This document shows positions 1 to 64,000 of a stretch of DNA of 64,000 nucleotides, piece by piece (the stretch's first letter is position 1; the number at the start of each line of letters is the position of its first letter). Below the pieces are notes generated by a model. The model did no database searches. It was given only the letters and a program-made list of their open reading frames with translations, and had not been told where the DNA came from. The DNA is taken from positions 620,001 to 684,000 of the forward strand of contig NZ_CP072649.1 of the NCBI RefSeq assembly GCF_018304825.1. Direction: 5' to 3'. Made by a program: the position numbers and the translations under genes. Origin of the DNA: Chloracidobacterium validum. GTDB taxonomy: Bacteria; Acidobacteriota; Blastocatellia; Chloracidobacteriales; Chloracidobacteriaceae.

Positions 1-218
1 TTGATGATGCCATCGCGTAGTTCGTCAATGCACAGCAGGGCGACATCCTGGTGGTTCTCGTCAAGCGGCAGGACATGAAGTAGAAAGCGCAGTCCAAGGT
101 AACGTCCCCAGACCGAGCGGGCGGTGGAAGCATCGGGCGCAGGGGTGAGCACCGGCCGCTCACTGACGACCTGGCGCTGTTGCGCCCGGAGTTTTTGAGC
201 TTTTGTTTTTTTAGGCAT
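1..218 (-). CDS. N-terminal part of an unknown protein, cut by window edge
   Basis: An open frame on the minus strand starts with ATG at 218 and runs off the left edge (72 codons visible). The start is lysine- and glutamine-rich (MPKKTKAQKL), followed by a segment with LRFLLHVLPLDENHQD and ALLCIDELRDG. I do not recognise the family. A nearer ATG at 225 is followed at once by a stop, so 218 is preferred. It lies downstream of the thioesterase gene on the same strand with a gap of about 100 bp, so the two could be co-transcribed. Confidence 0.5.
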   Translation of the reverse strand, partial: MPKKTKAQKLRAQQRQVVSERPVLTPAPDASTARSVWGRYLGLRFLLHVLPLDENHQDVALLCIDELRDGII

Positions 219-324
219 AGGGCATGTCAAAGCGACGCGGACGCCGTCCGCGAACCATCCAGCCGGACTTGCCGAACCAGAGCCGAACCAAATCAGCCAG
301 GGGGCCCGAACGCTGTCGGTATGG

Positions 325-810
325 TCAGACCATCGGCGGGGGCGTCGGGCGATTGAGAACGGCTATCGTGAGCCGGCTGACACAGACGAGCCGTCCATCA
401 TCGTCACGGATTTTGATGTCCCAGACGTGCGTACTCGAACCAATATGCAGTGCCGTCACCGTCCCGTGAACGTAGCCGTCCCGCGCGGCGCGAATGTGGT
501 TCGCGTTGATTTCCAGCCCAACGATCATTCGCTCTGGTGAGACAAGGTGGGAAGCCACGCTGCCGAGTGTTTCCGCCAGGGCGACCGAGGCCCCGCCGTG
601 AAGCAGGCCGAAGGGTTGTTTCGTTCGCTCATCAACCGGCATGCGCGCCCGCAGAAACGTCGGCGACGCTTCCGTAAACTCGATTCCTAGGTGGGCTGCC
701 AGTCCGGTGCGCGCCGAGGACAGATTGGCGGGGGCAGCGTCGGAAGGAAAGACGGCCAATGATTGTTCATTCATAGACATTGCTTGTGATTCAACGTTCA
801 GGCGAGTCAC
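325..810 (-). CDS. PaaI-family hotdog-fold thioesterase
   Basis: The 161-residue product has the single hotdog-domain layout of PaaI/MenI-type acyl-CoA thioesterases: the FGLLHGGASVALAETLGS segment (residues about 67-84) carries the conserved HGG and the acidic residue of the active site, followed by VGLEINANHIRAARDG and a beta-strand end. Such enzymes hydrolyse aryl- or acyl-CoA esters in the cytoplasm. The longest frame begins with GTG at 810; ATG codons at 780 and 774 are equally good starts and no strong Shine-Dalgarno separates them. It lies downstream of HMG-CoA reductase on the same strand. The exact substrate cannot be read from the sequence. Confidence 0.85.
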   Translation of the reverse strand: MTRLNVESQAMSMNEQSLAVFPSDAAPANLSSARTGLAAHLGIEFTEASPTFLRARMPVDERTKQPFGLLHGGASVALAETLGSVASHLVSPERMIVGLEINANHIRAARDGYVHGTVTALHIGSSTHVWDIKIRDDDGRLVCVSRLTIAVLNRPTPPPMV

Positions 811-893
811 AGCCGGCGCGAAAGCGCCAGTTGCCGTGACTCACGAACGCAGGAGATTGAGCGTGGCTCCAGGGAGGCTACCGATGTGGGGAG

Positions 894-2063
894 CTATCGG
901 TTACGCCCGTACTGTTCATGGCTCGATACCCAGTCATGCGAGCTAATGGCCGAAGCGAGCGAGAGTTCACCGGCCAGGACGACCGCCGCCACGATTTCAG
1001 CGAGCTTGTTGACATTACCCGGCCCATCGCAGCCAAGCAACTTCAGGCATTCTTTCTGAGTCGGCAGCCCGGTGCCGCCCCCATAGGTCGCCACGATGAG
1101 CGATGGAATCGTCATCGAAAGATAGAGCGCGTCTTCCGGGGTACGCTCGCAGTAGAGAATCCCGGCCGACGACTCGGACACATTGGCCACGTCCTGTCCG
1201 GTCGCAATGAACATCGCCGTCACGCCATTGGCCGAATGTGCGCCGTTGTTGTTGACGCCCGACATGAAGCCACCGATGGACTGCACCTGGAAGTGGTAGT
1301 GCAGCGACTCCGGCGAGGTGCGCATCACCTGCCGGAGCAAGTCACCGGGAATGGTGGCTTCGGCCGTGACGCGCTTGCCGCGGGTCATGATGCTGTTGAT
1401 TTGTGACGCTTTTTTGTCAGTGGCAAAGTTCGACTCCAAAAACCAGCGGACGACTTTCCCCTGGTTTTGCACAATCCACTGGCAGGCGGCGTAGGTTGCC
1501 CGTCCCACCATGTTCTGGCCGGCGGCATCGCCGGTTGAGTAGTTGAAGCGCGTGTAGAGAAACTTGTTCGACTGGTAGAACTCGATATTGAGCAGCTTGC
1601 CAATTCGGGTGGTGGACTCGGCGGCCGCTTTGACTTGGTCAAAGTTTTCTCGCAACCAGTCAGCGAAGTCACGGGCGTCGCGGGCATTTTGGAAAATGAA
1701 CACTGGGGCGCGTTGCATTTGGTCGGCAGAGACCGTGCAGAGCACCCCGCCCGCCATTGTGAGCGCCTTCATGCCCCGATTGTAGCTCGCCACGAGCGTG
1801 CCTTCCGAAGTCGCCATGGGCACCAGAAACTCCCCTTGGGCGTGTTCCCCGTGGATGAGAATCGGCCCGGCCAACCCAATTGGAACCTGCGCGACACCGA
1901 TGAAGCTTTCTATGTTGCCCCGGCACACATGTGGGTCAAACGAATAGCGGTTGATGTGTTGGAGCGGCTCACCAGTCCGCTGCTGCACCAGTTCCTGCCG
2001 CTGACGAATGATGTCATCAGCATAGTCATCTTCTTTACTGTACGGGACACGCACAGAAGCCAT
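894..2063 (-). CDS. hmgA: class I hydroxymethylglutaryl-CoA reductase
   Basis: Makes mevalonate from HMG-CoA with NADPH, the committed step of the mevalonate isoprenoid pathway. The catalytic set is visible: Glu in MATSEGTLVAS, Lys in FATDKKASQIN, Asp in IATGQDVAN and the C-terminal His in SSHDWVSSHEQYGR. The HSANGVTAMFIATGQD dinucleotide-binding stretch is characteristic of class I enzymes. There is no N-terminal membrane domain, so it is soluble. The start at 2063 is chosen because AAGGAG lies about 7 bp upstream; the frame could be extended to 2132 without a ribosome site. A sigma-70-like promoter lies about 60 bp upstream. A mevalonate pathway is a minority trait in bacteria. Confidence 0.95.
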   Translation of the reverse strand: MASVRVPYSKEDDYADDIIRQRQELVQQRTGEPLQHINRYSFDPHVCRGNIESFIGVAQVPIGLAGPILIHGEHAQGEFLVPMATSEGTLVASYNRGMKALTMAGGVLCTVSADQMQRAPVFIFQNARDARDFADWLRENFDQVKAAAESTTRIGKLLNIEFYQSNKFLYTRFNYSTGDAAGQNMVGRATYAACQWIVQNQGKVVRWFLESNFATDKKASQINSIMTRGKRVTAEATIPGDLLRQVMRTSPESLHYHFQVQSIGGFMSGVNNNGAHSANGVTAMFIATGQDVANVSESSAGILYCERTPEDALYLSMTIPSLIVATYGGGTGLPTQKECLKLLGCDGPGNVNKLAEIVAAVVLAGELSLASAISSHDWVSSHEQYGRNR

Positions 2064-2120
2064 ACTTTGTTCTCCTTCGGAAAGAATGCGAGGTACGGGA
2101 GCGCATAGTGAACAGCGCGC

Positions 2121-2148
2121 GTTATACATCACAGCCGTTGCGCGTCAA
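2121..2148 (-). promoter_or_regulatory. sigma-70-like promoter of the HMG-CoA reductase gene
   Basis: On the minus strand TTGACG (2148-2143) and TATAAC (2126-2121) are separated by 16 bp and point toward hmgA, leaving an untranslated leader of roughly 50 bp. The remaining divergent intergenic DNA up to 2391 shows nothing else I can name. Confidence 0.5.
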
Positions 2149-2391
2149 CCCCGATTCATCGGTGGGTTGGGGACGCTTATGGGAAACACCTAACTTTTCC
2201 ACGTTGCCAGACGTTTGACAAACCCAAGCTGGCTTGCCAGCATCTCTACACAGCGTGCCAATCGTAGCATTAGCGCGGTTTTGCAAATTAACGGAGGGCT
2301 GGATTGACGCCCCCCAGTACAGGTTGCGCTCGGCGCTAGCCGACTCACCAGAGAACCCATCTTGAACCACTTTGAGGAGAGCTTGTTTGCC

Positions 2392-3378
2392 ATGAAAACC
2401 GTTTCGATTGTTGTCTTGAGCCTCGCGTTCACCGCAGGTCCGCTTGGTTCGGTCGCTGTCGCCCATGTGGGCGGAGCGATTCAGGGACAAGACAACGCTG
2501 CCAAGCAGCGCAAGGAATACGACGACTACAAAAAAATTGAGTCTGAGCAGGATCCGGCAAAGAAACTTGAACTGGCGCGCGCGTTCTTTGAGTCTGAACC
2601 GACACCAACCTATGTCAAGTATGTGCAAGGTCAAGTCAATGCGGCTCGCTATGCGCTATTTACCCGCTACAAGGAAGCCGGCGACCTGGCCAACGCGGTC
2701 AAGATTGCCGATGAGTACGTGGCTTCCGTCCCGGAGACTGATCTTTTCTTTGCGTTCCAACTGACGACGCTTGCCGAAGGCAAAGCCTTGAAGCAGGGGG
2801 TTTCGCCGACGGCGGCTCCCGCGTGGGACGAAGCTGCCAAGTACGCAGCCAAAGCCCTCAGGCTGGTCGTCGAGGAAAACAAGTCTGAAGCCATGCTCTA
2901 CGACGCCAAAACAACGACGTGGGACAAAGTCAAGCCCGGCTTCATTGCCTATTTCCACCGTCTCCAGGCCCTGGCTCACTTCACCGCCAAACGCAATAAC
3001 GAAGCTGAAAAGTCGCTTCTGGCTTCTATCGAAGCAAAGTGCGACGCTTATCCCGACGTCTATTTCCTGCTCGGGCAAATCCACAACGCGCGGTACGATG
3101 AAAAAGCCGGTGTGTTCAACAAGCTCTCGGCCGAAGCCCAAGGTGAAGAAAAGGGTCAAAAGCTGCTTCAGGAAGCTAAGGACGAAGCCAAAAAGGCATC
3201 GGAATTTTTTGCGCGTGGCATCCTTATTGCCGAAGCCTCTCCCAACAAGGATGCGTACAAAGCGGTTGTCGCCAACGCCCGCAAAGAGCTTGAAGAGGCT
3301 TATGAAATCTGGAACGACGGCAAGCAAGATGGGTTGGCTGAATACTTGGCAAGCTTCAAATCAAGCTGCCAGCCATAG
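2392..3378 (+). CDS. exported TPR-like helical protein of unknown role
   Basis: The 328-residue product begins with a Sec-type signal peptide (MKTVSIVVLSLAFTAGPLG, cleavage probably near AVAHVGG), so it is exported. The rest is alpha-helical and rich in Lys, Glu and Ala, with paired-helix segments such as KRNNEAEKSLLASIEAKCDAYPDVYF that look like tetratricopeptide repeats (about residues 170-240). No catalytic motif is seen. ATG at 2392 has GAGGAG 12 bp upstream; an upstream TTG at 2362 would spoil the signal peptide. It is divergent from hmgA and upstream of the RNase III gene. A periplasmic scaffold is the best guess, by fold only. Confidence 0.7.
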   Translation: MKTVSIVVLSLAFTAGPLGSVAVAHVGGAIQGQDNAAKQRKEYDDYKKIESEQDPAKKLELARAFFESEPTPTYVKYVQGQVNAARYALFTRYKEAGDLANAVKIADEYVASVPETDLFFAFQLTTLAEGKALKQGVSPTAAPAWDEAAKYAAKALRLVVEENKSEAMLYDAKTTTWDKVKPGFIAYFHRLQALAHFTAKRNNEAEKSLLASIEAKCDAYPDVYFLLGQIHNARYDEKAGVFNKLSAEAQGEEKGQKLLQEAKDEAKKASEFFARGILIAEASPNKDAYKAVVANARKELEEAYEIWNDGKQDGLAEYLASFKSSCQP

Positions 3379-3387
3379 CCCCCTGAG

Positions 3388-3425
3388 GGCCGGTCGCGCG
3401 GGTGACGCCCGGCTGGCGACCGGCC
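3388..3425. terminator. perfect 10-bp stem upstream of rnc
   Basis: GGCCGGTCGC (3388-3397) and GCGACCGGCC (3416-3425) form a perfect 10-bp stem with a nested GGG/CCC pair in the loop. There is no T-run after it, so a classical terminator is doubtful. It lies in the leader of the RNase III gene, where a cleavable hairpin would fit the autoregulation known for E. coli rnc. Confidence 0.4.
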
Positions 3426-3455
3426 GTGGGTTTGCCATTACAGGCATCAACGCTC

Positions 3456-4193
3456 ATGGCTAAACGTAGCGGTCAAGCCCTCGAAGTTCAGATGGCCCAG
3501 CTTGAGGAAGCGCTGGGCCATTCGTTCGTTCGACGCAACCTACTCGTCGAGGCCGTTACCCACCGTTCCTATGCTACCGAGCATCCCCCTAGCCCACATA
3601 ACGAACGCCTGGAGTTTCTAGGGGATGCGGTTTTAGGTTTTATTATCTGCGCCTGGCTCGTTGAGCGGTTTCCCACGGCTACGGAGGGGGAATTGGCCAA
3701 GGCCAAGGGTCACTTGGTTGCTTCAACGCAACTGGCGCAGGCCGCGACGCGCATTGGTTTAGGCAATGCCCTCCGACTTGGGCGCAACGAGGAACAGCAG
3801 GGCGGCCGGCGCAAGCAAACCCTGCTTGAAAACGCCTTCGAGGCCGTCATCGCGGCCATCTATCTCGATGGCGGCATTGCCGCCGCCGCCGCCGTCGTGC
3901 GGCGCATCTTTGCCGACGAGGTAGCCACGCTCGACTTCGCGCGCATTGCCGCCCTTGACGCCAAGACGGCGCTTCAGGATTGGCTGCGCTTCCAGCGTCG
4001 TCCACTACCCTGCTACGCCACGGTGGCGGTCGAGGGACAATCCCACCGGCCGACGTTTCATGTCACGGTGAGTGTCGAAGGCCGCCTGCTTGGTGAAGGC
4101 CATGGTTCGAGTCGTAAGGCCGCCGAGCAAGCGGCGGCGGCCCTGGCGCTCCAGCAGTTGAAAGCCGAGGTTGAGCAGCATGGCGGCCACTGA
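3456..4193 (+). CDS. rnc: ribonuclease III
   Basis: Double-strand RNA endonuclease for rRNA and mRNA processing. The signature NERLEFLGDAVLGFI (residues about 49-63) carries the catalytic Glu and Asp; the second acidic cluster is TLLENAFEAVIAAIYLDGG. A C-terminal double-stranded-RNA-binding domain follows (ALQDWLRFQ ... GHGSSRKAAEQAAAALAL). At 245 residues its length is normal for the family. ATG at 3456 (MAKRSG) is used; the frame extends upstream without a start of quality. It overlaps the next gene by 14 bp. RNase III is the enzyme known to excise intervening sequences flanked by helices, which matters for the hairpin tracts found at 36-40 kb. Confidence 0.93.
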   Translation: MAKRSGQALEVQMAQLEEALGHSFVRRNLLVEAVTHRSYATEHPPSPHNERLEFLGDAVLGFIICAWLVERFPTATEGELAKAKGHLVASTQLAQAATRIGLGNALRLGRNEEQQGGRRKQTLLENAFEAVIAAIYLDGGIAAAAAVVRRIFADEVATLDFARIAALDAKTALQDWLRFQRRPLPCYATVAVEGQSHRPTFHVTVSVEGRLLGEGHGSSRKAAEQAAAALALQQLKAEVEQHGGH

Positions 4194-5496
4194 TCAACCG
4201 ACGCGCCGCCCCGTCTCACGACGGTGGCAGTGGCTTTTACTGGCGGGGGGAGCCGTCCCGGTCGGGGTCTTCCTGCTTTTGTTCGGCGCGCCACGGCTCA
4301 TCCCAAGTCGCTGGCTCGTTCCCCGTTTGGAAGGACTCTTGAGCAAGGCCCTCGGCGCGCCGGTTCAACTGGCGAAGGCGCAAGCCACGTCGTTTCTCCC
4401 GCTGACGATTGCCGTCCAAGATGCCACCCTTGGTCAGAACCGCCCGGAAGACCGACTGACCGGCACCATTCGCCGCGCCGAGTTCGGCATTGGATGGCTC
4501 AACCTCTTTCGCCAGCGCCCAACGTTCACGCACCTGACCGTGCAGGAGGCCGCCATCCGCCTCACGGCCGGCCCGGCAAGCTCGTCTCCGGCAGCCTCGG
4601 TCCCGGCTTTGCGCCACCTCGCCACGGCGTTTCTGTCCGCAACTGACGCCGCGGCGCCGGCCGATGCCGGGACGTTCACCATCGAAACCCTGACGGTGAG
4701 CGACTGCTCGCTGCGCTGGAGCGATACGCCATTTGCGTTCGAGCACTTGCATACGACCGGGCAGGTTCGGGGGCGTGACGTGGCGCTTGGCCGTACGACA
4801 GCGGATTGGTTGGGCGGCAAGCTGGACGCCACGGCCGCGCGTCTGACGTTCGCGCCGGAACGCCTTGGCTTTGCCATCACCGGGCGACTGACCGACCTTC
4901 CGACCGAGCAACTGGCTCGTCCCCCCGAAACGCCGGCCGTCACCGGTCGGGGGACGTTTCGGCTAGACGTGATCGGGCAGTATGCGTACGAGCCGCAAAG
5001 GTTCGAGGGGTTGACCGGGTCAGGCGACGTGGTCATCCGGGAAGGAAGCCTGCCGCGCCTGCGGCCGGGTATCATCGGACGCACGATGACCACACCTTCA
5101 CTGCCGTCACAGATTGGTGGTTTTGAGCTTGGTTCACTGCGGGAACGCTTGCTCGGCCCGGCCGAGCCCAAGCCGGAGCCACCCCCGAACCCCACCGGGC
5201 TGACCTTCCGCGAGATGACGTTCCGCTTTGAGTTGGAAGGCACGCTGGTCAAGCTCGACGGACTGACCTGCGACGTTGAGGAAGGTCGGCAAGTGACCGG
5301 CAAGGGGACGGTTTCGCTGGCGGAGCGCCCATCTCCAATCAACTTCGACCTGCGGTTCCCGCTCAACTTCGTCACCGGCGGCAGGGGCAACACGCTACCC
5401 TTGCTTGGCGCGTTGAGCGAGCGCCAAATGGTGCCGGTACGGGTGACCGGCACCTTCGAGCGTCCGGTCATCGAAATCATCGGATTGTCGCTGTAG
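4180..5496 (+). CDS. AsmA-like envelope protein
   Basis: About 438 residues. One N-terminal membrane anchor (residues about 17-40, WLLLAGGAVPVGVFLLLFGA) is followed by an AsmA-type beta-rich periplasmic region that opens with LEGLLSKALGAPVQLAKAQA and ends with the family-typical LSERQMVPVRVTGTFERPVIEI. AsmA-like proteins are implicated in phospholipid transport and outer-membrane assembly. The start codon lies inside rnc (TTG at 4171 or ATG at 4180), indicating translational coupling. Which AsmA subfamily it belongs to cannot be told. Confidence 0.7.
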   Translation: MAATDQPTRRPVSRRWQWLLLAGGAVPVGVFLLLFGAPRLIPSRWLVPRLEGLLSKALGAPVQLAKAQATSFLPLTIAVQDATLGQNRPEDRLTGTIRRAEFGIGWLNLFRQRPTFTHLTVQEAAIRLTAGPASSSPAASVPALRHLATAFLSATDAAAPADAGTFTIETLTVSDCSLRWSDTPFAFEHLHTTGQVRGRDVALGRTTADWLGGKLDATAARLTFAPERLGFAITGRLTDLPTEQLARPPETPAVTGRGTFRLDVIGQYAYEPQRFEGLTGSGDVVIREGSLPRLRPGIIGRTMTTPSLPSQIGGFELGSLRERLLGPAEPKPEPPPNPTGLTFREMTFRFELEGTLVKLDGLTCDVEEGRQVTGKGTVSLAERPSPINFDLRFPLNFVTGGRGNTLPLLGALSERQMVPVRVTGTFERPVIEIIGLSL

Positions 5497-5505
5497 AATG
5501 GCGCT

Positions 5506-6129
5506 ATGCTCGACCTGACGCAGTTGCCACCCGAAGCCTTCCGTCGCTGGGATGAATCCCCGGACCCGATTTTCTACGCCCAGCCGCGCTTCGTCACACA
5601 CATTGATGCCGGCGCCATTGCCGCCGTCACCCAGCTTTACCGCGAATACTTTCCGGCCGGCGGCGACCTGCTGGACGTCTGTTCGAGTTGGGTAAGCCAC
5701 CTTCCCGAAGACATAGCGTATCGGCAGGTCATCGGGATTGGCCTGAATGCGGCCGAGCTGGCCGCCAATCCGCGGCTGACGCAGTGGTTCGTACATGACC
5801 TGAACGCCAACCCATGCCTGCCCCTGCCGGACGCTTGCCTGGACGCCGCCGGACTCTGCGTTTCCGTGGACTACCTGGCGCATCCGATCGCCGTCCTGCG
5901 CGACGTCGGGCGCGTGTTACGCCCTGGTGGACCGCTCGTCATCACGTTTTCCAACCGTTGTTTCCCGACCAAAGCCATCGCCATTTGGCTAGCCCTCACC
6001 GACCACCAGCGTTGCCGGTTGGTTGAAGGCTTTTTGCAGGCGGCCGGGGTCTGGCGCGACATCCAGACGCTTGACCGCAGTCCCGGTGGTGGGGATCCGC
6101 TCTATGCCGTGATCGGGAGGCGGGTATGA
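5506..6129 (+). CDS. SAM-dependent methyltransferase-like protein
   Basis: 207 residues with a class I methyltransferase core: GGDLLDVCSSWVSHLP (motif I region, about residues 52-67), NPRLTQWFVHDLNANP, an acidic loop LPDACLDAAGLCVSVDYL and RVLRPGGPLVITFSN, the post-motif strand typical of Methyltransf_11. Motif I is not a canonical GxGxG (it reads DVCSSW), as in a known subset of these proteins. It begins 10 bp after the AsmA-like gene and its stop overlaps the start of the epimerase gene by 4 bp, so it belongs to the rnc-to-epimerase operon. The substrate is unknown. Confidence 0.75.
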   Translation: MLDLTQLPPEAFRRWDESPDPIFYAQPRFVTHIDAGAIAAVTQLYREYFPAGGDLLDVCSSWVSHLPEDIAYRQVIGIGLNAAELAANPRLTQWFVHDLNANPCLPLPDACLDAAGLCVSVDYLAHPIAVLRDVGRVLRPGGPLVITFSNRCFPTKAIAIWLALTDHQRCRLVEGFLQAAGVWRDIQTLDRSPGGGDPLYAVIGRRV

Positions 6130-7058
6130 CCATTCACTGTCTCGTGACGGGCGGGGCGGGGTTCATCGGGAGTCACTTGACAGAGCGGCTCGTTCGTGAC
6201 GGCTACCGGGTGCGGGTGGTGGACAGCCTCATCACCGGCTTTCGGCGGAACTTGGCTGCCGTTGCCGACGACATCGAGTTCATCGAAGGGGCGCTGGAGG
6301 ATCCCGCCGTTGCCCGGCGGGCCGTCGCCGGCATCGAGGTGGTCTTTCACCAGGCGGCGCTGCCCAGCGTGCCGCGCTCCGTCCTGGACCCCTTTGCCGC
6401 GCAGCGGTGCGGCGAAATTGCGACCCTGACCCTCCTGCATGCGGCAGCCCAGGCCAGCGTCCGACGGGTGGTGTACGCCTCGTCGTCGAGCATTTACGGT
6501 GACACGCCGACGCTACCGAAAGTCGAAACCATGCCGCCGCGGCCGCTGAGTCCGTACGCGGCAACGAAGCTGGCCGGCGAAGGCTACCTGGCGGCCTACG
6601 CGGCGCTGACCGGGATGGACACCTTGTGCCTGCGGTACTTCAATGTCTTCGGCCCGCGCCAGGACCCGACCAACCAGTACGCCGGGGTGATTGCCAAATT
6701 CGTGACGGTCATGGCGCGGGGCGAGCGCCCGACGATTTACGGCGACGGCACGGCGACGCGCGACTTTACGCCGGTGGCGAATGTGGTCGAGGCCAACCTC
6801 TTGGCGATGATGACGCCAGGGCGCTTCCAGGGCGACGTGTTCAACATTGCCTGTGGGCGACGCATTGCTATCGGTGACTTGGTCGCCCAGCTCAATCACC
6901 TTTTCGGGCAAGCCATCGAACCCATCCATGCCCCGCCCCGACCGGGCGACATTGCCCATTCGTTGGCTGACATCGCCAAGGCCAAGCGCGCTTTGGGCTA
7001 CTGCCCGACCGTGACATTTGAAGACGGCTTACGCGAACTGGCAACGCTGTATCAATGA
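6126..7058 (+). CDS. NAD-dependent sugar-nucleotide epimerase
   Basis: 310-residue extended short-chain dehydrogenase. The Rossmann motif GGAGFIGSHL is at residues 9-18, the catalytic YAATK at about 140-144 with SSSSIYGD upstream, and the substrate loop RYFNVFGPRQDP is typical of UDP-glucose/UDP-GlcNAc 4-epimerases of the GalE/WbpP group. It probably supplies sugar nucleotides for surface polysaccharide. ATG overlaps the stop of the methyltransferase gene. Its 3' end abuts the first integrase relic, marking the left edge of the integron region. Confidence 0.88.
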   Translation: MTIHCLVTGGAGFIGSHLTERLVRDGYRVRVVDSLITGFRRNLAAVADDIEFIEGALEDPAVARRAVAGIEVVFHQAALPSVPRSVLDPFAAQRCGEIATLTLLHAAAQASVRRVVYASSSSIYGDTPTLPKVETMPPRPLSPYAATKLAGEGYLAAYAALTGMDTLCLRYFNVFGPRQDPTNQYAGVIAKFVTVMARGERPTIYGDGTATRDFTPVANVVEANLLAMMTPGRFQGDVFNIACGRRIAIGDLVAQLNHLFGQAIEPIHAPPRPGDIAHSLADIAKAKRALGYCPTVTFEDGLRELATLYQ

Positions 7059-7062
7059 TCGG

Positions 7063-7470
7063 ACATTATCCATCAAGGAGCAGAAGCCACTTCTGAGCGA
7101 GAAAGCACTGTGGGTATCAACTGCCTGCGTTTGGCTCTGGGGGGTATCCGCAAGCTCACGCTCGAAGACGTGCCGAAAGAGGAACCGTAGGGCGTTGCAG
7201 GCTTGATTCTGGGCTGACTGGGCTTTTCCCTTTTCAATTTTCAATAAATGGCGAGAGGAGGTTTTTGTAATAGCCAATCGCCCACCGGACTTCGGCCGGT
7301 TGTTCCACCGTCTGTCCCTTGGAAGTCAGCTTGGCGATGAAGGGCGACACACTCCCAAGAGCTTCGGGTTGATACTCATACTTGTTACAGAAATGCAGGT
7401 AGAAGCGCACCCACTTCCGATATTCGGACCATCGTGCTGGTGGGATATGTTTGGGTCTCGGCGCGTCATC
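7063..7470 (-). pseudogene. intI: integron integrase relic 1 (N-terminal part)
   Basis: Broken minus-strand frames encode pieces of an integron-type tyrosine recombinase: an N-terminal extension (ARWSEYRKWVRFYLHFCNKY, then SPFIAKLTSKGQTVEQPAEV, 7240-7450) and the core-binding piece QNQACNALRFLFRHVFEREL (7140-7210). The second piece is nearly identical to the integrase relic at 25.9-26.05 kb, with an internal deletion of about 40 bp. The catalytic half is missing, cut where the epimerase gene ends. It cannot be functional. Confidence 0.75.
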
Positions 7471-7574
7471 AAACCTGGGACTAACCTTGGGAAACTACTC
7501 ATGAGGGTTGCTCTGTATATCCTTACAAACTGCATGTTATCCGAGACTCCCACCAGGCTTGGAGAGACTTGATA

Positions 7575-7726
7575 TAGCTTGACTAAACTTTGCTCTGGAG
7601 GACATATCTGCGGATTCAGATGGCTAGTAGGGGCTGGATATGGGCTGCTTTTGCGGTTCGTCCTTACAGGCTGGCGGATTACTACCGATGTAGTTTGATG
7701 TCGTGCAGCTTAATCACTGGTTAGGT
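7575..7726 (+). mobile_element. attI-like segment, copy 1
   Basis: About 150 bp, repeated with few differences at 12990-13143, starting TAGCTTGACTAAACTTTGC and ending in GTTAGGT, a match to the integron core GTTRRRY. Each copy sits between an integrase relic on the minus strand and the first gene of a cassette series on the plus strand, the place expected for attI. The attI call is inference from position and the terminal core site. The stretch also extends to 7811 without a gene; nothing else is seen there. Confidence 0.55.
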
Positions 7727-7811
7727 TCCCAGGGGTGACTGCGCCTCAACGTTACACAACAACACTTCCCACATTAAATTGAACACAAATTTTTGAGTTA
7801 GGCTACCCACT

Positions 7812-8732
7812 ATGAAGAGCTCTAGTTCAGCATACAATTTACCGTTATTTCACGATCCTTTGGATAATGGTGCGGAAGAGCAAGAGACCCCAAAACCAAA
7901 GAGAACATCGCCCTTGAATGATCTGGATCTCAACCGCTGGCGTGAATACGACGACATAACAACCGATTCGCTTTGGCTGATTCCCGAACGTGACAGAAGC
8001 GGAGCACATCTTGCTGATTACCACGGTAATTTTGTTCCTCAGATTCCATACCAGGCTATGCGGCGCTTCACCAAACGTGGAGATCTTATACTCGATGCTT
8101 TCTTGGGTTCTGGCACTTCCTTGATTGAATGTCGCCGACTTGGTCGCCACGGGATAGGGATCGAACTCAAACCTGAACTTGCACAGCAAGCAGATGACCG
8201 TATTGCTAGCCAAAGCAATCCCTATAATGTCAAAACAATAGTTTTGACAGGTGATAGTAGCAATACTGTATCCACCCCACGAGTCATTACACATGCTGTT
8301 GAGGAAATAGGCAAGGAACAAGTCCAGCTCGTCTTCCTTCATCCACCCTATCATTCAATAATCAAGTTTTCTGACCAACCAGAAGACTTGTCTAATTGTC
8401 CCTCTGTCGAGTCCTTTATACAAAAGTTTGGTCAGGTTGTAGATGTTGTCACGCCATTTCTAGAAACTGGCCGGTTTCTCGTATTAGTTATTGGAGACAT
8501 GTACGCAGCAAGCGAGTGGATACCACTTGGTTTTCACTGCATGCAGGAGGTAATAGGACGAGGCTTTAGCTTAAAGAGTATTGTTGTCAAGGACATGCAG
8601 GGGAATCGTGCTAAGCGGAATCTAGAAAACATCTGGCGCTATCGTGCTCTAGCTGGCGGTTTCTATATTTTCAAACACGAATATGTAATGTTTTTCAGGA
8701 AAGGTATCAGGAATGGACGAACTGCCATTTAG
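7812..8732 (+). CDS. DNA methyltransferase of a type II restriction-modification pair
   Basis: 306-residue beta-type amino-methyltransferase. The SAM-binding motif I is DAFLGSGTSLIECRRLGRHG with IGIELKPE after it (residues about 95-120), and the catalytic motif IV is HPPY (about residue 177), a variant of DPPY/SPPY found in N4-cytosine and N6-adenine enzymes. The gene is AT-rich compared with the flanks, suggesting recent transfer. It overlaps the following HNH nuclease gene by 20 bp, as expected for a co-expressed pair. It is the first gene after the attI-like segment and is followed by an attC site after its partner, so the pair is a two-gene cassette. Confidence 0.85.
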   Translation: MKSSSSAYNLPLFHDPLDNGAEEQETPKPKRTSPLNDLDLNRWREYDDITTDSLWLIPERDRSGAHLADYHGNFVPQIPYQAMRRFTKRGDLILDAFLGSGTSLIECRRLGRHGIGIELKPELAQQADDRIASQSNPYNVKTIVLTGDSSNTVSTPRVITHAVEEIGKEQVQLVFLHPPYHSIIKFSDQPEDLSNCPSVESFIQKFGQVVDVVTPFLETGRFLVLVIGDMYAASEWIPLGFHCMQEVIGRGFSLKSIVVKDMQGNRAKRNLENIWRYRALAGGFYIFKHEYVMFFRKGIRNGRTAI

Positions 8733-9387
8733 GAAAGGTACAAAGATATACCAAACTTTTCATATACTAGCCGATGGAAAATGGCACTGTGGCAAGCATG
8801 AATTGCCTGGAACTCAGCCGGCAAAAGCAATTCAAATCATTAGACAAAACGGTTATGAAATAAAAAACAAAACCATCCATTGTAGGGTATGTAATGAAAG
8901 CACAGTACATAGAAAGCTGGCATCAACCACCCCTACAACTGCACCGGTGGTGCGCTCTGTTCTGCCTGAGACATTAAAGAGGCGAGTCAAGGTAATCTAT
9001 AGCAATGTAGAAGCTATCACCCAGCGTAAATATGAACCAGCAGAACTAGAAGTTGACCACCGCTTTCCACAGGTACGATGGTCGTCACCAGAAGGCATGA
9101 ACGATCCGAATATGTCAGACGCTGAAATCACTGCCAAGTTTCAGCTCCTTACCCGCCAACACAATCTTTGGAAAAGTCGTTACTGCGAGAGATGTGTGAA
9201 AACGGGTACACGCGGGACTTTTGTAGGAATCAACTACTTCTATAAGGGTAATTCAATTTGGCCGGAAGATATACCCTGGGACGACGAGCGTGGCTGCTAT
9301 GGCTGCTTTTGGTATAACCCAGAAAAGTGGCGTCAAAGTCTGAATGATCTTATAGCTCGCAGATGTGAGAAAGTTGGAGAACTCTGA
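8713..9387 (+). CDS. HNH-type restriction endonuclease
   Basis: 224 residues. The HNH/beta-beta-alpha-metal core is ELEVDHRFPQVRW (residues about 113-125) and LLTRQHNLWKSRYCERC (about 153-169), with paired cysteines (CRVC near 60, CERC near 167, CYGC near 196) likely to bind zinc. This is the layout of small type II HNH restriction enzymes. The recognition sequence cannot be deduced. The start overlaps the methyltransferase gene. AT-rich like its partner. Confidence 0.75.
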   Translation: MDELPFRKGTKIYQTFHILADGKWHCGKHELPGTQPAKAIQIIRQNGYEIKNKTIHCRVCNESTVHRKLASTTPTTAPVVRSVLPETLKRRVKVIYSNVEAITQRKYEPAELEVDHRFPQVRWSSPEGMNDPNMSDAEITAKFQLLTRQHNLWKSRYCERCVKTGTRGTFVGINYFYKGNSIWPEDIPWDDERGCYGCFWYNPEKWRQSLNDLIARRCEKVGEL

Positions 9388-9413
9388 AATACTCTTTTGT
9401 GGTCAAGCGAGGG

Positions 9414-9513
9414 GGACTGACCAAGGCATGCAGCGGACGCCAAAAAGTGTCATCCTTTTTGACTGCGCAAAAAGGCCGCCGCTTTCCGGCGCCGCTGATG
9501 CGTGACGTTGGGC
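9414..9513 (+). other. attC site
   Basis: GACTGAC at the left end and GTTGGGC at the right end enclose arms GCATGCAGCGG and CCGCTGATGC, which pair with a bulge as attC hairpins do. It closes the restriction-modification cassette. Confidence 0.7.
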
Positions 9514-9546
9514 AGCGTGTTGAAGCTTCGGCAGAGGAGAAAGTAG

Positions 9547-9897
9547 ATGGCTCTGTTCCGTGTGTACTTGGTTGCAGTTCTGCTGGGACTTACTGGTTAC
9601 ACGTTGGTGGTCGGAATCAACCACGGCTGGAACCTGTTACCTGTCTTCTTTGGCAATATCGCCGAGATGAGCTGGTCCGGTCAGTTCAACGTCGACTTCA
9701 TGACGTTCCTCGGCCTGTCTGGAATCTGGGTCGCATGGCGTCACCAGTTCACGAGCAGTGGCGTTGCGCTCGGAGTGGTCGCGTTCTTTGGCGGCATGAT
9801 GTTCCTGGCGCCGTATCTGCTGTGGGCAAGTACGGCGGCGCATGGCGACGTAAAGGTTCTGTTGCTTGGCAGCGAGCGAGCAAATTCCGGCAAATAG
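9547..9897 (+). CDS. small integral membrane protein (cassette gene)
   Basis: 116 residues with three likely transmembrane helices: residues about 4-24 (FRVYLVAVLLGLTGYTLVV), 48-66 and 72-95 (GVALGVVAFFGGMMFLAPYL). A GGAG-like ribosome site (GAGGAGAAAG) precedes the ATG. No function is recognised. It lies between two attC sites and so is a single-gene integron cassette. Confidence 0.65.
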   Translation: MALFRVYLVAVLLGLTGYTLVVGINHGWNLLPVFFGNIAEMSWSGQFNVDFMTFLGLSGIWVAWRHQFTSSGVALGVVAFFGGMMFLAPYLLWASTAAHGDVKVLLLGSERANSGK

Positions 9898-9906
9898 CGC
9901 GCTGCT

Positions 9907-9970
9907 ACCCAACCATTCGCTGCAGGCGCGACCGCCCTGACGGGCGGCGACCTGAGCTCAAACGTCAAGC
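9907..9970 (+). other. attC site
   Basis: ACCCAAC ... GTCAAGC, with central arms CGCCC/GGGCG and a CATTCGCTGCAG left arm typical of attC. The right core has GTC for GTT, so it may be inactive. Confidence 0.6.
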
Positions 9971-9979
9971 CAAGTGATA

Positions 9980-10717
9980 ATGAAGTCAGGTAGATGCAAG
10001 TTCTGTGAATCAGATGCGCTTCTTGTCAAAGCGCATATCTACCCAAAGAGCGTCTACGACTATATTCGTCGCGGCGACAAGTACCCGAGCAAGCTGTATT
10101 CCTCCGATTCACGAATCCATCCCAAGAGAACCCAGATCGGCGTGTACGACCAAACCATCCTATGTCAGACATGCGAGGACGGTTTCAAGAAGTATGATGA
10201 CTACGGAGCGGCACTGCTCCTGAAAGATGTGGACCCCGCCACGCTCATCCCGAACGCCAATACGCCGGTAGCCTATTCGGTTGCAAAATATGACTACACG
10301 AGACTGAAGCTCTTCTTTCTCGGCGTTTTATGGCGCGCCTCCGCATCCAGACACGAAGTGTTCCAGAAGTGCGACTTGGGTCCGCACGAGCATGCTGTCC
10401 GCGCAATGATTCGAGATGGTGATCCCGGAGGCCCTGAAGACTTTGGCGTGGCTCTGCGACGATACATTGATGACCTCGGTCAATATTCGACAACCAGCCC
10501 ATATAGAACAAAGATCTGTGGTGTGAATTTCACTGTATTGCACATGGCAGGATACAAAGCCTTCATCAAGACAGATCGGCGTCTGTTGCCAGTGGAATTT
10601 GCACCATGTGTCCTCGCTCCGGGGCGGCCCTTGTACGTGCTGACCCACGATATTCGCCTAGACAAGGATTTCGCATTCATGCGGAAGGTAGTCATGAGTA
10701 GAACCCATAGGAAGTAG
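9980..10717 (+). CDS. HNH-like zinc protein (cassette gene)
   Basis: About 245 residues. The N-terminus has CKFCESDALLVKAHIYPKSV and then LCQTCED (about residue 60): two CxxC pairs around a conserved His-Ile-Tyr-Pro-Lys-Ser, the pattern of an HNH-related zinc fold seen in uncharacterised proteins. The remaining 170 residues carry no motif I know. GTG at 9974 is an alternative start. The gene starts directly after an attC core and ends 2 bp before the next attC, as in a compact cassette. A nuclease role is possible but not demonstrated. Confidence 0.65.
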   Translation: MKSGRCKFCESDALLVKAHIYPKSVYDYIRRGDKYPSKLYSSDSRIHPKRTQIGVYDQTILCQTCEDGFKKYDDYGAALLLKDVDPATLIPNANTPVAYSVAKYDYTRLKLFFLGVLWRASASRHEVFQKCDLGPHEHAVRAMIRDGDPGGPEDFGVALRRYIDDLGQYSTTSPYRTKICGVNFTVLHMAGYKAFIKTDRRLLPVEFAPCVLAPGRPLYVLTHDIRLDKDFAFMRKVVMSRTHRK

Positions 10718-10718
10718 G

Positions 10719-10790
10719 GCCTAACCAGAGGGATATGCGGACTGGCGACCCGCGGACGGCTCGCCAGTCCGCATATCCCTGATGTTGAGC
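10719..10790 (+). other. attC site with a perfect 20-bp palindrome
   Basis: GCCTAAC ... GTTGAGC enclose arms that are exact reverse complements over 20 bp (AGGGATATGCGGACTGGCGA and its complement). Normal attC sites have unpaired bases in the stem; here none is seen. Confidence 0.65.
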
Positions 10791-10796
10791 GTCATT

Positions 10797-11023
10797 TCAA
10801 CCTTGTGGGGTAGGCGATAAAGTCAGAAGAGTCGGCGATCCAGAAAGCACTTGGAGACTGATCTTGCGCCACGCGGGAAGGTCGGCACGATGATGTTCTT
10901 GCGAATCATCAAGAGGATGCCGACACGCTCCGCTTGCTCCGCGTGCGGCGGATGCTCGCTGTTGGGCTGAAGGAGAGTCATGAGCATTCCGCCCCTCATT
11001 GCTGAGGCAATCATTTTTTTATT
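10797..11023. other. stretch without a convincing gene
   Basis: About 230 bp between an attC site and the next gene. Short frames exist on both strands but none has a ribosome site or a recognisable product. Confidence 0.4.
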
Positions 11024-11431
11024 GTGTTCCTGGCCCATACGGTTGTTGGAAACCGTGAAGCGCTGAGTACGCGGCCGCCAGTGCCGGACGGCGCTGCCGC
11101 CGCAGAGTCCACCACGGTTGACCGCAACTGGGTTCAATCCCTTTGTGTCTTTCAGTTGGTCACGGCCGACTTGTTTGTGTTGTCCCTGCTGCTGTTCGCG
11201 CCGGGCGCTACAGATCTCGTACCCGCCAAGCGTGAGGTGGCCTTGGCAACAGCGATGTTCTTCGCCCTTTGGGGCTTAGCATGGCTTATCCAGCTTCTGG
11301 TGTTACGTCGTCGCCTGAGAGACTATATCCTCCTAAGCCAGTGGCTGTTCTGGTTCGTTTGTGCCGGACTGCTTTTTTGGGGCGCAGGCTCTATGAAAGG
11401 GCCCAACCATGCGCTCGCAGCCGGCGGCTGA
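11024..11431 (+). CDS. small membrane protein (cassette gene)
   Basis: The 135-residue frame starts with GTG at 11024, but the convincing part begins near residue 37: three hydrophobic helices (SLCVFQLVTADLFVLSLLLF, ATAMFFALWGLAWLIQLLVL, LLSQWLFWFVCAGLLFWGAG) joined by short basic loops. The upstream 35 residues may be untranslated. No family is recognised. A degenerate attC overlaps its end. Confidence 0.5.
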   Translation: MFLAHTVVGNREALSTRPPVPDGAAAAESTTVDRNWVQSLCVFQLVTADLFVLSLLLFAPGATDLVPAKREVALATAMFFALWGLAWLIQLLVLRRRLRDYILLSQWLFWFVCAGLLFWGAGSMKGPNHALAAGG

Positions 11432-11447
11432 GATTCGACGGTCGGCA
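11401..11447 (+). other. degenerate attC site
   Basis: GCCCAAC followed by CGCTCGCAGCCGGCGGCTGAG and a decayed right core (GGTCGGC). Only the left half is convincing. Confidence 0.35.
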
Positions 11448-11700
11448 GTTCTTCCTGACCACCCCGTTCGTCCCCGCTGCGGAGATCGGGACCGCCACTG
11501 GCCAGGAGTTCATTGCCCTGTACGTGTTCGACCAAGCCGGCCAACTAGTGTCGGCCACCATCAACGACTTGGGGCTGCGGGCTACGATGGACGAACCGGC
11601 CCGCCTCGCCCGGTGGGAGTCGCTGTTGGCGTCCCTCGGCCCGGTCAAGCGCGGGCGGATCAAGGTTGCTCCGTTCTGCATCGAGATGTTTGGGATGGAG
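11443..11700 (+). pseudogene. truncated hypothetical cassette gene
   Basis: An open stretch of about 90 codons (RFDGRQFFLTTPFVPAAEI ... RIKVAPFCIEMFGMEFG) with protein-like composition is cut at about 11700, where the sequence joins an epimerase fragment in another frame. No family is recognised. The junction looks like a recombination breakpoint. Confidence 0.4.
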
Positions 11701-12107
11701 TTCGGCAGTATGTGTCGTGGATTCATGACGTGGACTTCGCCCGGGCTGTCCGCTGGCTGATCGATCACGAGCTGGACGGGGCCATTAACCTGACGTCGCC
11801 GAACCCGCTGCCGAACCGTGAGTTCATGCGTGCCCTGCGGTGGGCGTGGGGGGGGGGCACGGTTGGGGCTGCCCGCGACACGGTGGATGCTCGAACTCGG
11901 GGCGGTGTTCCTCCGAACGGAGACCGAGTTGATCTTAAAGAGCCGGCGGGTCGTCCCTGGCCGGCTTTTGCAGTCCGGATTCATCTTCCAGTTCCCAGAC
12001 TGGACTGGGGCGGCGGAAGACCTGTGCCGAAGGTGGCGAGAGGCGAATGGCAGAAGTGCAAAGCACGCCGAACCAGGCGCTGCACCTGACCGGCGGGGCA
12101 TGTAGGC
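11701..12107 (+). pseudogene. C-terminal fragment of a TIGR01777-type epimerase
   Basis: Nearly identical to 24718-25122, the end of a complete epimerase gene. The frame is broken by two extra G in a poly-G run at 11848-11858 (GGGGGGGG against GGGGGG). The first 200 codons are missing. It is the left end of a duplicated block that continues through the integrase relic to 12985. Confidence 0.8.
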
Positions 12108-12160
12108 TTTCCCAGATTCGTAGCTCACTCGGCTCCCGCCGCTTATGCTTGTCGTTAGGC
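12068..12160 (+). other. attC site of the epimerase cassette
   Basis: GCCGAAC ... GTTAGGC with arms CGGCGGGG and CTCCCGCCG. It overlaps the end of the coding fragment. The copy at 25077 lacks the right half. Confidence 0.5.
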
Positions 12161-12191
12161 GGAAAGAAAGAACACCAGGCAAGGTTCTTAC

Positions 12192-12320
12192 GTCAATAAT
12201 CTTCGTCACGACCTCGAAAATGCCATAGCCTTCTATCGTGACAAATTGGGCTTGGTTCTCCAGTTCTCGTCGCCAGAACATGGCTACGCGTCCTTCGCGG
12301 CAGGTGCGTTCGACTCGGGG
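12192..12320 (+). pseudogene. fragment of a VOC (glyoxalase/bleomycin-type) protein
   Basis: A 43-codon stretch reads VNNLRHDLENAIAFYRDKLG, then LVLQFSSPEHGYASFAAGAF, the opening beta-alpha-beta unit of a vicinal-oxygen-chelate fold. No start codon in frame with a ribosome site, and no continuation beyond about 12345. It is a remnant of a cassette inserted at the preceding attC; the homologous block at 25150 lacks it. Confidence 0.5.
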
Positions 12321-12563
12321 TCGCGCTGTCAGGGGCGAATTAGGCTGATCTGGTGGGGCGTCGTACAGGTGTTAGCCTCGAAGTTGCTGACCTTGAGGCT
12401 GCGCACCGCCTGCCCTTGTTCAGAACTGAGTGACAAGAAAAGAACATCAGAGCATTGAGAGGCTGATGTTCGGTAGAAACAATCTCCTTTTCATTCGCTG
12501 ATAGAGGGTAAGGATGCATGCCACTGGCAAGTGGAGCGAGAGATGGGTTTGGTGAGTAACCGG

Positions 12564-12985
12564 TTACAGATCCAGTGGGCTTTTCAGCGGCTTGAGGTCG
12601 GACTTGATGGTGTGGGTATAGATCATCGTGGTGCGGACATTACTGTGACCCAGCATCTGCTGGATCCGGCGGATATCGTAATTGGCTTGCAACAGGTGGG
12701 TGGCGAAGCTGTGGCGTAAGGTATGTGGTGAAACTCGCTTCGGGATCCCTGCCCTCAAGGTGGCAGCTTTGATGGCTCGCTGAATATCAGTTTCTTGCAC
12801 ATGGTAACGACGCAGTTCCCCTGTTTCCTTGGCCCAGTCAGGCTGGGAGCATGGAAAAACCATTGCCAGACTAGCTCTCACGCCGCTCCTTTGGATTTCT
12901 TGTCAAAATTTCCCGGCATAAATACCCCGGCATACCCTCTGGCTAAGCCCTCCTGATGGAGAGCTTTAATGCGCTCCAATTGCGC
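12564..12985 (-). pseudogene. intI: integron integrase relic 2 (C-terminal part)
   Basis: The open part (12564-12881, 105 codons) encodes the end of an integron integrase: [20 protein letters not shown] is the IntI-typical QRA segment, [12 protein letters not shown] carries the conserved His and Arg of the HxxR box, and [16 protein letters not shown] contains the second His and the nucleophilic Tyr. The upstream catalytic Arg box and N-terminal domain are missing; the homology to relic 3 stops at about 12985, where the attI-like segment begins. Nearly identical to 25320-25720. Confidence 0.8.
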
Positions 12986-12989
12986 TATG

Positions 12990-13143
12990 TAGCTTGACTA
13001 AACTTTGCTCTGGAGGACAATATCTGCGGATTCAGATAGCTGGTAGGGGCTGGACATGGGCTGTTTTTGCTGTTCGTCCTTACAGGCTGGGGGATATACT
13101 ACCGATGTAGTTTGATGTCGTGCAGTTTAATCACTGGTTAGGC
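12990..13143 (+). mobile_element. attI-like segment, copy 2
   Basis: Second copy of the segment at 7575-7726, ending in GTTAGGC, an exact integron core. It is fused directly to integrase relic 2 and is followed by the second series of cassettes. From here to 13306 there is no convincing gene. Confidence 0.55.
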
Positions 13144-13306
13144 CGCACAGGACGACCAGTGCGGCAGTTCAGAACACGCAGCAGCCGAGACCGCGCCGCA
13201 CGCTCAAGCCCGTGAAGTCGCTGCGGTCGTTCTCACAGCACGCAAAGCGCCAGGAAGCTGTGCGCTTGCTAGCCTATGCTTGACCACTTTCTTCAGCCGC
13301 AAGAGC

Positions 13307-13591
13307 ATGCGCATGACAACCAGCAACTTGATCAAACCCGCAGTACACGTCGGACTTGGCACAGCTCTCTTGCTTCTTGTTCCGCTGATCGCCATGCAGT
13401 TTACTAAAGAAGTGTCTTGGGGACCTGGTGACTTCTTTGCCGCTGCCCTACTGCTCTTTGCAAGTGGCATGTCGTACTCACTCGTCGCGCAGAGAGTTCG
13501 TACATCGAAGCAGCGGGCCGCAGTAGCTGTGGTCGTGTTGGCCGTGCTCGCGGTTGTTTGGGCAGAACTAGCAGTCGGACTGTTTGATTAG
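13307..13591 (+). CDS. small three-helix membrane protein (cassette gene)
   Basis: 94 residues, three hydrophobic helices: LGTALLLLVPLIAMQF, FFAAALLLFASGMSYSLVAQ and AAVAVVVLAVLAVVWAELAV. This layout is common among cassette-encoded proteins of unknown function. TTG at 13280 would add nine residues. The basic loop RVRTSKQR between helices 2 and 3 suggests that it faces the cytoplasm. No partner is evident. Confidence 0.65.
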   Translation: MRMTTSNLIKPAVHVGLGTALLLLVPLIAMQFTKEVSWGPGDFFAAALLLFASGMSYSLVAQRVRTSKQRAAVAVVVLAVLAVVWAELAVGLFD

Positions 13592-13608
13592 GCAGCAGTG
13601 CAAGGTGC

Positions 13609-13742
13609 GGCCCCTACCCCCTCGCTCCCCCCCCGACCCGCTACGGTAGCCACTGCCTGGCCGCTCCAGCCATAGCATTCATCGTCCTTCCGCGGCCAGT
13701 CGGCGTCTGCCTCCGCGGTCGGGGTTGGCTCGAACGTTAAGT
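13609..13742 (+). other. long attC site
   Basis: A VCR-like long site ending in GTTAAGT, with central arms CGCGGCCAGTCGG/CTGCCTCCGCGG. It resembles the site at 19850-19979. The left core is poorly defined. Confidence 0.5.
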
Positions 13743-14298
13743 TGCTCAACATAGTCCCAATCGCAGGTCTCTGGCAAGAACATAAACACCGACTGCGTAA
13801 CTACATCGCTAGGCGCGTCCGGGAACGTCACGTTGCGGAAGACATCCTTCAGGACGTTTTCGTTAAGGCGCAGGCCAGCTTTTGCATACGGTTACGTCGC
13901 CAGGGAGTGTTTCGGCCTGGCTGTTCCGGGTGGCGGGCCAGCGCCATCGCTAACTACTACCGAACCCACAAGACCACGGAAGAACTGCCCGAGGACCTCT
14001 CGGCGCTCGAGCGAGAGCGGGACTACGTCGCCGAGTTGGCTTCCTGTCTCCAACCGATGATCGCTGGCCTGCCCGATATTTACCGGACGGCCCTGACTTG
14101 TCAGAGATCAAAGGAATCCCGCAAAGGGAGGTTGCGGATTGGCTGGGTATTTCCGTGTCAGGCGCAAAGTCCAGAGTCCAGCGCGGTCGCGAGAAACGGC
14201 GCGAACGCTTATCGCAATGCTGTGAGATAGAAACCGGACGAAATAGCATTGTCGGTTACGAAGTTCGAGACAAGCGCTGTGGCTGCGATGGGGCTTGA
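13742..14298 (+). pseudogene. frameshifted SigZ-like ECF sigma factor
   Basis: Region 2 of an ECF sigma factor is readable (WQEHKHRLRNYIARRVRERH, AEDILQDVFVKAQ), followed by YYRTHKTTEELPEDLSA, a SigZ-like linker. Region 4 (REVADWLGISVSGAKSRVQR) lies in a different frame. The frame must shift near 13880-13945 and again near 14098, so no full protein can be made unless these are sequencing errors. The C-terminal CCEIETGRNS...CGCDG cysteines are typical of sigma factors linked to metal or arsenic genes, and arsM follows 85 bp downstream. Confidence 0.65.
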
Positions 14299-14382
14299 GC
14301 AAATTTTGCGTCCTTTTCAGGCGATCTACGTATATACGGGTAGGCACAGCACATGCCGCAACTCAACTACCGGAGATCCTAT

Positions 14383-15420
14383 ATGAATACCCAATTGATT
14401 GATAGAAGTGGCCAGGTTGCGGGGGGATGCTGCGGCGGACCGGCCCCTGAGGGGGTAGCGGCTTGCTGCGTCAAGGACGCAGAAGCCAAAGTTGGAGGTG
14501 CCAAAGTTGGAGGTGAAGTGGGCGGCGGATCTGGCTCGGCACCTCATAAGGAGGGGACACTTTCTTCTTGCTGCGGCGAAAGCAGCCCGGCGTCGAAAGA
14601 CCCAAGAGGAAACGTCGCAAGTCAGGTTACGCGCGACGAAATCCGCCAGGCTGTTCGCACTCAGTACAGTCAGGTTGCGGAAAGCGACGGCTGCGGCTGC
14701 GGGACCGCCGGCTCGGCGTGTTGCGGTTCGACGGGTACCGACCTCAACACGTTGTCGCAGGCGCTGGGGTACTCGCCGTCCGAGGCAAGTTCGGTTCCGG
14801 CGGGTGCCAACATGGGGCTGGGATGCGGCAATCCGCAGGTGATCGCCAGCCTGCAACCCGGCGAGACCGTCGTCGACCTCGGCAGTGGCGGCGGATTCGA
14901 CTGCTTCCTGGCATCGCGCCAAGTTGGCGATACCGGTCGGGTCATAGGCGTAGATATGACGCCCGCGATGGTTTCCAAGGCACGCGCCAATGCAGCCAAA
15001 GGAAGCTATCGGAACGTCGAATTTCGCCTTGGCGAGATTGAGTCGCTGCCGATCGCCGATGCGACGGCAGACGCGATTATTTCCAACTGCGTTATCAATC
15101 TGTCGCCGGACAAGCAGCGCGTTTTTTCGGAGTCCTATCGGGTCTTGAAACCCGGTGGCCGGCTGGCGATCGTTGATATCGTTGCATTTGCCGAACCCCC
15201 CGAGGAAATCCGCCAGGACATGGCACTCTTTACCGGATGCATGGCTGGCGCATCGCTCGTCGAGGAGATCGAAACAATGCTGCAAACAGCCGGTTTTCAA
15301 GAAATTCGAGTCTCTCCGAAGGGCGAGAGCAAATCGTTCATTCGCGATTGGGCGCCAAACGCGCCGATCACGGACTATGTTGTGTCCGCAACTATCGAAG
15401 CAGTCAAGCCCGCAACCTAA
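14383..15420 (+). CDS. arsM: arsenite S-adenosylmethionine methyltransferase
   Basis: 345 residues. Methylates As(III) to volatile or less retained species. The SAM site is VVDLGSGGGFDCFLASRQVG (residues about 165-185), followed by NCVINLSPDKQRVF, which holds the ArsM catalytic Cys, and LKPGGRLAIVDIV. The N-terminal 125 residues are unusually Cys-rich with repeated pairs (GGCCGG, AACC, SSCCGE, DGCGCG, SACCGS), probable arsenic-binding sites beyond the family core. ATG at 14383 has GGAG 8 bp upstream. With the broken sigma gene upstream and an attC downstream, it forms an arsenic-response cassette. Confidence 0.88.
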   Translation: MNTQLIDRSGQVAGGCCGGPAPEGVAACCVKDAEAKVGGAKVGGEVGGGSGSAPHKEGTLSSCCGESSPASKDPRGNVASQVTRDEIRQAVRTQYSQVAESDGCGCGTAGSACCGSTGTDLNTLSQALGYSPSEASSVPAGANMGLGCGNPQVIASLQPGETVVDLGSGGGFDCFLASRQVGDTGRVIGVDMTPAMVSKARANAAKGSYRNVEFRLGEIESLPIADATADAIISNCVINLSPDKQRVFSESYRVLKPGGRLAIVDIVAFAEPPEEIRQDMALFTGCMAGASLVEEIETMLQTAGFQEIRVSPKGESKSFIRDWAPNAPITDYVVSATIEAVKPAT

Positions 15421-15481
15421 CCAAACATTCCACTAGACCTGCACGAAAAGCCGTGCAGGCCGGTGACTTCAAACGTGAGGC
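15415..15481 (+). other. attC site
   Basis: ACCTAAC at the arsM stop and GTGAGGC at the right, with perfect inner arms CCTGCACG(aaaag)CCGTGCAGG. The right core has GTG for GTT. Confidence 0.6.
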
Positions 15482-15485
15482 GGCT

Positions 15486-15953
15486 ATGCACATCACTACA
15501 CCAAATCGCGCCACACACAGCTACAGGCAAAGACTGCACGCACCACCTGCCAGGGTCTTTCCGCTTCTGTGCCCGGTGCGGGAGACGGAGTGGGTAGAGG
15601 GTTGGGCGCCGGAGCTTGTCATCAGCACTTCCGGCGTTGCCGAGCGGGATTGCGTGTTCATCACGCCGGACAAACTCGGAAAGGCGATTTGGTATGTCAC
15701 ACGCCACGAGCCGACGAGATGGTTCGTCGAGATGTTAAGGATTGTGCCCGGAGTGACAGCCTGTCGGCTGGAGATTCAGCTTTCCGAAGATAGCGACGGT
15801 TGTTTTGCGGATGTTAGCTACAGCCATACGAGCATCGGTCCTGCGGGTGATGAGTTCGTAGCCGCCTTCACTGCCGACTACTACATGAGGTTTATGCAGG
15901 CTTGGGAGGCACAGTTGAATCATTTCTTGAAGACTGGCTCGATTGACAGATGA
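15486..15953 (+). CDS. SRPBCC-family protein (cassette gene)
   Basis: 155 residues with a START/Bet v1-like (SRPBCC) pattern: the opening strand SYRQRLHAPPARVFPLLCPV, ETEWVEGWAPE near residue 35, then alternating strands (AIWYVTRHEPTRWFVEMLRI, CRLEIQLSEDSDGCFADVSY) and a C-terminal amphipathic helix (YMRFMQAWEAQLNHFLK). Such proteins bind hydrophobic ligands in a cavity. The start lies 4 bp after the attC core, as usual in cassettes. Ligand unknown. Confidence 0.7.
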   Translation: MHITTPNRATHSYRQRLHAPPARVFPLLCPVRETEWVEGWAPELVISTSGVAERDCVFITPDKLGKAIWYVTRHEPTRWFVEMLRIVPGVTACRLEIQLSEDSDGCFADVSYSHTSIGPAGDEFVAAFTADYYMRFMQAWEAQLNHFLKTGSIDR

Positions 15954-16050
15954 CCACGCCGCCGGACCATGCGCGGCAGCGAACCCGGCGTGAGCGTCGC
16001 GGTTGCAATCGTAGCGCCCGAGTGCCGGGGCGTTGAGCTTGTCGTTAGGC
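15951..16050 (+). other. attC site
   Basis: Ends in GTTAGGC (16044-16050), with arms CGCGGCAGCGAACCCGGCG and a distal GCCGGGGCGTTGAG. The left core is degenerate. Confidence 0.5.
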
Positions 16051-16074
16051 TTCACAGACCCCACCAACTGCCGT

Positions 16075-16574
16075 ATGTCCGGTCCGCCAACCCTTCACTT
16101 CTTCTGCAGAAAGCCGGAGCCGGCAAGACGACTGTCGCATCCCGTGTCGTGTAAGAGCTCAGCGCGATCCTGATCTCCGAAGACATCTGGCTCACCCGAC
16201 TGTTCGGCGATCAGATGAAGACCTTCGGCGACTACATCAAGTTCTCACAGAAGTTGAAGACCGTTGTTGGCCCGCTTGTCGTGGACCGACTGACAACCGG
16301 TCAGTCGGTGGGGCTGGACTTCCAGGCGAATACAAAGACCGGGCGAGCTTGGTTCCGATCGGTGTTTGGGCAGGCAGGCGCTGCGCACGTCCTGCACGGC
16401 GTGAACACGCCCGACGAAGCGTGTCTGTCACGGATTGCGAAGCGCAACGCCGAGCGACCCGAAGGTTCCCATCACCTGACGGAGGAGGACTTTGTCTGTG
16501 TCTCGTCGTTCTTCCAAGCACCGGAGGAAGCTGAGGGCTTCAGCGTCAAGAACCACGCAGCGGGAGCGCGGTGA
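16075..16574 (+). pseudogene. P-loop kinase-like cassette gene, frameshifted (copy 1)
   Basis: The reading starts at ATG 16075 (MSGPPTLHFFC), then the frame must change to read the Walker A box KAGAGKTTVASRV; a TAA at 16153 also interrupts it. The rest (DYIKFSQKLKTVVGPLVVDR, VLHGVNTPDEACLSRIAKRN, 16155-16574) is open and resembles AAA/zeta-toxin-like small-molecule kinases. It is nearly identical to 20004-20503, which shares the same frame break but lacks the TAA. Gene and attC are duplicated together, so a whole cassette was copied. Confidence 0.65.
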
Positions 16575-16575
16575 A

Positions 16576-16701
16576 GCCTAACCCTTCACTCGAGCGGACT
16601 GCTACGGCTACGCAGCTTGGCCCTTCCAGGGCCAGCCAGTATTGTACCCTCTAGGGACAAGCCACTCCGCCAGGGGCAGCCACTCAACTCAAACGTTAGG
16701 T
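16576..16701 (+). other. long attC site (copy 1 of a duplicated cassette)
   Basis: GCCTAAC ... GTTAGGT, about 125 bp with nested palindromes (TTGGCCCTTCCAGGGCCAG, CCCTCTAGGG). Nearly identical to 20505-20630. Confidence 0.7.
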
Positions 16702-16733
16702 CGCAACCCGTCGTCACGGTCAGGAGGCAACAC

Positions 16734-16892
16734 GTGAAGCAATATCGAAACCCTTTACCGCAGCTTGCAGGGTCATTTTTCCTGACTGATGGTGGCATTG
16801 AAACTACCCTGATCTTCATACCATTTTTGCTCAATCGTATAGATGAAGAGGTTCGTAGAAACTTTATTCAAGAATGTTGCAAGACCGTATAG
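16734..16892 (+). pseudogene. N-terminal stub like homocysteine S-methyltransferase
   Basis: GTG at 16734 opens a 52-codon frame. VKQYRNPLPQLAG then SFFLTDGGIETTLIF matches the start of homocysteine S-methyltransferase-like proteins, in which LTDGGIETTLIF leads into the barrel. The frame then reads unrelated residues and stops. It is a truncated cassette. The 100 bp that follow are AT-rich and hold no gene. Confidence 0.5.
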
Positions 16893-16989
16893 CATTACGA
16901 ATGTTAAAATCAAAGCGATGGGTTATTTTTTTGAGGAGACAAACGAACGTACTTTTCGATAGGTGCTAATCTTACGGAGGTTGTTTCAA

Positions 16990-17214
16990 ATGTCCAACTT
17001 ACTTGAGCGAATTACAGTAAATCCTGGACAATGCGGTGGCCGTCCATGTATTCGCGGCATGAGAATTCGAGTGTCTGATGTTTTGGATCTATTTGCAGCA
17101 GGGCTAAGTTCCGAACAGATTTTAGAGGAACTACCTGATCTGGAAATGGATGACTTGAGAGCAGTACTTGTCTACGCTTCACGTAAACTCAATCATCCTG
17201 TTTTAGTTGCATGA
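16990..17214 (+). CDS. DUF433-family antitoxin (VapB-like)
   Basis: 74 residues. LERITVNPGQCGGRPCIRGM then RIRVSDVLDLFAAGLSSEQI is the DUF433 signature, a short winged-helix-like antitoxin. Its stop overlaps the start of the PIN-like toxin gene (ATGA). An AT-rich pair compared with its neighbours. Neutralises the downstream nuclease and probably autoregulates the pair. A GGAGG-like site (ACGGAGG) lies upstream. The frame could start at 16963, but ATG 16990 gives the family length. Confidence 0.85.
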   Translation: MSNLLERITVNPGQCGGRPCIRGMRIRVSDVLDLFAAGLSSEQILEELPDLEMDDLRAVLVYASRKLNHPVLVA

Positions 17215-17552
17215 CAACGATTTGGATTGATGCACACTTGTCACCTGCGATCGCAACTTGGATTGCAGATACATTCGGGGTAACAGCACTAGCTTTACGT
17301 GACCTTGGGTTGCGAAATGCCGAAGATCTAGAAATCTTTGAGGCTGCAAAATCTCAAGGGGTTATTTTCATGACTAAAGACAGTGATTTTGTAGATTTAG
17401 TCGAACGACTCGATTCACCACCACAAATTATTTGGTTAACTTGTGGCAATACGTCAAATGCGAAGCTAAGAGAGATATTGAGTTCAGTTCTACCAAAAAC
17501 ACTAGAGTTGCTACGTTCTGGTGAAAAATTGGTAGAGATTAGTGGAGATTAG
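17211..17552 (+). CDS. DUF5615 PIN-like toxin
   Basis: 113 residues of the Mut7-C/PIN-like DUF5615 family: the acidic residues of the predicted nuclease site are in IWIDAHLSPAIATWIAD (Asp), LGLRNAEDLEIFEAAK and VIFMTKDSDFVDLVER (Asp). It is a predicted RNase partner of the overlapping DUF433 antitoxin. Toxin-antitoxin cassettes are known to stabilise large integron arrays against deletion. The following attC is poorly preserved (only CATAACAACC near 17561), so the boundary with the cupin gene is blurred. Confidence 0.82.
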   Translation: MTTIWIDAHLSPAIATWIADTFGVTALALRDLGLRNAEDLEIFEAAKSQGVIFMTKDSDFVDLVERLDSPPQIIWLTCGNTSNAKLREILSSVLPKTLELLRSGEKLVEISGD

Positions 17553-17602
17553 CACGGTGGCATAACAACCCCAATGCACCCGACCGATGAAAGGAGACAC
17601 AG

Positions 17603-18127
17603 TTGCCCATCACCGCATTCAACAGTTTCAACGACGGTCTCGCTCCGAATCAAAGAAGCCGGGAGCATTTCATCGCCAACATTGATCTGGAAGACGGCCC
17701 ACACTAGGTACCGTCTGCTGATGGTGTCTGGATTCAGCTCTGCCACTTCAACGTCATGTCCGGCGGATTCAGCGTTGTCGTGAAAGTTCTCCCCGGCGCC
17801 GCGCTGGGTACTCACTACCACATCGGGGCCGTTCGGGGCTTCACGATACGTGGACAGTGGCGGTACCTGGAACATGACTGGGTTGCAAAGCCCGGCACGT
17901 TCATGTACGAGCCCGCCGGCGAGGCTCAGACGCTGGTCATCACGGACGACTCCCCGGAGCCGGGGCTGATCTTCTTCGCCGTCGAGGGGTGCCTCATCTA
18001 CCTGGACAAGGCGGTCGATGGTGGTTTCGCTGCTTATGAGGACGGCTTTACCGCCTTGGAACTGGCCCGAAAATACTATTGTGAGGACGGTCTCGATGTG
18101 CGCAAACTGGATGCGCTAGTTCGGTAA
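17603..18127 (+). pseudogene. ChrR/dioxygenase-like cupin gene with an amber stop
   Basis: TTG at 17603 has AAGGAG 6 bp upstream and opens a frame LPITAFNSFNDGLAPNQRSR that meets TAG at 17705, then continues open as VPSADGVWIQLCHFN and the cupin core (VLPGAALGTHYHIGAVRGFT with metal-binding His, later YEPAGEAQTLVITDD). Total length 175 codons. The stop at codon 35 probably inactivates the gene, though translation might restart at ATG 17756, giving 123 residues with the whole cupin barrel. The family includes dihydroxyacetophenone dioxygenase-like proteins. Confidence 0.65.
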
Positions 18128-18138
18128 TTGGACTGCGG

Positions 18139-18198
18139 TCTAACAACCGATTGCAGCGGACGGCCCTGACGGGCCGCCGCTGAGTTCACGCGTTAGGC
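18139..18198 (+). other. attC site
   Basis: GTCTAAC ... GTTAGGC with arms GCAGCGGACGGCCC/GGGCCGCCGCTGA, a textbook 60-bp attC including a probable extrahelical base. Confidence 0.85.
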
Positions 18199-18215
18199 GC
18201 TTCAGGGCCTAGGAC

Positions 18216-18644
18216 ATGATCTTCGTGCGGTGGGCAATGGTGGGGGCGGTATATTTCGCCATCGTGTTTGGGATCGGGTTTGTCCTCGGTCCTATTCGCG
18301 TACTGTGGCTCGAGCCCTGGCTGGGTCTGCGTGCGGCGGAGCTGATTGAGGCTCCGTTCATGCTTGCGGCGATCATCCTCGCCGGCCGATGGGTTGGCCG
18401 AGCGTTGTGTTCCTCGCAACGCTCGGCATTCCGGCTCAGCGTCGGACTACTCGCGGCTGGGCTGGTGCTTGCGGCCGATGTGGGCGTTGGTGTGGGGCTT
18501 CGACATATGTCGGTGGCTGAAGTCTTCACACAGCGAGACCCTGTCTCCGGTCCTGTGTACTACGCCCTTGTTATGTTGACCGCTCTTGCCCCATGGTGGT
18601 TAAGCCGCACTTCTCCGCATCAAATGAAAGAGGATCGCGCCTAA
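18216..18644 (+). CDS. four-helix membrane protein (cassette gene)
   Basis: 142 residues. Four hydrophobic segments: AMVGAVYFAIVFGIGFVLGP, LIEAPFMLAAIILAGRWVGR, SVGLLAAGLVLAADVGVGVG and VYYALVMLTALAPWWLS. No catalytic or transporter motif is seen; similar small membrane proteins are frequent in cassette arrays. ATG at 18216 lies 18 bp after the attC core. It ends at a GCCTAAC (18640) that is the left core of a decayed attC. Confidence 0.65.
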   Translation: MIFVRWAMVGAVYFAIVFGIGFVLGPIRVLWLEPWLGLRAAELIEAPFMLAAIILAGRWVGRALCSSQRSAFRLSVGLLAAGLVLAADVGVGVGLRHMSVAEVFTQRDPVSGPVYYALVMLTALAPWWLSRTSPHQMKEDRA

Positions 18645-18708
18645 CGTGCGCATGAACTCGGACCGGCGTTGCCTTGACACGCGTCATGTGACACCGCACG
18701 CCTGGCGT

Positions 18709-18989
18709 GTGATCAAAACCCTTGCGGATAAGCGCACCCAGGAGTTCTTTGCGACGGGCGTTGCCAAGCGGTTTCCGCCGGAGGTGGCCTGGCGCGCCGC
18801 CCGCAAGCTCGAGTATGGCGACCTGGCCGCTTCGCTCGACGATCTCAAGGTGCCGCCGGGCAATCGTTGCATGCGCTCAAGGGCGACCGCTTGGGCCAGC
18901 ACGCGACCGCGGTGAACGACCAGTGGCGCATCTGCTTTCGCTTTGTCAATGGCGACGCCTACGATGTCGAGGTCTGCGACTACCACTGA
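18709..18989 (+). pseudogene. higB: HigB-type toxin gene with a frameshift
   Basis: GTG at 18709 starts VIKTLADKRTQEFFATGVAK and continues RAARKLEYGDLAASLDDLKV, typical of HigB/RelE-like mRNA interferases. At about 18866 (CGTTGCATGCG) the frame must shift to recover HALKGDRLGQH and NDQWRICFRFVNGDAYDVEV, which holds the conserved Arg and Phe of the active site, ending at 18989. Without a sequencing error the toxin is dead. The antitoxin follows 16 bp later. Confidence 0.75.
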
Positions 18990-19005
18990 GCCGGAGCAAC
19001 GACTG

Positions 19006-19335
19006 ATGAGTATCCCGAATTCCCGTGTGATGAAGCGGCGGCCCACGCAGCCCGGTGAGATGTGGCGCGAAGACTTCATGCCGGACTACGCCCTGACGGT
19101 CGCCGGACTGGCGGAGGCGCTCGGCGTGTCGCGGCGGTCGATCAATGAGTTGCTGCGCGAGCGGCGTGCGCTCAGCCCCGGGATGGCGTTGCGCCTATCG
19201 CGGCTGTTTGGCAACGCCCCCGAATCTGGCTCAACGCACAGCGCAGCGTTGATCTGTGGGAGGCTGGTCAAGCGCTCAAGGACGATGTGGCGTCGATCAA
19301 GCCTCTGCGCGCTTTATGCCTTTGGCTGCAAGTGA
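19006..19335 (+). pseudogene. higA: HigA-type antitoxin gene with a frameshift
   Basis: ATG at 19006. The XRE helix-turn-helix is LTVAGLAEALGVSRRSINEL (residues about 29-48) followed by RRALSPGMALRLSRLFGNAP. Family members continue as EFWLNAQRSVDLWEA, and this is present but one base out of frame after about 19225, so the encoded C-terminus is altered. Because the DNA-binding part is intact, it may still act. An isolated GTTAGGC at 19344-19350 is the remnant of the closing attC. Confidence 0.7.
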
Positions 19336-19353
19336 ACCAAAACGTTAGGCCTC

Positions 19354-19848
19354 ATGAACACGACTGTTTGCTCAGGTTGCGGCATCGAACTTCCCGCGCA
19401 TGACGGTCCGGTTCATCGCTACATTGAATCCAGCCCTTCTTGTTGGGCAAAGTACGGCGAGCTGCTCGCTCGGGAGTATCAGGACCCTGCGTACATGGCA
19501 GCGCACCGCTTGACCGTTGACACGTACGCTGTTCAGCATCCAGGAAAACCTTCGCCGCAGGCCTTGCAGTCGGTCGCCGTTCATCTCATCTCACTGCATG
19601 CCGTACTTGAACTTGCAATGAGTTCAACCGAGGCAACGTCCCTCATCAAGGTATGCGCAGAAAGCGGACGCTTCACTTGGCTTGCGCCTCCGCGTGGTGC
19701 GTACAGGCTAACCGTGATGCATCCTCTTGCTGCAACAACGGCAAGCGAGCATCTTGTCGCTGTACGCCAATGGGCGGTGTCCACTTGGGAGGCTTGGGCA
19801 CAGCATCATGGCCAAGTACGTGCCTGGGCCGCCCAGCATCGGAAATGA
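19354..19848 (+). CDS. DUF5946-like zinc-binding protein (cassette gene)
   Basis: 164 residues. The N-terminus TVCSGCGIELPAHDGPVHRY, then SSPSCWAKYGELLAREY, carries CxxC, His and Cys of a small zinc site, followed by helices with QALQSVAVHLISLHAVLELA. This matches the DUF5946 proteins frequent in environmental cassettes and of unknown function. It starts 4 bp after an attC core and ends 2 bp before the next attC. Confidence 0.7.
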   Translation: MNTTVCSGCGIELPAHDGPVHRYIESSPSCWAKYGELLAREYQDPAYMAAHRLTVDTYAVQHPGKPSPQALQSVAVHLISLHAVLELAMSSTEATSLIKVCAESGRFTWLAPPRGAYRLTVMHPLAATTASEHLVAVRQWAVSTWEAWAQHHGQVRAWAAQHRK

Positions 19849-19849
19849 G

Positions 19850-19979
19850 GACTGACCACTCGCTCAAGCCGATGCGCTACGGCAGCCACCGCCTGGCTGC
19901 TCTGGGCCACACTGGTTATCGTCCCTCCGCGGCCAGTCGGCGGTCTGCCTCCGCGCGCGGCTCAGCTCGAACGTTAGGC
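19850..19979 (+). other. long attC site
   Basis: GACTGAC ... GTTAGGC, about 130 bp, VCR-like, with arms GGCAGCCACCGCCTGGC and GGCCAGTCGGCGGTCTGCC. Confidence 0.7.
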
Positions 19980-20003
19980 CTCACAGACCCCACCAACTGC
20001 CGT

Positions 20004-20503
20004 ATGTCCGGTCTGCCAACCCTTCACTTCTTCTGCAGAAAGCCGGAGCCGGCAAGACGACTGTCGCATCCCGTGTCGCGCAAGAGTTCAGCGCGATCCT
20101 GATCTCCGAAGACATCTGGCTCACCCAACTGTTCGGCGATCAGATGAAGACCTTCGGCGACTACATCAAGTTCTCACAGAAGTTGAAGACCGTTGTTGGC
20201 CCGCTTGTCGTGGACCGACTGACAACCGGTCAGTCTGCGCGGCTGGACTTCCAGGCGAATACAAGGACCGGGCGAGCTTGGTTCCGATCGGTGTTTGAGC
20301 AGGCAGGCGCTGCGCACGTCCTGCACGGCGTGAACACGCCCGACGAAGCGTGTCTGTCACGGATTGCGAAGCGCAACGCCGAGCGACCCGAAGGTTCCCA
20401 TCACCTGACGGAGGAGGACTTTGTCTGTGTCTCGTCGTTCTTCCAAGCACCGGAGGAAGCTGAGGGCTTCAGCGTCAAGAGCCACGCAGCGGGAGCGCGG
20501 TGA
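20004..20503 (+). pseudogene. P-loop kinase-like cassette gene, frameshifted (copy 2)
   Basis: Second copy of the gene at 16075. After MSGLPTLHFFC the frame must slip by one base to read KAGAGKTTVASRVAQEF and ILISEDIWLTQLFGDQMKTF; here the rest is open to 20503. Differences from copy 1 include CAA in place of the TAA stop and a few substitutions (Ala-Arg for Val-Gly, Glu for Gly). Sharing the same frame break in both copies means the defect, or a recoding signal, predates the duplication. Confidence 0.65.
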
Positions 20504-20504
20504 A

Positions 20505-20630
20505 GCCTAACCCTTCACTCGAGCGGACTGCTACGGCTACGCAGCTTGGCCCTTCCAGGGCCAGCCAGTATTGTCCCCTCTAGGGACAAGCCACTCCGCC
20601 GGGGTCAGCCACTCAGCTCAAACGTTGTGC
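20505..20630 (+). other. long attC site (copy 2 of a duplicated cassette)
   Basis: GCCTAAC ... GTTGTGC. Nearly identical to 16576-16701 except in the right core, where recombination with a different downstream cassette would be expected to change the bases. Confidence 0.65.
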
Positions 20631-20640
20631 GAGAGGAGAT

Positions 20641-21642
20641 ATGAGTATGAGAATGAAGTATTACCTACTCCTGTTACTGGCAGCCGTACTCATGGGCTGC
20701 TCGGGGAATGCGCGGACTGAAGCTCAGACCCCTCCCCAAAAAAACGATGCAACGGCCCCGGCGTCCAATGCCGTGCCCGTGCCTGGCACATCGGTGAGCC
20801 TCCCGCCTCCTGCGGGTTTTGTTGTATCCGATCGATTCCCTGGATTCATGAAGAAGTCAACAGGCTCATCCATCATGGTTTCAGAACTCCCAGGGCCATA
20901 TGTAGAAGTCACGGCGGCGTTCACGAACAAGAAGCAAATGCAGAACCGAGGCATGACGCTTCTCGACCACTCATCGGTCACAGTTGATGGCCAGCGGGCG
21001 GTTTTGCTTGACGTGGAACAGCCTGCCTACGGCACGCTGTTCCGGAAATGGATGCTCGCCATCGAACGCCCGGGTGGCACAGCGCTCATCGTTGCGGCGT
21101 TCCCCAAAGCCGAGGTGAAGCAGGGCGAAGAACTCAAGGCAGCGATCCTCGCTGCTACCTTCGGAAAACGGAGTGACCCGGCCGATGCTCTCGCGTTTGT
21201 TGTGACACCAGTCGCTCCATTCCAAGTGGCTAAGGTTATGGGCCAGAACATGATTTTGTCGCCCGATGGTCAGCTCTCCCTGAAAGACGAGAATCAGCCG
21301 TTCCTGGTTCTCGGTTTGTCGGCGTCCGAAGATCTCACCATAGCCGACCAGAGAGCATTCGCGGAGCATCGTGTGTCCAAAACTGCGACCATCAAGAGCA
21401 TCACGGTCGAGCAGACGTCCCCGATCACCATTGGAAAGCTGTCAGGCTTCGCCACAACAGCAAACGGAGTCGGAGAGAATGCGGCTACGCCGCTCACCAT
21501 CTACCAAATCTTGCTCTTCGATAAATCGGGATACTGCGTGATTCAAGGCATCACACCAACAGCCCAGAGAGACACCTATATCCCAATCTTTCAGCAGATT
21601 GCTAAGACGTTCAGGATGAAAGAATCGCACGACAGACGTTAG
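20641..21642 (+). CDS. exported lipoprotein of unknown function (cassette gene)
   Basis: 333 residues. A lipoprotein signal peptide (MKYYLLLLLAAVLMGCSGNA, lipobox LMGC) marks it for lipid attachment at Cys about 20, followed by a disordered Pro/Thr/Ala linker. The mature part has two similar alpha-beta halves (TAAFTNKKQMQNRGMTLLDH ... and LGLSASEDLTIADQRAFAEH ...), suggesting an internal duplication. GAGGAGATATG provides the ribosome site. Secreted products are common among cassettes; the role is unknown. Confidence 0.7.
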   Translation: MSMRMKYYLLLLLAAVLMGCSGNARTEAQTPPQKNDATAPASNAVPVPGTSVSLPPPAGFVVSDRFPGFMKKSTGSSIMVSELPGPYVEVTAAFTNKKQMQNRGMTLLDHSSVTVDGQRAVLLDVEQPAYGTLFRKWMLAIERPGGTALIVAAFPKAEVKQGEELKAAILAATFGKRSDPADALAFVVTPVAPFQVAKVMGQNMILSPDGQLSLKDENQPFLVLGLSASEDLTIADQRAFAEHRVSKTATIKSITVEQTSPITIGKLSGFATTANGVGENAATPLTIYQILLFDKSGYCVIQGITPTAQRDTYIPIFQQIAKTFRMKESHDRR

Positions 21643-21660
21643 TCCACCTCGCACACGCCA

Positions 21661-22008
21661 ATGCAAAGAACCTCAAACATCACCTTCGGCGATAACGTCC
21701 GGTTGCGTTCGACACCGGAGACTGAAGCGTTGGGCGTAGCTGGTCAGGTCGGTCAGGTTTACGGCGAGACCAAGCCATCTATTACTGGTGTCACGGTTAT
21801 CGGGCAGCCTACCAAGGACGAGGCTCTCAATGTTCACGTTGAAGGATGGACGGACACGCTCTGGTTCGCGCCCGAGCTGCTTGAGTTTGTTGATCACGCT
21901 GCCGGGGCTGAGATTCGACTCGACGGAGTTCCGAAGAAGTGGACGCGGAACGCGAGCGGTGAGTGGGTCGAGTCATCAGGCAAGAAGCCGTGGTTGAAGT
22001 TCTGGTAA
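21661..22008 (+). CDS. hypothetical protein (cassette gene)
   Basis: 115 residues beginning MQRTSNITFGDNVRLRSTPE, followed by GLAGQVGQVYGETKPS-like beta strands and a Trp-rich end (EGWTDTLWFAPELLEFVDHA, KKWTRNASGEWVE). The pattern suggests a small SH3-like beta barrel. It lies only 18 bp after the lipoprotein gene without an attC between, so both may share one cassette. No family name can be given. Confidence 0.6.
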   Translation: MQRTSNITFGDNVRLRSTPETEALGVAGQVGQVYGETKPSITGVTVIGQPTKDEALNVHVEGWTDTLWFAPELLEFVDHAAGAEIRLDGVPKKWTRNASGEWVESSGKKPWLKFW

Positions 22009-22012
22009 CGTG

Positions 22013-22105
22013 GCCTAACCATACGCTGCAGCGAACGGCGGCGGACCATCGCCGTTGCAATCGGCGGGCTTCGTGGCCGCCGTCACTGAACTTGAGTCGT
22101 TGGGT
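22013..22105 (+). other. attC site
   Basis: GCCTAAC ... GTTGGGT with arms GCGAACGGCGGCGGAC and GTGGCCGCCGTCACTG. Confidence 0.7.
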
Positions 22106-22126
22106 AGACCATAGGGGGTGCCGCGA

Positions 22127-22672
22127 GTGAAAGCATTCGTCCGATTTGTGCAGCGTCAGGCAGAGCAGCAGCTGCGAGTCCCGGCCGACTACTTGCGGCA
22201 GCTAGGCGACACGTCGTTCTCGGGCTTCCTGAAGTTTCTTATGATCCTTCCGGTAGCAGCGCACCGCCGCCGGTCCGATCCAGCGCTCATTCATGCCGTC
22301 AGGATCGCTGCCACCCAGGATGAGGACTGCGGTCCATGCGTCCAGATCGCCGTGAACGCCGCGCTCGACGACGGAGTCGAGCCGGACATCATCAGGGCTG
22401 TCCTAGACCGGAACCACGACCAGATGCCTAAAGAAGTAGCGCTCGTACTGAAGTTCGCGGAAGGCGTGCTGGCCAGAGACGGCTCCGAGGAGGAGGCTCG
22501 GGACGAGATCGTGAGGCAATTCGGGCAGACGGTCGTCACGGAGTTGTCTCTCGCCATTGCGACCGCACGGGTGTTCCCCTCCCTGAAGCGAGGCCTTGGG
22601 TTCGCGCGTAGCTGTGCGTTGGTGGAGGTGGCGGTGGAGTCGCGGCGGAAAGGCCACCCAACAAAGAAATAA
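22127..22672 (+). CDS. AhpD/carboxymuconolactone decarboxylase-like protein
   Basis: About 181 residues, all-helical. The AhpD-like redox motif EDCGPCVQIAVNAALDDG (CxxC, about residues 67-84 plus a downstream Ala/Asn) identifies the family, whose members are alkylhydroperoxidase helpers or gamma-carboxymuconolactone decarboxylases. A membrane-associated N-terminus is not seen. GTG at 22127 has GGGGG at good distance; GTG 22118 is an alternative. Cassette gene between two attC sites. Peroxide or aldehyde stress is a reasonable guess. Confidence 0.72.
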   Translation: MKAFVRFVQRQAEQQLRVPADYLRQLGDTSFSGFLKFLMILPVAAHRRRSDPALIHAVRIAATQDEDCGPCVQIAVNAALDDGVEPDIIRAVLDRNHDQMPKEVALVLKFAEGVLARDGSEEEARDEIVRQFGQTVVTELSLAIATARVFPSLKRGLGFARSCALVEVAVESRRKGHPTKK

Positions 22673-22932
22673 ACCTGACGAAGTCCGCGCTCCCCGCTCG
22701 TTGCCGCGTCCTTCGCAGGTTATCCCTGGTGTTCCGTGTCACAGAGATGCGTCTTCTGAATATCCTGAGACTGCGCTTTTCGCCACCGCGAATTACCGAC
22801 CCGAATTTCGGTAGCCTGCTGTTCATGTATATCCCGACCGCCCCGGAGCGGTCTTATTGGGAAGGCGAGTGACTTTTCCCCAAGACGCAAAGCGTTGTCT
22901 CCATCGGCCTACTTGGTGGCGAGAGTGGCCCC
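22673..22932. other. stretch without a convincing gene
   Basis: 260 bp with no frame of quality on either strand and no clear attC. Probably remnants of a deleted cassette. Confidence 0.4.
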
Positions 22933-23214
22933 TTGCCTGAATCGCGTCAGTTCTACCTAGATCTTCCTAGCCGGTTTGAGGGAGTTCTTGCGGCCGCACG
23001 CCCCAAACTGGCGGAGGTTATCAGAAGTTGGCTCCATAAAGAGTTGCCTGAGGACATCTTTACCGTGGTGAAGCTTGCCGGTTTTGCGGTTGAAGGTCCG
23101 AAAGCTCGGCCTGTTGAGTGGGACATTTCGTTTGAGACCACCGGCGAACAGTGGGTGGGAATTGTCATTCCCGTTCAGGGAGACACGCCTCAAGAGGCAG
23201 TGGTGGACACGTGA
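22933..23214 (+). CDS. hypothetical protein (cassette gene)
   Basis: 93 residues from TTG 22933: LPESRQFYLDLPSRFEGVLA, helices, then a beta hairpin EWDISFETTGEQWVGIVIPV. The composition is protein-like and the stop falls 2 bp before the next attC, the usual cassette arrangement. No family recognised and the ribosome site is weak. Confidence 0.5.
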   Translation: MPESRQFYLDLPSRFEGVLAAARPKLAEVIRSWLHKELPEDIFTVVKLAGFAVEGPKARPVEWDISFETTGEQWVGIVIPVQGDTPQEAVVDT

Positions 23215-23215
23215 C

Positions 23216-23296
23216 ACCGAACCAGCCCTTCCAGCGGCCGGCCACCGGTGCCGCTGCGCGGCCTTGGTGGCCGCCCACTGAGCTTTGGCGTTGGGC
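23216..23296 (+). other. attC site
   Basis: ACCGAAC ... GTTGGGC with arms GCGGCCGGCCACC/GGTGGCCGCCCAC. The right half continues into a segment repeated at 30764. Confidence 0.65.
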
Positions 23297-23331
23297 GTCC
23301 ACAAGACTTGGTATGAGGAGTGTAGAGAGCG

Positions 23332-23868
23332 ATGAACACGATACTCGGCGCTAATGGCGTCATTGCTCAAGAGCTGTCCCGGGCACTTGTTTCATTTTCC
23401 CCGGCCATCCGACAGGTGAGCCGTAATCCTCGAAAGGTAAATCCGACCGATGAGACGGTCGGGGCCGATTTATTGGACGCCCAAGCGACCGCAAACGCCG
23501 TATCAGGAAGTAAAGTTGTTTACTTGGTAGCCGGTTTGAAGTACGACACGTCTATCTGGCAAGAGCAATGGCCCCAAGTGATGCGCAATGTCATTGATGC
23601 CTGCATACATCACGGCGCCCGGCTGGTGTTCTTCGACAACGTTTATGCCTATGGGCGCGTGGACGGCTTGATGACGGAGGACACGCCATTCAACCCGATC
23701 AGCAAGAAGGGCTACGATCTCACCGAGCGCTTTTTCCAGGCAGTCCGAGACCACCGGCGCGGGTATACGAGCGAAGGCCCTGAGCGGGCCGGAAAGGATG
23801 TTCTCCTTGGTTCGGTATTCCCTGACTACCCGAAGCCCGACAGTCCGGCTGACTTCGTCTCCAAGTGA
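23332..23868 (+). pseudogene. truncated, chimeric NAD-dependent epimerase gene
   Basis: The first 127 codons are nearly identical to the complete epimerase gene at 30800 (MNTILGANGVIAQELSRALV, DNVYAYGRVDGLMTEDTPFN), including 30 bp of upstream DNA. At about 23710 the sequence changes and ends in 50 unrelated codons (GYDLTERFFQAVRDHRRGYT ...). The Rossmann half is kept but the substrate half is lost, so it is almost certainly inactive. A recombination product between cassettes. Confidence 0.7.
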
Positions 23869-23879
23869 TGACATCACCC

Positions 23880-24050
23880 ATGGCACGTAAGCGCCTTGAG
23901 CATGGACGGGAGCCCATGGGAGACTTCGTCCAGAAGAAAAAAGGCAAGGACGAACCGAGAGCAGTTCAGCATACTTTGTTCGATCCGCCGCCAGGTAAGC
24001 TAGTGAAGAAGCATCGCAAAGGTGAGCGAGAAGAAGAGGCCACGGGCTAA
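23880..24050 (+). CDS. small basic protein (cassette gene)
   Basis: 56 codons, MARKRLEHGREPMGDFVQKK, then a Lys/Glu-rich tail ending KHRKGEREEEATG. The start lies 12 bp after the chimeric epimerase frame; the stop is inside the left core of the next attC. Disordered and highly charged; could be a fragment. Confidence 0.4.
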   Translation: MARKRLEHGREPMGDFVQKKKGKDEPRAVQHTLFDPPPGKLVKKHRKGEREEEATG

Positions 24051-24092
24051 CAACCTGTCGCAGCGGCGGGCCGCTGAACCGGAGCGTTAGGC
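24045..24092 (+). other. short attC site
   Basis: GGCTAAC ... GTTAGGC, 48 bp with GCAGCGGCGGGCCGCTGAACC. The loop is unusually short. Confidence 0.7.
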
Positions 24093-24113
24093 GGCGGAAG
24101 AGGATGGTGAGTG

Positions 24114-25115
24114 ATGAAGGTAGTCATTCCAGGTGGGAGTGGACAAGTTGGGATGATCCTATCTCGCTCCTTTGCCGACGAAGGGCACGAAGTCGTTATC
24201 CTCAGTCGCGGCGTGAGTAAGTCCCCCTTCCGCGTAGTCCACTGGGACGCAGAAACCCTCGGTCCGTGGGCAGACGAATTCGATGGGGCCGATGTCGTCA
24301 TCAACCTAGCCGGCCGCAGTGTCAACTGCCGCTACAACGCGGCCAATCGCCGCGAGATCACTGAGTCGCGGGTGAAATCGACCGCAGTAGTCGGACAGGC
24401 TATAGCGAACACTGCTCGCCCACCGCGGGTTTGGTTGCAATCCAGCACGGCCACGATCTACGCGCACCGCTATGACGCGCCCAACGACGAGACGATGGGG
24501 ATCATCGGCGGGGCCGAGGAAGGGGCGCGGGCTACTTGGCGGTTCAGTATCGAGGTTGCGAAGGCGTGGGAGCAGGCGGCAAACGACGCCGACGTGCCAC
24601 GCACCCGGAAGGTGCTGTTGCGGTCGGCAATGACGATGAGTCCGGATCGAGGCGGTGTGTTCGATGTGTTGCTCAGGCTGGTGCGATGGGGGCTGGGCGG
24701 CACCAACGGCGATGGGCGGCAGTATGTGTCGTGGATTCATGACGTGGACTTCACCCGGGCCGTCCGCTGGCTGATCGATCACGAGCTGGATGGGGCCATC
24801 AACCTGGCGTCGCCGAACCCGCTGCCGAACCGTGAGTTCATGCGTGCCCTGCGGTGGGCGTGGGGGGCACGGTTGGGGCTGCCCGCGACACGGTGGATGC
24901 TCGAACTCGGGGCGGTGTTCCTCCGAACGGAGACCGAGTTGGTCTTAAAGAGCCGGCGGGTCGTCCCTGGCCGGCTTTTGCAGTCCGGATTCACCTTCCA
25001 GTTCCCAGACTGGACCGGGGCGGCGGAAGACCTGTGCCGAAGGTGGCGAGAGGCGAATGGCAGAAGTGCAAAGCACGCCGAACCAGGCGCTGCACCTGAC
25101 CGGCAGGGTATGTAG
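24114..25115 (+). CDS. TIGR01777-type NAD(P)-dependent epimerase (SDR39U1-like)
   Basis: 334 residues. The nucleotide-binding loop GGSGQVGMILSRSF starts at residue 7; SSTATIYAHRYD replaces the usual catalytic stretch of the family; the C-terminal DUF1731 domain contains NREFMRALRWAWGARLGLPA and KSRRVVPGRLLQSGFTFQFP. The family is found across bacteria (YfcH) with unknown substrate. The last 135 codons are duplicated at 11701 as part of a block that also includes integrase sequence. Cassette gene with its own attC, truncated on the right. Confidence 0.85.
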   Translation: MKVVIPGGSGQVGMILSRSFADEGHEVVILSRGVSKSPFRVVHWDAETLGPWADEFDGADVVINLAGRSVNCRYNAANRREITESRVKSTAVVGQAIANTARPPRVWLQSSTATIYAHRYDAPNDETMGIIGGAEEGARATWRFSIEVAKAWEQAANDADVPRTRKVLLRSAMTMSPDRGGVFDVLLRLVRWGLGGTNGDGRQYVSWIHDVDFTRAVRWLIDHELDGAINLASPNPLPNREFMRALRWAWGARLGLPATRWMLELGAVFLRTETELVLKSRRVVPGRLLQSGFTFQFPDWTGAAEDLCRRWREANGRSAKHAEPGAAPDRQGM

Positions 25116-25329
25116 GCTTTCCCAGATTCGTAGCTCACTCGGCCCCCTCCGCTGTTCAGAACTGAGTGACAAGCAAAGAACATCAGAGCATTGAGAGGCG
25201 GATGTTCGGTAGAAACAATCTCCTTTTCATTCGCTGATAGAGGGTTAAAGATGCATGTCACTAGCAAGTGGAGCGAGAGATGGGTTTGGTGAGTAACCGG
25301 TTACAGATCCAGTGGGCTTTTCAGCGGCT

Positions 25330-26340
25330 TGAGGTCGGACTTGATGGTGTGGGGGTATAGATCATCGTGGTGCGGACATCACTGTGACCCAGCATCTGCT
25401 GGATCTGGCGGATATCGTAATTGGCTTGCAACAGGTGGGTGGTGAAGCTGTGGCGTAAGGTATGCGGTGAGCTCGCTTCGGGATCCATGCCCTCAAGGCG
25501 GCAGCTTTGATGGCTCGCTGAATATCAGTTTCTTGCACATGGTAACGACGCAGTTCCCCTGTTTCCTTGACCCATGTCAGGCTGGGAGCAGGGAAAAACC
25601 ATTGCCAGACTAGCTCTCGCGCCGCTCCTTTGGCTTTCTTGTCAAAATTTCCCGGCATAAATACCCCGGCATACCCTCTGGCTAAGTCCTCCTAATGGAG
25701 AGCTTTGATGCGCTCCAATTGCGCTTGAATCTCACCCTGAATACTTTCGGGTAAGGGCACTGCCCGAGATTTCCCCCCTTACCAAATTGCACCGTGAGCA
25801 TACCGGTATCAAAGTTGAAATTATGCAACCGCAAAGCTAGAGCCTCTGAAAGACGCAAACCGTATCCATCAAGGAGCATCCCCATCAACTGATAGGGCGG
25901 CGTCACCTGTCCGATGAGTGAAGCCACTTCTGGGCAAGAAAGCACCGTGGATATCGACTGCCTGCGTTTGGCTCTGGGGGTATCCGCAAGCTCACGCTCG
26001 AAGACGTGTCGAAAGAGGAACCGTAGGGCGTTGAAGGCTTGATTCTGGGCTGAGGCAGAGACCTGCTGTCGTACCGCCAAATCCGTTAGAAACTGCTGGA
26101 CATGTTGGCTTGTGACCTCTAATGGTGGCTGCTTGTCTAAAAACCGGCAGAGTTTCCACATCTAGGTTGATTAAGCCTTTAGGGTCTTGGGTGAGTTATG
26201 ACGCAGCATAACCTGCTTTTTGAGCTTGTCAGCCACTTCCTGCCAAGAATCCCGGTCGGATCCGGCTTTTTCTGGTTGGGGAGTAAGCTCCCCGCGGTCA
26301 CCATCGGTACTGCTTCAGCGATGGGAGCGACTGAGTTCTC
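25330..26340 (-). pseudogene. intI: integron integrase relic 3 (most complete)
   Basis: Read on the minus strand: SWQEVADKLKKQVMLRHNSP then KTLKA with two stops near 26165, then WKLCRFLDKQPPLEVTSQHV, QNQAFNALRFLFRHVFEREL, the box with catalytic Arg (DGYGLRLSEALALRLHNFNF, 25790-25850), a frameshift near 25740, [20 protein letters not shown], and a frameshifted [15 protein letters not shown] end. Several frameshifts and stops make it inactive. Relic 1 supplies the missing N-terminal extension; all three derive from one gene type. Cassettes start again at 26395. Confidence 0.85.
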
Positions 26341-26409
26341 GTGGCGGTGATAGGTTTCGTGGTTTCGGACTGGGCTTTTCCCCTTTCAATAGATAAGGAG
26401 GCCATCGAG

Positions 26410-26595
26410 ATGGCTCGCAACTTGCTCGTGCTTGCCTGTTCCGACGAGATTCAGGGTGATATTGTAATCACTGGTCATCCTGGCCAGGGATTCGTCACGC
26501 TCTTGGGGTACAAGAATTGGCGTCGTGATGCCGACAGTCGAGACCCCGCGGCCGAACAACTGATCCGCCCTACGGCATCGGATGAAACGCCGTAA
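26410..26595 (+). CDS. short hypothetical protein (cassette gene or fragment)
   Basis: 61 codons from ATG 26410 with AAGGAGG 8 bp upstream: MARNLLVLACSDEIQGDIVI, then TGHPGQGFVTLLGYKNW. It could be the start of a longer protein truncated by rearrangement. It precedes the DUF433 gene by 32 bp. No family recognised. Confidence 0.45.
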   Translation: MARNLLVLACSDEIQGDIVITGHPGQGFVTLLGYKNWRRDADSRDPAAEQLIRPTASDETP

Positions 26596-26627
26596 CGGGT
26601 ACTTGAACCAAACAGGAGAACTGCACC

Positions 26628-26957
26628 GTGGCTTTCACTGCTCAAGCCGAAGCGCCCCCCCTTCGTGAAGATGCCGCCGGCGCTTTGCGCGTGGGCGATT
26701 CACGCGTCCTGCTAGAGTTGGTCATTCGGGCGTTCCAAGATGGCGCGACCCCGGAGACGATCGTGCAGCGGTACTCCACACTAGCGCTCCCCGACGTGTA
26801 CGCCGTCATTGCCTACTACTTACGTCATCGCAGCGAAGTCGAGGGGTACTTGGCCCGACGCGAGCAAAAGGCCGAAGAAGTTCGGCAACGGCTCGAAATT
26901 CAGCAAGGCGACTTGAGCGACATCCGCACTCGCCTGCTCGCCAACCGACAGCCGTGA
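26628..26957 (+). CDS. DUF433-family antitoxin
   Basis: 109 residues from GTG 26628 with AGGAGA upstream. The DUF433 core is ALRVGDSRVLLELVIRAFQD and TPETIVQRYSTLALPDVYAV, followed by a coiled-coil tail (RREQKAEEVRQRLEIQQGDL) not seen in the other DUF433 protein here (16990). It lies 12 bp upstream of a DUF5615 toxin gene. A second, independent toxin-antitoxin cassette of the same type within 10 kb. Confidence 0.82.
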   Translation: MAFTAQAEAPPLREDAAGALRVGDSRVLLELVIRAFQDGATPETIVQRYSTLALPDVYAVIAYYLRHRSEVEGYLARREQKAEEVRQRLEIQQGDLSDIRTRLLANRQP

Positions 26958-26969
26958 GGATCAGCCATA

Positions 26970-27317
26970 TTGCGGCTGCTGACGGACGAGAACTTCAATG
27001 GCGACATCGTGCGCGGCTTGTTGCTGCGTCAACCAGACCTCGACATCGTTCGCGTGCAGGATGTCGGCCTTGCCGGTTCGGATGATCCAGACATCCTGGT
27101 CTGGGCCGCTGAGAACAACCGCATTGTCCTGACACACGACCGCGCTACCATGTCGGACTACGCGTATGAGCGAGTGGCCGCAGGAAAGGGCATGGCCGGC
27201 GTTTTCATCTTGAATGACCGGTTTCCTGTTGGGCGTGCCATTGAAGAAATCCTGCTGCTGGCGGCATGCACCGAACAAGCAGAATGGAGCAACCGCGCGG
27301 TTCATGTGCCGCTTTGA
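26970..27317 (+). CDS. DUF5615 PIN-like toxin
   Basis: 115 residues starting at TTG 26970 (LRLLTDENFNGDIVRGLLLR, carrying the first acidic residues), then VGLAGSDDPDILVWAAENNR and IVLTHDRATMSDYAYERVAA with the Asp of the predicted nuclease site. Partner of the preceding DUF433 gene. The stop lies 2 bp before the attC left core, so toxin and antitoxin form a complete two-gene cassette. Confidence 0.82.
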   Translation: MRLLTDENFNGDIVRGLLLRQPDLDIVRVQDVGLAGSDDPDILVWAAENNRIVLTHDRATMSDYAYERVAAGKGMAGVFILNDRFPVGRAIEEILLLAACTEQAEWSNRAVHVPL

Positions 27318-27318
27318 G

Positions 27319-27425
27319 GGCCAACCGTGCCGAACGAATCGCTGCAGCCGACGGCGGGGGCATGTAGCGATTCTGGGGTTCACAGCTCACCGCGCCCCCG
27401 CGGCTGCTGAGCTTTATCGTTAGGC
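27319..27425 (+). other. long attC site
   Basis: GGCCAAC ... GTTAGGC, with arms GCTGCAGCCGACGGCGGGGGC and GCGCCCCCGCGGCTGCTGAGC and an inner ATTCTGGGGTTCAC loop. Confidence 0.75.
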
Positions 27426-27460
27426 GCTCAGGATGGTGGGAACCCCGTTCGAATCGCACG

Positions 27461-27883
27461 ATGGAGTCAGCAGTGGTGGGGCTCGAATCGTCTGACCAGT
27501 ACATTTGGTACGTGCGCGGTCTCGCGTTGCTTCACGCTCTCATAGTGGCGATTACCGTCGCGGGTGGTCTGGCGATCTTCACAGGAAGGTTCCGCCATGC
27601 CCGTCTTGATGACCTGTTCGCCTGGGCCTTCTTCGCGTGCTGCGTTGGTCAGCTCATCTCGCTTGTGCTTACTGGTGGATGTATTCTCACTAGGTGGCAA
27701 CGGGAGCTGTTGTTGCGTGCAGGAGAGACAGAAGCGTTTTCCGGGACGTTTCTCCAACGTTACATGCCATGGCTTCCTAACTGGTTCGCGGTCAGCGGCG
27801 TGCCGCTGCTGTCACTGGCTGCATTGGTGGGAGCGACCGTTCAAGTAGTAGCCACCATCAGAAGACGCCGACGGAGGGGGTAG
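27461..27883 (+). CDS. three-helix membrane protein (cassette gene)
   Basis: 140 residues. Hydrophobic segments LALLHALIVAITVAGGLAIF-like (residues about 18-38), LFAWAFFACCVGQLISLVLT and WFAVSGVPLLSLAALVGATV, with a basic C-terminus (IRRRRRRG) predicted cytoplasmic. No known motif. It is flanked by attC sites on both sides. Confidence 0.65.
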   Translation: MESAVVGLESSDQYIWYVRGLALLHALIVAITVAGGLAIFTGRFRHARLDDLFAWAFFACCVGQLISLVLTGGCILTRWQRELLLRAGETEAFSGTFLQRYMPWLPNWFAVSGVPLLSLAALVGATVQVVATIRRRRRRG

Positions 27884-27932
27884 CCACACGTGGAAGCGCA
27901 ATACATCAAGTGGCCAGCAACGGCTTTGTGGC

Positions 27933-27997
27933 GACTAACAACCGGTTGCAGCGGACAGGCCGCTGCGCGGCCCGCCGCTGAACCGGAGCGTTAGAGC
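27933..27997 (+). other. attC site
   Basis: GACTAAC ... GTTAGAG with arms GCAGCGGACAGGCCGC and GCGGCCCGCCGCTGAAC. Closely resembles the site at 18139. Confidence 0.8.
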
Positions 27998-28015
27998 GCA
28001 CAACCCTACCGAGCC

Positions 28016-28924
28016 ATGTTTGACGTATTCACAGAAGAAGTTGAAGTTCTCATCAAGGATGGGATTGCCAACCTCTATTGGTACAAAGGCGACCTACAAA
28101 AGGCGTGGTTGCGGTCTGGCGTTTCCACCGCAGTTCGCGACGAGATCGTCGGGCTGAAATCCGAGGAAGGCCGGGAGCTATCGAAGCGCCGACAAATGGA
28201 CGCACTTTACGAGCGCCTTCGCAGTGGCGATTACAACCGGCGCTTGGAGATTTCAAGAAATTTCGTTCGTATCCTCATCGAACACACAGGCTTCACTCCG
28301 CAAAGTGAAAAGCATCGAGTTGAAATTGCAGAGCGAAGCGCTCTCAAGCTACGGGAGCTAATCCGCCAACAGGAGAAGGATCGCGAGTATCGCGATAGCA
28401 TCCGAGCCAGCGCAGAAAAAGCATCCCGTGAAACCTACGAGTCAAAACTCGGAGAACTTCGTATCAAGTTTGCCGAGGCACACGCTCTGCCCCCACAGAA
28501 GAAGGGCTACGCACTGGAGAAACTGTTTACCGAGCTTATGAGAATCAGCGGTATTCCCGTTGAGGAGCCGTTCAGGATCGAGGGCGAACAGCTTGATGGT
28601 GCGGTGAAATACGACGGGCACTACTACTTGGTAGAACTGAAGTGGGGCAAAGGGAAAACAGAACCAAAAGAGATCGGGCACTTCTTCTACAAGGTCGATG
28701 GAAAGCTTCAAGCTAGGGGGCTTTTCATTGCTATGAATGGGTTTTCCGACGGTGCGATAGCTAACCTACCGAAGGGGAAGGAACTGAAAGTACTGCTGCT
28801 CGATGGCAACCACTTCACCAATGTCATCTACGGGCTTTACAAGTTTCAGGAGCTTCTGGAGCATGCCATTCGGCAAGCATCTTTGCGCGGCGAAATCTAC
28901 TGTGCGCATAACCTACAAAGCTAA
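28016..28924 (+). CDS. Mrr-like PD-(D/E)XK nuclease (cassette gene)
   Basis: 302 residues. A helical N-terminal half (coiled coil QQEKDREYRDSIRASAEKAS) is followed by a PD-(D/E)XK core: KKGYALEKLFTELMRISGIP, GEQLDGAVKYDGHYYLVELK with Asp and the E-x-K pair (about residues 196-214), and QARGLFIAMNGFSDGAI, typical of Mrr_cat restriction endonucleases. No methyltransferase or helicase is adjacent, so it acts alone or against modified DNA. The start is 18 bp after an attC core and the stop 5 bp before the next. Lower GC than its neighbours. Confidence 0.75.
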   Translation: MFDVFTEEVEVLIKDGIANLYWYKGDLQKAWLRSGVSTAVRDEIVGLKSEEGRELSKRRQMDALYERLRSGDYNRRLEISRNFVRILIEHTGFTPQSEKHRVEIAERSALKLRELIRQQEKDREYRDSIRASAEKASRETYESKLGELRIKFAEAHALPPQKKGYALEKLFTELMRISGIPVEEPFRIEGEQLDGAVKYDGHYYLVELKWGKGKTEPKEIGHFFYKVDGKLQARGLFIAMNGFSDGAIANLPKGKELKVLLLDGNHFTNVIYGLYKFQELLEHAIRQASLRGEIYCAHNLQS

Positions 28925-28928
28925 GTGC

Positions 28929-28999
28929 GCTCTAACCCTGCGGTGCAGGGGACGCTGCGCGGTAAAGCCGCGCAGCGCCGGTGATTTCAAACATTCGGC
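28929..28999 (+). other. attC site
   Basis: GCTCTAAC ... ATTCGGC with perfect arms GCTGCGCGG(taaag)CCGCGCAGC. Right core degenerate. Confidence 0.65.
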
Positions 29000-29017
29000 A
29001 GAAAGGAGTATCCCCAT

Positions 29018-29653
29018 ATGAAAATTGCATTTATTGGTTATGGGCAGGTCGGCGCTCCGTTGGCAGACCACCTGCAACGTCTTGGGCACCACATTACGTT
29101 GGCGGCCAACGACCCGAATTCCGAGAGCGTGAAAAAAGCTCTGACGAAGAATGCTAACCTGAAGGTTGCCGCACCGAGGGTTGCGGTCAGTGATGCGGAG
29201 GTTGTTTTCCTCGCTACGCCGTTCCAAGCCAACGAAGCCGCACTCAAAGCGGTTGCTGATGAGATAAGGGGAAAGATTCTTATCGACTGCACCAATCCGG
29301 TTGGCGCCAACCTCAGCCACGGATTGAATAGCGTTCAGTCCGGTTCGGAGATGGTTCAGGCACTCGTTCCATACACCAATGTAGTCAAGGCGTTTACGAT
29401 CTACGGTTTCGAGAACTTCGAGGATTCCTCCTACCCTGGTTACAATGTCAAGCCAGCAATGATGTACTGTGGTAAGGATTCCGCAGCCAAGGAGACGGTC
29501 GGAGAATTGATTGCACAGCTTGGCTGGCACCCGCTCGATGTTGGCGGTCTGGAGCAGGCGTTGCATTTGGAGCATATGACACTCTTGTGGGTGCGTATGG
29601 TTCGCATAATGGGTCACTCTCCCAACCTGGTGTGGGCCGCCTTATTCCGATGA
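29018..29653 (+). CDS. NADP-binding oxidoreductase of the F420-dependent reductase group
   Basis: 211 residues. The N-terminal Rossmann fold starts MKIAFIGYGQVGAPLADHLQ (GxGxxG); DAEVVFLATPFQANEAALKA and ILIDCTNPVGANLSHGLN follow, as in NADPH:F420 oxidoreductase-like and NAD-binding coenzyme F420 reductase proteins. The C-terminus (GGLEQALHLEHMTLLWVRMV) is the usual dimer helix. AGGAG lies 8 bp upstream of the ATG. Whether this organism has F420 is unknown; other cofactors are possible. Confidence 0.72.
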   Translation: MKIAFIGYGQVGAPLADHLQRLGHHITLAANDPNSESVKKALTKNANLKVAAPRVAVSDAEVVFLATPFQANEAALKAVADEIRGKILIDCTNPVGANLSHGLNSVQSGSEMVQALVPYTNVVKAFTIYGFENFEDSSYPGYNVKPAMMYCGKDSAAKETVGELIAQLGWHPLDVGGLEQALHLEHMTLLWVRMVRIMGHSPNLVWAALFR

Positions 29654-29659
29654 GACGCA

Positions 29660-29739
29660 ATCCCAATGCTGAACAAGGCGCTCCACCGGACAGCAATTCC
29701 GCTGCGCTCCATTGCCGCCGGTGAGCTTGGACGTTGGTC
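29660..29739 (+). other. attC site
   Basis: Right core GTTGGTC (29733-29739) with arms CCACCGGACAGCAATTCC and CCATTGCCGCCGGTGAG. Left core (CTGAACA) weak. Confidence 0.5.
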
Positions 29740-29766
29740 CGCTGAGAAGTCGCCAAGGAGAATCGA

Positions 29767-30159
29767 ATGAAACTCGGGTACACCATCGTCTACGTGCCTG
29801 ATGTGGCAGGCTCGTTGGAATTCTTTGAGAAAGCATTTGGGCTTTCAAAGAAGTTTCTCCACGAGAGCGGTACGTACGGAGAACTCAATACCGGAGAAAC
29901 CACGTTGTCCTTTGCGTCACATGAGCTTGGCGATCTAAACTTCCTCGAAGGGCATGTACAGGCCCACAACTCAGCCCAACCGCTTGGTTTTGAAATTGTG
30001 CTTGTCACCGGGGACATTCCGCTTGCTCACGAAAAAGCTCTAGCGGCGGGAGCGAAGGAACTCGCTGCGCCTGTAGCCAAGCCGTGGGGTCAAGTTGTGT
30101 CATACGTGCGCTGCCCCGATGGAATACTGGTCGAGTTATGCACTCCGATCGGAGCATGA
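29767..30159 (+). CDS. VOC-family protein (glyoxalase/bleomycin-resistance-like)
   Basis: 130 residues. Two beta-alpha-beta-beta-beta units: MKLGYTIVYVPDVAGSLEFF ... and GFEIVLVTGDIPLAHEKALA ..., ending VRCPDGILVELCTPIG, in which the Glu is a usual metal ligand of the fold. The substrate cannot be predicted: members include antibiotic-binding proteins, dioxygenases and glyoxalase. AAGGAGAATCGAATG gives a good ribosome site. Single-gene cassette. Confidence 0.82.
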   Translation: MKLGYTIVYVPDVAGSLEFFEKAFGLSKKFLHESGTYGELNTGETTLSFASHELGDLNFLEGHVQAHNSAQPLGFEIVLVTGDIPLAHEKALAAGAKELAAPVAKPWGQVVSYVRCPDGILVELCTPIGA

Positions 30160-30195
30160 AGTGGGCAGCAGATACAAATCACCTGCCATAAAGCG

Positions 30196-30253
30196 ACCCA
30201 ACTCATCATTCCACCGGACCGCCTCCGGCGGCCGGTGAATTCAAACGTTAGAC
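30196..30253 (+). other. attC site
   Basis: ACCCAAC ... GTTAGAC with arms CCACCGGACCGCC/GGCGGCCGGTGAA. Confidence 0.75.
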
Positions 30254-30648
30254 GGCAGCCACCACTCCGCCTCACTGACGGCACAAATTCCCTCGAGATG
30301 GACCTCGCCACCTGGGACGGCGATGCGTTCGCCACAGTCGCGATCGAGTCGCGCGGGTACGCGGGGCGCAATGATATGCATGTCTTTTCCGAGGCATTTA
30401 CGGATTTCTGCGCGTCTCTGATTGCGCTGCAGCGTACCCTGAAAGAGGAGGCGCGGCTCACCGGTGTCATGCCGGACGAATTGGATATCGTCTTGGCTCC
30501 GGCAGATACTCTTGGGCACATTGCTGTTAAGGGCCCGGGGCATCATGTACAAATGGCACACACCAGCTTTGGCACGTGGTGTATTTTGGGTTTCAAATCG
30601 AGCCAAGGCAGCTCGACGCTACAGCAAGGCAGCTCGACGCTGCAGTAA
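30235..30648 (+). CDS. hypothetical protein, WapI-immunity-like
   Basis: 137 codons if started at GTG 30235, inside the attC right half; ATG 30298 is the alternative. LRLTDGTNSLEMDLATWDGD, IESRGYAGRNDMHVFSEAFT and a beta-rich end resemble small immunity-type proteins, a weak recollection only. The C-terminus is an exact repeat, GSSTLQQGSSTLQ, from a 21-bp direct duplication (30604-30648). Cassette gene. Confidence 0.5.
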   Translation: MNSNVRRQPPLRLTDGTNSLEMDLATWDGDAFATVAIESRGYAGRNDMHVFSEAFTDFCASLIALQRTLKEEARLTGVMPDELDIVLAPADTLGHIAVKGPGHHVQMAHTSFGTWCILGFKSSQGSSTLQQGSSTLQ

Positions 30649-30669
30649 AGATACCCTGGGTCGCCGAGC

Positions 30670-30764
30670 ATGCCGTTTACCAAATCGTTGGAGCGGACGC
30701 GTGAGGGATAAAGTGCCACGCTCATACAAAACGGTGTGCGCGCCGCTCAACTCAACCGTTGGGC
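30670..30764 (+). other. attC site, degenerate left part
   Basis: Ends GTTGGGC (30758-30764); the left core is unclear. The DNA from here on repeats that at 23290. Confidence 0.5.
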
Positions 30765-30799
30765 GTCCGCAAGGGTTGGTATGAGGAGTGTAGAGAGCG

Positions 30800-31732
30800 A
30801 TGAACACGATACTCGGCGCCAATGGCGTCATTGCTCAAGAGCTGTCCCGGGCACTTGTTTCATTTTCCCCGGCCATCCGACAGGTGAGCCGTAATCCTCG
30901 AAAGGTAAATCCGACTGATGAGACGGTCGTGGCTGATTTATTGGACGCCCAAGCGACCGCAAACGCTGTATCAGGAAGTGAAGTTGTCTACCTGGTGGCC
31001 GGTTTGAAGTACGACACGTCTGTCTGGCAAGAGCAATGGCCCCAAGTGATGCGCAATGTCATTGATGCCTGCATACATCACGGCGCCCGGCTGGTGTTCT
31101 TCGACAACGTTTATGCCTATGGGCGCGTGGACGGCTTGATGACGGAGGACACGCCATTCAACCCGATCAGCAAGAAGGGCGAAGTCAGGGCAAAGATTGC
31201 AACTAGGCTGCTAGATGAAATGCGCCGTGGCAACCTGCAGGCGATGATTGTGCGTGCGGCCGACTTCTATGGTCCCAATGTAGTAAACAGCTTTCCACAC
31301 GCTACGGTATTTGAGCGTCTCAAGGCAGGAAAAGCGCCGCGGTGGATAGGCAATCCGCATGCCGTCCACACCTTTACATATACGCCGGACACCGGCCATG
31401 CGTTAGCCGTGCTAGGAAGATCACCGGAGGCATATGGCCAGACATGGCACCTGCCAACGACTAAGGAGCCGCTTACAGGGGCAGATTTCGTGCGTTTGGC
31501 ATGCGAGTTGGCAAATCAGCCCTACAAGCTGCAAGTAGCACCCCGTTGGATACTGAGGCTCATGGGTATCTTCATGCCAGTGCTTCGTGAAAACGAGGAA
31601 ATGATGTATCAGTTTGAATATGACTATCGCTTTGATAGCAGCAAGATTGAGTCCGCATTTGGCTTGCATGCGACGCCATACCGCCAGGGCATCAGGGAGT
31701 CATTGGGGTCTGGGACACAAAGCAGTGCATAA
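30800..31732 (+). CDS. NAD-dependent epimerase/dehydratase (cassette gene)
   Basis: 310 residues. The N-terminus MNTILGANGVIAQELSRALV has the GANGxIA nucleotide loop of atypical short-chain dehydrogenases; FFDNVYAYGRVDG supplies the Tyr, and VRAADFYGPNVVNSF the substrate loop, followed by a full C-terminal domain (FTYTPDTGHALAVLGRSPEA). Complete version of the truncated gene at 23332. The 400-bp identity at the 5' end shows recent duplication or gene conversion between distant cassettes. Substrate unknown. Confidence 0.82.
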   Translation: MNTILGANGVIAQELSRALVSFSPAIRQVSRNPRKVNPTDETVVADLLDAQATANAVSGSEVVYLVAGLKYDTSVWQEQWPQVMRNVIDACIHHGARLVFFDNVYAYGRVDGLMTEDTPFNPISKKGEVRAKIATRLLDEMRRGNLQAMIVRAADFYGPNVVNSFPHATVFERLKAGKAPRWIGNPHAVHTFTYTPDTGHALAVLGRSPEAYGQTWHLPTTKEPLTGADFVRLACELANQPYKLQVAPRWILRLMGIFMPVLRENEEMMYQFEYDYRFDSSKIESAFGLHATPYRQGIRESLGSGTQSSA

Positions 31733-31738
31733 CAACAC

Positions 31739-31796
31739 GCCCAACCAGTCATGCCAGCCGACCGCCTTCGGCGGCGGCTGAATTCGCACATTAGAC
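31739..31796 (+). other. attC site
   Basis: GCCCAAC ... ATTAGAC with arms GCCAGCCGACCGCC/GGCGGCGGCTGAA. Right core begins with A. Confidence 0.7.
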
Positions 31797-31812
31797 GCCG
31801 CAGTCCCCCCAT

Positions 31813-32787
31813 ATGCCCCTCGATCTCTCTGACACCCTAGTCGTAGGCATCACGACCACTGCATTGTTCGACATGACGGAGTCGGACAATGCCTTTCAGT
31901 CCAGCTTCAAAGAAGATCGTGCGAAGGCGGTCGCAGACTACCGCGACCATATGCTCAAGCATGAGCACGAACCGCTCGTAGATGGCACTGGCATGCCGCT
32001 TGTCCGTGCTCTGCTAGCCCTCAACCAGTACCAACCGGACTCACAGCCGCCACTGGTGGAGGTTGTCGTTATGTCTCGCAACAGCCCGGAGACCGGGCTG
32101 CGTGTTCTTCACAACATCAGGCGACTTAATCTTCCGATCACTCGCTACGCCTTCACGGGTGGCGAGTCCGTCACCGCGTACCTGGATGCCTTCGATGTGG
32201 ACCTATTTCTCACAACGCGACCCGCGGATGCCCAGCAGGTGACTGATGCCGGCACCTGCGCAGTCGCACTCGTAAAGGCACCACCGAGCGACATGGCGCC
32301 AATCCCAGAAGGACAGGTGCGAATTGCGTTTGATGCAGATGCCGTCTTGTTTGATGAGAGCAGCGAACTCCTGAACAAGGTCGAGGGATTGCCGAGCTTC
32401 CACAAGAACGAGGACCTGAACCAGAACTCTCCAATGCAGGAGGGCCCGTATGCTCAGTTCCTTCGGAAGCTCTCCCGCCTTCAAGGTCGGCTTCCCTTCA
32501 ATGTGGAATTCTCGCCTGTCCATATTGCGATCGTGACGGCGAGAAACGCTCCAGCGGAGATGCGCGTGATCAAGACATTGCGGCACTGGAACATCTACGT
32601 CAACGCGATGTTCTTCCTTGGTGGCGTTGAGAAGGCTAAGGTGCTCAAGGCATACAGGCCCCACATCTTCTTCGACGACCAAGACTCACACCTTGAGCCG
32701 GCGGCCAAGCACGTCCCATCGGCAAAAGTCCCATACAAGACCACCTCTCCCCTAAAGGCTGTTACCGGTGGTGACGGCTTACCTTGA
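31813..32787 (+). CDS. cytosolic 5'-nucleotidase (5-nucleotidase family)
   Basis: 324 residues. The family signature lies in LVVGITTTALFDMTESDNAF at the N-terminus, VRIAFDADAVLFDESSELL (Asp nucleophile, about residues 173-191), VEFSPVHIAIVTARNAPAEM and FFLGGVEKAKVLKAYRPHIF FDDQ, the haloacid-dehalogenase motifs of eukaryote-type cN-I nucleotidases also found in bacteria. Dephosphorylates nucleoside monophosphates. A cassette gene of unusually metabolic character; the attC on its left is well formed and the one on its right is decayed. Confidence 0.8.
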   Translation: MPLDLSDTLVVGITTTALFDMTESDNAFQSSFKEDRAKAVADYRDHMLKHEHEPLVDGTGMPLVRALLALNQYQPDSQPPLVEVVVMSRNSPETGLRVLHNIRRLNLPITRYAFTGGESVTAYLDAFDVDLFLTTRPADAQQVTDAGTCAVALVKAPPSDMAPIPEGQVRIAFDADAVLFDESSELLNKVEGLPSFHKNEDLNQNSPMQEGPYAQFLRKLSRLQGRLPFNVEFSPVHIAIVTARNAPAEMRVIKTLRHWNIYVNAMFFLGGVEKAKVLKAYRPHIFFDDQDSHLEPAAKHVPSAKVPYKTTSPLKAVTGGDGLP

Positions 32788-32949
32788 ATGTTCGGCACAA
32801 AGGACAATGACAACAGGAAAATTTCATTCTCCCGTTCGGTCCTCTGGAAGGCATTATCTAGGCATGGTTTCCTTGGGATTGAAGACGGCGTGGTTGCGTC
32901 GCTATTGAAAGTCCCTATTGAAATTCGTCAATACACGTTGACCAGCATT

Positions 32950-33025
32950 TGGCTGTTCATCAACACGGACTGGATACAGTGGGCTTCGCCCGCTTCCAGG
33001 CAGCCGGTTATGGCAAACGTTGGGC
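32950..33025 (+). other. attC-like site left of the defence operon
   Basis: Right core GTTGGGC at 33019-33025 preceded by GTGGGCTTCGCCCGC, a stem-loop, and GGCAGCCGGTTATGG. The left core is poorly defined. A further GCCCAAC at 33064 lies just before the helicase gene. Confidence 0.45.
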
Positions 33026-33092
33026 GTATTACCGAAGTATCTCGCCAGTCCGAACCCGGTGGACGCCCAACCCACATTCGTAACAGGATAGG

Positions 33093-37177
<4,085 letters not shown>

Positions 37178-37181
<4 letters not shown>

Positions 37182-40100
37182 CCTACGCAAAGACCATGAC
37201 CCACAAGAAGAAGCTCATCGAAGTCGCCCTTCCCCTCGAGGCCATCAACAAAGCCAGCGCCCGCGAGAAGTCCATCCGCCACGGCCACCCCAGCACCCTG
37301 CACCTGTGGTGGGCGCGCCGGCCCCTGGCGGCGGCGCGGGCGGTGATCTTCGCCCAGATGGTGGACGACCCCGCGAGCTGGCCCGAGCTGTTCCCCACCG
37401 AGGAAGCCCAGCAAAAAGAGCGCGAGCGGCTCTTCCGCCTCATCGAAGACTTGGTGCAGTGGGAAAACACCACCAACGAGACGGTCTTGCAGGCGGCGCG
37501 CGACGAGATCTGGAAAAGCTGGCGGCGCACCTGCGAGGCGAGGAGAGCGTGGAGAGAAGAGAGAAGCGAGAGAAGTGAGAAAAGAGAAGTGAGAAGTGAG
37601 AGCATGACCGCCGAGGAGATCAGCCGGGACGAGGCTTTGTTCAATCCAGACAAGCTGCCGGCCTTCCACGACCCGTTCGCCGGCGGCGGGGCGCTGCCGC
37701 TGGAGGCCCAGCGGCTGGGGCTGGAGGCCTACGCCAGCGACCTGAACCCCGTCGCGGTGCTCATCAACAAGGCCATGATCGAGATTCCGCCAAAGTTCGC
37801 GGGCCGGCCCCCGGTGAACCCCGTGGCGAGAAGTGAGGGAAGCGGAGAGAGAAGTGAGAGAAGCAGATTGAGGAGGGAGAGCGATGCACTATCGCGAGAC
37901 AATGCTCTGGCAGAAAGCGATGCAAGCGGCGCGCGAAGTGTATCGGCTGGTGCCGCGGCTGCCACGCGAAGAGACCTACGGGATGCGGAGTCAGATCACC
38001 CGGGCGGTCGTTTCGATCCCGGCCAACATCGCCGAGGGATGGACGAGGGAATCAAGCAAGGAAAAGGCACAGTTCCTGGCCATCGCCCAGGGCTCTCTGG
38101 CGGAAGTGGAGACGCTCCTGACCCTCTGCGAGGATCTGGGATGGTTTCCACCCGACCAGACGCGAACCCTTCGAGGATTGCTGGACGAGGTGAGCCGGAT
38201 GCTGACGGCGATGCGCCAGAAGCGCCGAAACGCCTGAGGTCTCACTCCTCACTCCTCTTCCCTCGCTCCTACAAGGGCGCGCAGGGCCTGGCCGAAGACG
38301 TGCGCTACTATGGCCGGTGGATGCGCGACGAAGCGGAGAAGCGCATCGGCCACCTCTACCCCAAGGTGACCGCGTGGTACGACGCGCGCTCCGGGCGGTA
38401 TTTCGGCGCAGCCGAAGTGGACGAATGGAGAAGGAGTGAGGAACGAGGAGTGAGAAACGAGCACGGCGAAGAGACAGCCCGCGAATGCGGTCACCCCACT
38501 CTCTCCTCACTTCTCTCTACTCTCTCCTCGCACCAGCTCACCGTCATCGCCTGGCTGTGGGCCCGCACGGTCAAAAGCCCGAACCCGGCCTTCGCCACGG
38601 TGGACGTGCCGCTCGCCTCGACCTTCATGCTCTCCACCAAGCCGGGCAAGGAGGCGTATGTCGAGCCGGTGATCGAGGACGGCGGCTACCGCTTCACGGT
38701 GAAGGTGGGGAAGCCGAAGGATGCGGGGGCGGCAAAGAGCGGTACGAAGCTGTCGCAAGGAAGCTTTCGATGCCTGATGTCGAACACGCCATTTCGGTAT
38801 GAATACATTGACGATCAGGCGAATGCTGGTCGCATGGGTGCGCGATTGATGGCCATCGTCGCTGAAGGCGACCGCGGGCGCGTCTACCTCGATCCTCTGC
38901 CGGAGCACGAGGCTGTCGCGAAACAAGCACAGCCGACTTGGAAGCCGGATGTGCCCAGCCGCGGAACCTGGGCCAGCAACGCACAGGGGCGCCGCTACGG
39001 CTTCCGAACGTTTGGCGACTACTTCACCCCTCGCCAGCTCGTGGCGCTGACGACCTTCTCCGACTTGGTGGGCGAGGCGATGGAAAAGGTGCGCCAGGAC
39101 GCCCTCGCCGCCGGCCTGCCCGACGATGGCAAACCCCTGCGCGACGGCGGCACGGGTGCGACAGCGTATGCCGAGGCGGTGGGGGTGTATTTGGGAATCG
39201 CGATCGACAAAGCTGCCGACTACAACTCGACGATCTGCGGATGGATTTCAGGCGGTGAGACCCTGCGCAATACTTTTGGACGGCAAGCAATCCCGATGGT
39301 CTGGGACTACTGCGAAACGAACACGCTCGGTGGTGCAACCGGAAGCATCGAGAGCGGTGTCGGGCAGGTTGCTAAGGCAATCGAGGTACTCATTCCCGGT
39401 GCGGGCGGGAACGCCTCACAAGGTGATGCGCAGAGTGTCGCCGTGCGCGGGCGGGTCGTCTCTACCGACCCGCCCTACTACGACAACATCGGTTACGCCG
39501 ACCTGTCGGACTTCTTCTACGTCTGGCTGCGCCAGTCGCTGCGGACTGTCTTCCCCGACCTCTTTGCCACGCTCGCCGTGCCCAAGGCCGAGGAACTGGT
39601 GGCCACGCCGTACCGTCACGGCAGCAAGGAGAAGGCTGAGGCTTTTTTTCTCGATGGTATGACGCAGGCGATGCACCGGCTTGCGGAGCAGGCCCATCCA
39701 GCCTTCCCGGTCACAATCTACTACGCCTTCAAACAGTTGGAGACCGACGGCGACGAAGGCACGGCGAGCACCGGCTGGGACACCTTCCTCGACGCCGTGA
39801 TCCGCGCCGGCTTCGCCGTCAGCGGCACATGGCCTATGCGGACGGAGCGCGGCGCCCGGTCCATCGGCATCGGCACGAATGCCCTCGCTTCCAGCATCGT
39901 CCTCGTCTGCCGCCCGCGGGCTGCCAATGCCCCCACGGCCACGCGCCGCGAGTTCGTCGCCGCGCTGAAGCGCGAGTTGCCCGGCGCGCTCGCCTACCTG
40001 CAACGCAGTAACATCGCGCCGGTGGACTTGGCGCAGGCGGCCATCGGCCCGGGCATGGCGGTGTTCACCCGTTACGCCAAGGTGCTCGACGCCGAAGGTA

Positions 40101-40759
40101 GGCCGGTGACCGTGCGCGAGGCGCTCTCATTCATCAACCAAGTACTGGATGAGGCGCTGGCCGAGCAGGAGGGCGACTTCGATGCTGACAGCCGTTGGGC
40201 GCTGGCGTGGTTCGAGCAGCACGGCTTCGCCGAGGGTGAGTTCGGCGTGGCCGACGTGCTGGCGCGCGCCAAGAACACGAGCGTGGCCGGCATGGTGGAG
40301 GCCGGCATCGTGGAATCCAGGCGCGGCCGGGTTCGGCTGCTGCGGCCCGAGGAGCTGCCGCCGGATGAGAACCGAGGGAAGAGGCATGAGAAGAGAGAAG
40401 GAGCCGGTCTCACTCCTCACTCCTCTCCCCTCACTCCTCACTCCTCTCCCCTCACTCCTCACTCCTCTTCCCTCACTCCTCACTCCTCTTCCCTCACTCC
40501 TCACTGGAAGGTCGTGCATCAGCTCATTCGCGTCCTCGAGACGGACGGCGAGAGCGCAGCCGCCGAGCTGGTCGCCAAGCTGGGCAGCCGGGCCGAGACC
40601 GCGCGCGAGCTGGCCTACCGGCTCTACACCATCTGCGAGCGCAAAAAGCGCGCTTCCGAGGCGCTCTCGTACAATGCGCTGGTGCAGAGCTGGCCTGAGA
40701 TTGCCCGGCTGGCCCAGCAGCAGCGTGAGACCGGCGCCGAACAGCGGGCGCTCTTCTAA
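37178..40759 (+). CDS. DUF1156 adenine-specific DNA methyltransferase
   Basis: 1193 residues. The N-terminus [20 protein letters not shown] and [20 protein letters not shown] is the DUF1156 signature. SAM motif I is [20 protein letters not shown] (about residue 163); catalytic motif IV is DPPYYDN (about residue 765). It methylates DNA as part of the helicase-DUF1156-DUF499 module, presumably to mark self. Four repeat tracts interrupt it in frame (residues about 121-142, 217-365, 416-451 and 1064-1109), all in apparently variable loops: compare the conserved flanks [26 protein letters not shown] and [17 protein letters not shown]. Start ATG overlaps the helicase stop; DUF499 follows after 11 bp. 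Confidence 0.87.
37540..37603. repeat. purine heptad tract in the DUF1156 gene (first)
   Basis: GAGAAGC, GAGAGAA, GTGAGAA, AAGAGAA, GTGAGAA, GTGAGAG units in 64 bp, purines only; no pyrimidine arm is seen nearby. It could pair with the pyrimidine arm at 38240. Frame stays open. Confidence 0.7.
37828..38272. mobile_element. IVS-like element: heptad arms around an S23/IVP gene
   Basis: A purine arm (37828-37883, GAGAAGTGAGGG ... GAGGAGGGAG), a complete four-helix-bundle gene, and a pyrimidine arm (38240-38270, CTCACTCCTCACTCCTCTTC) lie between the conserved methyltransferase segments RPPVNP and [14 protein letters not shown]. The whole element reads without a stop in the methyltransferase frame for about 148 codons. 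The layout copies that of 23S rRNA intervening sequences, but within a protein gene. Confidence 0.75.
37884..38237 (+). CDS. four-helix-bundle S23/IVP-type protein nested in the methyltransferase gene
   Basis: 117 residues, one base out of phase with the host gene. [20 protein letters not shown], then [20 protein letters not shown] and [20 protein letters not shown] are the family signature of the protein encoded in 23S rRNA intervening sequences, related to the Avd accessory protein of diversity-generating retroelements. Helix 4 is [18 protein letters not shown]. It has its own ribosome site, supplied by the purine arm (GAGGAGGGAG, ending 4 bp before ATG). IVP proteins are basic, form pentameric barrels and bind nucleic acid, but their role is not known. 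It can be made only from the same mRNA unless an internal promoter exists. Confidence 0.88.
38426..38529. repeat. heptad hairpin tract in the DUF1156 gene (third)
   Basis: Purine arm GGAGAAGGAGTGAGGAACGA and GGAGTGAGAAACGAG (38426-38460), a 38-nt loop, and pyrimidine arm CCACTCTCTCCTCACTTCTC to 38529. The arms are complementary over much of their length. Translated in frame between FGAAEVDEW and [12 protein letters not shown]. Confidence 0.75.
40366..40505. repeat. heptad hairpin tract in the DUF1156 gene (fourth)
   Basis: A short purine arm (GAGGGAAGAGGCATGAGAAG, 40374-40401) faces a long pyrimidine arm (40409-40505) of exact 7-bp units CACTCCT, CACTCCT, CTCCCCT or CTTCCCT repeated in 21-bp blocks. 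The reading frame continues as [13 protein letters not shown]. Confidence 0.8.
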
Positions 40760-40770
40760 CGGAGGAGACC

Positions 40771-43700
40771 ATGGCGATGACCAACATGGAACGGGTAGGA
40801 CGGGCCCTGGAGGCGCTCAAGGCAGGCCTGGGGCCTTTTGTCGAGCGCGAGGTGCAGTCTGCCATCCAGGCGGGCCGCCTTTCGCCGGAAGCGGTGCGGG
40901 GCTTGGCCGAGGATCCGCTGCTCAAAGGCAAGTCCATGGCTGAGTGGGATGCTTCGCCACTGCTCAAACTCATGTGGGATACCTGGAACGATGTTTTCAG
41001 GCATACCCTGGGCTTTGCCGAGCGCAGCTTGGTGTCGGAAATCCGCGAGTGGCGCAACAAGTGGGCGCACCAGAAGACGTTCTCGAGCGACGACGCCGAC
41101 CGCGCCCTCGACTCCATCGCGCGGCTGCTGACGGCGGTTTCGGCCCCACAGGCTGAGGAAGTGGGCCGGATGAAGCAGGAGCTGCGCCGGCTCATCTTCG
41201 ACGAGCAGGTGCGCAACGAGAAGCGCAAGGTTGGCGGCTCGCTGATCGAGGCCGCCGCGAGCGGTGCGCTCAAGCCGTGGCGCGAGGTCGTCACGCCGCA
41301 CGCCGATGTGGCGAGCGGCCGCTACCAGCAGGCCGAGTTCGCCGCCGACCTCTGGCAGGTCTATCTGGGCGAGGGCGCCGATGAGTACCGAAACCCGAAG
41401 GAGTTCTTCCGCCGCACCTTCCTGACCGGGAGCCTCAAGGGACTCCTGGTCGGCGCGGTGCAGCGCCTCTCGGGCCAGGGCGGCGACCCGGTGGTGCAGC
41501 TCCAGACCAATTTCGGCGGGGGCAAGACCCACTCGATGCTGGCCCTGTATCATCTGTTTTCCGGGGTCAAGCCAAGCGAGCTGGTCGGCGTGGAGGAGGT
41601 GCTGGACAAGGCGGGTCTGAAGGACCTGCCCACCGTGCGGCGGGTCGTGCTGGTGGGGAACAAAATCTCGCCGGGCAACCCCAGCACCAAGCCCGATGGC
41701 ACCGTCGTGCGCACGCTGTGGGGCGAACTGGCCTGGCAACTTGGCGGCAAGCCGGCCTTCGAGCGGATTCGTGCCGATGACGAACGCGCCACCAACCCCG
41801 GCGATGTGCTGCGCGAACTCTTCAACGAGTACGGGCCGTGCCTCGTCCTGATTGACGAGTGGGTGGCCTACGCGCGGCAGCTCCATGACCAGAGCGATCT
41901 GCCGGGGGGGAGCTTTGAGACCCAGTTCACCTTCGCGCAGGCGCTCACCGAGTCGGCCAAGCTCGCCGGCCGTTGCCTGTTGGTGATCTCGCTGCCGGCC
42001 TCGGATACCCATGGCTTGCCGCACACGGCGGCGGATGACGCCGAAGTGGGCGGCCTCCGCGGGCGCGAGGCCCTGGAGCGGCTGCGCAACGTGATTGGAA
42101 GAATCGAGTCGGCGTGGCGTCCGGCCAGCGCCGAGGAGGGCTTCGAGATCGTACGCCGGCGGCTGTTCGAGCCACTGGCCGGACCCGAGGCCTTCAAGCA
42201 GCGCGACGTGACCGCGCGCGCCTTCGCCGACCTCTATCACGCGCAGGGCGCCGAGTTTCCACCCGAGTGCAAGGGGAGCGACTACGAGAAGCGCATCCAG
42301 GCGGCGTACCCGATCCACCCGGAGATCTTCGACCGGCTGTACGAGGACTGGTCCACGCTGCTCAAGTTCCAGCGCACGCGCGGCGTGCTGCGGCTGATGG
42401 CGGCGGTGATCCACAGCCTGTGGGAGAAGGGCGACCGCAACCCGCTGATCCTGCCTTCGACCATCCCGATTGACGATCCGCGCGTGCAGTCCGAGCTGAC
42501 GCGCTACCTCGCGGACAACTGGGCGCCGATCATCGAGAAGGACGTGGACGGGCCGAGTTCGCTGCCGCTGAAGCTCGACGGCGAGCAGCCCAACCTCGGC
42601 AAGCTGCACGCGACGCGGCGAGTGGCGCGGACCATCTTCCTCGGTTCGGCGCCGACGGCGGCCGCGGCGCACCGCGGTCTGGAGGACCGGCACATCAAGC
42701 TCGGCTGCGTGATGCCGGGCGAGTCCCCGGCGGTGTTCGGCGATGCGCTGCGGCGGCTGGCGGCCACGGCGACCTACCTGTACCAGGACGGGCCGCGCTT
42801 CTGGTACGCGACGCAGCCGACGGTCACCAAGCTGGCGGAGGATCGCGCGGAACTGCTCAAGCGCGACCCCGATCAGGTGGCGCAGGAGCTGGAGCGGCGG
42901 CTCAAGGCCAACCTGTGCAATCGCGGCGACTTCGAACGCGTCCATGTGCTGCCGCGCTCGAGCGCGGACGTGGCCGACGATCTGGATACGGGGTTGGTGG
43001 TGCTGGCCGCCGAGCATCCGTACAGCAAAGAGGCCGGAAGCGCGGCCGAGACCGCGGCGCGGGCGATCCTCGAGTCGCGCGGCACCACCCCGCGCCTGTA
43101 CCGCAACACGCTGGTCTTTCTGGCCGCCGACAAGGTGCGCTTGCAGGACCTGGACGAGGCGATCCGCCGGTTCCTGGCCTGGCGGTCCATCCTGGACGAG
43201 AAGGAGGCGCTGAACCTCGACCCGCACCAAGTGCGGCAGGCCGAAACGCAACTACAGGCCGCCGATAGTGCGGTGGCGGCGCGGTTGCCCGAAACCTACC
43301 AGTGGCTGCTGGTGCCAGAGCAAGCGAACCCGCAGGCGGCGCTCACGTGGCAGGCCGTCCGGCTTTCGGGGAACGATGCGCTGGCTGCGCGCGCAAGCAA
43401 GAAGCTCCGCGACGACGAGCTGATGCTCCTCACGCTCGGCGCGACGATGCTGCGCCGGCATCTCGACGCGGTACCGCTGTGGCGGGGCAACCACGTGGCG
43501 ATCAGGCAGCTCATCCAGGACTTTGCCAGTTACCTGTACCTGCCCCGGCTGGCCAGTCCCGGTGTCCTGGTCAAGGCCATCGAAGGCGGGCTATCGCTGC
43601 TCACTTGGCAAGCCGACACCTTCGCTTACGCGGAGCGCTACGACGAGGGCGCTGGTCGCTATCAAGGGTTGCGCGGCGGCCAGGTGGTGCCGCTCTTGCC

Positions 43701-44091
43701 TGAAAGTCCGGGTTTGCTGGTCAAGCCGGACGTGGCGCAGCGCCAGATGGCCGCCGAAGCCCCCGGCGTGCCGGAAACGAGCAAGGTAGATCCGGTGGTC
43801 AAGACCCGCCCGGACCCCGTGGAGTCCGGCACGCAGGCCGAACCCGCAAAGGCAGCACCCCGGCGGTTCCACGGCACGGTCAAGCTTGATCCCGCGCGGG
43901 TCGGCCGTGACGCCGGCCGCATCGCCGAAGAGGTCATTGCCCATCTGACCGCGCAGCTCGGCGCAGAGGTCACGGTCACGCTCGAGATTGAAGCGATGCT
44001 CCCCCACGGGGCCGCGGAGCAACTGGTCCGCACGGTGACCGAGAACAGCCGGACGCTGAAGTTCACCAGTTGTGGCTTCGAGCGGGAATAG
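40771..44091 (+). CDS. HEPN-DUF499 ATPase of the defence module
   Basis: 1106 residues. The N-terminal 115 residues are a Swt1-like HEPN domain with the R-x4-H motif in EWRNKWAHQKTFSS (about residues 93-106), the signature of HEPN ribonucleases. The DUF499 ATPase follows, with a Walker A variant QTNFGGGKTHSMLAL (about 248-262) and VLIDEWVAYARQL as Walker B (about 359). The C-terminal 70 residues form a separate small domain (FHGTVKLDPARVGRDAGRIA). AGGAG lies upstream of ATG 40771, 11 bp after the methyltransferase gene. An attC-like site follows the stop by 29 bp. Probably the motor or effector of the module; mechanism unproven. Confidence 0.85.
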   Translation: MAMTNMERVGRALEALKAGLGPFVEREVQSAIQAGRLSPEAVRGLAEDPLLKGKSMAEWDASPLLKLMWDTWNDVFRHTLGFAERSLVSEIREWRNKWAHQKTFSSDDADRALDSIARLLTAVSAPQAEEVGRMKQELRRLIFDEQVRNEKRKVGGSLIEAAASGALKPWREVVTPHADVASGRYQQAEFAADLWQVYLGEGADEYRNPKEFFRRTFLTGSLKGLLVGAVQRLSGQGGDPVVQLQTNFGGGKTHSMLALYHLFSGVKPSELVGVEEVLDKAGLKDLPTVRRVVLVGNKISPGNPSTKPDGTVVRTLWGELAWQLGGKPAFERIRADDERATNPGDVLRELFNEYGPCLVLIDEWVAYARQLHDQSDLPGGSFETQFTFAQALTESAKLAGRCLLVISLPASDTHGLPHTAADDAEVGGLRGREALERLRNVIGRIESAWRPASAEEGFEIVRRRLFEPLAGPEAFKQRDVTARAFADLYHAQGAEFPPECKGSDYEKRIQAAYPIHPEIFDRLYEDWSTLLKFQRTRGVLRLMAAVIHSLWEKGDRNPLILPSTIPIDDPRVQSELTRYLADNWAPIIEKDVDGPSSLPLKLDGEQPNLGKLHATRRVARTIFLGSAPTAAAAHRGLEDRHIKLGCVMPGESPAVFGDALRRLAATATYLYQDGPRFWYATQPTVTKLAEDRAELLKRDPDQVAQELERRLKANLCNRGDFERVHVLPRSSADVADDLDTGLVVLAAEHPYSKEAGSAAETAARAILESRGTTPRLYRNTLVFLAADKVRLQDLDEAIRRFLAWRSILDEKEALNLDPHQVRQAETQLQAADSAVAARLPETYQWLLVPEQANPQAALTWQAVRLSGNDALAARASKKLRDDELMLLTLGATMLRRHLDAVPLWRGNHVAIRQLIQDFASYLYLPRLASPGVLVKAIEGGLSLLTWQADTFAYAERYDEGAGRYQGLRGGQVVPLLPESPGLLVKPDVAQRQMAAEAPGVPETSKVDPVVKTRPDPVESGTQAEPAKAAPRRFHGTVKLDPARVGRDAGRIAEEVIAHLTAQLGAEVTVTLEIEAMLPHGAAEQLVRTVTENSRTLKFTSCGFERE

Positions 44092-44120
44092 CCGCTCCGG
44101 CGCACCGGCTGCCGGGAAGC

Positions 44121-44180
44121 GCCCGACCAAAGCCTGTAGCAGATGGTGCTGCGCACCGCGGCTGATGCCGAGCGTTGAGC
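44121..44180 (+). other. attC site right of the defence operon
   Basis: GCCCGAC ... GTTGAGC with the stem AGC-GGTGC(tgc)GCACC-GCT inside. With the left site at 32950-33025 it would bracket the whole 11-kb operon. Confidence 0.6.
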
Positions 44181-44234
44181 GGTTGTCGCACTACACAAAG
44201 TTGCAGAGATTATTCCAAATAAGAAGATAACGCC

Positions 44235-45032
44235 ATGTTGAGCTTAAGGTTTTCCAAGCAGTTGAGTGAAATTACAAAAAATTATCATTTCGTGAAAGAC
44301 ACGGAAGGAATGTCCCCTGCCCGCGTGTATAAATTAATCGGTTGCAGTGAGAATCTTTACTTAAAAATGTCAGATAGCCAATATCGCGGAACAACATACG
44401 ATGTTGAGCGTGAAAAAGACGTCATGCTATGGCTAAAAGGAAAAGTGCCTGTTCCAGAGGTATTGCATTTCGAGCAATACGAAAGCACAAATTTTTTACT
44501 CATGCGCGAAGTTAATGGGGTCGTAGGGCACGTATATCATCAAAAACAGCGTGACCCAGAGAAAATGATCAGAATGTACAGCGAAGGCATTAAACTTTTT
44601 CAATCTGTTAGCATTTTAGATTGTCCTTTTGTCAGCGACATAGACTTTCGTCTTAGCGAATTAGACTACTTACTACGAAACAATCTGGCCGATATAGATA
44701 TCGAGAATTGGGAAAATGACACGCCTTTTAGAGATCCAAATGAGTTATATACCTTTCTAAGGGAGCATAAGCCAAACGAAGAACTTGTGTTTTCTCATGG
44801 TGATTTTGGAGATAGCAATATTTTTGTTGCGAACGATCAAATAAGCGGCTTTGTAGATTTGGGAAGAAGTGGAAAGGCAGACAAATGGTACGATATAGCC
44901 TTTTGTGTTCATTCCATTCAACACGATATGGGCAATGATAAAAAGTATCTTGATTTATTCTTTGACCTACTTGGTATCGAACCAGATTGGGATAAAATAA
45001 GGTACTATATTTTGCTGGACGAGTTATTTTGA
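44235..45032 (+). CDS. aminoglycoside phosphotransferase, APH(3')-III-like
   Basis: 265 residues, same length as APH(3') enzymes. Strong resemblance, from memory, to APH(3')-IIIa throughout: KDTEGMSPARVYKLIG, YRGTTYDVEREKDVMLWLKG, catalytic FSHGDFGDSNIFV (Asp about 189), metal-binding FVDLGRSGKADKWYDIAFC and the C-terminal IRYYILLDELF, where the terminal Phe carboxylate contacts the drug in this family. It would phosphorylate the 3'-OH of kanamycin and neomycin. The gene is far more AT-rich than its neighbours, indicating import. It sits between two attC sites, so it is a resistance cassette. Confidence 0.9.
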   Translation: MLSLRFSKQLSEITKNYHFVKDTEGMSPARVYKLIGCSENLYLKMSDSQYRGTTYDVEREKDVMLWLKGKVPVPEVLHFEQYESTNFLLMREVNGVVGHVYHQKQRDPEKMIRMYSEGIKLFQSVSILDCPFVSDIDFRLSELDYLLRNNLADIDIENWENDTPFRDPNELYTFLREHKPNEELVFSHGDFGDSNIFVANDQISGFVDLGRSGKADKWYDIAFCVHSIQHDMGNDKKYLDLFFDLLGIEPDWDKIRYYILLDELF

Positions 45033-45043
45033 ATAAAGAAAGC

Positions 45044-45154
45044 GCCCGACATTGTGGACGGCGCGGGCGGGGGCGTTGCCACTGCCCAAAGGGATTCAGC
45101 CCCAAAGGGTAGATTTTTGAATTACCCGCCCGCTGCTAACGCCAGCCGTTGGGC
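45044..45154 (+). other. attC site of the phosphotransferase cassette (last of the array)
   Basis: GCCCGAC ... GTTGGGC with arms GGCGCGGGCGGGGGCG and TTACCCGCCCGCTGC around an inner CCCAAAGG/CCCCAAAGGG repeat. No cassette gene follows; 45155-45294 shows nothing recognisable. Confidence 0.7.
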
Positions 45155-45294
45155 GGCGGTGGTTTTACAGCACTGCGCAAGACTATATCGCTGTACACAG
45201 ATGCTCCTACATCGCGGTACGTTCAACGGGAACCAAGTGTTGAAGCCTGAGACCGCGCGCGATGTGGAAAAACCACACGCCTTTTTGCCAATGC

Positions 45295-46461
45295 CTATTC
45301 ACTGAGCAGGTCTTGCGCCGTGAGTTCCGGCGCGGCGCGTTCGTGTTCAAAGGCCAGCAAGCCAAGTTGGGCATAGTGTGGACGAATGCGGTCGCTGAGC
45401 AAACCAATCCGCTTGAGATTGGGAATGATGCGGCGAAACATCGTCCGGCGGAACATCGCCATCATGTCCGAGTGCAGGACGAGGCGGTTCCACTGGGTGC
45501 GCCGAATGTGATGGGCAAAGTGCTCGTCGTAGATTTCGTGCAGCAAAAACCGATTGCGCAGCAACACCGCCATTTCAAAAGCCCAGTCTTCGCGGTCGCG
45601 GCGCTCCCGTTCGCTGACCTCCTTGAGATAGAACTCGCCCAGCGCCAGAACGCCAAAGTGAACGTGGCGAGCTTCGTCCGTGATGATCATCTTGAGGAGG
45701 TCGCGCAGCAACGGCTCGCCGGACAACTGCCGCAGGGTGGTGAAGGCCCCCAGCGCCAGCCCTTCAATCATGATTTGCATGCCGAGAAACTTCACGTCCC
45801 AGCGGGAATCGGTCATGAGGGCATCAATCACCACGTAGAGGTTGTCGTTGATGTCGTAGAGCTTCTCGAGCTTGGTCGTCAGGTAGGTATGGAAGGCTTC
45901 GACGTGCCGGCTTTCGTCCATGACCTGCGTTCCGCCATACAGCTTGGCGTCGAGCCAGGGCACGGCCGTGGTGGTCAGCGCAGCGGCATAGAGCGCCCCC
46001 TGTTCGCCGTGCAGGAACTGACTCAGCAGCCAACTGGTCAGCGCATGGACCTGTTGGCGACGTTCCCGCTCCGTCAGCTTTGACCACAGCGGCAGCCAGT
46101 AGGCCGGATGGAACTTTTCCGGCAGCAGCTCAACCGACGGATCACAGGGGTCAACCGGGCGCTGCCAATCAAGGTCGGTCGTGGCATTCCACTGGGCAGT
46201 TTTGGCGGCTTCTGTCAGGCGGCGAATTTCCGGCTGATTGCGCTCGTAGCGCCAATCGAAGTTGGCCGGATACCCAACCGGCAATGCAGTGCTGTCTTCA
46301 CGCTTGCCGCGTTTTTGAATCAGGCCGCGGTAAGCCGGGCCAAGCAAACCGGCGAGAACCCGGACGTTTCCGTTGGCCGTTGCCTGGTAAAGCATCGCGC
46401 CTTGTTGGATCAGAGCATCTAGTTCCGCAATGACGTATTCGCGGGTTGGCAGACGAAGCAT
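45295..46461 (-). CDS. ferritin-like diiron protein
   Basis: 388 residues. A helical bundle with metal ligands: Glu in FLHGEQGALY, EXXH in MDESRHVEAFH, Glu in MIEGLALGAF and EXXH in TDEARHVHFG, the E...EXXH...E...EXXH pattern of diiron oxygenases and R2-like proteins. The substrate is unknown; the AurF-type N-oxygenase and fatty-acid oxidase groups share the pattern. ATG at 46461 has GGAGG 9 bp upstream; the frame stays open further upstream without a ribosome site. Downstream of trpD on the same strand with a 145-bp gap. Confidence 0.8.
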   Translation of the reverse strand: MLRLPTREYVIAELDALIQQGAMLYQATANGNVRVLAGLLGPAYRGLIQKRGKREDSTALPVGYPANFDWRYERNQPEIRRLTEAAKTAQWNATTDLDWQRPVDPCDPSVELLPEKFHPAYWLPLWSKLTERERRQQVHALTSWLLSQFLHGEQGALYAAALTTTAVPWLDAKLYGGTQVMDESRHVEAFHTYLTTKLEKLYDINDNLYVVIDALMTDSRWDVKFLGMQIMIEGLALGAFTTLRQLSGEPLLRDLLKMIITDEARHVHFGVLALGEFYLKEVSERERRDREDWAFEMAVLLRNRFLLHEIYDEHFAHHIRRTQWNRLVLHSDMMAMFRRTMFRRIIPNLKRIGLLSDRIRPHYAQLGLLAFEHERAAPELTAQDLLSE

Positions 46462-46606
46462 CGTGGCTTGCCTCCGTGTGGCAGGGACGGTGGTGACGGG
46501 GGCATCACAGCCCGTATAAGGTACGCCCTTGCCGCACATCTGAAAAGCCGATCCTGGAGACGCCACGCCGGCCGGGGGTTTGGCTGCTCCCTGGCAGCGC
46601 AGGCGC

Positions 46607-47575
46607 TCACGTTCGGACGCGCGCCAGAAACTGCTCAACCTGCCGTTTGACCTGTCCGGTGGCCAGCAGCTCCGAAGCCTGTGCCATGCCTTCTTCCGGC
46701 GTCGCGGCATGACCAGACACGACCAGGCCAAATCCGGCGTTGAGCCGGACGCTGTGGTACGCCGCCGACGTCGTATCCTGTCCACTGACGATTTGCCAGA
46801 AGCGGTCGAGGTTGGCCTCGGGCGTGTCCGTTGCGGTTGGCGGGGATGTGTCTGGTGGCTTGGTTGCCGTCCAGGGGAACTTGGCGATCTGCCGCGGCCG
46901 CACGTCGTAGATGCTGGATGTGCCGACCGGGGTCAGTTCATCGCTATCCCGATCGCCGCGGACGACCAAGGCGCGGCGCGTCTGGGAATCGTTGGCCAGC
47001 CATTGCGCGGCAAAGGCCTGCATTCGTCCGTGCGACACGCCCATCAAGCGCCACGCCGGACGCAGCGGATGCAAAAGCGGCCCAATGTAGTTGAACAGCG
47101 TCGGACGCCCAAACCGCCGGCGTGCCGCCGCTACCGACTTGAGCGCCGGGTAGCACTGGGGCGCGTAAAGAAATGCCAGGTTTGTCACGTCAAGCAGGAC
47201 CGGGAGACGCGCCAGGGGGTATTCGACGGGGACGCCAAGCCGTTCGAGCAAATCAAAGCTGCCGCTGGCGCTGGTGGCGGCCCGGTTGCCGAACTTCACG
47301 ACGCGCACCCCCCTGGCGGCAAGAACGAAGGCAACGGTTGTGGAGACGTTGAAATGCGGGCGACCGCTCCCGCCCGTGCCACAGCAGTCGAGGATGTCGT
47401 CCGCGATGTCCGGCATCGGCAGCGCCAGCGCGCGGACGGCCGCAATCAAGGCAGTAAACTGTTCAAACGTCGCCTGCTCGGGCGTCAACCGGGACAACCA
47501 GGCGTCGGCTTCGGCGTCGGTCAGGCGGCCGGACAGAAGCGCGTCCAGAGAATCGGGATGGGTCTCGTTCGTCAT
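46607..47575 (-). CDS. trpD: anthranilate phosphoribosyltransferase
   Basis: 322 residues. Transfers phosphoribose from PRPP to anthranilate in tryptophan synthesis. The PRPP loop is DCCGTGGSGRPHFNVSTTVA (about residues 68-87), followed by VVKFGNRAATSASGSFDLLE and LFNYIGPLLHPLRP (family NxxGPLxNP with His for Asn), which support TrpD or a close TrpD2-like relative. ATG at 47575 (MTNETHPDS) fits the family start; a longer frame begins at 47650. It stands alone, without other trp genes, and divergent from the WYL regulator. Confidence 0.85.
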   Translation of the reverse strand: MTNETHPDSLDALLSGRLTDAEADAWLSRLTPEQATFEQFTALIAAVRALALPMPDIADDILDCCGTGGSGRPHFNVSTTVAFVLAARGVRVVKFGNRAATSASGSFDLLERLGVPVEYPLARLPVLLDVTNLAFLYAPQCYPALKSVAAARRRFGRPTLFNYIGPLLHPLRPAWRLMGVSHGRMQAFAAQWLANDSQTRRALVVRGDRDSDELTPVGTSSIYDVRPRQIAKFPWTATKPPDTSPPTATDTPEANLDRFWQIVSGQDTTSAAYHSVRLNAGFGLVVSGHAATPEEGMAQASELLATGQVKRQVEQFLARVRT

Positions 47576-47694
47576 CGGATCCATACGGCGTGGGATGCGC
47601 GGCCATCGTGGTAGCGTCTGTCCACGCCGAAGCATGAACCAACTACTCACTGGTCACACGTTATTTCTCCGACCACCGAGCGTATGCTTGTTTT

Positions 47695-48702
47695 ATGGAT
47701 ATCAAACCACGCCTGCATTTTCGCCAACTCGAACGCTTCACATGGATTCACGCTGAAATCCAGTCCGGGCGGTTTCCAAACACTTGCTCGATTGCCGAGA
47801 AATTTGAAATTTCGCGCAAAACCGCGCAGGAAACAATCGCTTTCATGCGTGATCGCTTCAACTTGCCACTTGCCTACAGCGGGCGGCAACGCGGGTTTTA
47901 TTATACCGAGCCGGTTCACTCGCTTCCGTGGCTGACGCTCACGGAAGGTGAAGTTGCGGCTATTCTTATAGCCGAACGATTAGCTCAGGCATACGCCGGC
48001 GGACTCTCATCAGACATTGCCAATGTTTTGGTGAAAGTTGTGCAGTCGTTCACGGATAGGGTATCGGTTGATTTGACGCACTTGCTGAACGCGCAGTCAG
48101 TTGAACCACTACCAACCAGTTCCATCAACCATGAGCATTTCAAGGCGCTCCTGCAGGCCATTGCTCAACACAAACGCATTTACATGAATTACTTCACCCA
48201 AAGTTCGGGTGAGACAAAGGCACGAAAACTTGATCCGTTGCACCTACATAGCGCCCGGGCCGAGTGGTACGTCATTGGCTTCGATCACCTACGAAACAAG
48301 GTGCTGGATTTTCATTTAGGACGCATTCGTGAGATTACGGTACTCGATGAAACGTTTGAACCACCAACTGGCTTTGACATCGAACGATATCTGGCGCGCG
48401 GATTCGGGATGATTCGCGGTGATGGACAGCTTTATGACGTGGTCGTGCAGTTTGACGCTTACCAGGCACGGTGGATTCGTCAACAAAGTAAGGTTCACAA
48501 GACGGCTCTTTATGAAGACCTGCCAGATGGGGGATTGCGGGTCACGATGCAGGTCGGCGCGCTGGAAGGCGTCAAGCAGTGGGTTATGCAGTACGGTGCG
48601 CATGTGCAGGTCGTGGCTCCGCCGGCCCTACGCGACTTGGTACGGCGAGAGGCAGAAGCCCTGCTGGCTCACTACTCCGATGCGGCAAAAGAGGCTACCT
48701 GA
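47695..48702 (+). CDS. WYL-domain transcription regulator
   Basis: 335 residues. An N-terminal winged helix-turn-helix (NTCSIAEKFEISRKTAQETI, about residues 29-48), the WYL domain with RAEWYVIGFDHLRNKVLDFH (about 178-197) and a C-terminal WCX segment. WYL proteins bind nucleic-acid or nucleotide ligands and often control CRISPR and other defence loci. Its place ahead of the Argonaute gene and CRISPR operon suggests such a role; this is inference. ATG 47695 is overlapped by no other gene; trpD is divergent. Confidence 0.85.
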   Translation: MDIKPRLHFRQLERFTWIHAEIQSGRFPNTCSIAEKFEISRKTAQETIAFMRDRFNLPLAYSGRQRGFYYTEPVHSLPWLTLTEGEVAAILIAERLAQAYAGGLSSDIANVLVKVVQSFTDRVSVDLTHLLNAQSVEPLPTSSINHEHFKALLQAIAQHKRIYMNYFTQSSGETKARKLDPLHLHSARAEWYVIGFDHLRNKVLDFHLGRIREITVLDETFEPPTGFDIERYLARGFGMIRGDGQLYDVVVQFDAYQARWIRQQSKVHKTALYEDLPDGGLRVTMQVGALEGVKQWVMQYGAHVQVVAPPALRDLVRREAEALLAHYSDAAKEAT

Positions 48703-48805
48703 CGCTGATTCTGAAAGTAACTTTATATTTGATTTATTTCACCTTTCTGAAATAGATCCAATAACTCAAAGGCTCTTGTGATTATCAAGGAGGTGCAACC
48801 CGGTT

Positions 48806-51028
48806 ATGAATCTCAATCTTGGATTAACGAAAACTAAAGTTTTGTTAAATAGATTTAAAGTAAAAAAGCTGGACAGATATGACTTAAAATTTCACGAGTA
48901 CAAATGTAACTTCAAAAATAATCCAAAGCTCGGGGATGAACAAAAAGCTATCTCCAGAATCTGCTACAAATTAGATAAAATCGCTGTTAGACTAGGTAGT
49001 AAAATAATCACAAGAGAAGAAATCAGCCAAGAAAAAATGAAACATGAAGATTGGGATTTGTCAAAATTAACAACAAGAAACCTCGATTGTAAAAATCCAG
49101 AAGAGCAAAAAGGTATTGAAGCTTTCGAACGTAAAATTTTAGAAAAAGAACTGACAAATGCCTTTCCTTCAATGAAAGTTGAAAGATCGCCTGGGCATGG
49201 ACTCATCTGGTGGATTCCCGGTAAAGAAGGTATAGAGAAATCCGGAGATGGATGGGAAATTCACAGAGGTAGAGAAGTAGATATCGTTTTAGAATCAGAC
49301 GGAAATCTCTACTTAGAAATCGACGTACACTACCGGTTCTTTACACCCTGGACACTTCACCAATGGTTGGCAGAGTATCCTGACATTCCCGTTAGGTATG
49401 TGCGGAACACATACAAAAGTGAAAAGAATGACCATATTAGCTGGATTTACGAAGGTATCTCAGAAAAGCGACCGGAAGAGTTTATGATACCTGAGCTAAA
49501 TGAGACCTTAGCAGATTATCACCGTAAGTTGGGAGCTACGGAAGGGGAGATAAACGATTCAAAAGTTGTACTTGTTAGGAGAATGAACGATCGAAAGTCC
49601 AAACCAATTGGACACCTCTCTAAAAGACTATCACCTAGCTTAACGATGGAAATGCTGGCACAAGTTCTTGAAAAACAAGCCTCTGAGAAAAAAACAAACA
49701 AGGACGTTCTTCAAATTATCAGGAAGGACATAGATAGTCGTTTAGTTTCGTCAAAGGATACAGCAGCAAAAATCCTAAGAAAAGTATATAAAATTGCCGC
49801 TGAAAATCAAAAAATCCAGATCTGTGAGGTAGATGGATACATTCTGCCGAAAGCGAATCTTTTAGCCAAAGACGGCAATAAAGTAACCAAGGTTGCCCAA
49901 GTCAGGCAAAAAGGATGCGTTGCAAAAGGCGAAATAAAATTTGGATGCCTTAACCTATTTAATAACGCTCACAAGTACCCAGATGAAGTGAAAAAATGTT
50001 TACAAGAAGTAGCAAAGAGTAGCAATGTGAACATAGAAATAGAATCGTACCGAACAGCAAATGATCTAAGCGACATCGAACTAGAACGGAAAGATTTCTG
50101 GGAAACCTGGTCCGAAGAAGGAGTCAAAACAGTTTTAGTAGTTCTTCCTTGGTCTTCTAGCGAGAAAAAGCAAAAAATTAGGAATGAGGCACTACAAGCA
50201 GGAATAGCCACCCAGTTCATCGTGCCGACACCAAAGGCAGACAAAAACAAAGCCCTGAATGTGGTCCTAGGGCTTCTTTGCAAGGCCGGTTGGCAGCCTG
50301 TAAAGCTGGGGGGAGTTAACCTGCCTGACATGGCTGAACTCATCATCGGTTTTGATGTGGGGAGCAATCAAGGCCTCTTTTACGGCGCTTCCGCATTCGC
50401 AGTTCTTACAGATGGACAAAGCCTGGGTTGGGAGCTGCCAAGCATACAAATGGGAGAGACGTTCCCCGACGAAGCAGTTTGGCAAGTGGTTTCTAATTTG
50501 CTCTTCAAATTTAGAGAAAGTCGTGGAGCATATCCTAAAAAACTGCTTCTAATGAGGGATGGTCTGGTTCAGAGAGGAGAGTTCGAAAAAACCATAAGTG
50601 AACTCGGGAAAATGAAGATAGCTGTTGACATCATAGGAGTCCGCAAAAGTGGCGCTAGCAGAATGGGAAAGAAAGTTTCCACACAAGCAGGGAAGGAAAC
50701 TTATTGTGACGCAGACATAGGCACCGTTGTTTTCAGGCAAGAAGAGAAGTCGTTCACTTTGATAACGAGTCAGCCCATCAAATCCGAAAATAGAACAATC
50801 GGAAGCGCAAGACCGCTCAAGGTAGTCCATGAGTACGGTGACACTTCCCTGGAATTATTAGCCCTGCAAACTTATCACCTATCTCAGCTACATCCTGCCA
50901 GTGGGTTTCAATCGTGTCGCTTGCCCTGGGTTCTACACTTGGCTGACAGAAGTAGCAAGGAGTTTCAACGTATAGGACAGATAAGCATTTTGCACAACAT
51001 TGACCGCAAAAAATTGATTGCCGTTTAG
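48806..51028 (+). CDS. ago: long prokaryotic Argonaute, catalytically complete
   Basis: 740 residues. Order: N and linker (1-150), PAZ-like (about 150-290), MID (about 380-500; KIRNEALQAGIATQFIVPTP with the conserved Gln, and NVVLGLLCKAGWQP with the Lys that holds the guide 5' phosphate) and PIWI. PIWI residues D517 (IIGFDVGS), E551 (MGETF), D585 (LLMRDGLV) and D714 (HLADRS) make a DEDD tetrad; the 34-residue steps between the first three equal those of Thermus Ago (478, 512, 546). It is therefore predicted to cut targets. AAGGAGG precedes the ATG. The gene is strongly AT-rich in a GC-rich region, a sign of transfer. Next to CRISPR genes, as in Marinitoga. Confidence 0.92.
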   Translation: MNLNLGLTKTKVLLNRFKVKKLDRYDLKFHEYKCNFKNNPKLGDEQKAISRICYKLDKIAVRLGSKIITREEISQEKMKHEDWDLSKLTTRNLDCKNPEEQKGIEAFERKILEKELTNAFPSMKVERSPGHGLIWWIPGKEGIEKSGDGWEIHRGREVDIVLESDGNLYLEIDVHYRFFTPWTLHQWLAEYPDIPVRYVRNTYKSEKNDHISWIYEGISEKRPEEFMIPELNETLADYHRKLGATEGEINDSKVVLVRRMNDRKSKPIGHLSKRLSPSLTMEMLAQVLEKQASEKKTNKDVLQIIRKDIDSRLVSSKDTAAKILRKVYKIAAENQKIQICEVDGYILPKANLLAKDGNKVTKVAQVRQKGCVAKGEIKFGCLNLFNNAHKYPDEVKKCLQEVAKSSNVNIEIESYRTANDLSDIELERKDFWETWSEEGVKTVLVVLPWSSSEKKQKIRNEALQAGIATQFIVPTPKADKNKALNVVLGLLCKAGWQPVKLGGVNLPDMAELIIGFDVGSNQGLFYGASAFAVLTDGQSLGWELPSIQMGETFPDEAVWQVVSNLLFKFRESRGAYPKKLLLMRDGLVQRGEFEKTISELGKMKIAVDIIGVRKSGASRMGKKVSTQAGKETYCDADIGTVVFRQEEKSFTLITSQPIKSENRTIGSARPLKVVHEYGDTSLELLALQTYHLSQLHPASGFQSCRLPWVLHLADRSSKEFQRIGQISILHNIDRKKLIAV

Positions 51029-51314
51029 CAGACAACAGAGATAACGAATCACCGTACTCGACCGCAGGTTCATTCAAGATGAACATCGGCGGAACGGTCC
51101 TTGAGTTCGGGCGCGGGGAGCAAAGCCTCAGAGCGCCAGAACGCCGATATCGCGAAGGCAGCGACGGGACGGACCCAAAGCTTACTTGCCGCGCGCCGCA
51201 ATCCTCTTGAATCGGCAGAACGCGGCTTACGCGCCGGCGTCTGCCGCGACGCCCTGCGCGTACCGCACAACAGCCCTCAAATTGGCCGATCGGAGTGTTA
51301 CCACAGACTGCACC
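51029..51314. other. GC-rich stretch without a gene
   Basis: After the Argonaute stop the sequence becomes GC-rich. A frame 51101-51475 exists but has no ribosome site and runs through the degenerate repeats, so I do not call it. Confidence 0.5.
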
Positions 51315-51415
51315 CAGAAGATCGCCTCACGGCGTCAAAGATTACCCTAAATGATTCACTTAAGGGAGCTTACACTCTAGTGCTCAACGCCTTGCAGCAG
51401 GAGCAAATGATAATC
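51315..51415 (-). ncRNA. CreR-like mini-CRISPR: two degenerate repeats around one spacer
   Basis: Read on the minus strand, the first degenerate repeat (51415-51380) keeps the last 14 bases of the CRISPR repeat exactly (AAGGCGTTGAGCAC, the stem 3' side plus 8-nt handle); a 29-nt spacer-like sequence follows (51379-51351); the second repeat (51350-51315) keeps the core TAATCTTTGACGCCG and a GCC/GGC stem. Matches to the 36-nt repeat are 24 and 22 of 36. This is the degeneration pattern of CreA/CreR RNAs, which recruit Cascade without cleavage. A weak minus-strand promoter (TCAACA, 17 bp, TATCAT) could start the RNA near 51400. Confidence 0.65.
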
Positions 51416-51431
51416 CGGACAAGCAGGCTTG

Positions 51432-51459
51432 TTGACACAGGCCGATCGAGTGTGATTCT
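51432..51459 (+). promoter_or_regulatory. possible promoter of the cas operon
   Basis: TTGACA (51432-51437), 16 bp, GATTCT (51454-51459). The -35 box is perfect, the -10 weak. The start point would be near 51466, just ahead of the pseudo-protospacer at 51476-51494. Its -35 overlaps the possible minus-strand promoter of the mini-CRISPR. Confidence 0.35.
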
Positions 51460-51475
51460 TTCCGGCAGCTCTTAG

Positions 51476-51494
51476 TTATGGAACTTACTCTCTA
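51476..51494 (-). promoter_or_regulatory. partial protospacer for the CreR-like RNA
   Basis: On the minus strand it reads TAGAGAGTAAGTTCC and onward, against TAGAGTGTAAGCTCC in the spacer. Positions 1-5, 7-11, 13-15, 17 and 19 match; 6, 12, 16 and 18 do not. The flank on the PAM side is ATG. Binding here would block the cas promoter. Confidence 0.6.
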
Positions 51495-51646
51495 CATACT
51501 GCAAAGTAGACTCATATCCTTGGTATCAACTTAGGGTGTTTCCTCTGCTTGCTAGGGATTCGTGACGTGACTGCATCGTACTACGCACCTTGGGTCAAAA
51601 AGTACAAGCCCAACACCCAAACCATAACACTTTGGAGGGACATAAC

Positions 51647-52243
51647 ATGCTGAAAACTGTTGAGTTGTGTTTTTTTGTTTCCGGGGACTGGTTGCCGGTT
51701 GATCACGGCTATCACTTGTATGCCGCTGTTGCGCGTCACCTGGAATGGGTTCATGACAATCCTGACATTGGTATTGCGCCACTGCGCGGCATCTACGGCG
51801 GCAATGGCAAACTGCTGCTTCAGCCGTGGAGTCGGTTGATTATACGAACTCCCACCGAAAAGCTCCCCGCGCTGCTGAAGCTGGCGGGCCGTCAGCTTGA
51901 TGTGGATGGCCGGCGGCTACGGGTTAGTATTCCAACTGTGCATTCGTTGGTGTCCGCTCCAGTACTTTACGCACACTTGGTAACCACCAAAAACGGCGAC
52001 GATGAGACGCGCTTTGACGCTGAAATTACACGCCAACTGAATCAAATCAACGTTGCCGGCCACGTTGAACGCGGCGCACGCCGAACGCTGTCCGTTCACG
52101 GCCGTCGCATTGTGGGCTATTCGCTTACCATTTCGCAGTTGAGTGAGGAAGGGGCTGTCATCCTGCAGGCGGTCGGTCTTGGCGGTCGCCGCAGAATGGG
52201 CTGCGGCATTTTTTTTGCCCGAAAAGAAAGTGAGCTGCGATGA
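51647..52243 (+). CDS. cas6: Cas6, MYXAN (Cmx6) type
   Basis: 198 residues. Cuts the pre-crRNA at the base of the repeat hairpin. VELCFFVSGDWLPVDHGYHL at the start and the glycine-rich C-terminal loop AVGLGGRRRMGCGIFF (RAMP signature GhGxxRxxGxG) identify it as the Cmx6-like variant. The His in DHGYHLYAAVARH is a candidate catalytic residue. ATG 51647 has GGAGG 10 bp upstream. First gene of the cas operon, overlapping cas3 by 4 bp. The repeat's stem ends 8 nt before the repeat end, which fits the usual 8-nt crRNA handle. Confidence 0.85.
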   Translation: MLKTVELCFFVSGDWLPVDHGYHLYAAVARHLEWVHDNPDIGIAPLRGIYGGNGKLLLQPWSRLIIRTPTEKLPALLKLAGRQLDVDGRRLRVSIPTVHSLVSAPVLYAHLVTTKNGDDETRFDAEITRQLNQINVAGHVERGARRTLSVHGRRIVGYSLTISQLSEEGAVILQAVGLGGRRRMGCGIFFARKESELR

Positions 52244-54693
52244 CGAAGCATCCACGACACTTACTTGCCAAATCGTATTCCACTCAAAAGTACCCCCAAA
52301 TCCCCCCGGACTACGCCCTGCTCACGCAGCACAGCCGCGACGTTGCCGAAGCGTGTGCCGCACTGACTCGTGTCATTGGGCCGGTCATTGAAGAATATGC
52401 CAACGTCCAACTGGGGGCTGACGATTTCACAAGAGCTGGCAAAGCTACCGGGTGGGTTGAGGACCTAGGCAAGGCTAACAGTCACTTTCAATTGATGTTG
52501 GCAGGTCAGCCGCAGATCAAGCAGCTACTTCGCCACGAAATAATTTCGGGGCTGCTACTCTGGCAGAACCAGCCCCTGCGGCAATGGATCGAGCCGTCAC
52601 TAGGCGAATGGTTCATCCCGGCATTGTGGGCGGCGATGGGACACCATTTGAGATTTGACAGGGACACCAGGGCCGATAGCAACTGCCCATCCCTCACGGT
52701 TTTTTTGGCGCACAAGGATTTCAAGTCTATTTTGGGCGAACTTGGTTCTGACTTGGCTTTGACTGAGCCACCACCAGATCTGACCGACTTCACGATTGCG
52801 GCCGACAAGAGAGAGCCTTGCGATGTCGCTGCGTTGAACGCTCTCCGCAACCTGAAAGATGACTTCGAGGAAGCTAAGGAGAAGTTTTCGAGCGACGAAT
52901 GGCGTAAGCGAATCGCTGTGCTAAAAGCACTTGGTATCGCTGCTGACGTTGCGGCCAGCGCGGTTGCGGCCGAAGGCCAAATGAAGTCAAATTACTCGTT
53001 GACTACATTCATCAACGAAGCATTGCAAGTTGGTCTCACTGACTCGGATTGCCAACAACTGATTGACAACTGGGCGTCGAGACATTGTGAGGGAAACTTA
53101 CAGGTTCGCCCGTTCCAGCGTGCCGTCGCCGACTCGCCAAGTTTCGTCACCCTTGCGCGTGCCGGCTGTGGGTCAGGTAAAAGCTTGGCCGCGTACTTGT
53201 GGGCGAAGGCTTGGTGCGCAAAAACAACGGCCGGAGAAAAAACAACGGTCGAAGGTCGGAGCTTTCGGCTTTTCTTCTGCCTACCGACGACCGGAACGAC
53301 CACTGAACACTTCAAGGATTATGCCCTTGAATCAGGCATTCCTGCCAGCCTTACGCACTCGCGGTCAGAGGTTGATTTGAAATCCCTGGCCCAGACTGCC
53401 GATCAAGAATCCAACTTCAACGTTAGGGACGCAGCGATTGGCGCGCTCATTGATGCCCGCGACAAAATCGAATCGTTGGCGCTGTGGGACACACCACTCG
53501 TTGTGTCAACGGCCGACACCGTACTGGGGTTGATGGGCAATGCGCGCAGGTCACTCTATGCATTTCCGGCGATTGTATCCAGCGCCATTGTTTTCGACGA
53601 GATTCACGCCTTCGATGACCGACTGTTCGGTCATCTCCTCATGTTCTTGAAGTATTTCCCTCGTCAACCGGTGCTGCTGATGACGGCTTCTCTCCCCCAG
53701 CACCGTTTGGACGCTTTGCAGAGCATTCGGAACGATCTGCACATTGTTGATGGCCCCCCTGAACTGGAAAGACTTGAACGGTACCAGCTCGATCACGGTG
53801 AGGACGAACAGAAGGTTTGGGATGCCATCAAAGCCTGCGTCCAGAGTAACGGGAAAGTGCTGTGGGTGCGCAATCGTGTTGACTGGGCTAACCAAGCCTA
53901 TGAAGCGTGTTTGGAGCGTTTTCCCGAGGTGATGGTCAATGTTTATCACTCAAGGTTTCGCTACAAGGATCGAAGTCGGTTGCACCGCCATGTCATTGAC
54001 CACTTCAAGCAGAAGCCGAAGCAAGCCCAGATTTTGATTGCGACGCAAGTGGCGGAAATGTCCCTCGATTTGTCGGCGGATTTGCTTGTCACCGACATCG
54101 CACCGATTCCATCACTCATTCAGCGGCTAGGACGGTTAAATCGAGAGCCTTGGCCTTCTGCGCCAAAATCTGCGTTAGTTTGTCCACTCCCGGCTGCAAT
54201 GGGCCAAGGCGATGACCCAGCATTGCCTTACGTTGCAGACGACCTAAGCGCAGCCGAAATGTGGTTGACGAAGCTCATTGAGAAAGGCACGCCACTGAGT
54301 CAGTTCGACCTCGCCGATGCTTTTGGCTGCCTCTCCCACACCGAAGCCTTTGACATTTGTATGGCTGAAGAAAAGGCGTGTTTCTTTTCCGGCCTGTGGG
54401 AAACCCGCCCGGGCAAGACACGCGAGGATGGATACACGATAAGCGTCATTCTTGAGGTAGACCTGAACCAATGCCACCAACGCAACCGCCATGGCGAACC
54501 AACGCGCGACTGGCTGACCGAACACGAAGTCGCCATTCCATTCAAATCTGAGGTCTTGAAATGGGGCGTCGTTGGAAATCGGCGCGTCGCGCCGTCCCAG
54601 TGTATTACCTATGACTTTGACCCAACAACCATGAAAGGAGTGGGAGCGCGATGGGCAAGCGGCCAACCAATTACCAACTGCCAAATCCTTTGA
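52240..54693 (+). CDS. cas3: Cas3 helicase-nuclease
   Basis: 817 residues. An N-terminal HD-type domain (HSRDVAEACAAL, then EDLGKANSHF near residue 72, LLRHEIISGLLL, MGHHLRFD) and a superfamily 2 helicase: Walker A ARAGCGSGKSLAAYL (about 304), DEIHAFD (about 456), MTASLPQHR, ATQVAEMSLDLSAD and QRLGRLNRE. It unwinds and degrades Cascade-bound target DNA. The usual HDxGK nuclease motif reads EDLGK here: His is Glu. The gene overlaps cas6 by 4 and cas8 by 43 bp. Confidence 0.9.
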   Translation: MTKHPRHLLAKSYSTQKYPQIPPDYALLTQHSRDVAEACAALTRVIGPVIEEYANVQLGADDFTRAGKATGWVEDLGKANSHFQLMLAGQPQIKQLLRHEIISGLLLWQNQPLRQWIEPSLGEWFIPALWAAMGHHLRFDRDTRADSNCPSLTVFLAHKDFKSILGELGSDLALTEPPPDLTDFTIAADKREPCDVAALNALRNLKDDFEEAKEKFSSDEWRKRIAVLKALGIAADVAASAVAAEGQMKSNYSLTTFINEALQVGLTDSDCQQLIDNWASRHCEGNLQVRPFQRAVADSPSFVTLARAGCGSGKSLAAYLWAKAWCAKTTAGEKTTVEGRSFRLFFCLPTTGTTTEHFKDYALESGIPASLTHSRSEVDLKSLAQTADQESNFNVRDAAIGALIDARDKIESLALWDTPLVVSTADTVLGLMGNARRSLYAFPAIVSSAIVFDEIHAFDDRLFGHLLMFLKYFPRQPVLLMTASLPQHRLDALQSIRNDLHIVDGPPELERLERYQLDHGEDEQKVWDAIKACVQSNGKVLWVRNRVDWANQAYEACLERFPEVMVNVYHSRFRYKDRSRLHRHVIDHFKQKPKQAQILIATQVAEMSLDLSADLLVTDIAPIPSLIQRLGRLNREPWPSAPKSALVCPLPAAMGQGDDPALPYVADDLSAAEMWLTKLIEKGTPLSQFDLADAFGCLSHTEAFDICMAEEKACFFSGLWETRPGKTREDGYTISVILEVDLNQCHQRNRHGEPTRDWLTEHEVAIPFKSEVLKWGVVGNRRVAPSQCITYDFDPTTMKGVGARWASGQPITNCQIL

Positions 54694-56231
54694 CTTACAA
54701 CCTCAAAAACCCAAACTACACGATCTACCATCGCGCGGCTCTGGGCGGTTTGGCGGCAACGATTCAGGCATGGCAGGACAAACCCGGCCTTGCGCCGCAA
54801 GGCATCCGTGCTCAGGTTTGCGAAGATGCGGTGGAGATTTCCTGGGATAGCTCGCTGGCACTTCAGGAGGTCATCCAACGCCTCCTGAAAGCGTCGTTTC
54901 TGCTCACCGAAAACAAGCTCATTGACCTTCCCGGCCAGGGCATTCCACCCGACCGCAACGATCTGCGCTTGGCGATCCATACCGGATTGTGCGGAACGTT
55001 TCTCCAGCACAACAAGATGCGCCCCGGCGAAAAGGCACCGCGAGCGCTGTCGGTGCGGGATGAGGGCGACGAAAACGCAAGCATCTTCACCTACAAAGCT
55101 GTCAACGCCTATGCGCATCAAACAGCGCAAGGAACAGGCTTGCTCGACGCAAAGCTGAACGGTGAACTGCCGCAAACAGCCTCGATCCCGCAATCCATTG
55201 TGCCGGGCGCGATGTCAGGCGCGACAGGACTCGAAGGGCCTCCAGAGGATGTGCTTCTGTTGCTGTATCTGATGGTCGGCTCGGCGGTTTTTCTGTTGCG
55301 TCCGCAAACCTACCGAGACAAAGCACAGTACTGCCTTGTTGTGCCCGACGTCACAAACTTGAAGCGCTTTGCGGTGAACCTGCGGGAAATCGCAGCTTAC
55401 GGCACGAACCTCATGCGATTCACCAATACTTATCTTGGCCGTGTCGTCGGAGGCGCGGAGGAGGCCGCATTACGTTTCTTGATTGATTTGCAGGCAGGTG
55501 ATCTTACCGAAGAATTTGAGCGCTGTGTATCGGGCTGTCTTGCCATAGCCATGGGCAAAGTCGCTTGGGACAAGAACCAAGTCAACCGTAGCCAAGTTGT
55601 TCGTGTCAAAGGCAACTACCCAGAAATCGGTGTTTTTCGCGCTGCCGCGCAGCATTTCAGCCGGGCACGCATCGTGACATCGAAGGAAGGTGCAAGTTTT
55701 GCCGTCCCGCAAAGCCCTTTACCGGAACTTGTCGCGGCAAACTTGGCAGCGGAGCGTCATTGGTGCGCGCATTTCATCGATCTCTGCAAGGAACAGCAGG
55801 ACTTCACGAATCTCAAATTTCAAAAGGGAGGACTGGCAGCCATGAACAAAGCCATCAAAGACGCTGACGATCAAACCATTGTCAACGTCTTTCACGAAGC
55901 ATGGCGATTGACAATGGGCGCACTCGGCGAACGCGCCCGGAAAGACGGACTTGATTTTAGTCGTCTTATTGAAGTCGAGCGTGAGCGGGTTCGCAACGCT
56001 ATCCTACGTGCCAAGACTGCCGATGCGCTGGCAAGCTGGTTTCTGCGTTTCTGCGCGGATGCCACCAGAGGGGCGTCACTTTCGGCAATGAGGCACGATA
56101 CCAACCGCATCCGTGAGTTCATCTTCAACCGGCGCAATTTTGAGCGGTTCCAGAACCTGTGTCTGTTTGCGCTGGTCAGCTACTCGGCTGAAGAGGCCAA
56201 AAACCACACCCAAGGAGAACCCGAAGCATGA
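54651..56231 (+). CDS. cas8: Cas8, large subunit of the type I-MYXAN effector (Cmx8-like)
   Basis: 526 residues. PNYTIYHRAALGGLAATIQA at the start is the opening typical of Cmx8/Cas8a-like proteins; the middle (RDKAQYCLVVPDVTNLKRFA) and C-terminal helices (FLRFCADATRGASLSAMRHD) also fit. It recognises the PAM in the Cascade complex. It overlaps cas3 and cas7 in coding sequence, so expression is coupled. Large subunits diverge strongly, so the assignment rests on position and overall pattern. Confidence 0.78.
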   Translation: MGKRPTNYQLPNPLTYNLKNPNYTIYHRAALGGLAATIQAWQDKPGLAPQGIRAQVCEDAVEISWDSSLALQEVIQRLLKASFLLTENKLIDLPGQGIPPDRNDLRLAIHTGLCGTFLQHNKMRPGEKAPRALSVRDEGDENASIFTYKAVNAYAHQTAQGTGLLDAKLNGELPQTASIPQSIVPGAMSGATGLEGPPEDVLLLLYLMVGSAVFLLRPQTYRDKAQYCLVVPDVTNLKRFAVNLREIAAYGTNLMRFTNTYLGRVVGGAEEAALRFLIDLQAGDLTEEFERCVSGCLAIAMGKVAWDKNQVNRSQVVRVKGNYPEIGVFRAAAQHFSRARIVTSKEGASFAVPQSPLPELVAANLAAERHWCAHFIDLCKEQQDFTNLKFQKGGLAAMNKAIKDADDQTIVNVFHEAWRLTMGALGERARKDGLDFSRLIEVERERVRNAILRAKTADALASWFLRFCADATRGASLSAMRHDTNRIREFIFNRRNFERFQNLCLFALVSYSAEEAKNHTQGEPEA

Positions 56232-57232
56232 CGACCCATTACCTTTATGCCACCATTCTCACGGGCGAGGCTGTCGCCGCCAACAATCGCGGTGACAACA
56301 TCGGCAACACAACGACCTTACAGAAGGTTTTTCATCAAGACGACCTGCACACCAGCGTTTCCGCTGAAGCGATTCGCTTTGCGTTCCGCTATCGCTTTCA
56401 GCTTCAGGGGATACCTGTCAATCGCAGTTACGACGGCGAGAAGCTCCATTACCAGGATGAAAAACGCGCCGGTTGGAATCCATCGCATCCCAATAGCGTG
56501 CTGATTGATGATGATTTGATGGGTTTCATGGATGCCGCCGCTGCCCAAGCCGAACAAGAAGCCGAAGCCGACCAAGCGGACTCAGAGCTTTCGGGCGCCG
56601 CAACCGAGGCAACACCACCCAAAGCCCCGCGGAAGGCGAAGGCGAGAGGCGTGACGACGAAGCGCACGAGTCCGCTTGCAGTGGGTCGCGCCGTCTCGCT
56701 TCGTCCATATCGTGGTGAAATCTCATTCAACTGTGTCAGCGGGGTGAAGGAAAAGGGTAGGCTGTCGCTCTATGCCGCCGAGATGCACACGACGGAATAC
56801 CAGTACAGCATCGGGTTAAACCTGAACGATGTCGTCAACAAAAAGCACATTGCAGACCTTATTGACGCACTGGTCGATCCGCCGCCAGTTGCCGGCAATC
56901 ACTCGCGGTTCGCCTATGACTTTTCACCCCAATCCATCGTGCTGCGCGTGACCTCGGCTCACTCATCGAGGATCCAAAACTGCTTCGAGCATGACGAAAA
57001 CAGCCGCGCGTACACCGTCCGGGGGCTGATCAGACGGGTGAGAAGCCATGACATCACGGCAAGTGAGCTGATCGTTGGTGGTGAACTGGCAGAAACGCCC
57101 GAAGGCGAAGTATTGAAGTCTTTGGGGGTGCTGACGTTTCCAGGCGTCGCTGCGGCGGCGAACGAAGCTCGCGCGCGCATCGCCAACCTTGATCCCATGT
57201 TTGCCGTCGTCGCCAATGGGAGGTCTTCGTGA
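56228..57232 (+). CDS. cas7: Cas7 (DevR family), Cascade backbone
   Basis: 334 residues. MTTHYLYATILTGEAVAANN then TTLQKVFHQDDLHTSVSAEA, RFAFRYRFQ is the DevR/Cst2 signature; it coats the crRNA. An acidic, low-complexity insertion (AQAEQEAEADQADSELSGAA, about residues 103-140) is probably a disordered loop. Overlaps cas8 and cas5 by 4 bp each. Confidence 0.88.
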   Translation: MTTHYLYATILTGEAVAANNRGDNIGNTTTLQKVFHQDDLHTSVSAEAIRFAFRYRFQLQGIPVNRSYDGEKLHYQDEKRAGWNPSHPNSVLIDDDLMGFMDAAAAQAEQEAEADQADSELSGAATEATPPKAPRKAKARGVTTKRTSPLAVGRAVSLRPYRGEISFNCVSGVKEKGRLSLYAAEMHTTEYQYSIGLNLNDVVNKKHIADLIDALVDPPPVAGNHSRFAYDFSPQSIVLRVTSAHSSRIQNCFEHDENSRAYTVRGLIRRVRSHDITASELIVGGELAETPEGEVLKSLGVLTFPGVAAAANEARARIANLDPMFAVVANGRSS

Positions 57233-57906
57233 TTACGCTGCGCATCGAAGTCCCCTACGCAAGCTTCCGCAAATCCTATGCCCGCGCCTTTGCGGAGACT
57301 TACCCGCTGCCAACGCCGGCCACGGTTTACGGCATGCTGCTGTCGTTGGTTGGAGAACGTTTTCGCGCGCGGCATCAAGGCGTCCGGTTAGCCTTTGCCT
57401 TCAGCGGAAAGTATGAAGATGACCGACCACGGCAATCACCGTTTCCAAAAATAGCAATGACGGTGCGCAAGTTGAGCCGTTACAAATACGGTGTTCCGGC
57501 GAAACAATCGAAGCTGGGTAACACGCTCGACTACATTGAGACCCTGTGCGACTTGGAGTTTCTCTGTTGGGTTGACTCCCAGTCGGAAACCAACAACCCG
57601 CCAAACCTCGAAACCCGCATCACCACGGCGCTGACACAGCCGGAGAGCGTGACCCGGTATGGCGTGTTGAGCCTGGGCCTCAGTGATGACGCGGTGAACG
57701 ATGTGAGGCTTGTCGCCGGAGTCAACTACGGTTGTTGGCACTGGCTTCGTCCGCATCCAGCCGGTTCACTGGAACTACCGATTTGGGTCGATCATGTCGG
57801 GTCGGCTGGTACGCGCTGGCAACGTTACGATCTGGAAACAGAACCAAGCCAGTTCCCTCTCGAACCTTCGGAACAACACTGGACACTGATTATGCCGCCG
57901 AACTGA
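57229..57906 (+). CDS. cas5: Cas5 (DevS family)
   Basis: 225 residues from GTG 57229. ITLRIEVPYASFRKSYARAF then ETYPLPTPATVYGMLLSLVG is the Cas5 N-terminal signature, which grips the 5' handle of the crRNA. The C-terminus is short (WTLIMPPN). It overlaps cas7 by 4 bp and is followed by a 484-bp gap with a degenerate CRISPR repeat before the adaptation genes. Confidence 0.88.
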   Translation: MITLRIEVPYASFRKSYARAFAETYPLPTPATVYGMLLSLVGERFRARHQGVRLAFAFSGKYEDDRPRQSPFPKIAMTVRKLSRYKYGVPAKQSKLGNTLDYIETLCDLEFLCWVDSQSETNNPPNLETRITTALTQPESVTRYGVLSLGLSDDAVNDVRLVAGVNYGCWHWLRPHPAGSLELPIWVDHVGSAGTRWQRYDLETEPSQFPLEPSEQHWTLIMPPN

Positions 57907-57911
57907 TCGGC

Positions 57912-57947
57912 ATTCCGTCATCTTTGACGCCGCAAGGCGTTTACTAC
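57912..57947 (+). repeat. degenerate CRISPR repeat between cas5 and cas4-cas1
   Basis: ATCTTTGACGCCGCAAGGCG (57920-57939) matches the CRISPR repeat in 18 of 20 bases, with the GCC(gcaa)GGC stem intact. Its T-to-C change (TTTGACGCC) is shared with the relic upstream of cas6. The outer 10 bases on the left have decayed. Confidence 0.7.
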
Positions 57948-58390
57948 GTCATTGTTTCAGGGCGCCCGAGTAGAGGTCGCGCAAGGCAAACGTCAGCTTC
58001 GGTTGGTCAATGTGGAGGATGGACACATCGTCGCGGTCTTCCGCGGCGCGCGTCAATTCGACCAGCGGGGCGCACGCCTTCCCTTGCGTTGAGCGCAGCA
58101 CTCGCCGACCAGTTGGCGGAAAGATGGCGCGCGCGTTGATTCCGCCAGACCTGCGTACGATTTGACCTTACCAAGACTCGTGTCGTTTGTCGGAGACCGC
58201 TTCCAGTTGAAAATATTCTTCAAGGGAAAAATAGGGCGCGGGTTGGCAGACATAGTTCCTTCGGCGATGCGTGTCGAAAGCACGCTGTTCTACGGTAAAA
58301 GGCGATCTTGGCGAAGCGCGGTCCGAATGCCTTCATCTGCGATGCTGAAAGGCGATGCCCCCCAATTTTGCACTCGGAGATAGATGTGTC
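57948..58390. other. intergenic stretch between cas5 and cas4-cas1
   Basis: No gene is convincing. TTGCGTTGAGCGCAGCAC at 58085-58102 resembles the repeat end GGCGTTGAGCAC with a 4-bp insertion and could close a second mini-CRISPR. GGAG near 58376 serves the next gene. Confidence 0.45.
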
Positions 58391-60076
58391 ATGACATCGC
58401 TCGATGCTTCTACGCCACTCACGCGCGTGATGGCGCTGCATGCGCTCAACTACTGCGAACGACTGTTTTACCTTGAAGAAGTCGAAGAAATTCGCCTGGC
58501 CGATGACCGTGTGTACGCCGGCCGCCGGCTGCACCAGCAGGACATCACAGAAGGGATCGAAACCCTTACCTATGAAATCGAAAGCGAGGACTGGGGTATT
58601 CGCGGCAAGGTGGACGCCGTGCGTTACCGTGACGGCTCGCTGGTTGCTTACGAACACAAGAAGGGACGCTCAAATCGCCGCCAGGCGTGGGAAAGCGACC
58701 AACTACAAGTGATTGCCTACTGCGCGCTCCTTGCGGAAGCAACCGGGAAGGCCATTTCCGAAGGACGTATCCATTACCATGCTGACAACGTGACGGTGCG
58801 CGTACCGTTCGACGAGTCCGCGCGGATGGAACTCCGGGCAGCCGTTGCGCGGGCTAATGCGTTGCGTCAAACCACAGACCGTCCGCCCTTGACTGAAGAC
58901 TCGCGTCGGTGCAAGCGCTGCTCCCTCGCGCCAGTATGCTTGCCTGAAGAAGAACGCTTTGCCAGCACAGAGCAACGAGAAACCCAAATGGATAGCGCGG
59001 CAAGCCCATCCCAAGCACCGCCGCGTCTTTTTCCCGAACGCGAGGAACGTCGCGTCTTGCACATCACTGAACCAGGCAGCCAAGTTGAGCGCGCAGTTGA
59101 GCAACTTGTGGTCAAGTTCCCAGACCGCCCGGCCATTTGCTTCCCCGGACGTGACATTGCCACCATCGTTCTGCACGGCCCAACGCAAATCACGACTCAG
59201 GCGTTGCACTACTGTGCGGCCAACGGCATTGCCGTCCAGTGGCTGACGGGTGGCGGTAACTTTGTTGCTGCCTTGAGCGTGGGCGCGCCGGGCGTCCAGC
59301 GGCGGCATCGGCAATACGCGGCCCTCTCCGATCCTGACTTCAGACTCAACCTTGCCCGTCGCCTCGCTCTGGCCAAGGTCGAGAACCAACTTCGCTATCT
59401 TTTGCGTCTGACCCGACCTTCTTCGGGTAGCGCTGACCTAAGCGGCGAAGCACGCGCGGAGCTGGTCGCATCCAACCTAGCGCGGATGCGGCAGGCGCTG
59501 GCCCAGCTTTCCAAAGCCGAAACCTTTGATGCCATCCGCGGTTATGAAGGACAAGCCGGGCAGGCCTACTTTGAGGTGTTAGCCCGACTCGTTCAGGTAG
59601 ACGAGTTTCGTTTTTCTGGCAGAAGTCGGCGTCCGCCGCGTGACCGCTTCAACGCCCTGTTGAGTTTCTTTTATGCGCTCGCGCACAAGGATTGTTTGGC
59701 CGCCCTACTGTCCGTCGGGCTTGAACCTGCGTTTGGGTTCCTGCACACGCCACGCAGCCCAGCCCATCCGCTGGCGCTTGACCTTTTGGAGCTGTTCCGG
59801 GTTCTTTTAGCGGACATGCCCGTTCTGGGGTCTGTCAATCGCAGGCAGTGGGATACACAAGCCGACTTCATCGTAACGCCTCACAAAGTCTGGCTCTCAC
59901 TCGAAGGCAAGCGCAAGGCATTGAGCATCTACGAGGAACGCAAACAAGAAACCTGGAAGCATCCGGTCTTGCGTTACTCACTTTCGTACCAGCGCACGAT
60001 TGAACTCGAAGCCCGCCTGCTTGAAAAGGAATGGACTGGCAAACCAGGTCTGTTTGCGCGGATGCGACTTCGCTGA
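58391..60076 (+). CDS. cas4-cas1: Cas4-Cas1 fusion, spacer acquisition
   Basis: 561 residues. Residues 1-200 are Cas4: Cys in LNYCERLFYLEE, RecB-like nuclease residues in GIRGKVDAVRYRDGSLVAYE (Asp) and EHKKGRS (Glu, Lys), and the iron-sulfur Cys set in CKRCSLAPVC. Residues about 220-561 are Cas1: PGRDIATIVLHGPTQITTQA, catalytic Glu in GQAYFEVLARLV, His in FLHTPRSPAHP and Asp/Glu in LALDLLELFR. The fusion selects and trims PAM-bearing pre-spacers and integrates them. Such fusions occur in type I-G and MYXAN systems. ATG 58391 has GGAG upstream; 58355 is a longer alternative. Confidence 0.9.
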   Translation: MTSLDASTPLTRVMALHALNYCERLFYLEEVEEIRLADDRVYAGRRLHQQDITEGIETLTYEIESEDWGIRGKVDAVRYRDGSLVAYEHKKGRSNRRQAWESDQLQVIAYCALLAEATGKAISEGRIHYHADNVTVRVPFDESARMELRAAVARANALRQTTDRPPLTEDSRRCKRCSLAPVCLPEEERFASTEQRETQMDSAASPSQAPPRLFPEREERRVLHITEPGSQVERAVEQLVVKFPDRPAICFPGRDIATIVLHGPTQITTQALHYCAANGIAVQWLTGGGNFVAALSVGAPGVQRRHRQYAALSDPDFRLNLARRLALAKVENQLRYLLRLTRPSSGSADLSGEARAELVASNLARMRQALAQLSKAETFDAIRGYEGQAGQAYFEVLARLVQVDEFRFSGRSRRPPRDRFNALLSFFYALAHKDCLAALLSVGLEPAFGFLHTPRSPAHPLALDLLELFRVLLADMPVLGSVNRRQWDTQADFIVTPHKVWLSLEGKRKALSIYEERKQETWKHPVLRYSLSYQRTIELEARLLEKEWTGKPGLFARMRLR

Positions 60077-60147
60077 GGCCTGGGCAAGCAGTCTTCTGAA
60101 GGCCACGCGGTCAAGGTGCCGGTCGGTGGCAGGAGGAACCATCGACG

Positions 60148-60435
60148 ATGGAAAAACACTGGTATCTGGTCAGTTACGATGTGCGTAATCCAAAACGCTG
60201 GCGACGAGTCTATGAGCGCGTACGTGGCAGTGCGGAACGGGTGCAGTATTCTGTCTTTCGGATGTATGCCACCCGAACCGAACTCGAAGCGTTTCGCTGC
60301 GACTTGGTTCGGCTCATGGATGATGAGGATGACTTGCTCATCGTTCACTTGTGTACGGGATGCGCGCGGCGTGTCGTGGATACGTCAAGACAACAGAATT
60401 GGAACGAGGAGCGACGGCAGGTTGAAATTCTGTGA
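60148..60435 (+). CDS. cas2: Cas2
   Basis: 95 residues. EKHWYLVSYDVRNPKRWRRV carries the conserved Asp of the Cas2 ferredoxin fold; RVQYSVFRMYATRTELEAFR and DLLIVHLCTGCARRV complete it. It forms the integrase complex with Cas1. GGAGG precedes the ATG. Followed by the leader and array on the same strand. Confidence 0.92.
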   Translation: MEKHWYLVSYDVRNPKRWRRVYERVRGSAERVQYSVFRMYATRTELEAFRCDLVRLMDDEDDLLIVHLCTGCARRVVDTSRQQNWNEERRQVEIL

Positions 60436-60673
60436 TCAAGCATCACATCGTGGACTTGCGGCGAGCCGCCAACAGCCATATCAACGCTTCTCTATCCAAC
60501 GATTTACCACCAAACAGACGGGTTTGTCCCGCTTGATGGGGCTGAATATGTTGAGAATCAAAGCTTTAGCGTCTTGCAACGACCAGTTTGGCGCATCTTC
60601 GGCAACGTGCTCGGCGAGGTGCTTGAAAGCTTACCGTCTAGGTGGTTGAATAGCAGTCGGTTAGAGTGTAACT
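60436..60673 (+). promoter_or_regulatory. CRISPR leader
   Basis: 238 bp between cas2 and the first repeat with no gene of quality. It is less GC-rich toward the middle. Its end, TAGAGTGTAACT (60662-60673), shares ten bases with the start of the CreR-like spacer. Confidence 0.65.
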
Positions 60674-63600
60674 GCGAATTAATCTTTGATGCCGTAAGGC
60701 GTTGAGCACTCGTGGCGGCGGCTGACCCGACACTGACTGCCGAGGCGAATTAATCTTTGATGCCGTAAGGCGTTGAGCACACGCACTCTTGACGCACGTG
60801 TTATGGCCTTACGCACGGCGAATTAATCTTTGATGCCGTAAGGCGTTGAGCACAGCCAATAGAACTTTCGGATGAAAAGGAACCGGCTGCGAATTAATCT
60901 TTGATGCCGTAAGGCGTTGAGCACGGCGCGCCGCCGGAGACCATTCTGGCCACCCTGCGGCGAATTAATCTTTGATGCCGTAAGGCGTTGAGCACCCCAG
61001 CCAACTCACGATGGAAAACCAGAATTTCCTCGCGAATTAATCTTTGATGCCGTAAGGCGTTGAGCACACGCCCCAGGAGATCAACGCGCACTGGGAGCGC
61101 GTGCGAATTAATCTTTGATGCCGTAAGGCGTTGAGCACACGCAGTGCGTTACAACCACTTCTGACCCAAAACCGCGAATTAATCTTTGATGCCGTAAGGC
61201 GTTGAGCACGGCAAAGTCGGGCTAGGAGGCGTCCTGCCCATTTCCGGCGAATTAATCTTTGATGCCGTAAGGCGTTGAGCACGCGTTGGCGAGCGTTATT
61301 GCGCTGCTGAGGTCAGTGCGAATTAATCTTTGATGCCGTAAGGCGTTGAGCACGGCAGAGGAGCGTCCGCGGCACTACATCGAGATAGGCGGCGAATTAA
61401 TCTTTGATGCCGTAAGGCGTTGAGCACCGGCGCAGAACGGACGGTGCAGCGCTGCATTGCACGCGAATTAATCTTTGATGCCGTAAGGCGTTGAGCACGC
61501 CCGACGCCAGCTATCAGTCCGGCATGCGCGCTGACGGCGAATTAATCTTTGATGCCGTAAGGCGTTGAGCACCGAGAATTGCCACGTTACCGTGCGCGTC
61601 AATCCCGGCGAATTAATCTTTGATGCCGTAAGGCGTTGAGCACGACGGTTGACGTGCAGGACAGATAACATCTCTGGACGGCGAATTAATCTTTGATGCC
61701 GTAAGGCGTTGAGCACGCGCAAACACGGGCTGACATTCCGTGGTGCTTGGATAGCGAATTAATCTTTGATGCCGTAAGGCGTTGAGCACCAGCCATCTGG
61801 GGGAGGTGTCGTGCCGTACGAGAAAGCGAATTAATCTTTGATGCCGTAAGGCGTTGAGCACAGACTCACGGCAGTCGCAGAGTGAAACGCTAGCGTGCGA
61901 ATTAATCTTTGATGCCGTAAGGCGTTGAGCACCCGACCGCCACGGAGTTAGTCGCGCCGATGGCTACGCGAATTAATCTTTGATGCCGTAAGGCGTTGAG
62001 CACGCTATGGCCCGTACGAGTCCCAGTGCCCGCCGTGGGCGAATTAATCTTTGATGCCGTAAGGCGTTGAGCACAAGCACAAATGCAAATGGCAAAGAGT
62101 GAACGTCTCGCGAATTAATCTTTGATGCCGTAAGGCGTTGAGCACCAAAAAGTCCCTGACCAGTCCTCACCGACCCCTACCGCGAATTAATCTTTGATGC
62201 CGTAAGGCGTTGAGCACGCTCTCCGCGCCGTCACCATTGAACTCGACCTTATGCGAATTAATCTTTGATGCCGTAAGGCGTTGAGCACTCGTCAATCCGG
62301 GCACGTACTGCGTTAATTTGCGCCTGCGAATTAATCTTTGATGCCGTAAGGCGTTGAGCACAGTGGGAGAGGCACAGCAGACACGTCTGGGCAGCGCGCG
62401 AATTAATCTTTGATGCCGTAAGGCGTTGAGCACATTATAGCGCCATCCGTCAACAGGCAACCTAGAAGCGAATTAATCTTTGATGCCGTAAGGCGTTGAG
62501 CACCACGCATTCCACAACCCACTCAACCAATCCGGGCGAGCGAATTAATCTTTGATGCCGTAAGGCGTTGAGCACACACTTGGCGAGCTGCTAGGCCCAT
62601 AAAGCCGCCGGGCGAATTAATCTTTGATGCCGTAAGGCGTTGAGCACTCTGGAACGGCGAACCAGACTTGGTCATGTCGGCGTGCGAATTAATCTTTGAT
62701 GCCGTAAGGCGTTGAGCACTTTTGAAGTATTTATGGCGCTGCAATTACAAGGGTGCGAATTAATCTTTGATGCCGTAAGGCGTTGAGCACCGCCGACGCC
62801 GACGGACAGCCCGGCGGTCACAGACGGCGAATTAATCTTTGATGCCGTAAGGCGTTGAGCACTACAAACTCAGCCAATTCCCAAACGGACCGTGGGAGCG
62901 AATTAATCTTTGATGCCGTAAGGCGTTGAGCACGAAGAGCGAGACCAGGCAGGACTCGCACGGCTGTCTGCGAATTAATCTTTGATGCCGTAAGGCGTTG
63001 AGCACGTGTCGGCGTCCGGCACGTCGCTGCCGGTGGACGGGCGAATTAATCTTTGATGCCGTAAGGCGTTGAGCACTCCTCTAGACGGCGCGTGCCGGAC
63101 GGCAGCGCCAGGCGAATTAATCTTTGATGCCGTAAGGCGTTGAGCACTTCGGTGGCGGCTGGGGCTGGGGCTGGCATGGGGAGCGAATTAATCTTTGATG
63201 CCGTAAGGCGTTGAGCACTGCCACCAATGACGCTCAGGCACGCCAGCGACCAAGCGAATTAATCTTTGATGCCGTAAGGCGTTGAGCACAGCCGCCCAGT
63301 GACGCGCCGAAACATCACTGTTTGGCGAATTAATCTTTGATGCCGTAAGGCGTTGAGCACCCTGCGTGAGTCTCAGCCCCATATCACCCTCGGTAGGCGA
63401 ATTAATCTTTGATGCCGTAAGGCGTTGAGCACAGTTGCGCGTGCGCGTCCAGTAGCTCCTGCGGCAGGCGAATTAATCTTTGATGCCGTAAGGCGTTGAG
63501 CACCGCCGACGCCGACGGACAAGAACGCGGCGGTCACAGGCGAATTAATCTTTGATGCCGTAAGGCGTTGAGCACACCTGCTTGCTGACGAAACCTATAA

Positions 63601-64000
63601 AAAACTTATGCGAATTAATCTTTGATGCCGTAAGGCGTTGAGCACCGAATAATTATCAATGAATATGACACGAAATTAGTGCGAATTAATCTTTGATGCC
63701 GTAAGGCGTTGAGCACCGTCATGTGGACGGCACGCTCTTTCGCGAGCCGACCAGCGAATTAATCTTTGATGCCGTAAGGCGTTGAGCACGCACGCTCTGG
63801 CGCTCGTACACGGCGGTAGAGCGGATGCGAATTAATCTTTGATGCCGTAAGGCGTTGAGCACGCGACGGCGTTTGTCCCCAGCGCCGTCGCGTTCAGCGA
63901 ATTAATCTTTGATGCCGTAAGGCGTTGAGCACTCTATAAATCCAACCACGTGCCGTTTAGCGGTTCGGCGAATTAATCTTTGATGCCGTAAGGCGTTGAG
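60674..64000 (+). CRISPR. CRISPR array, at least 47 repeats, runs off the window
   Basis: 47 copies of a 36-bp repeat starting at 60674, with period 70-74 bp and spacers of 34-38 bp; the last copy (63968) is cut by the edge. All visible copies look identical, including the last. The repeat contains GATGCCGTAAGGCGT, a stem of GCC/GGC with GTAA loop, and ends TTGAGCAC, an 8-nt handle if Cas6 cuts at the stem base on the plus strand. Transcription is therefore rightward from the leader. The lack of decay and the length suggest active use. Confidence 0.97.

Follow-up and report, generated by a model that had tools for sequence, protein, structure and literature searches.

Directly upstream of the cas6 gene of Chloracidobacterium validum, two degenerate CRISPR repeats enclose a single spacer, which raises the question of whether the cas operon at this locus is repressed by its own Cas proteins under the guidance of a crRNA-like RNA. 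Such cas-regulating RNAs, called CreR, were reportedly described by Liu and colleagues in 2023 in Cell Host Microbe. The window, i.e. the whole stretch of DNA analysed, comprises 64,000 nucleotides (contig NZ_CP072649.1, positions 620,001 to 684,000 of the forward strand) of a genome of 3.66 Mb in two contigs.

The window encodes a complete type I-MYXAN system, with the cas genes on the plus strand and NCBIfam matches above the cut-off for each component, among them the core and HD models of Cas3 and the N-terminal model of Cas8. The first gene of the operon is cas6 (Cmx6; 51647-52243; TIGR02807, 183 bits), which has a GGAGGG ribosome-binding site and whose start codon was assigned from the sequence. 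The other genes are cas3 (52240-54693; TIGR01587 and TIGR01596), cas8a1/cmx1, coding for Cas8b (54651-56231; TIGR03485), a cas7 of the DevR family (56228-57232; TIGR02585 and TIGR01875), cas5 (DevS; 57229-57906; TIGR02586), a cas4-cas1 fusion (58355-60076; TIGR03983 and TIGR00372) and cas2 (60148-60435; TIGR01573). The model of the Cas8 C-terminus scored slightly under its cut-off (44.4 versus 47.4). Cas6, Cas8 and Cas7 also matched chains of PDB entry 8fcj, which we take to be PmcCAST (E-values 1.1e-25, 1.9e-12 and 7.4e-32, respectively), and the Cas8 chain of this entry is named 'Type I-MYXAN Cas8a1/Cmx1'. A CRISPR array (60674-64000, plus strand) runs beyond the end of the window; its repeat, GCGAATTAATCTTTGATGCCGTAAGGCGTTGAGCAC on the plus strand, is present in 66 genomic copies with at most three mismatches, all on one strand. 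Repeated or near-identical spacers occur in the array within the window (60674-64000) and at locus L058, e.g. two identical neighbours beginning GGGTGGAGTCC. Other defence genes are located nearby, namely Hma-like genes (37178-44091, plus strand) for an HmaB methylase and an HmaC ATPase with a Swt1-like HEPN domain, and a gene for a prokaryotic Argonaute (48806-51028, plus strand; PADLOC pAgo, E 1e-281; Pfam PAZ_3), which stands between the gene of a WYL regulator (47695-48702) and cas6.

The element upstream of cas6 is a degenerate mini-CRISPR on the minus strand with the order PsiR1, spacer, PsiR2. PsiR1 (51380-51415), which is identical to the array repeat at 24 of 36 positions, retains the final 14 bases AAGGCGTTGAGCAC, including the complete 8-nt 5' handle TTGAGCAC (8/8), while 16 of the remaining 28 positions match and the repeat-type hairpin is mostly gone. 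The 29-nt spacer (51351-51379) begins with TAGAGTGTAAGCTCC. PsiR2 (51315-51350; 22/36 identical) shows the complementary pattern, having kept the hairpin CGCC-GTGA-GGCG and 20 of the 28 bases of the 5' part and lost the handle (2/8). Taken singly these repeats are unremarkable, another 24/36 match occurring by chance elsewhere in the window; as a pair they score 46/72 versus 39 for the runner-up pair in positions 1-60600, and the highest value among the controls was 41 when the same positions were shuffled 30 times and 40 when a 1.2-kb stretch was shuffled 2000 times. The coordinates and the pair score agree with the original prediction of two reverse-oriented degenerate repeats flanking a 29-nt spacer. 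RNA folding of the element and repeats was at most mildly better than that of shuffled sequences (z from -0.9 to -2.05), and an Rfam scan of the window gave nothing at the gathering score.

The spacer has a protospacer-like target in the cas6 upstream region (51477-51494, minus strand; masked score 14/15), separated by 152 nt from the cas6 ATG and flanked by a PAM ATG (51495-51497, minus strand). The minus strand from 51497 to 51478 reads ATG followed by TAGAGAGTAAGTTCCAT, and the spacer reads TAGAGTGTAAGCTCCCT; over the first 19 bases the spacer pairs with the target from 51494 onwards except at positions 6, 12, 16 and 18, exactly as had been claimed. The spacer-target distance, given earlier as 100 bp, had to be corrected, since the two starts are 115 bp apart. 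The 15-mer TAGAGNGTAAGNTCC, with positions 6 and 12 left free, has two perfect sites in the 3.66-Mb genome, which are the spacer and the target, and its third-best site has one mismatch.

The predicted cas promoter, TTGACA-N16-GATTCT (51432-51466, plus strand), would start transcription near 51466 and ends just before the target, which would lie at about +12 to +29; it was predicted with an E. coli-like matrix and is absent from the list of a stricter consensus scan. A consensus-predicted promoter for the CreR-like RNA, TCAACA-17-TATCAT (51400-51435, minus strand), has its start near 51400, inside PsiR1, and the predicted -35 boxes of the two promoters overlap. In the window (51430-51437), and also at locus L028, the predicted cas -35 box and the best or second-best predicted -35 box of the opposite-strand RNA coincide on one TTGACAC, so that the two promoters would be divergent and overlapping. 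Over the seven loci described below, the overlap of target and predicted promoter was modestly above random with the E. coli-like matrix (Fisher p 0.038), the locus L071 being no better than random. The best predicted RNA start is 20-28 nt upstream of the spacer, a range chosen post hoc, in four of the seven elements (L022, L028, L025 and L073); a start at 16 nt was second best in L021, and those of L069 and L071 were elsewhere. A start inside PsiR1 would account for the loss of the 5' part of this repeat.

These features, together with the recurrence described below, make it very probable, as judged from the sequence, that the element is the gene of a CreR-type guide RNA, with which Cascade would hold down the cas promoter without cleaving it. 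We infer that the element is transcribed and processed as follows. The minus-strand transcript would begin near 51400 and be cut by Cas6 at PsiR2, and perhaps at PsiR1 too, yielding a crRNA-like RNA composed of the handle UUGAGCAC, the 29-nt spacer and a 3' hairpin. The Cascade of the locus itself (Cas8, Cas7, Cas5 and Cas6), loaded with this guide, would read the PAM ATG and pair over about 17-19 bases next to the promoter of cas6, with positions 6, 12 and 18 flipped out and therefore tolerant of mismatches. Such pairing would be too short for cleavage by Cas3, yet would block transcription of cas6-cas3-cas8-cas7-cas5-cas4/1-cas2; a precedent is the type I-B system of H. hispanica, where a spacer shortened to 24 bp still repressed while interference was gone, according to the cited part of PMC10989794. 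By analogy with published CreR, the physiological sense may be that repression scales with free Cascade and is lifted once crRNAs or anti-CRISPRs occupy it.

Cas6 loci were sampled from the class of the window (19/162 genomes) and from its phylum (12/396, overlapping the class), with further loci from three other classes of the phylum (1/5, 4/93 and 3/148), one Phycisphaerae contig and nine plasmid records. A search with the single Cas6 sequence of the window, not an alignment, found none in viral_contigs and one in genome_contigs (L059). In total, 37 regions upstream of cas6 were scored for the handle, the PsiR2 hairpin and the best spacer match, with positions 6, 12 and 18 ignored and the PAM left free; the scan required a handle of at least 6/8 and kept the top-scoring place of each region, and shuffled sequences were scanned identically. 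Excluded before this count were L065 (71 nt only), L063 (a weak match in a long frame) and L029 (a partial second cas6 in genome G023), and the plasmid record NC_014533.1, with a partial MYXAN cas6, was left out of the sample. Within the 37, L015 and L028 share a genome, as do L067 and L068. The cas6 start is approximate in L064 and L068, whose whole loci were scanned in both orientations (best scores 28 and 26); the other starts were taken from alignments, possibly some codons off, and distances were re-measured to the likely ATG.

The maximum score among 222 dinucleotide shuffles was 29. The full set of two degenerate repeats, a spacer and a matching target was found in six of the 37 regions, each with a different spacer: L071 from plasmid pSYLB (NZ_CP007544.1, about 41,137-41,236) of Synechocystis sp. 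PCC 6714 and L069 from a plasmid of Gloeothece citriformis PCC 7424 (both 35), the window (33), and L028 (genome G014), L025 (G057) and L021 (G062), each with 32. The last three (L028/L047, L025/L056 and L021/L053) belong to the class of the window and to other families. L073 from Cylindrospermopsis (score 30, target 11/15, PAM ATG) is probably a seventh element, as far as its sequence indicates; its target is not above the array-spacer background in the 18-nt score (11 versus up to 12). Element and cas6 are on opposite strands in all four loci from the class of the window, but share a strand in the three cyanobacteria. The target is separated from the cas6 ATG by 46 nt in L021, 107 nt in L025, 152 nt in the window and 206 nt in the fourth locus of this class. 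In all seven elements with their own repeat known, PsiR2 keeps 1-3 of the 8 handle bases and PsiR1 6-8, the latter figure being partly by construction since the scan demanded 6/8. Covariation in the PsiR2 stem was not better than in shuffles (79/500). The PsiR2 of the four elements of the window's class reads GCGAT (GCGAA in L075) versus GCGTT in the array repeats, and this T-to-A change sits just 3' of the presumed Cas6 cut site.

Two further candidates were not counted. L072 (score 31) proved to be a mini-array whose repeats are intact; its best target is 10/15 with the PAM TGA. L075, from a plasmid of Nostoc sp. CENA543 (score 29), has two degenerate repeats and a 31-nt spacer near 8910, upstream of cas6, with a best target of 11/15 and the PAM ATC; no target above background was found in 18.6 kb, and the element may target a distant gene or may have decayed. 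Persistence of the repeats with loss of the match, named in advance as evidence against the proposal, is thus represented by L075 only, against six clear matches and one probable match. The remaining 28 of the 37 regions score at most 27, inside the range of the shuffles, and most MYXAN loci are therefore without the element. Background scores were also obtained for L076 (27), where cas6 is the single annotated cas gene of the stretch, and for the CAST-like L077 from a plasmid of Gloeothece verrucosa PCC 7822 (25). The latter carries MYXAN-type cas6-cas8-cas7-cas5, no annotated cas3 and a TniQ gene nearby, resembling a type I-B CRISPR-associated transposon.

A DNA search of seven genomes of the same genus gave, beyond the window itself, weak short matches only (about 35 bp in G002, and a stretch of the window's own array). 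The evidence is therefore one of recurrence rather than homology, the arrangement recurring with different spacer/target pairs in two bacterial groups.

The targets of these pairs follow a common rule. An earlier scan had imposed the PAM ATG; in the unconstrained scan, from which the present result is taken, the PAM is ATG in all six clear elements and in L073, although the seventh count is partly circular because L073 was rated probable partly by its PAM. When 231 array spacers from six of these loci were compared with their own upstream regions, the best site had the PAM ATG in 3/231, and 2/231 reached a target score of at least 13, the six clear CreR-like spacers scoring 13-15. Counting seed positions 1-5 and 7-11 next to ATG, the seven CreR-like spacers match at 10, 9, 10, 9, 10, 9 and 10 positions; of 1617 tests of array spacers against regions, none reached 10 and four reached at least 9, and CreR-like spacers tested against the wrong locus gave at most 7/10. 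Plain Hamming scoring recovers the same site in six of the seven elements, L073 being the exception.

The mismatches are likewise not spread evenly. Position 6 is mismatched in 6/7 elements versus 3/70 at the remaining positions of 1-11 (p 2.4e-6), and in 5/6 versus 3/60 when L073 is left out (p 3.6e-5); position 12 is mismatched in 4/7 and position 18 in 5/7. In the window the pairing does not extend past position 19, and in the remaining five clear elements it stops at about 17-22; over all seven it is lost beyond about position 20. The MYXAN Cascade of Synechocystis PCC 6714, studied in purified form, has a preference for AYG as PAM, and its structure was solved on an ATG target with every sixth base flipped out, as given in the cited part of PMC11096372; the PAM of PmcCAST is reported as 5'-ATG in that of PMC12719977. 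The PAM at the window target fits both, and the position 6 mismatches fit the flipped-out base described for this Cascade, in line with the original suggestion that mismatches are tolerated at every sixth base. The plasmid locus L071, the sole MYXAN cas6 found for PCC 6714, is taken to be the same system as the purified Cascade, and the target of its element has ATG. An independent PAM from the array of the window was sought with two 24-base spacer patterns in viral_contigs, with no match. The structural predictions of the CreR proposal that could be examined held, apart from promoter overlap, for which the indication is weak. The common PAM and mismatch rule can be taken as a readout of DNA recognition by the MYXAN effector, and the presence of one element in Synechocystis sp. 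PCC 6714, for whose MYXAN Cascade the structure and the PAM have been determined, makes repression directly testable.

The neighbourhood of the element differs among loci. In the relatives G001 and G005 of the same genus, which have no element above background, the WYL gene directly adjoins cas6. The WYL gene of L071 is separated from cas6 by the element, a small ORF and hicBA. The small ORF of L071 (8291-8485, 65 aa) is homologous to that of L069 (8625-8846, 74 aa), with 52.8% identity over 36 residues; neither has a confident Pfam match, and a YabA-like match of the L069 ORF was below cut-off and was not used. In these two plasmids cas6 is thus not the gene that immediately follows the target, and the ORF is possibly a toxin or an accessory protein under CreR control. 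A cas6 match of 29 residues was seen in four Synechocystis records, of which one was examined, namely plasmid pSYSM of Synechocystis PCC 6803 (L078), where a cas6-like relict (2492-2701; 29 residues, 89.7% to the PCC 6714 Cas6) is annotated as belonging to a recombinase family. About 5 nt separate it from the end of the WYL gene, leaving no room for an element, and the relict appears to be what is left of a MYXAN locus into which no element was inserted. As a conjecture, the element may take over control once cas6 is parted from the WYL gene.

The same anatomy would be expected of an addiction module like CreTA or CrePA, in which the guide silences the promoter of an RNA or protein toxin located between target and cas6, and repression of cas is secondary. 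The RNA resembles CreA in its build, homologous ORFs of 65-74 aa lie behind the target in L071 and L069, hicBA precedes cas6 in L071, and a tiny CreT-like ORF could be accommodated in the 152 nt of the window. However, between the target and cas6 the window has no ORF of at least 80 aa besides cas6 itself and no terminator-like site on the plus strand, and the short gaps of L021 and L025 leave little room for a toxin. We therefore regard an addiction module as unlikely.

It is still less likely that the mini-CRISPR is the remnant of a dead array, devoid of function, whose spacer resembles the nearby sequence by chance or was acquired from it. Both repeats are indeed degenerate and no leader-like array context was seen at the mini-CRISPR, but they are degenerate in a complementary manner, six clear elements have matching targets adjacent to cas6, the PAM is uniform in these six, and the seed mismatches fall at positions 6 and 12 and hardly elsewhere; this explanation was already disfavoured. 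The least credible explanation holds that spacer and target are two operators of a DNA-binding regulator, such as the WYL protein, and that the likeness to repeats is incidental. A WYL gene is located upstream in many loci, and in most of them the target repeats the spacer in direct orientation; on the other side, the motif is wholly different at each locus, as reflected in the wrong-locus best of 7/10, starts at the first base after the handle in every element, is inverted in L028 and obeys the 5+1 rule of Cascade.

The reading as a CreR-type guide RNA connects this locus with several known systems. Autorepression by CreR is reported for types I-B, I-E and V-A in the cited part of PMC13131331, and CreR is also treated in PMC12737573 and PMC12948488. 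The present element shares with CreR, as outlined in these sources, a mini-CRISPR outside the array, a crRNA-like RNA and limited complementarity to the own cas promoter, with no toxin needed; it differs in belonging to the MYXAN (Cas8a1/Cmx1 or Cmx8) branch of bacterial I-B and is known here from sequence. Since MYXAN systems are now a subdivision of I-B (PMC11096372, in the part cited) and CreR is known in I-B, the kind of element is already known, and the original remark of knowing no such element for a MYXAN-type system should be toned down. Literature queries that did not pair the two words met no report of CreR in MYXAN systems; this does not count as a sign of absence, and the primary CreR survey may include MYXAN. 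The six clear pairs and one probable pair, all different, would extend CreR-type control to the MYXAN branch and to two bacterial groups.

The CreA RNA of haloarchaeal I-B CreTA is also similar, having two highly degenerate repeats, of which PsiR1 retains the 8-nt 5' handle and PsiR2 the 3' hairpin part, and partial pairing with its target; in contrast to the window, where the next gene is cas6, the target of CreA drives an RNA toxin, as described in the cited part of PMC8501985. In CrePA, Cascade is likewise led to a promoter by a crRNA-like RNA (PMC12737573, in the part cited), whereas no KilA-N or other toxin gene was found behind the target in the window, where cas6 comes next; in L071, hicBA could play that part.

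A further parallel is the dev operon of Myxococcus xanthus, whose related Cas8, Cas7 and Cas5 proteins (DevTRS) are proposed to act as repressors of the operon that encodes them; this system is not known to have a guide RNA. According to the cited part of PMC8616872, which files the system under I-C, the mechanism of this autoregulation is unknown, the activities of Cas3 and Cas6 are dispensable, and matching spacers are seemingly absent. Searches for matching spacers would miss a guide that is degenerate and matches in part; that Cas6 activity is not needed speaks against a guide RNA in dev. It is a tentative and rather doubtful extension that self-repression by guide RNA forms a recurrent layer across MYXAN systems, re-invented with new spacers when a cas operon leaves its WYL gene and gains a promoter, and that it also underlies the 'DevR autoregulator' of dev, with guides starting inside PsiR1 and needing little or no Cas6 at the 5' end. 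If this were true for dev, one would expect a degenerate handle of the GGCGTTGAGCAC type with a hairpin-bearing repeat behind it and, close to the dev promoter, a partial match flanked by ATG, which provides a concrete hypothesis for how Cas proteins of the DevR/DevS type may repress their own operon.
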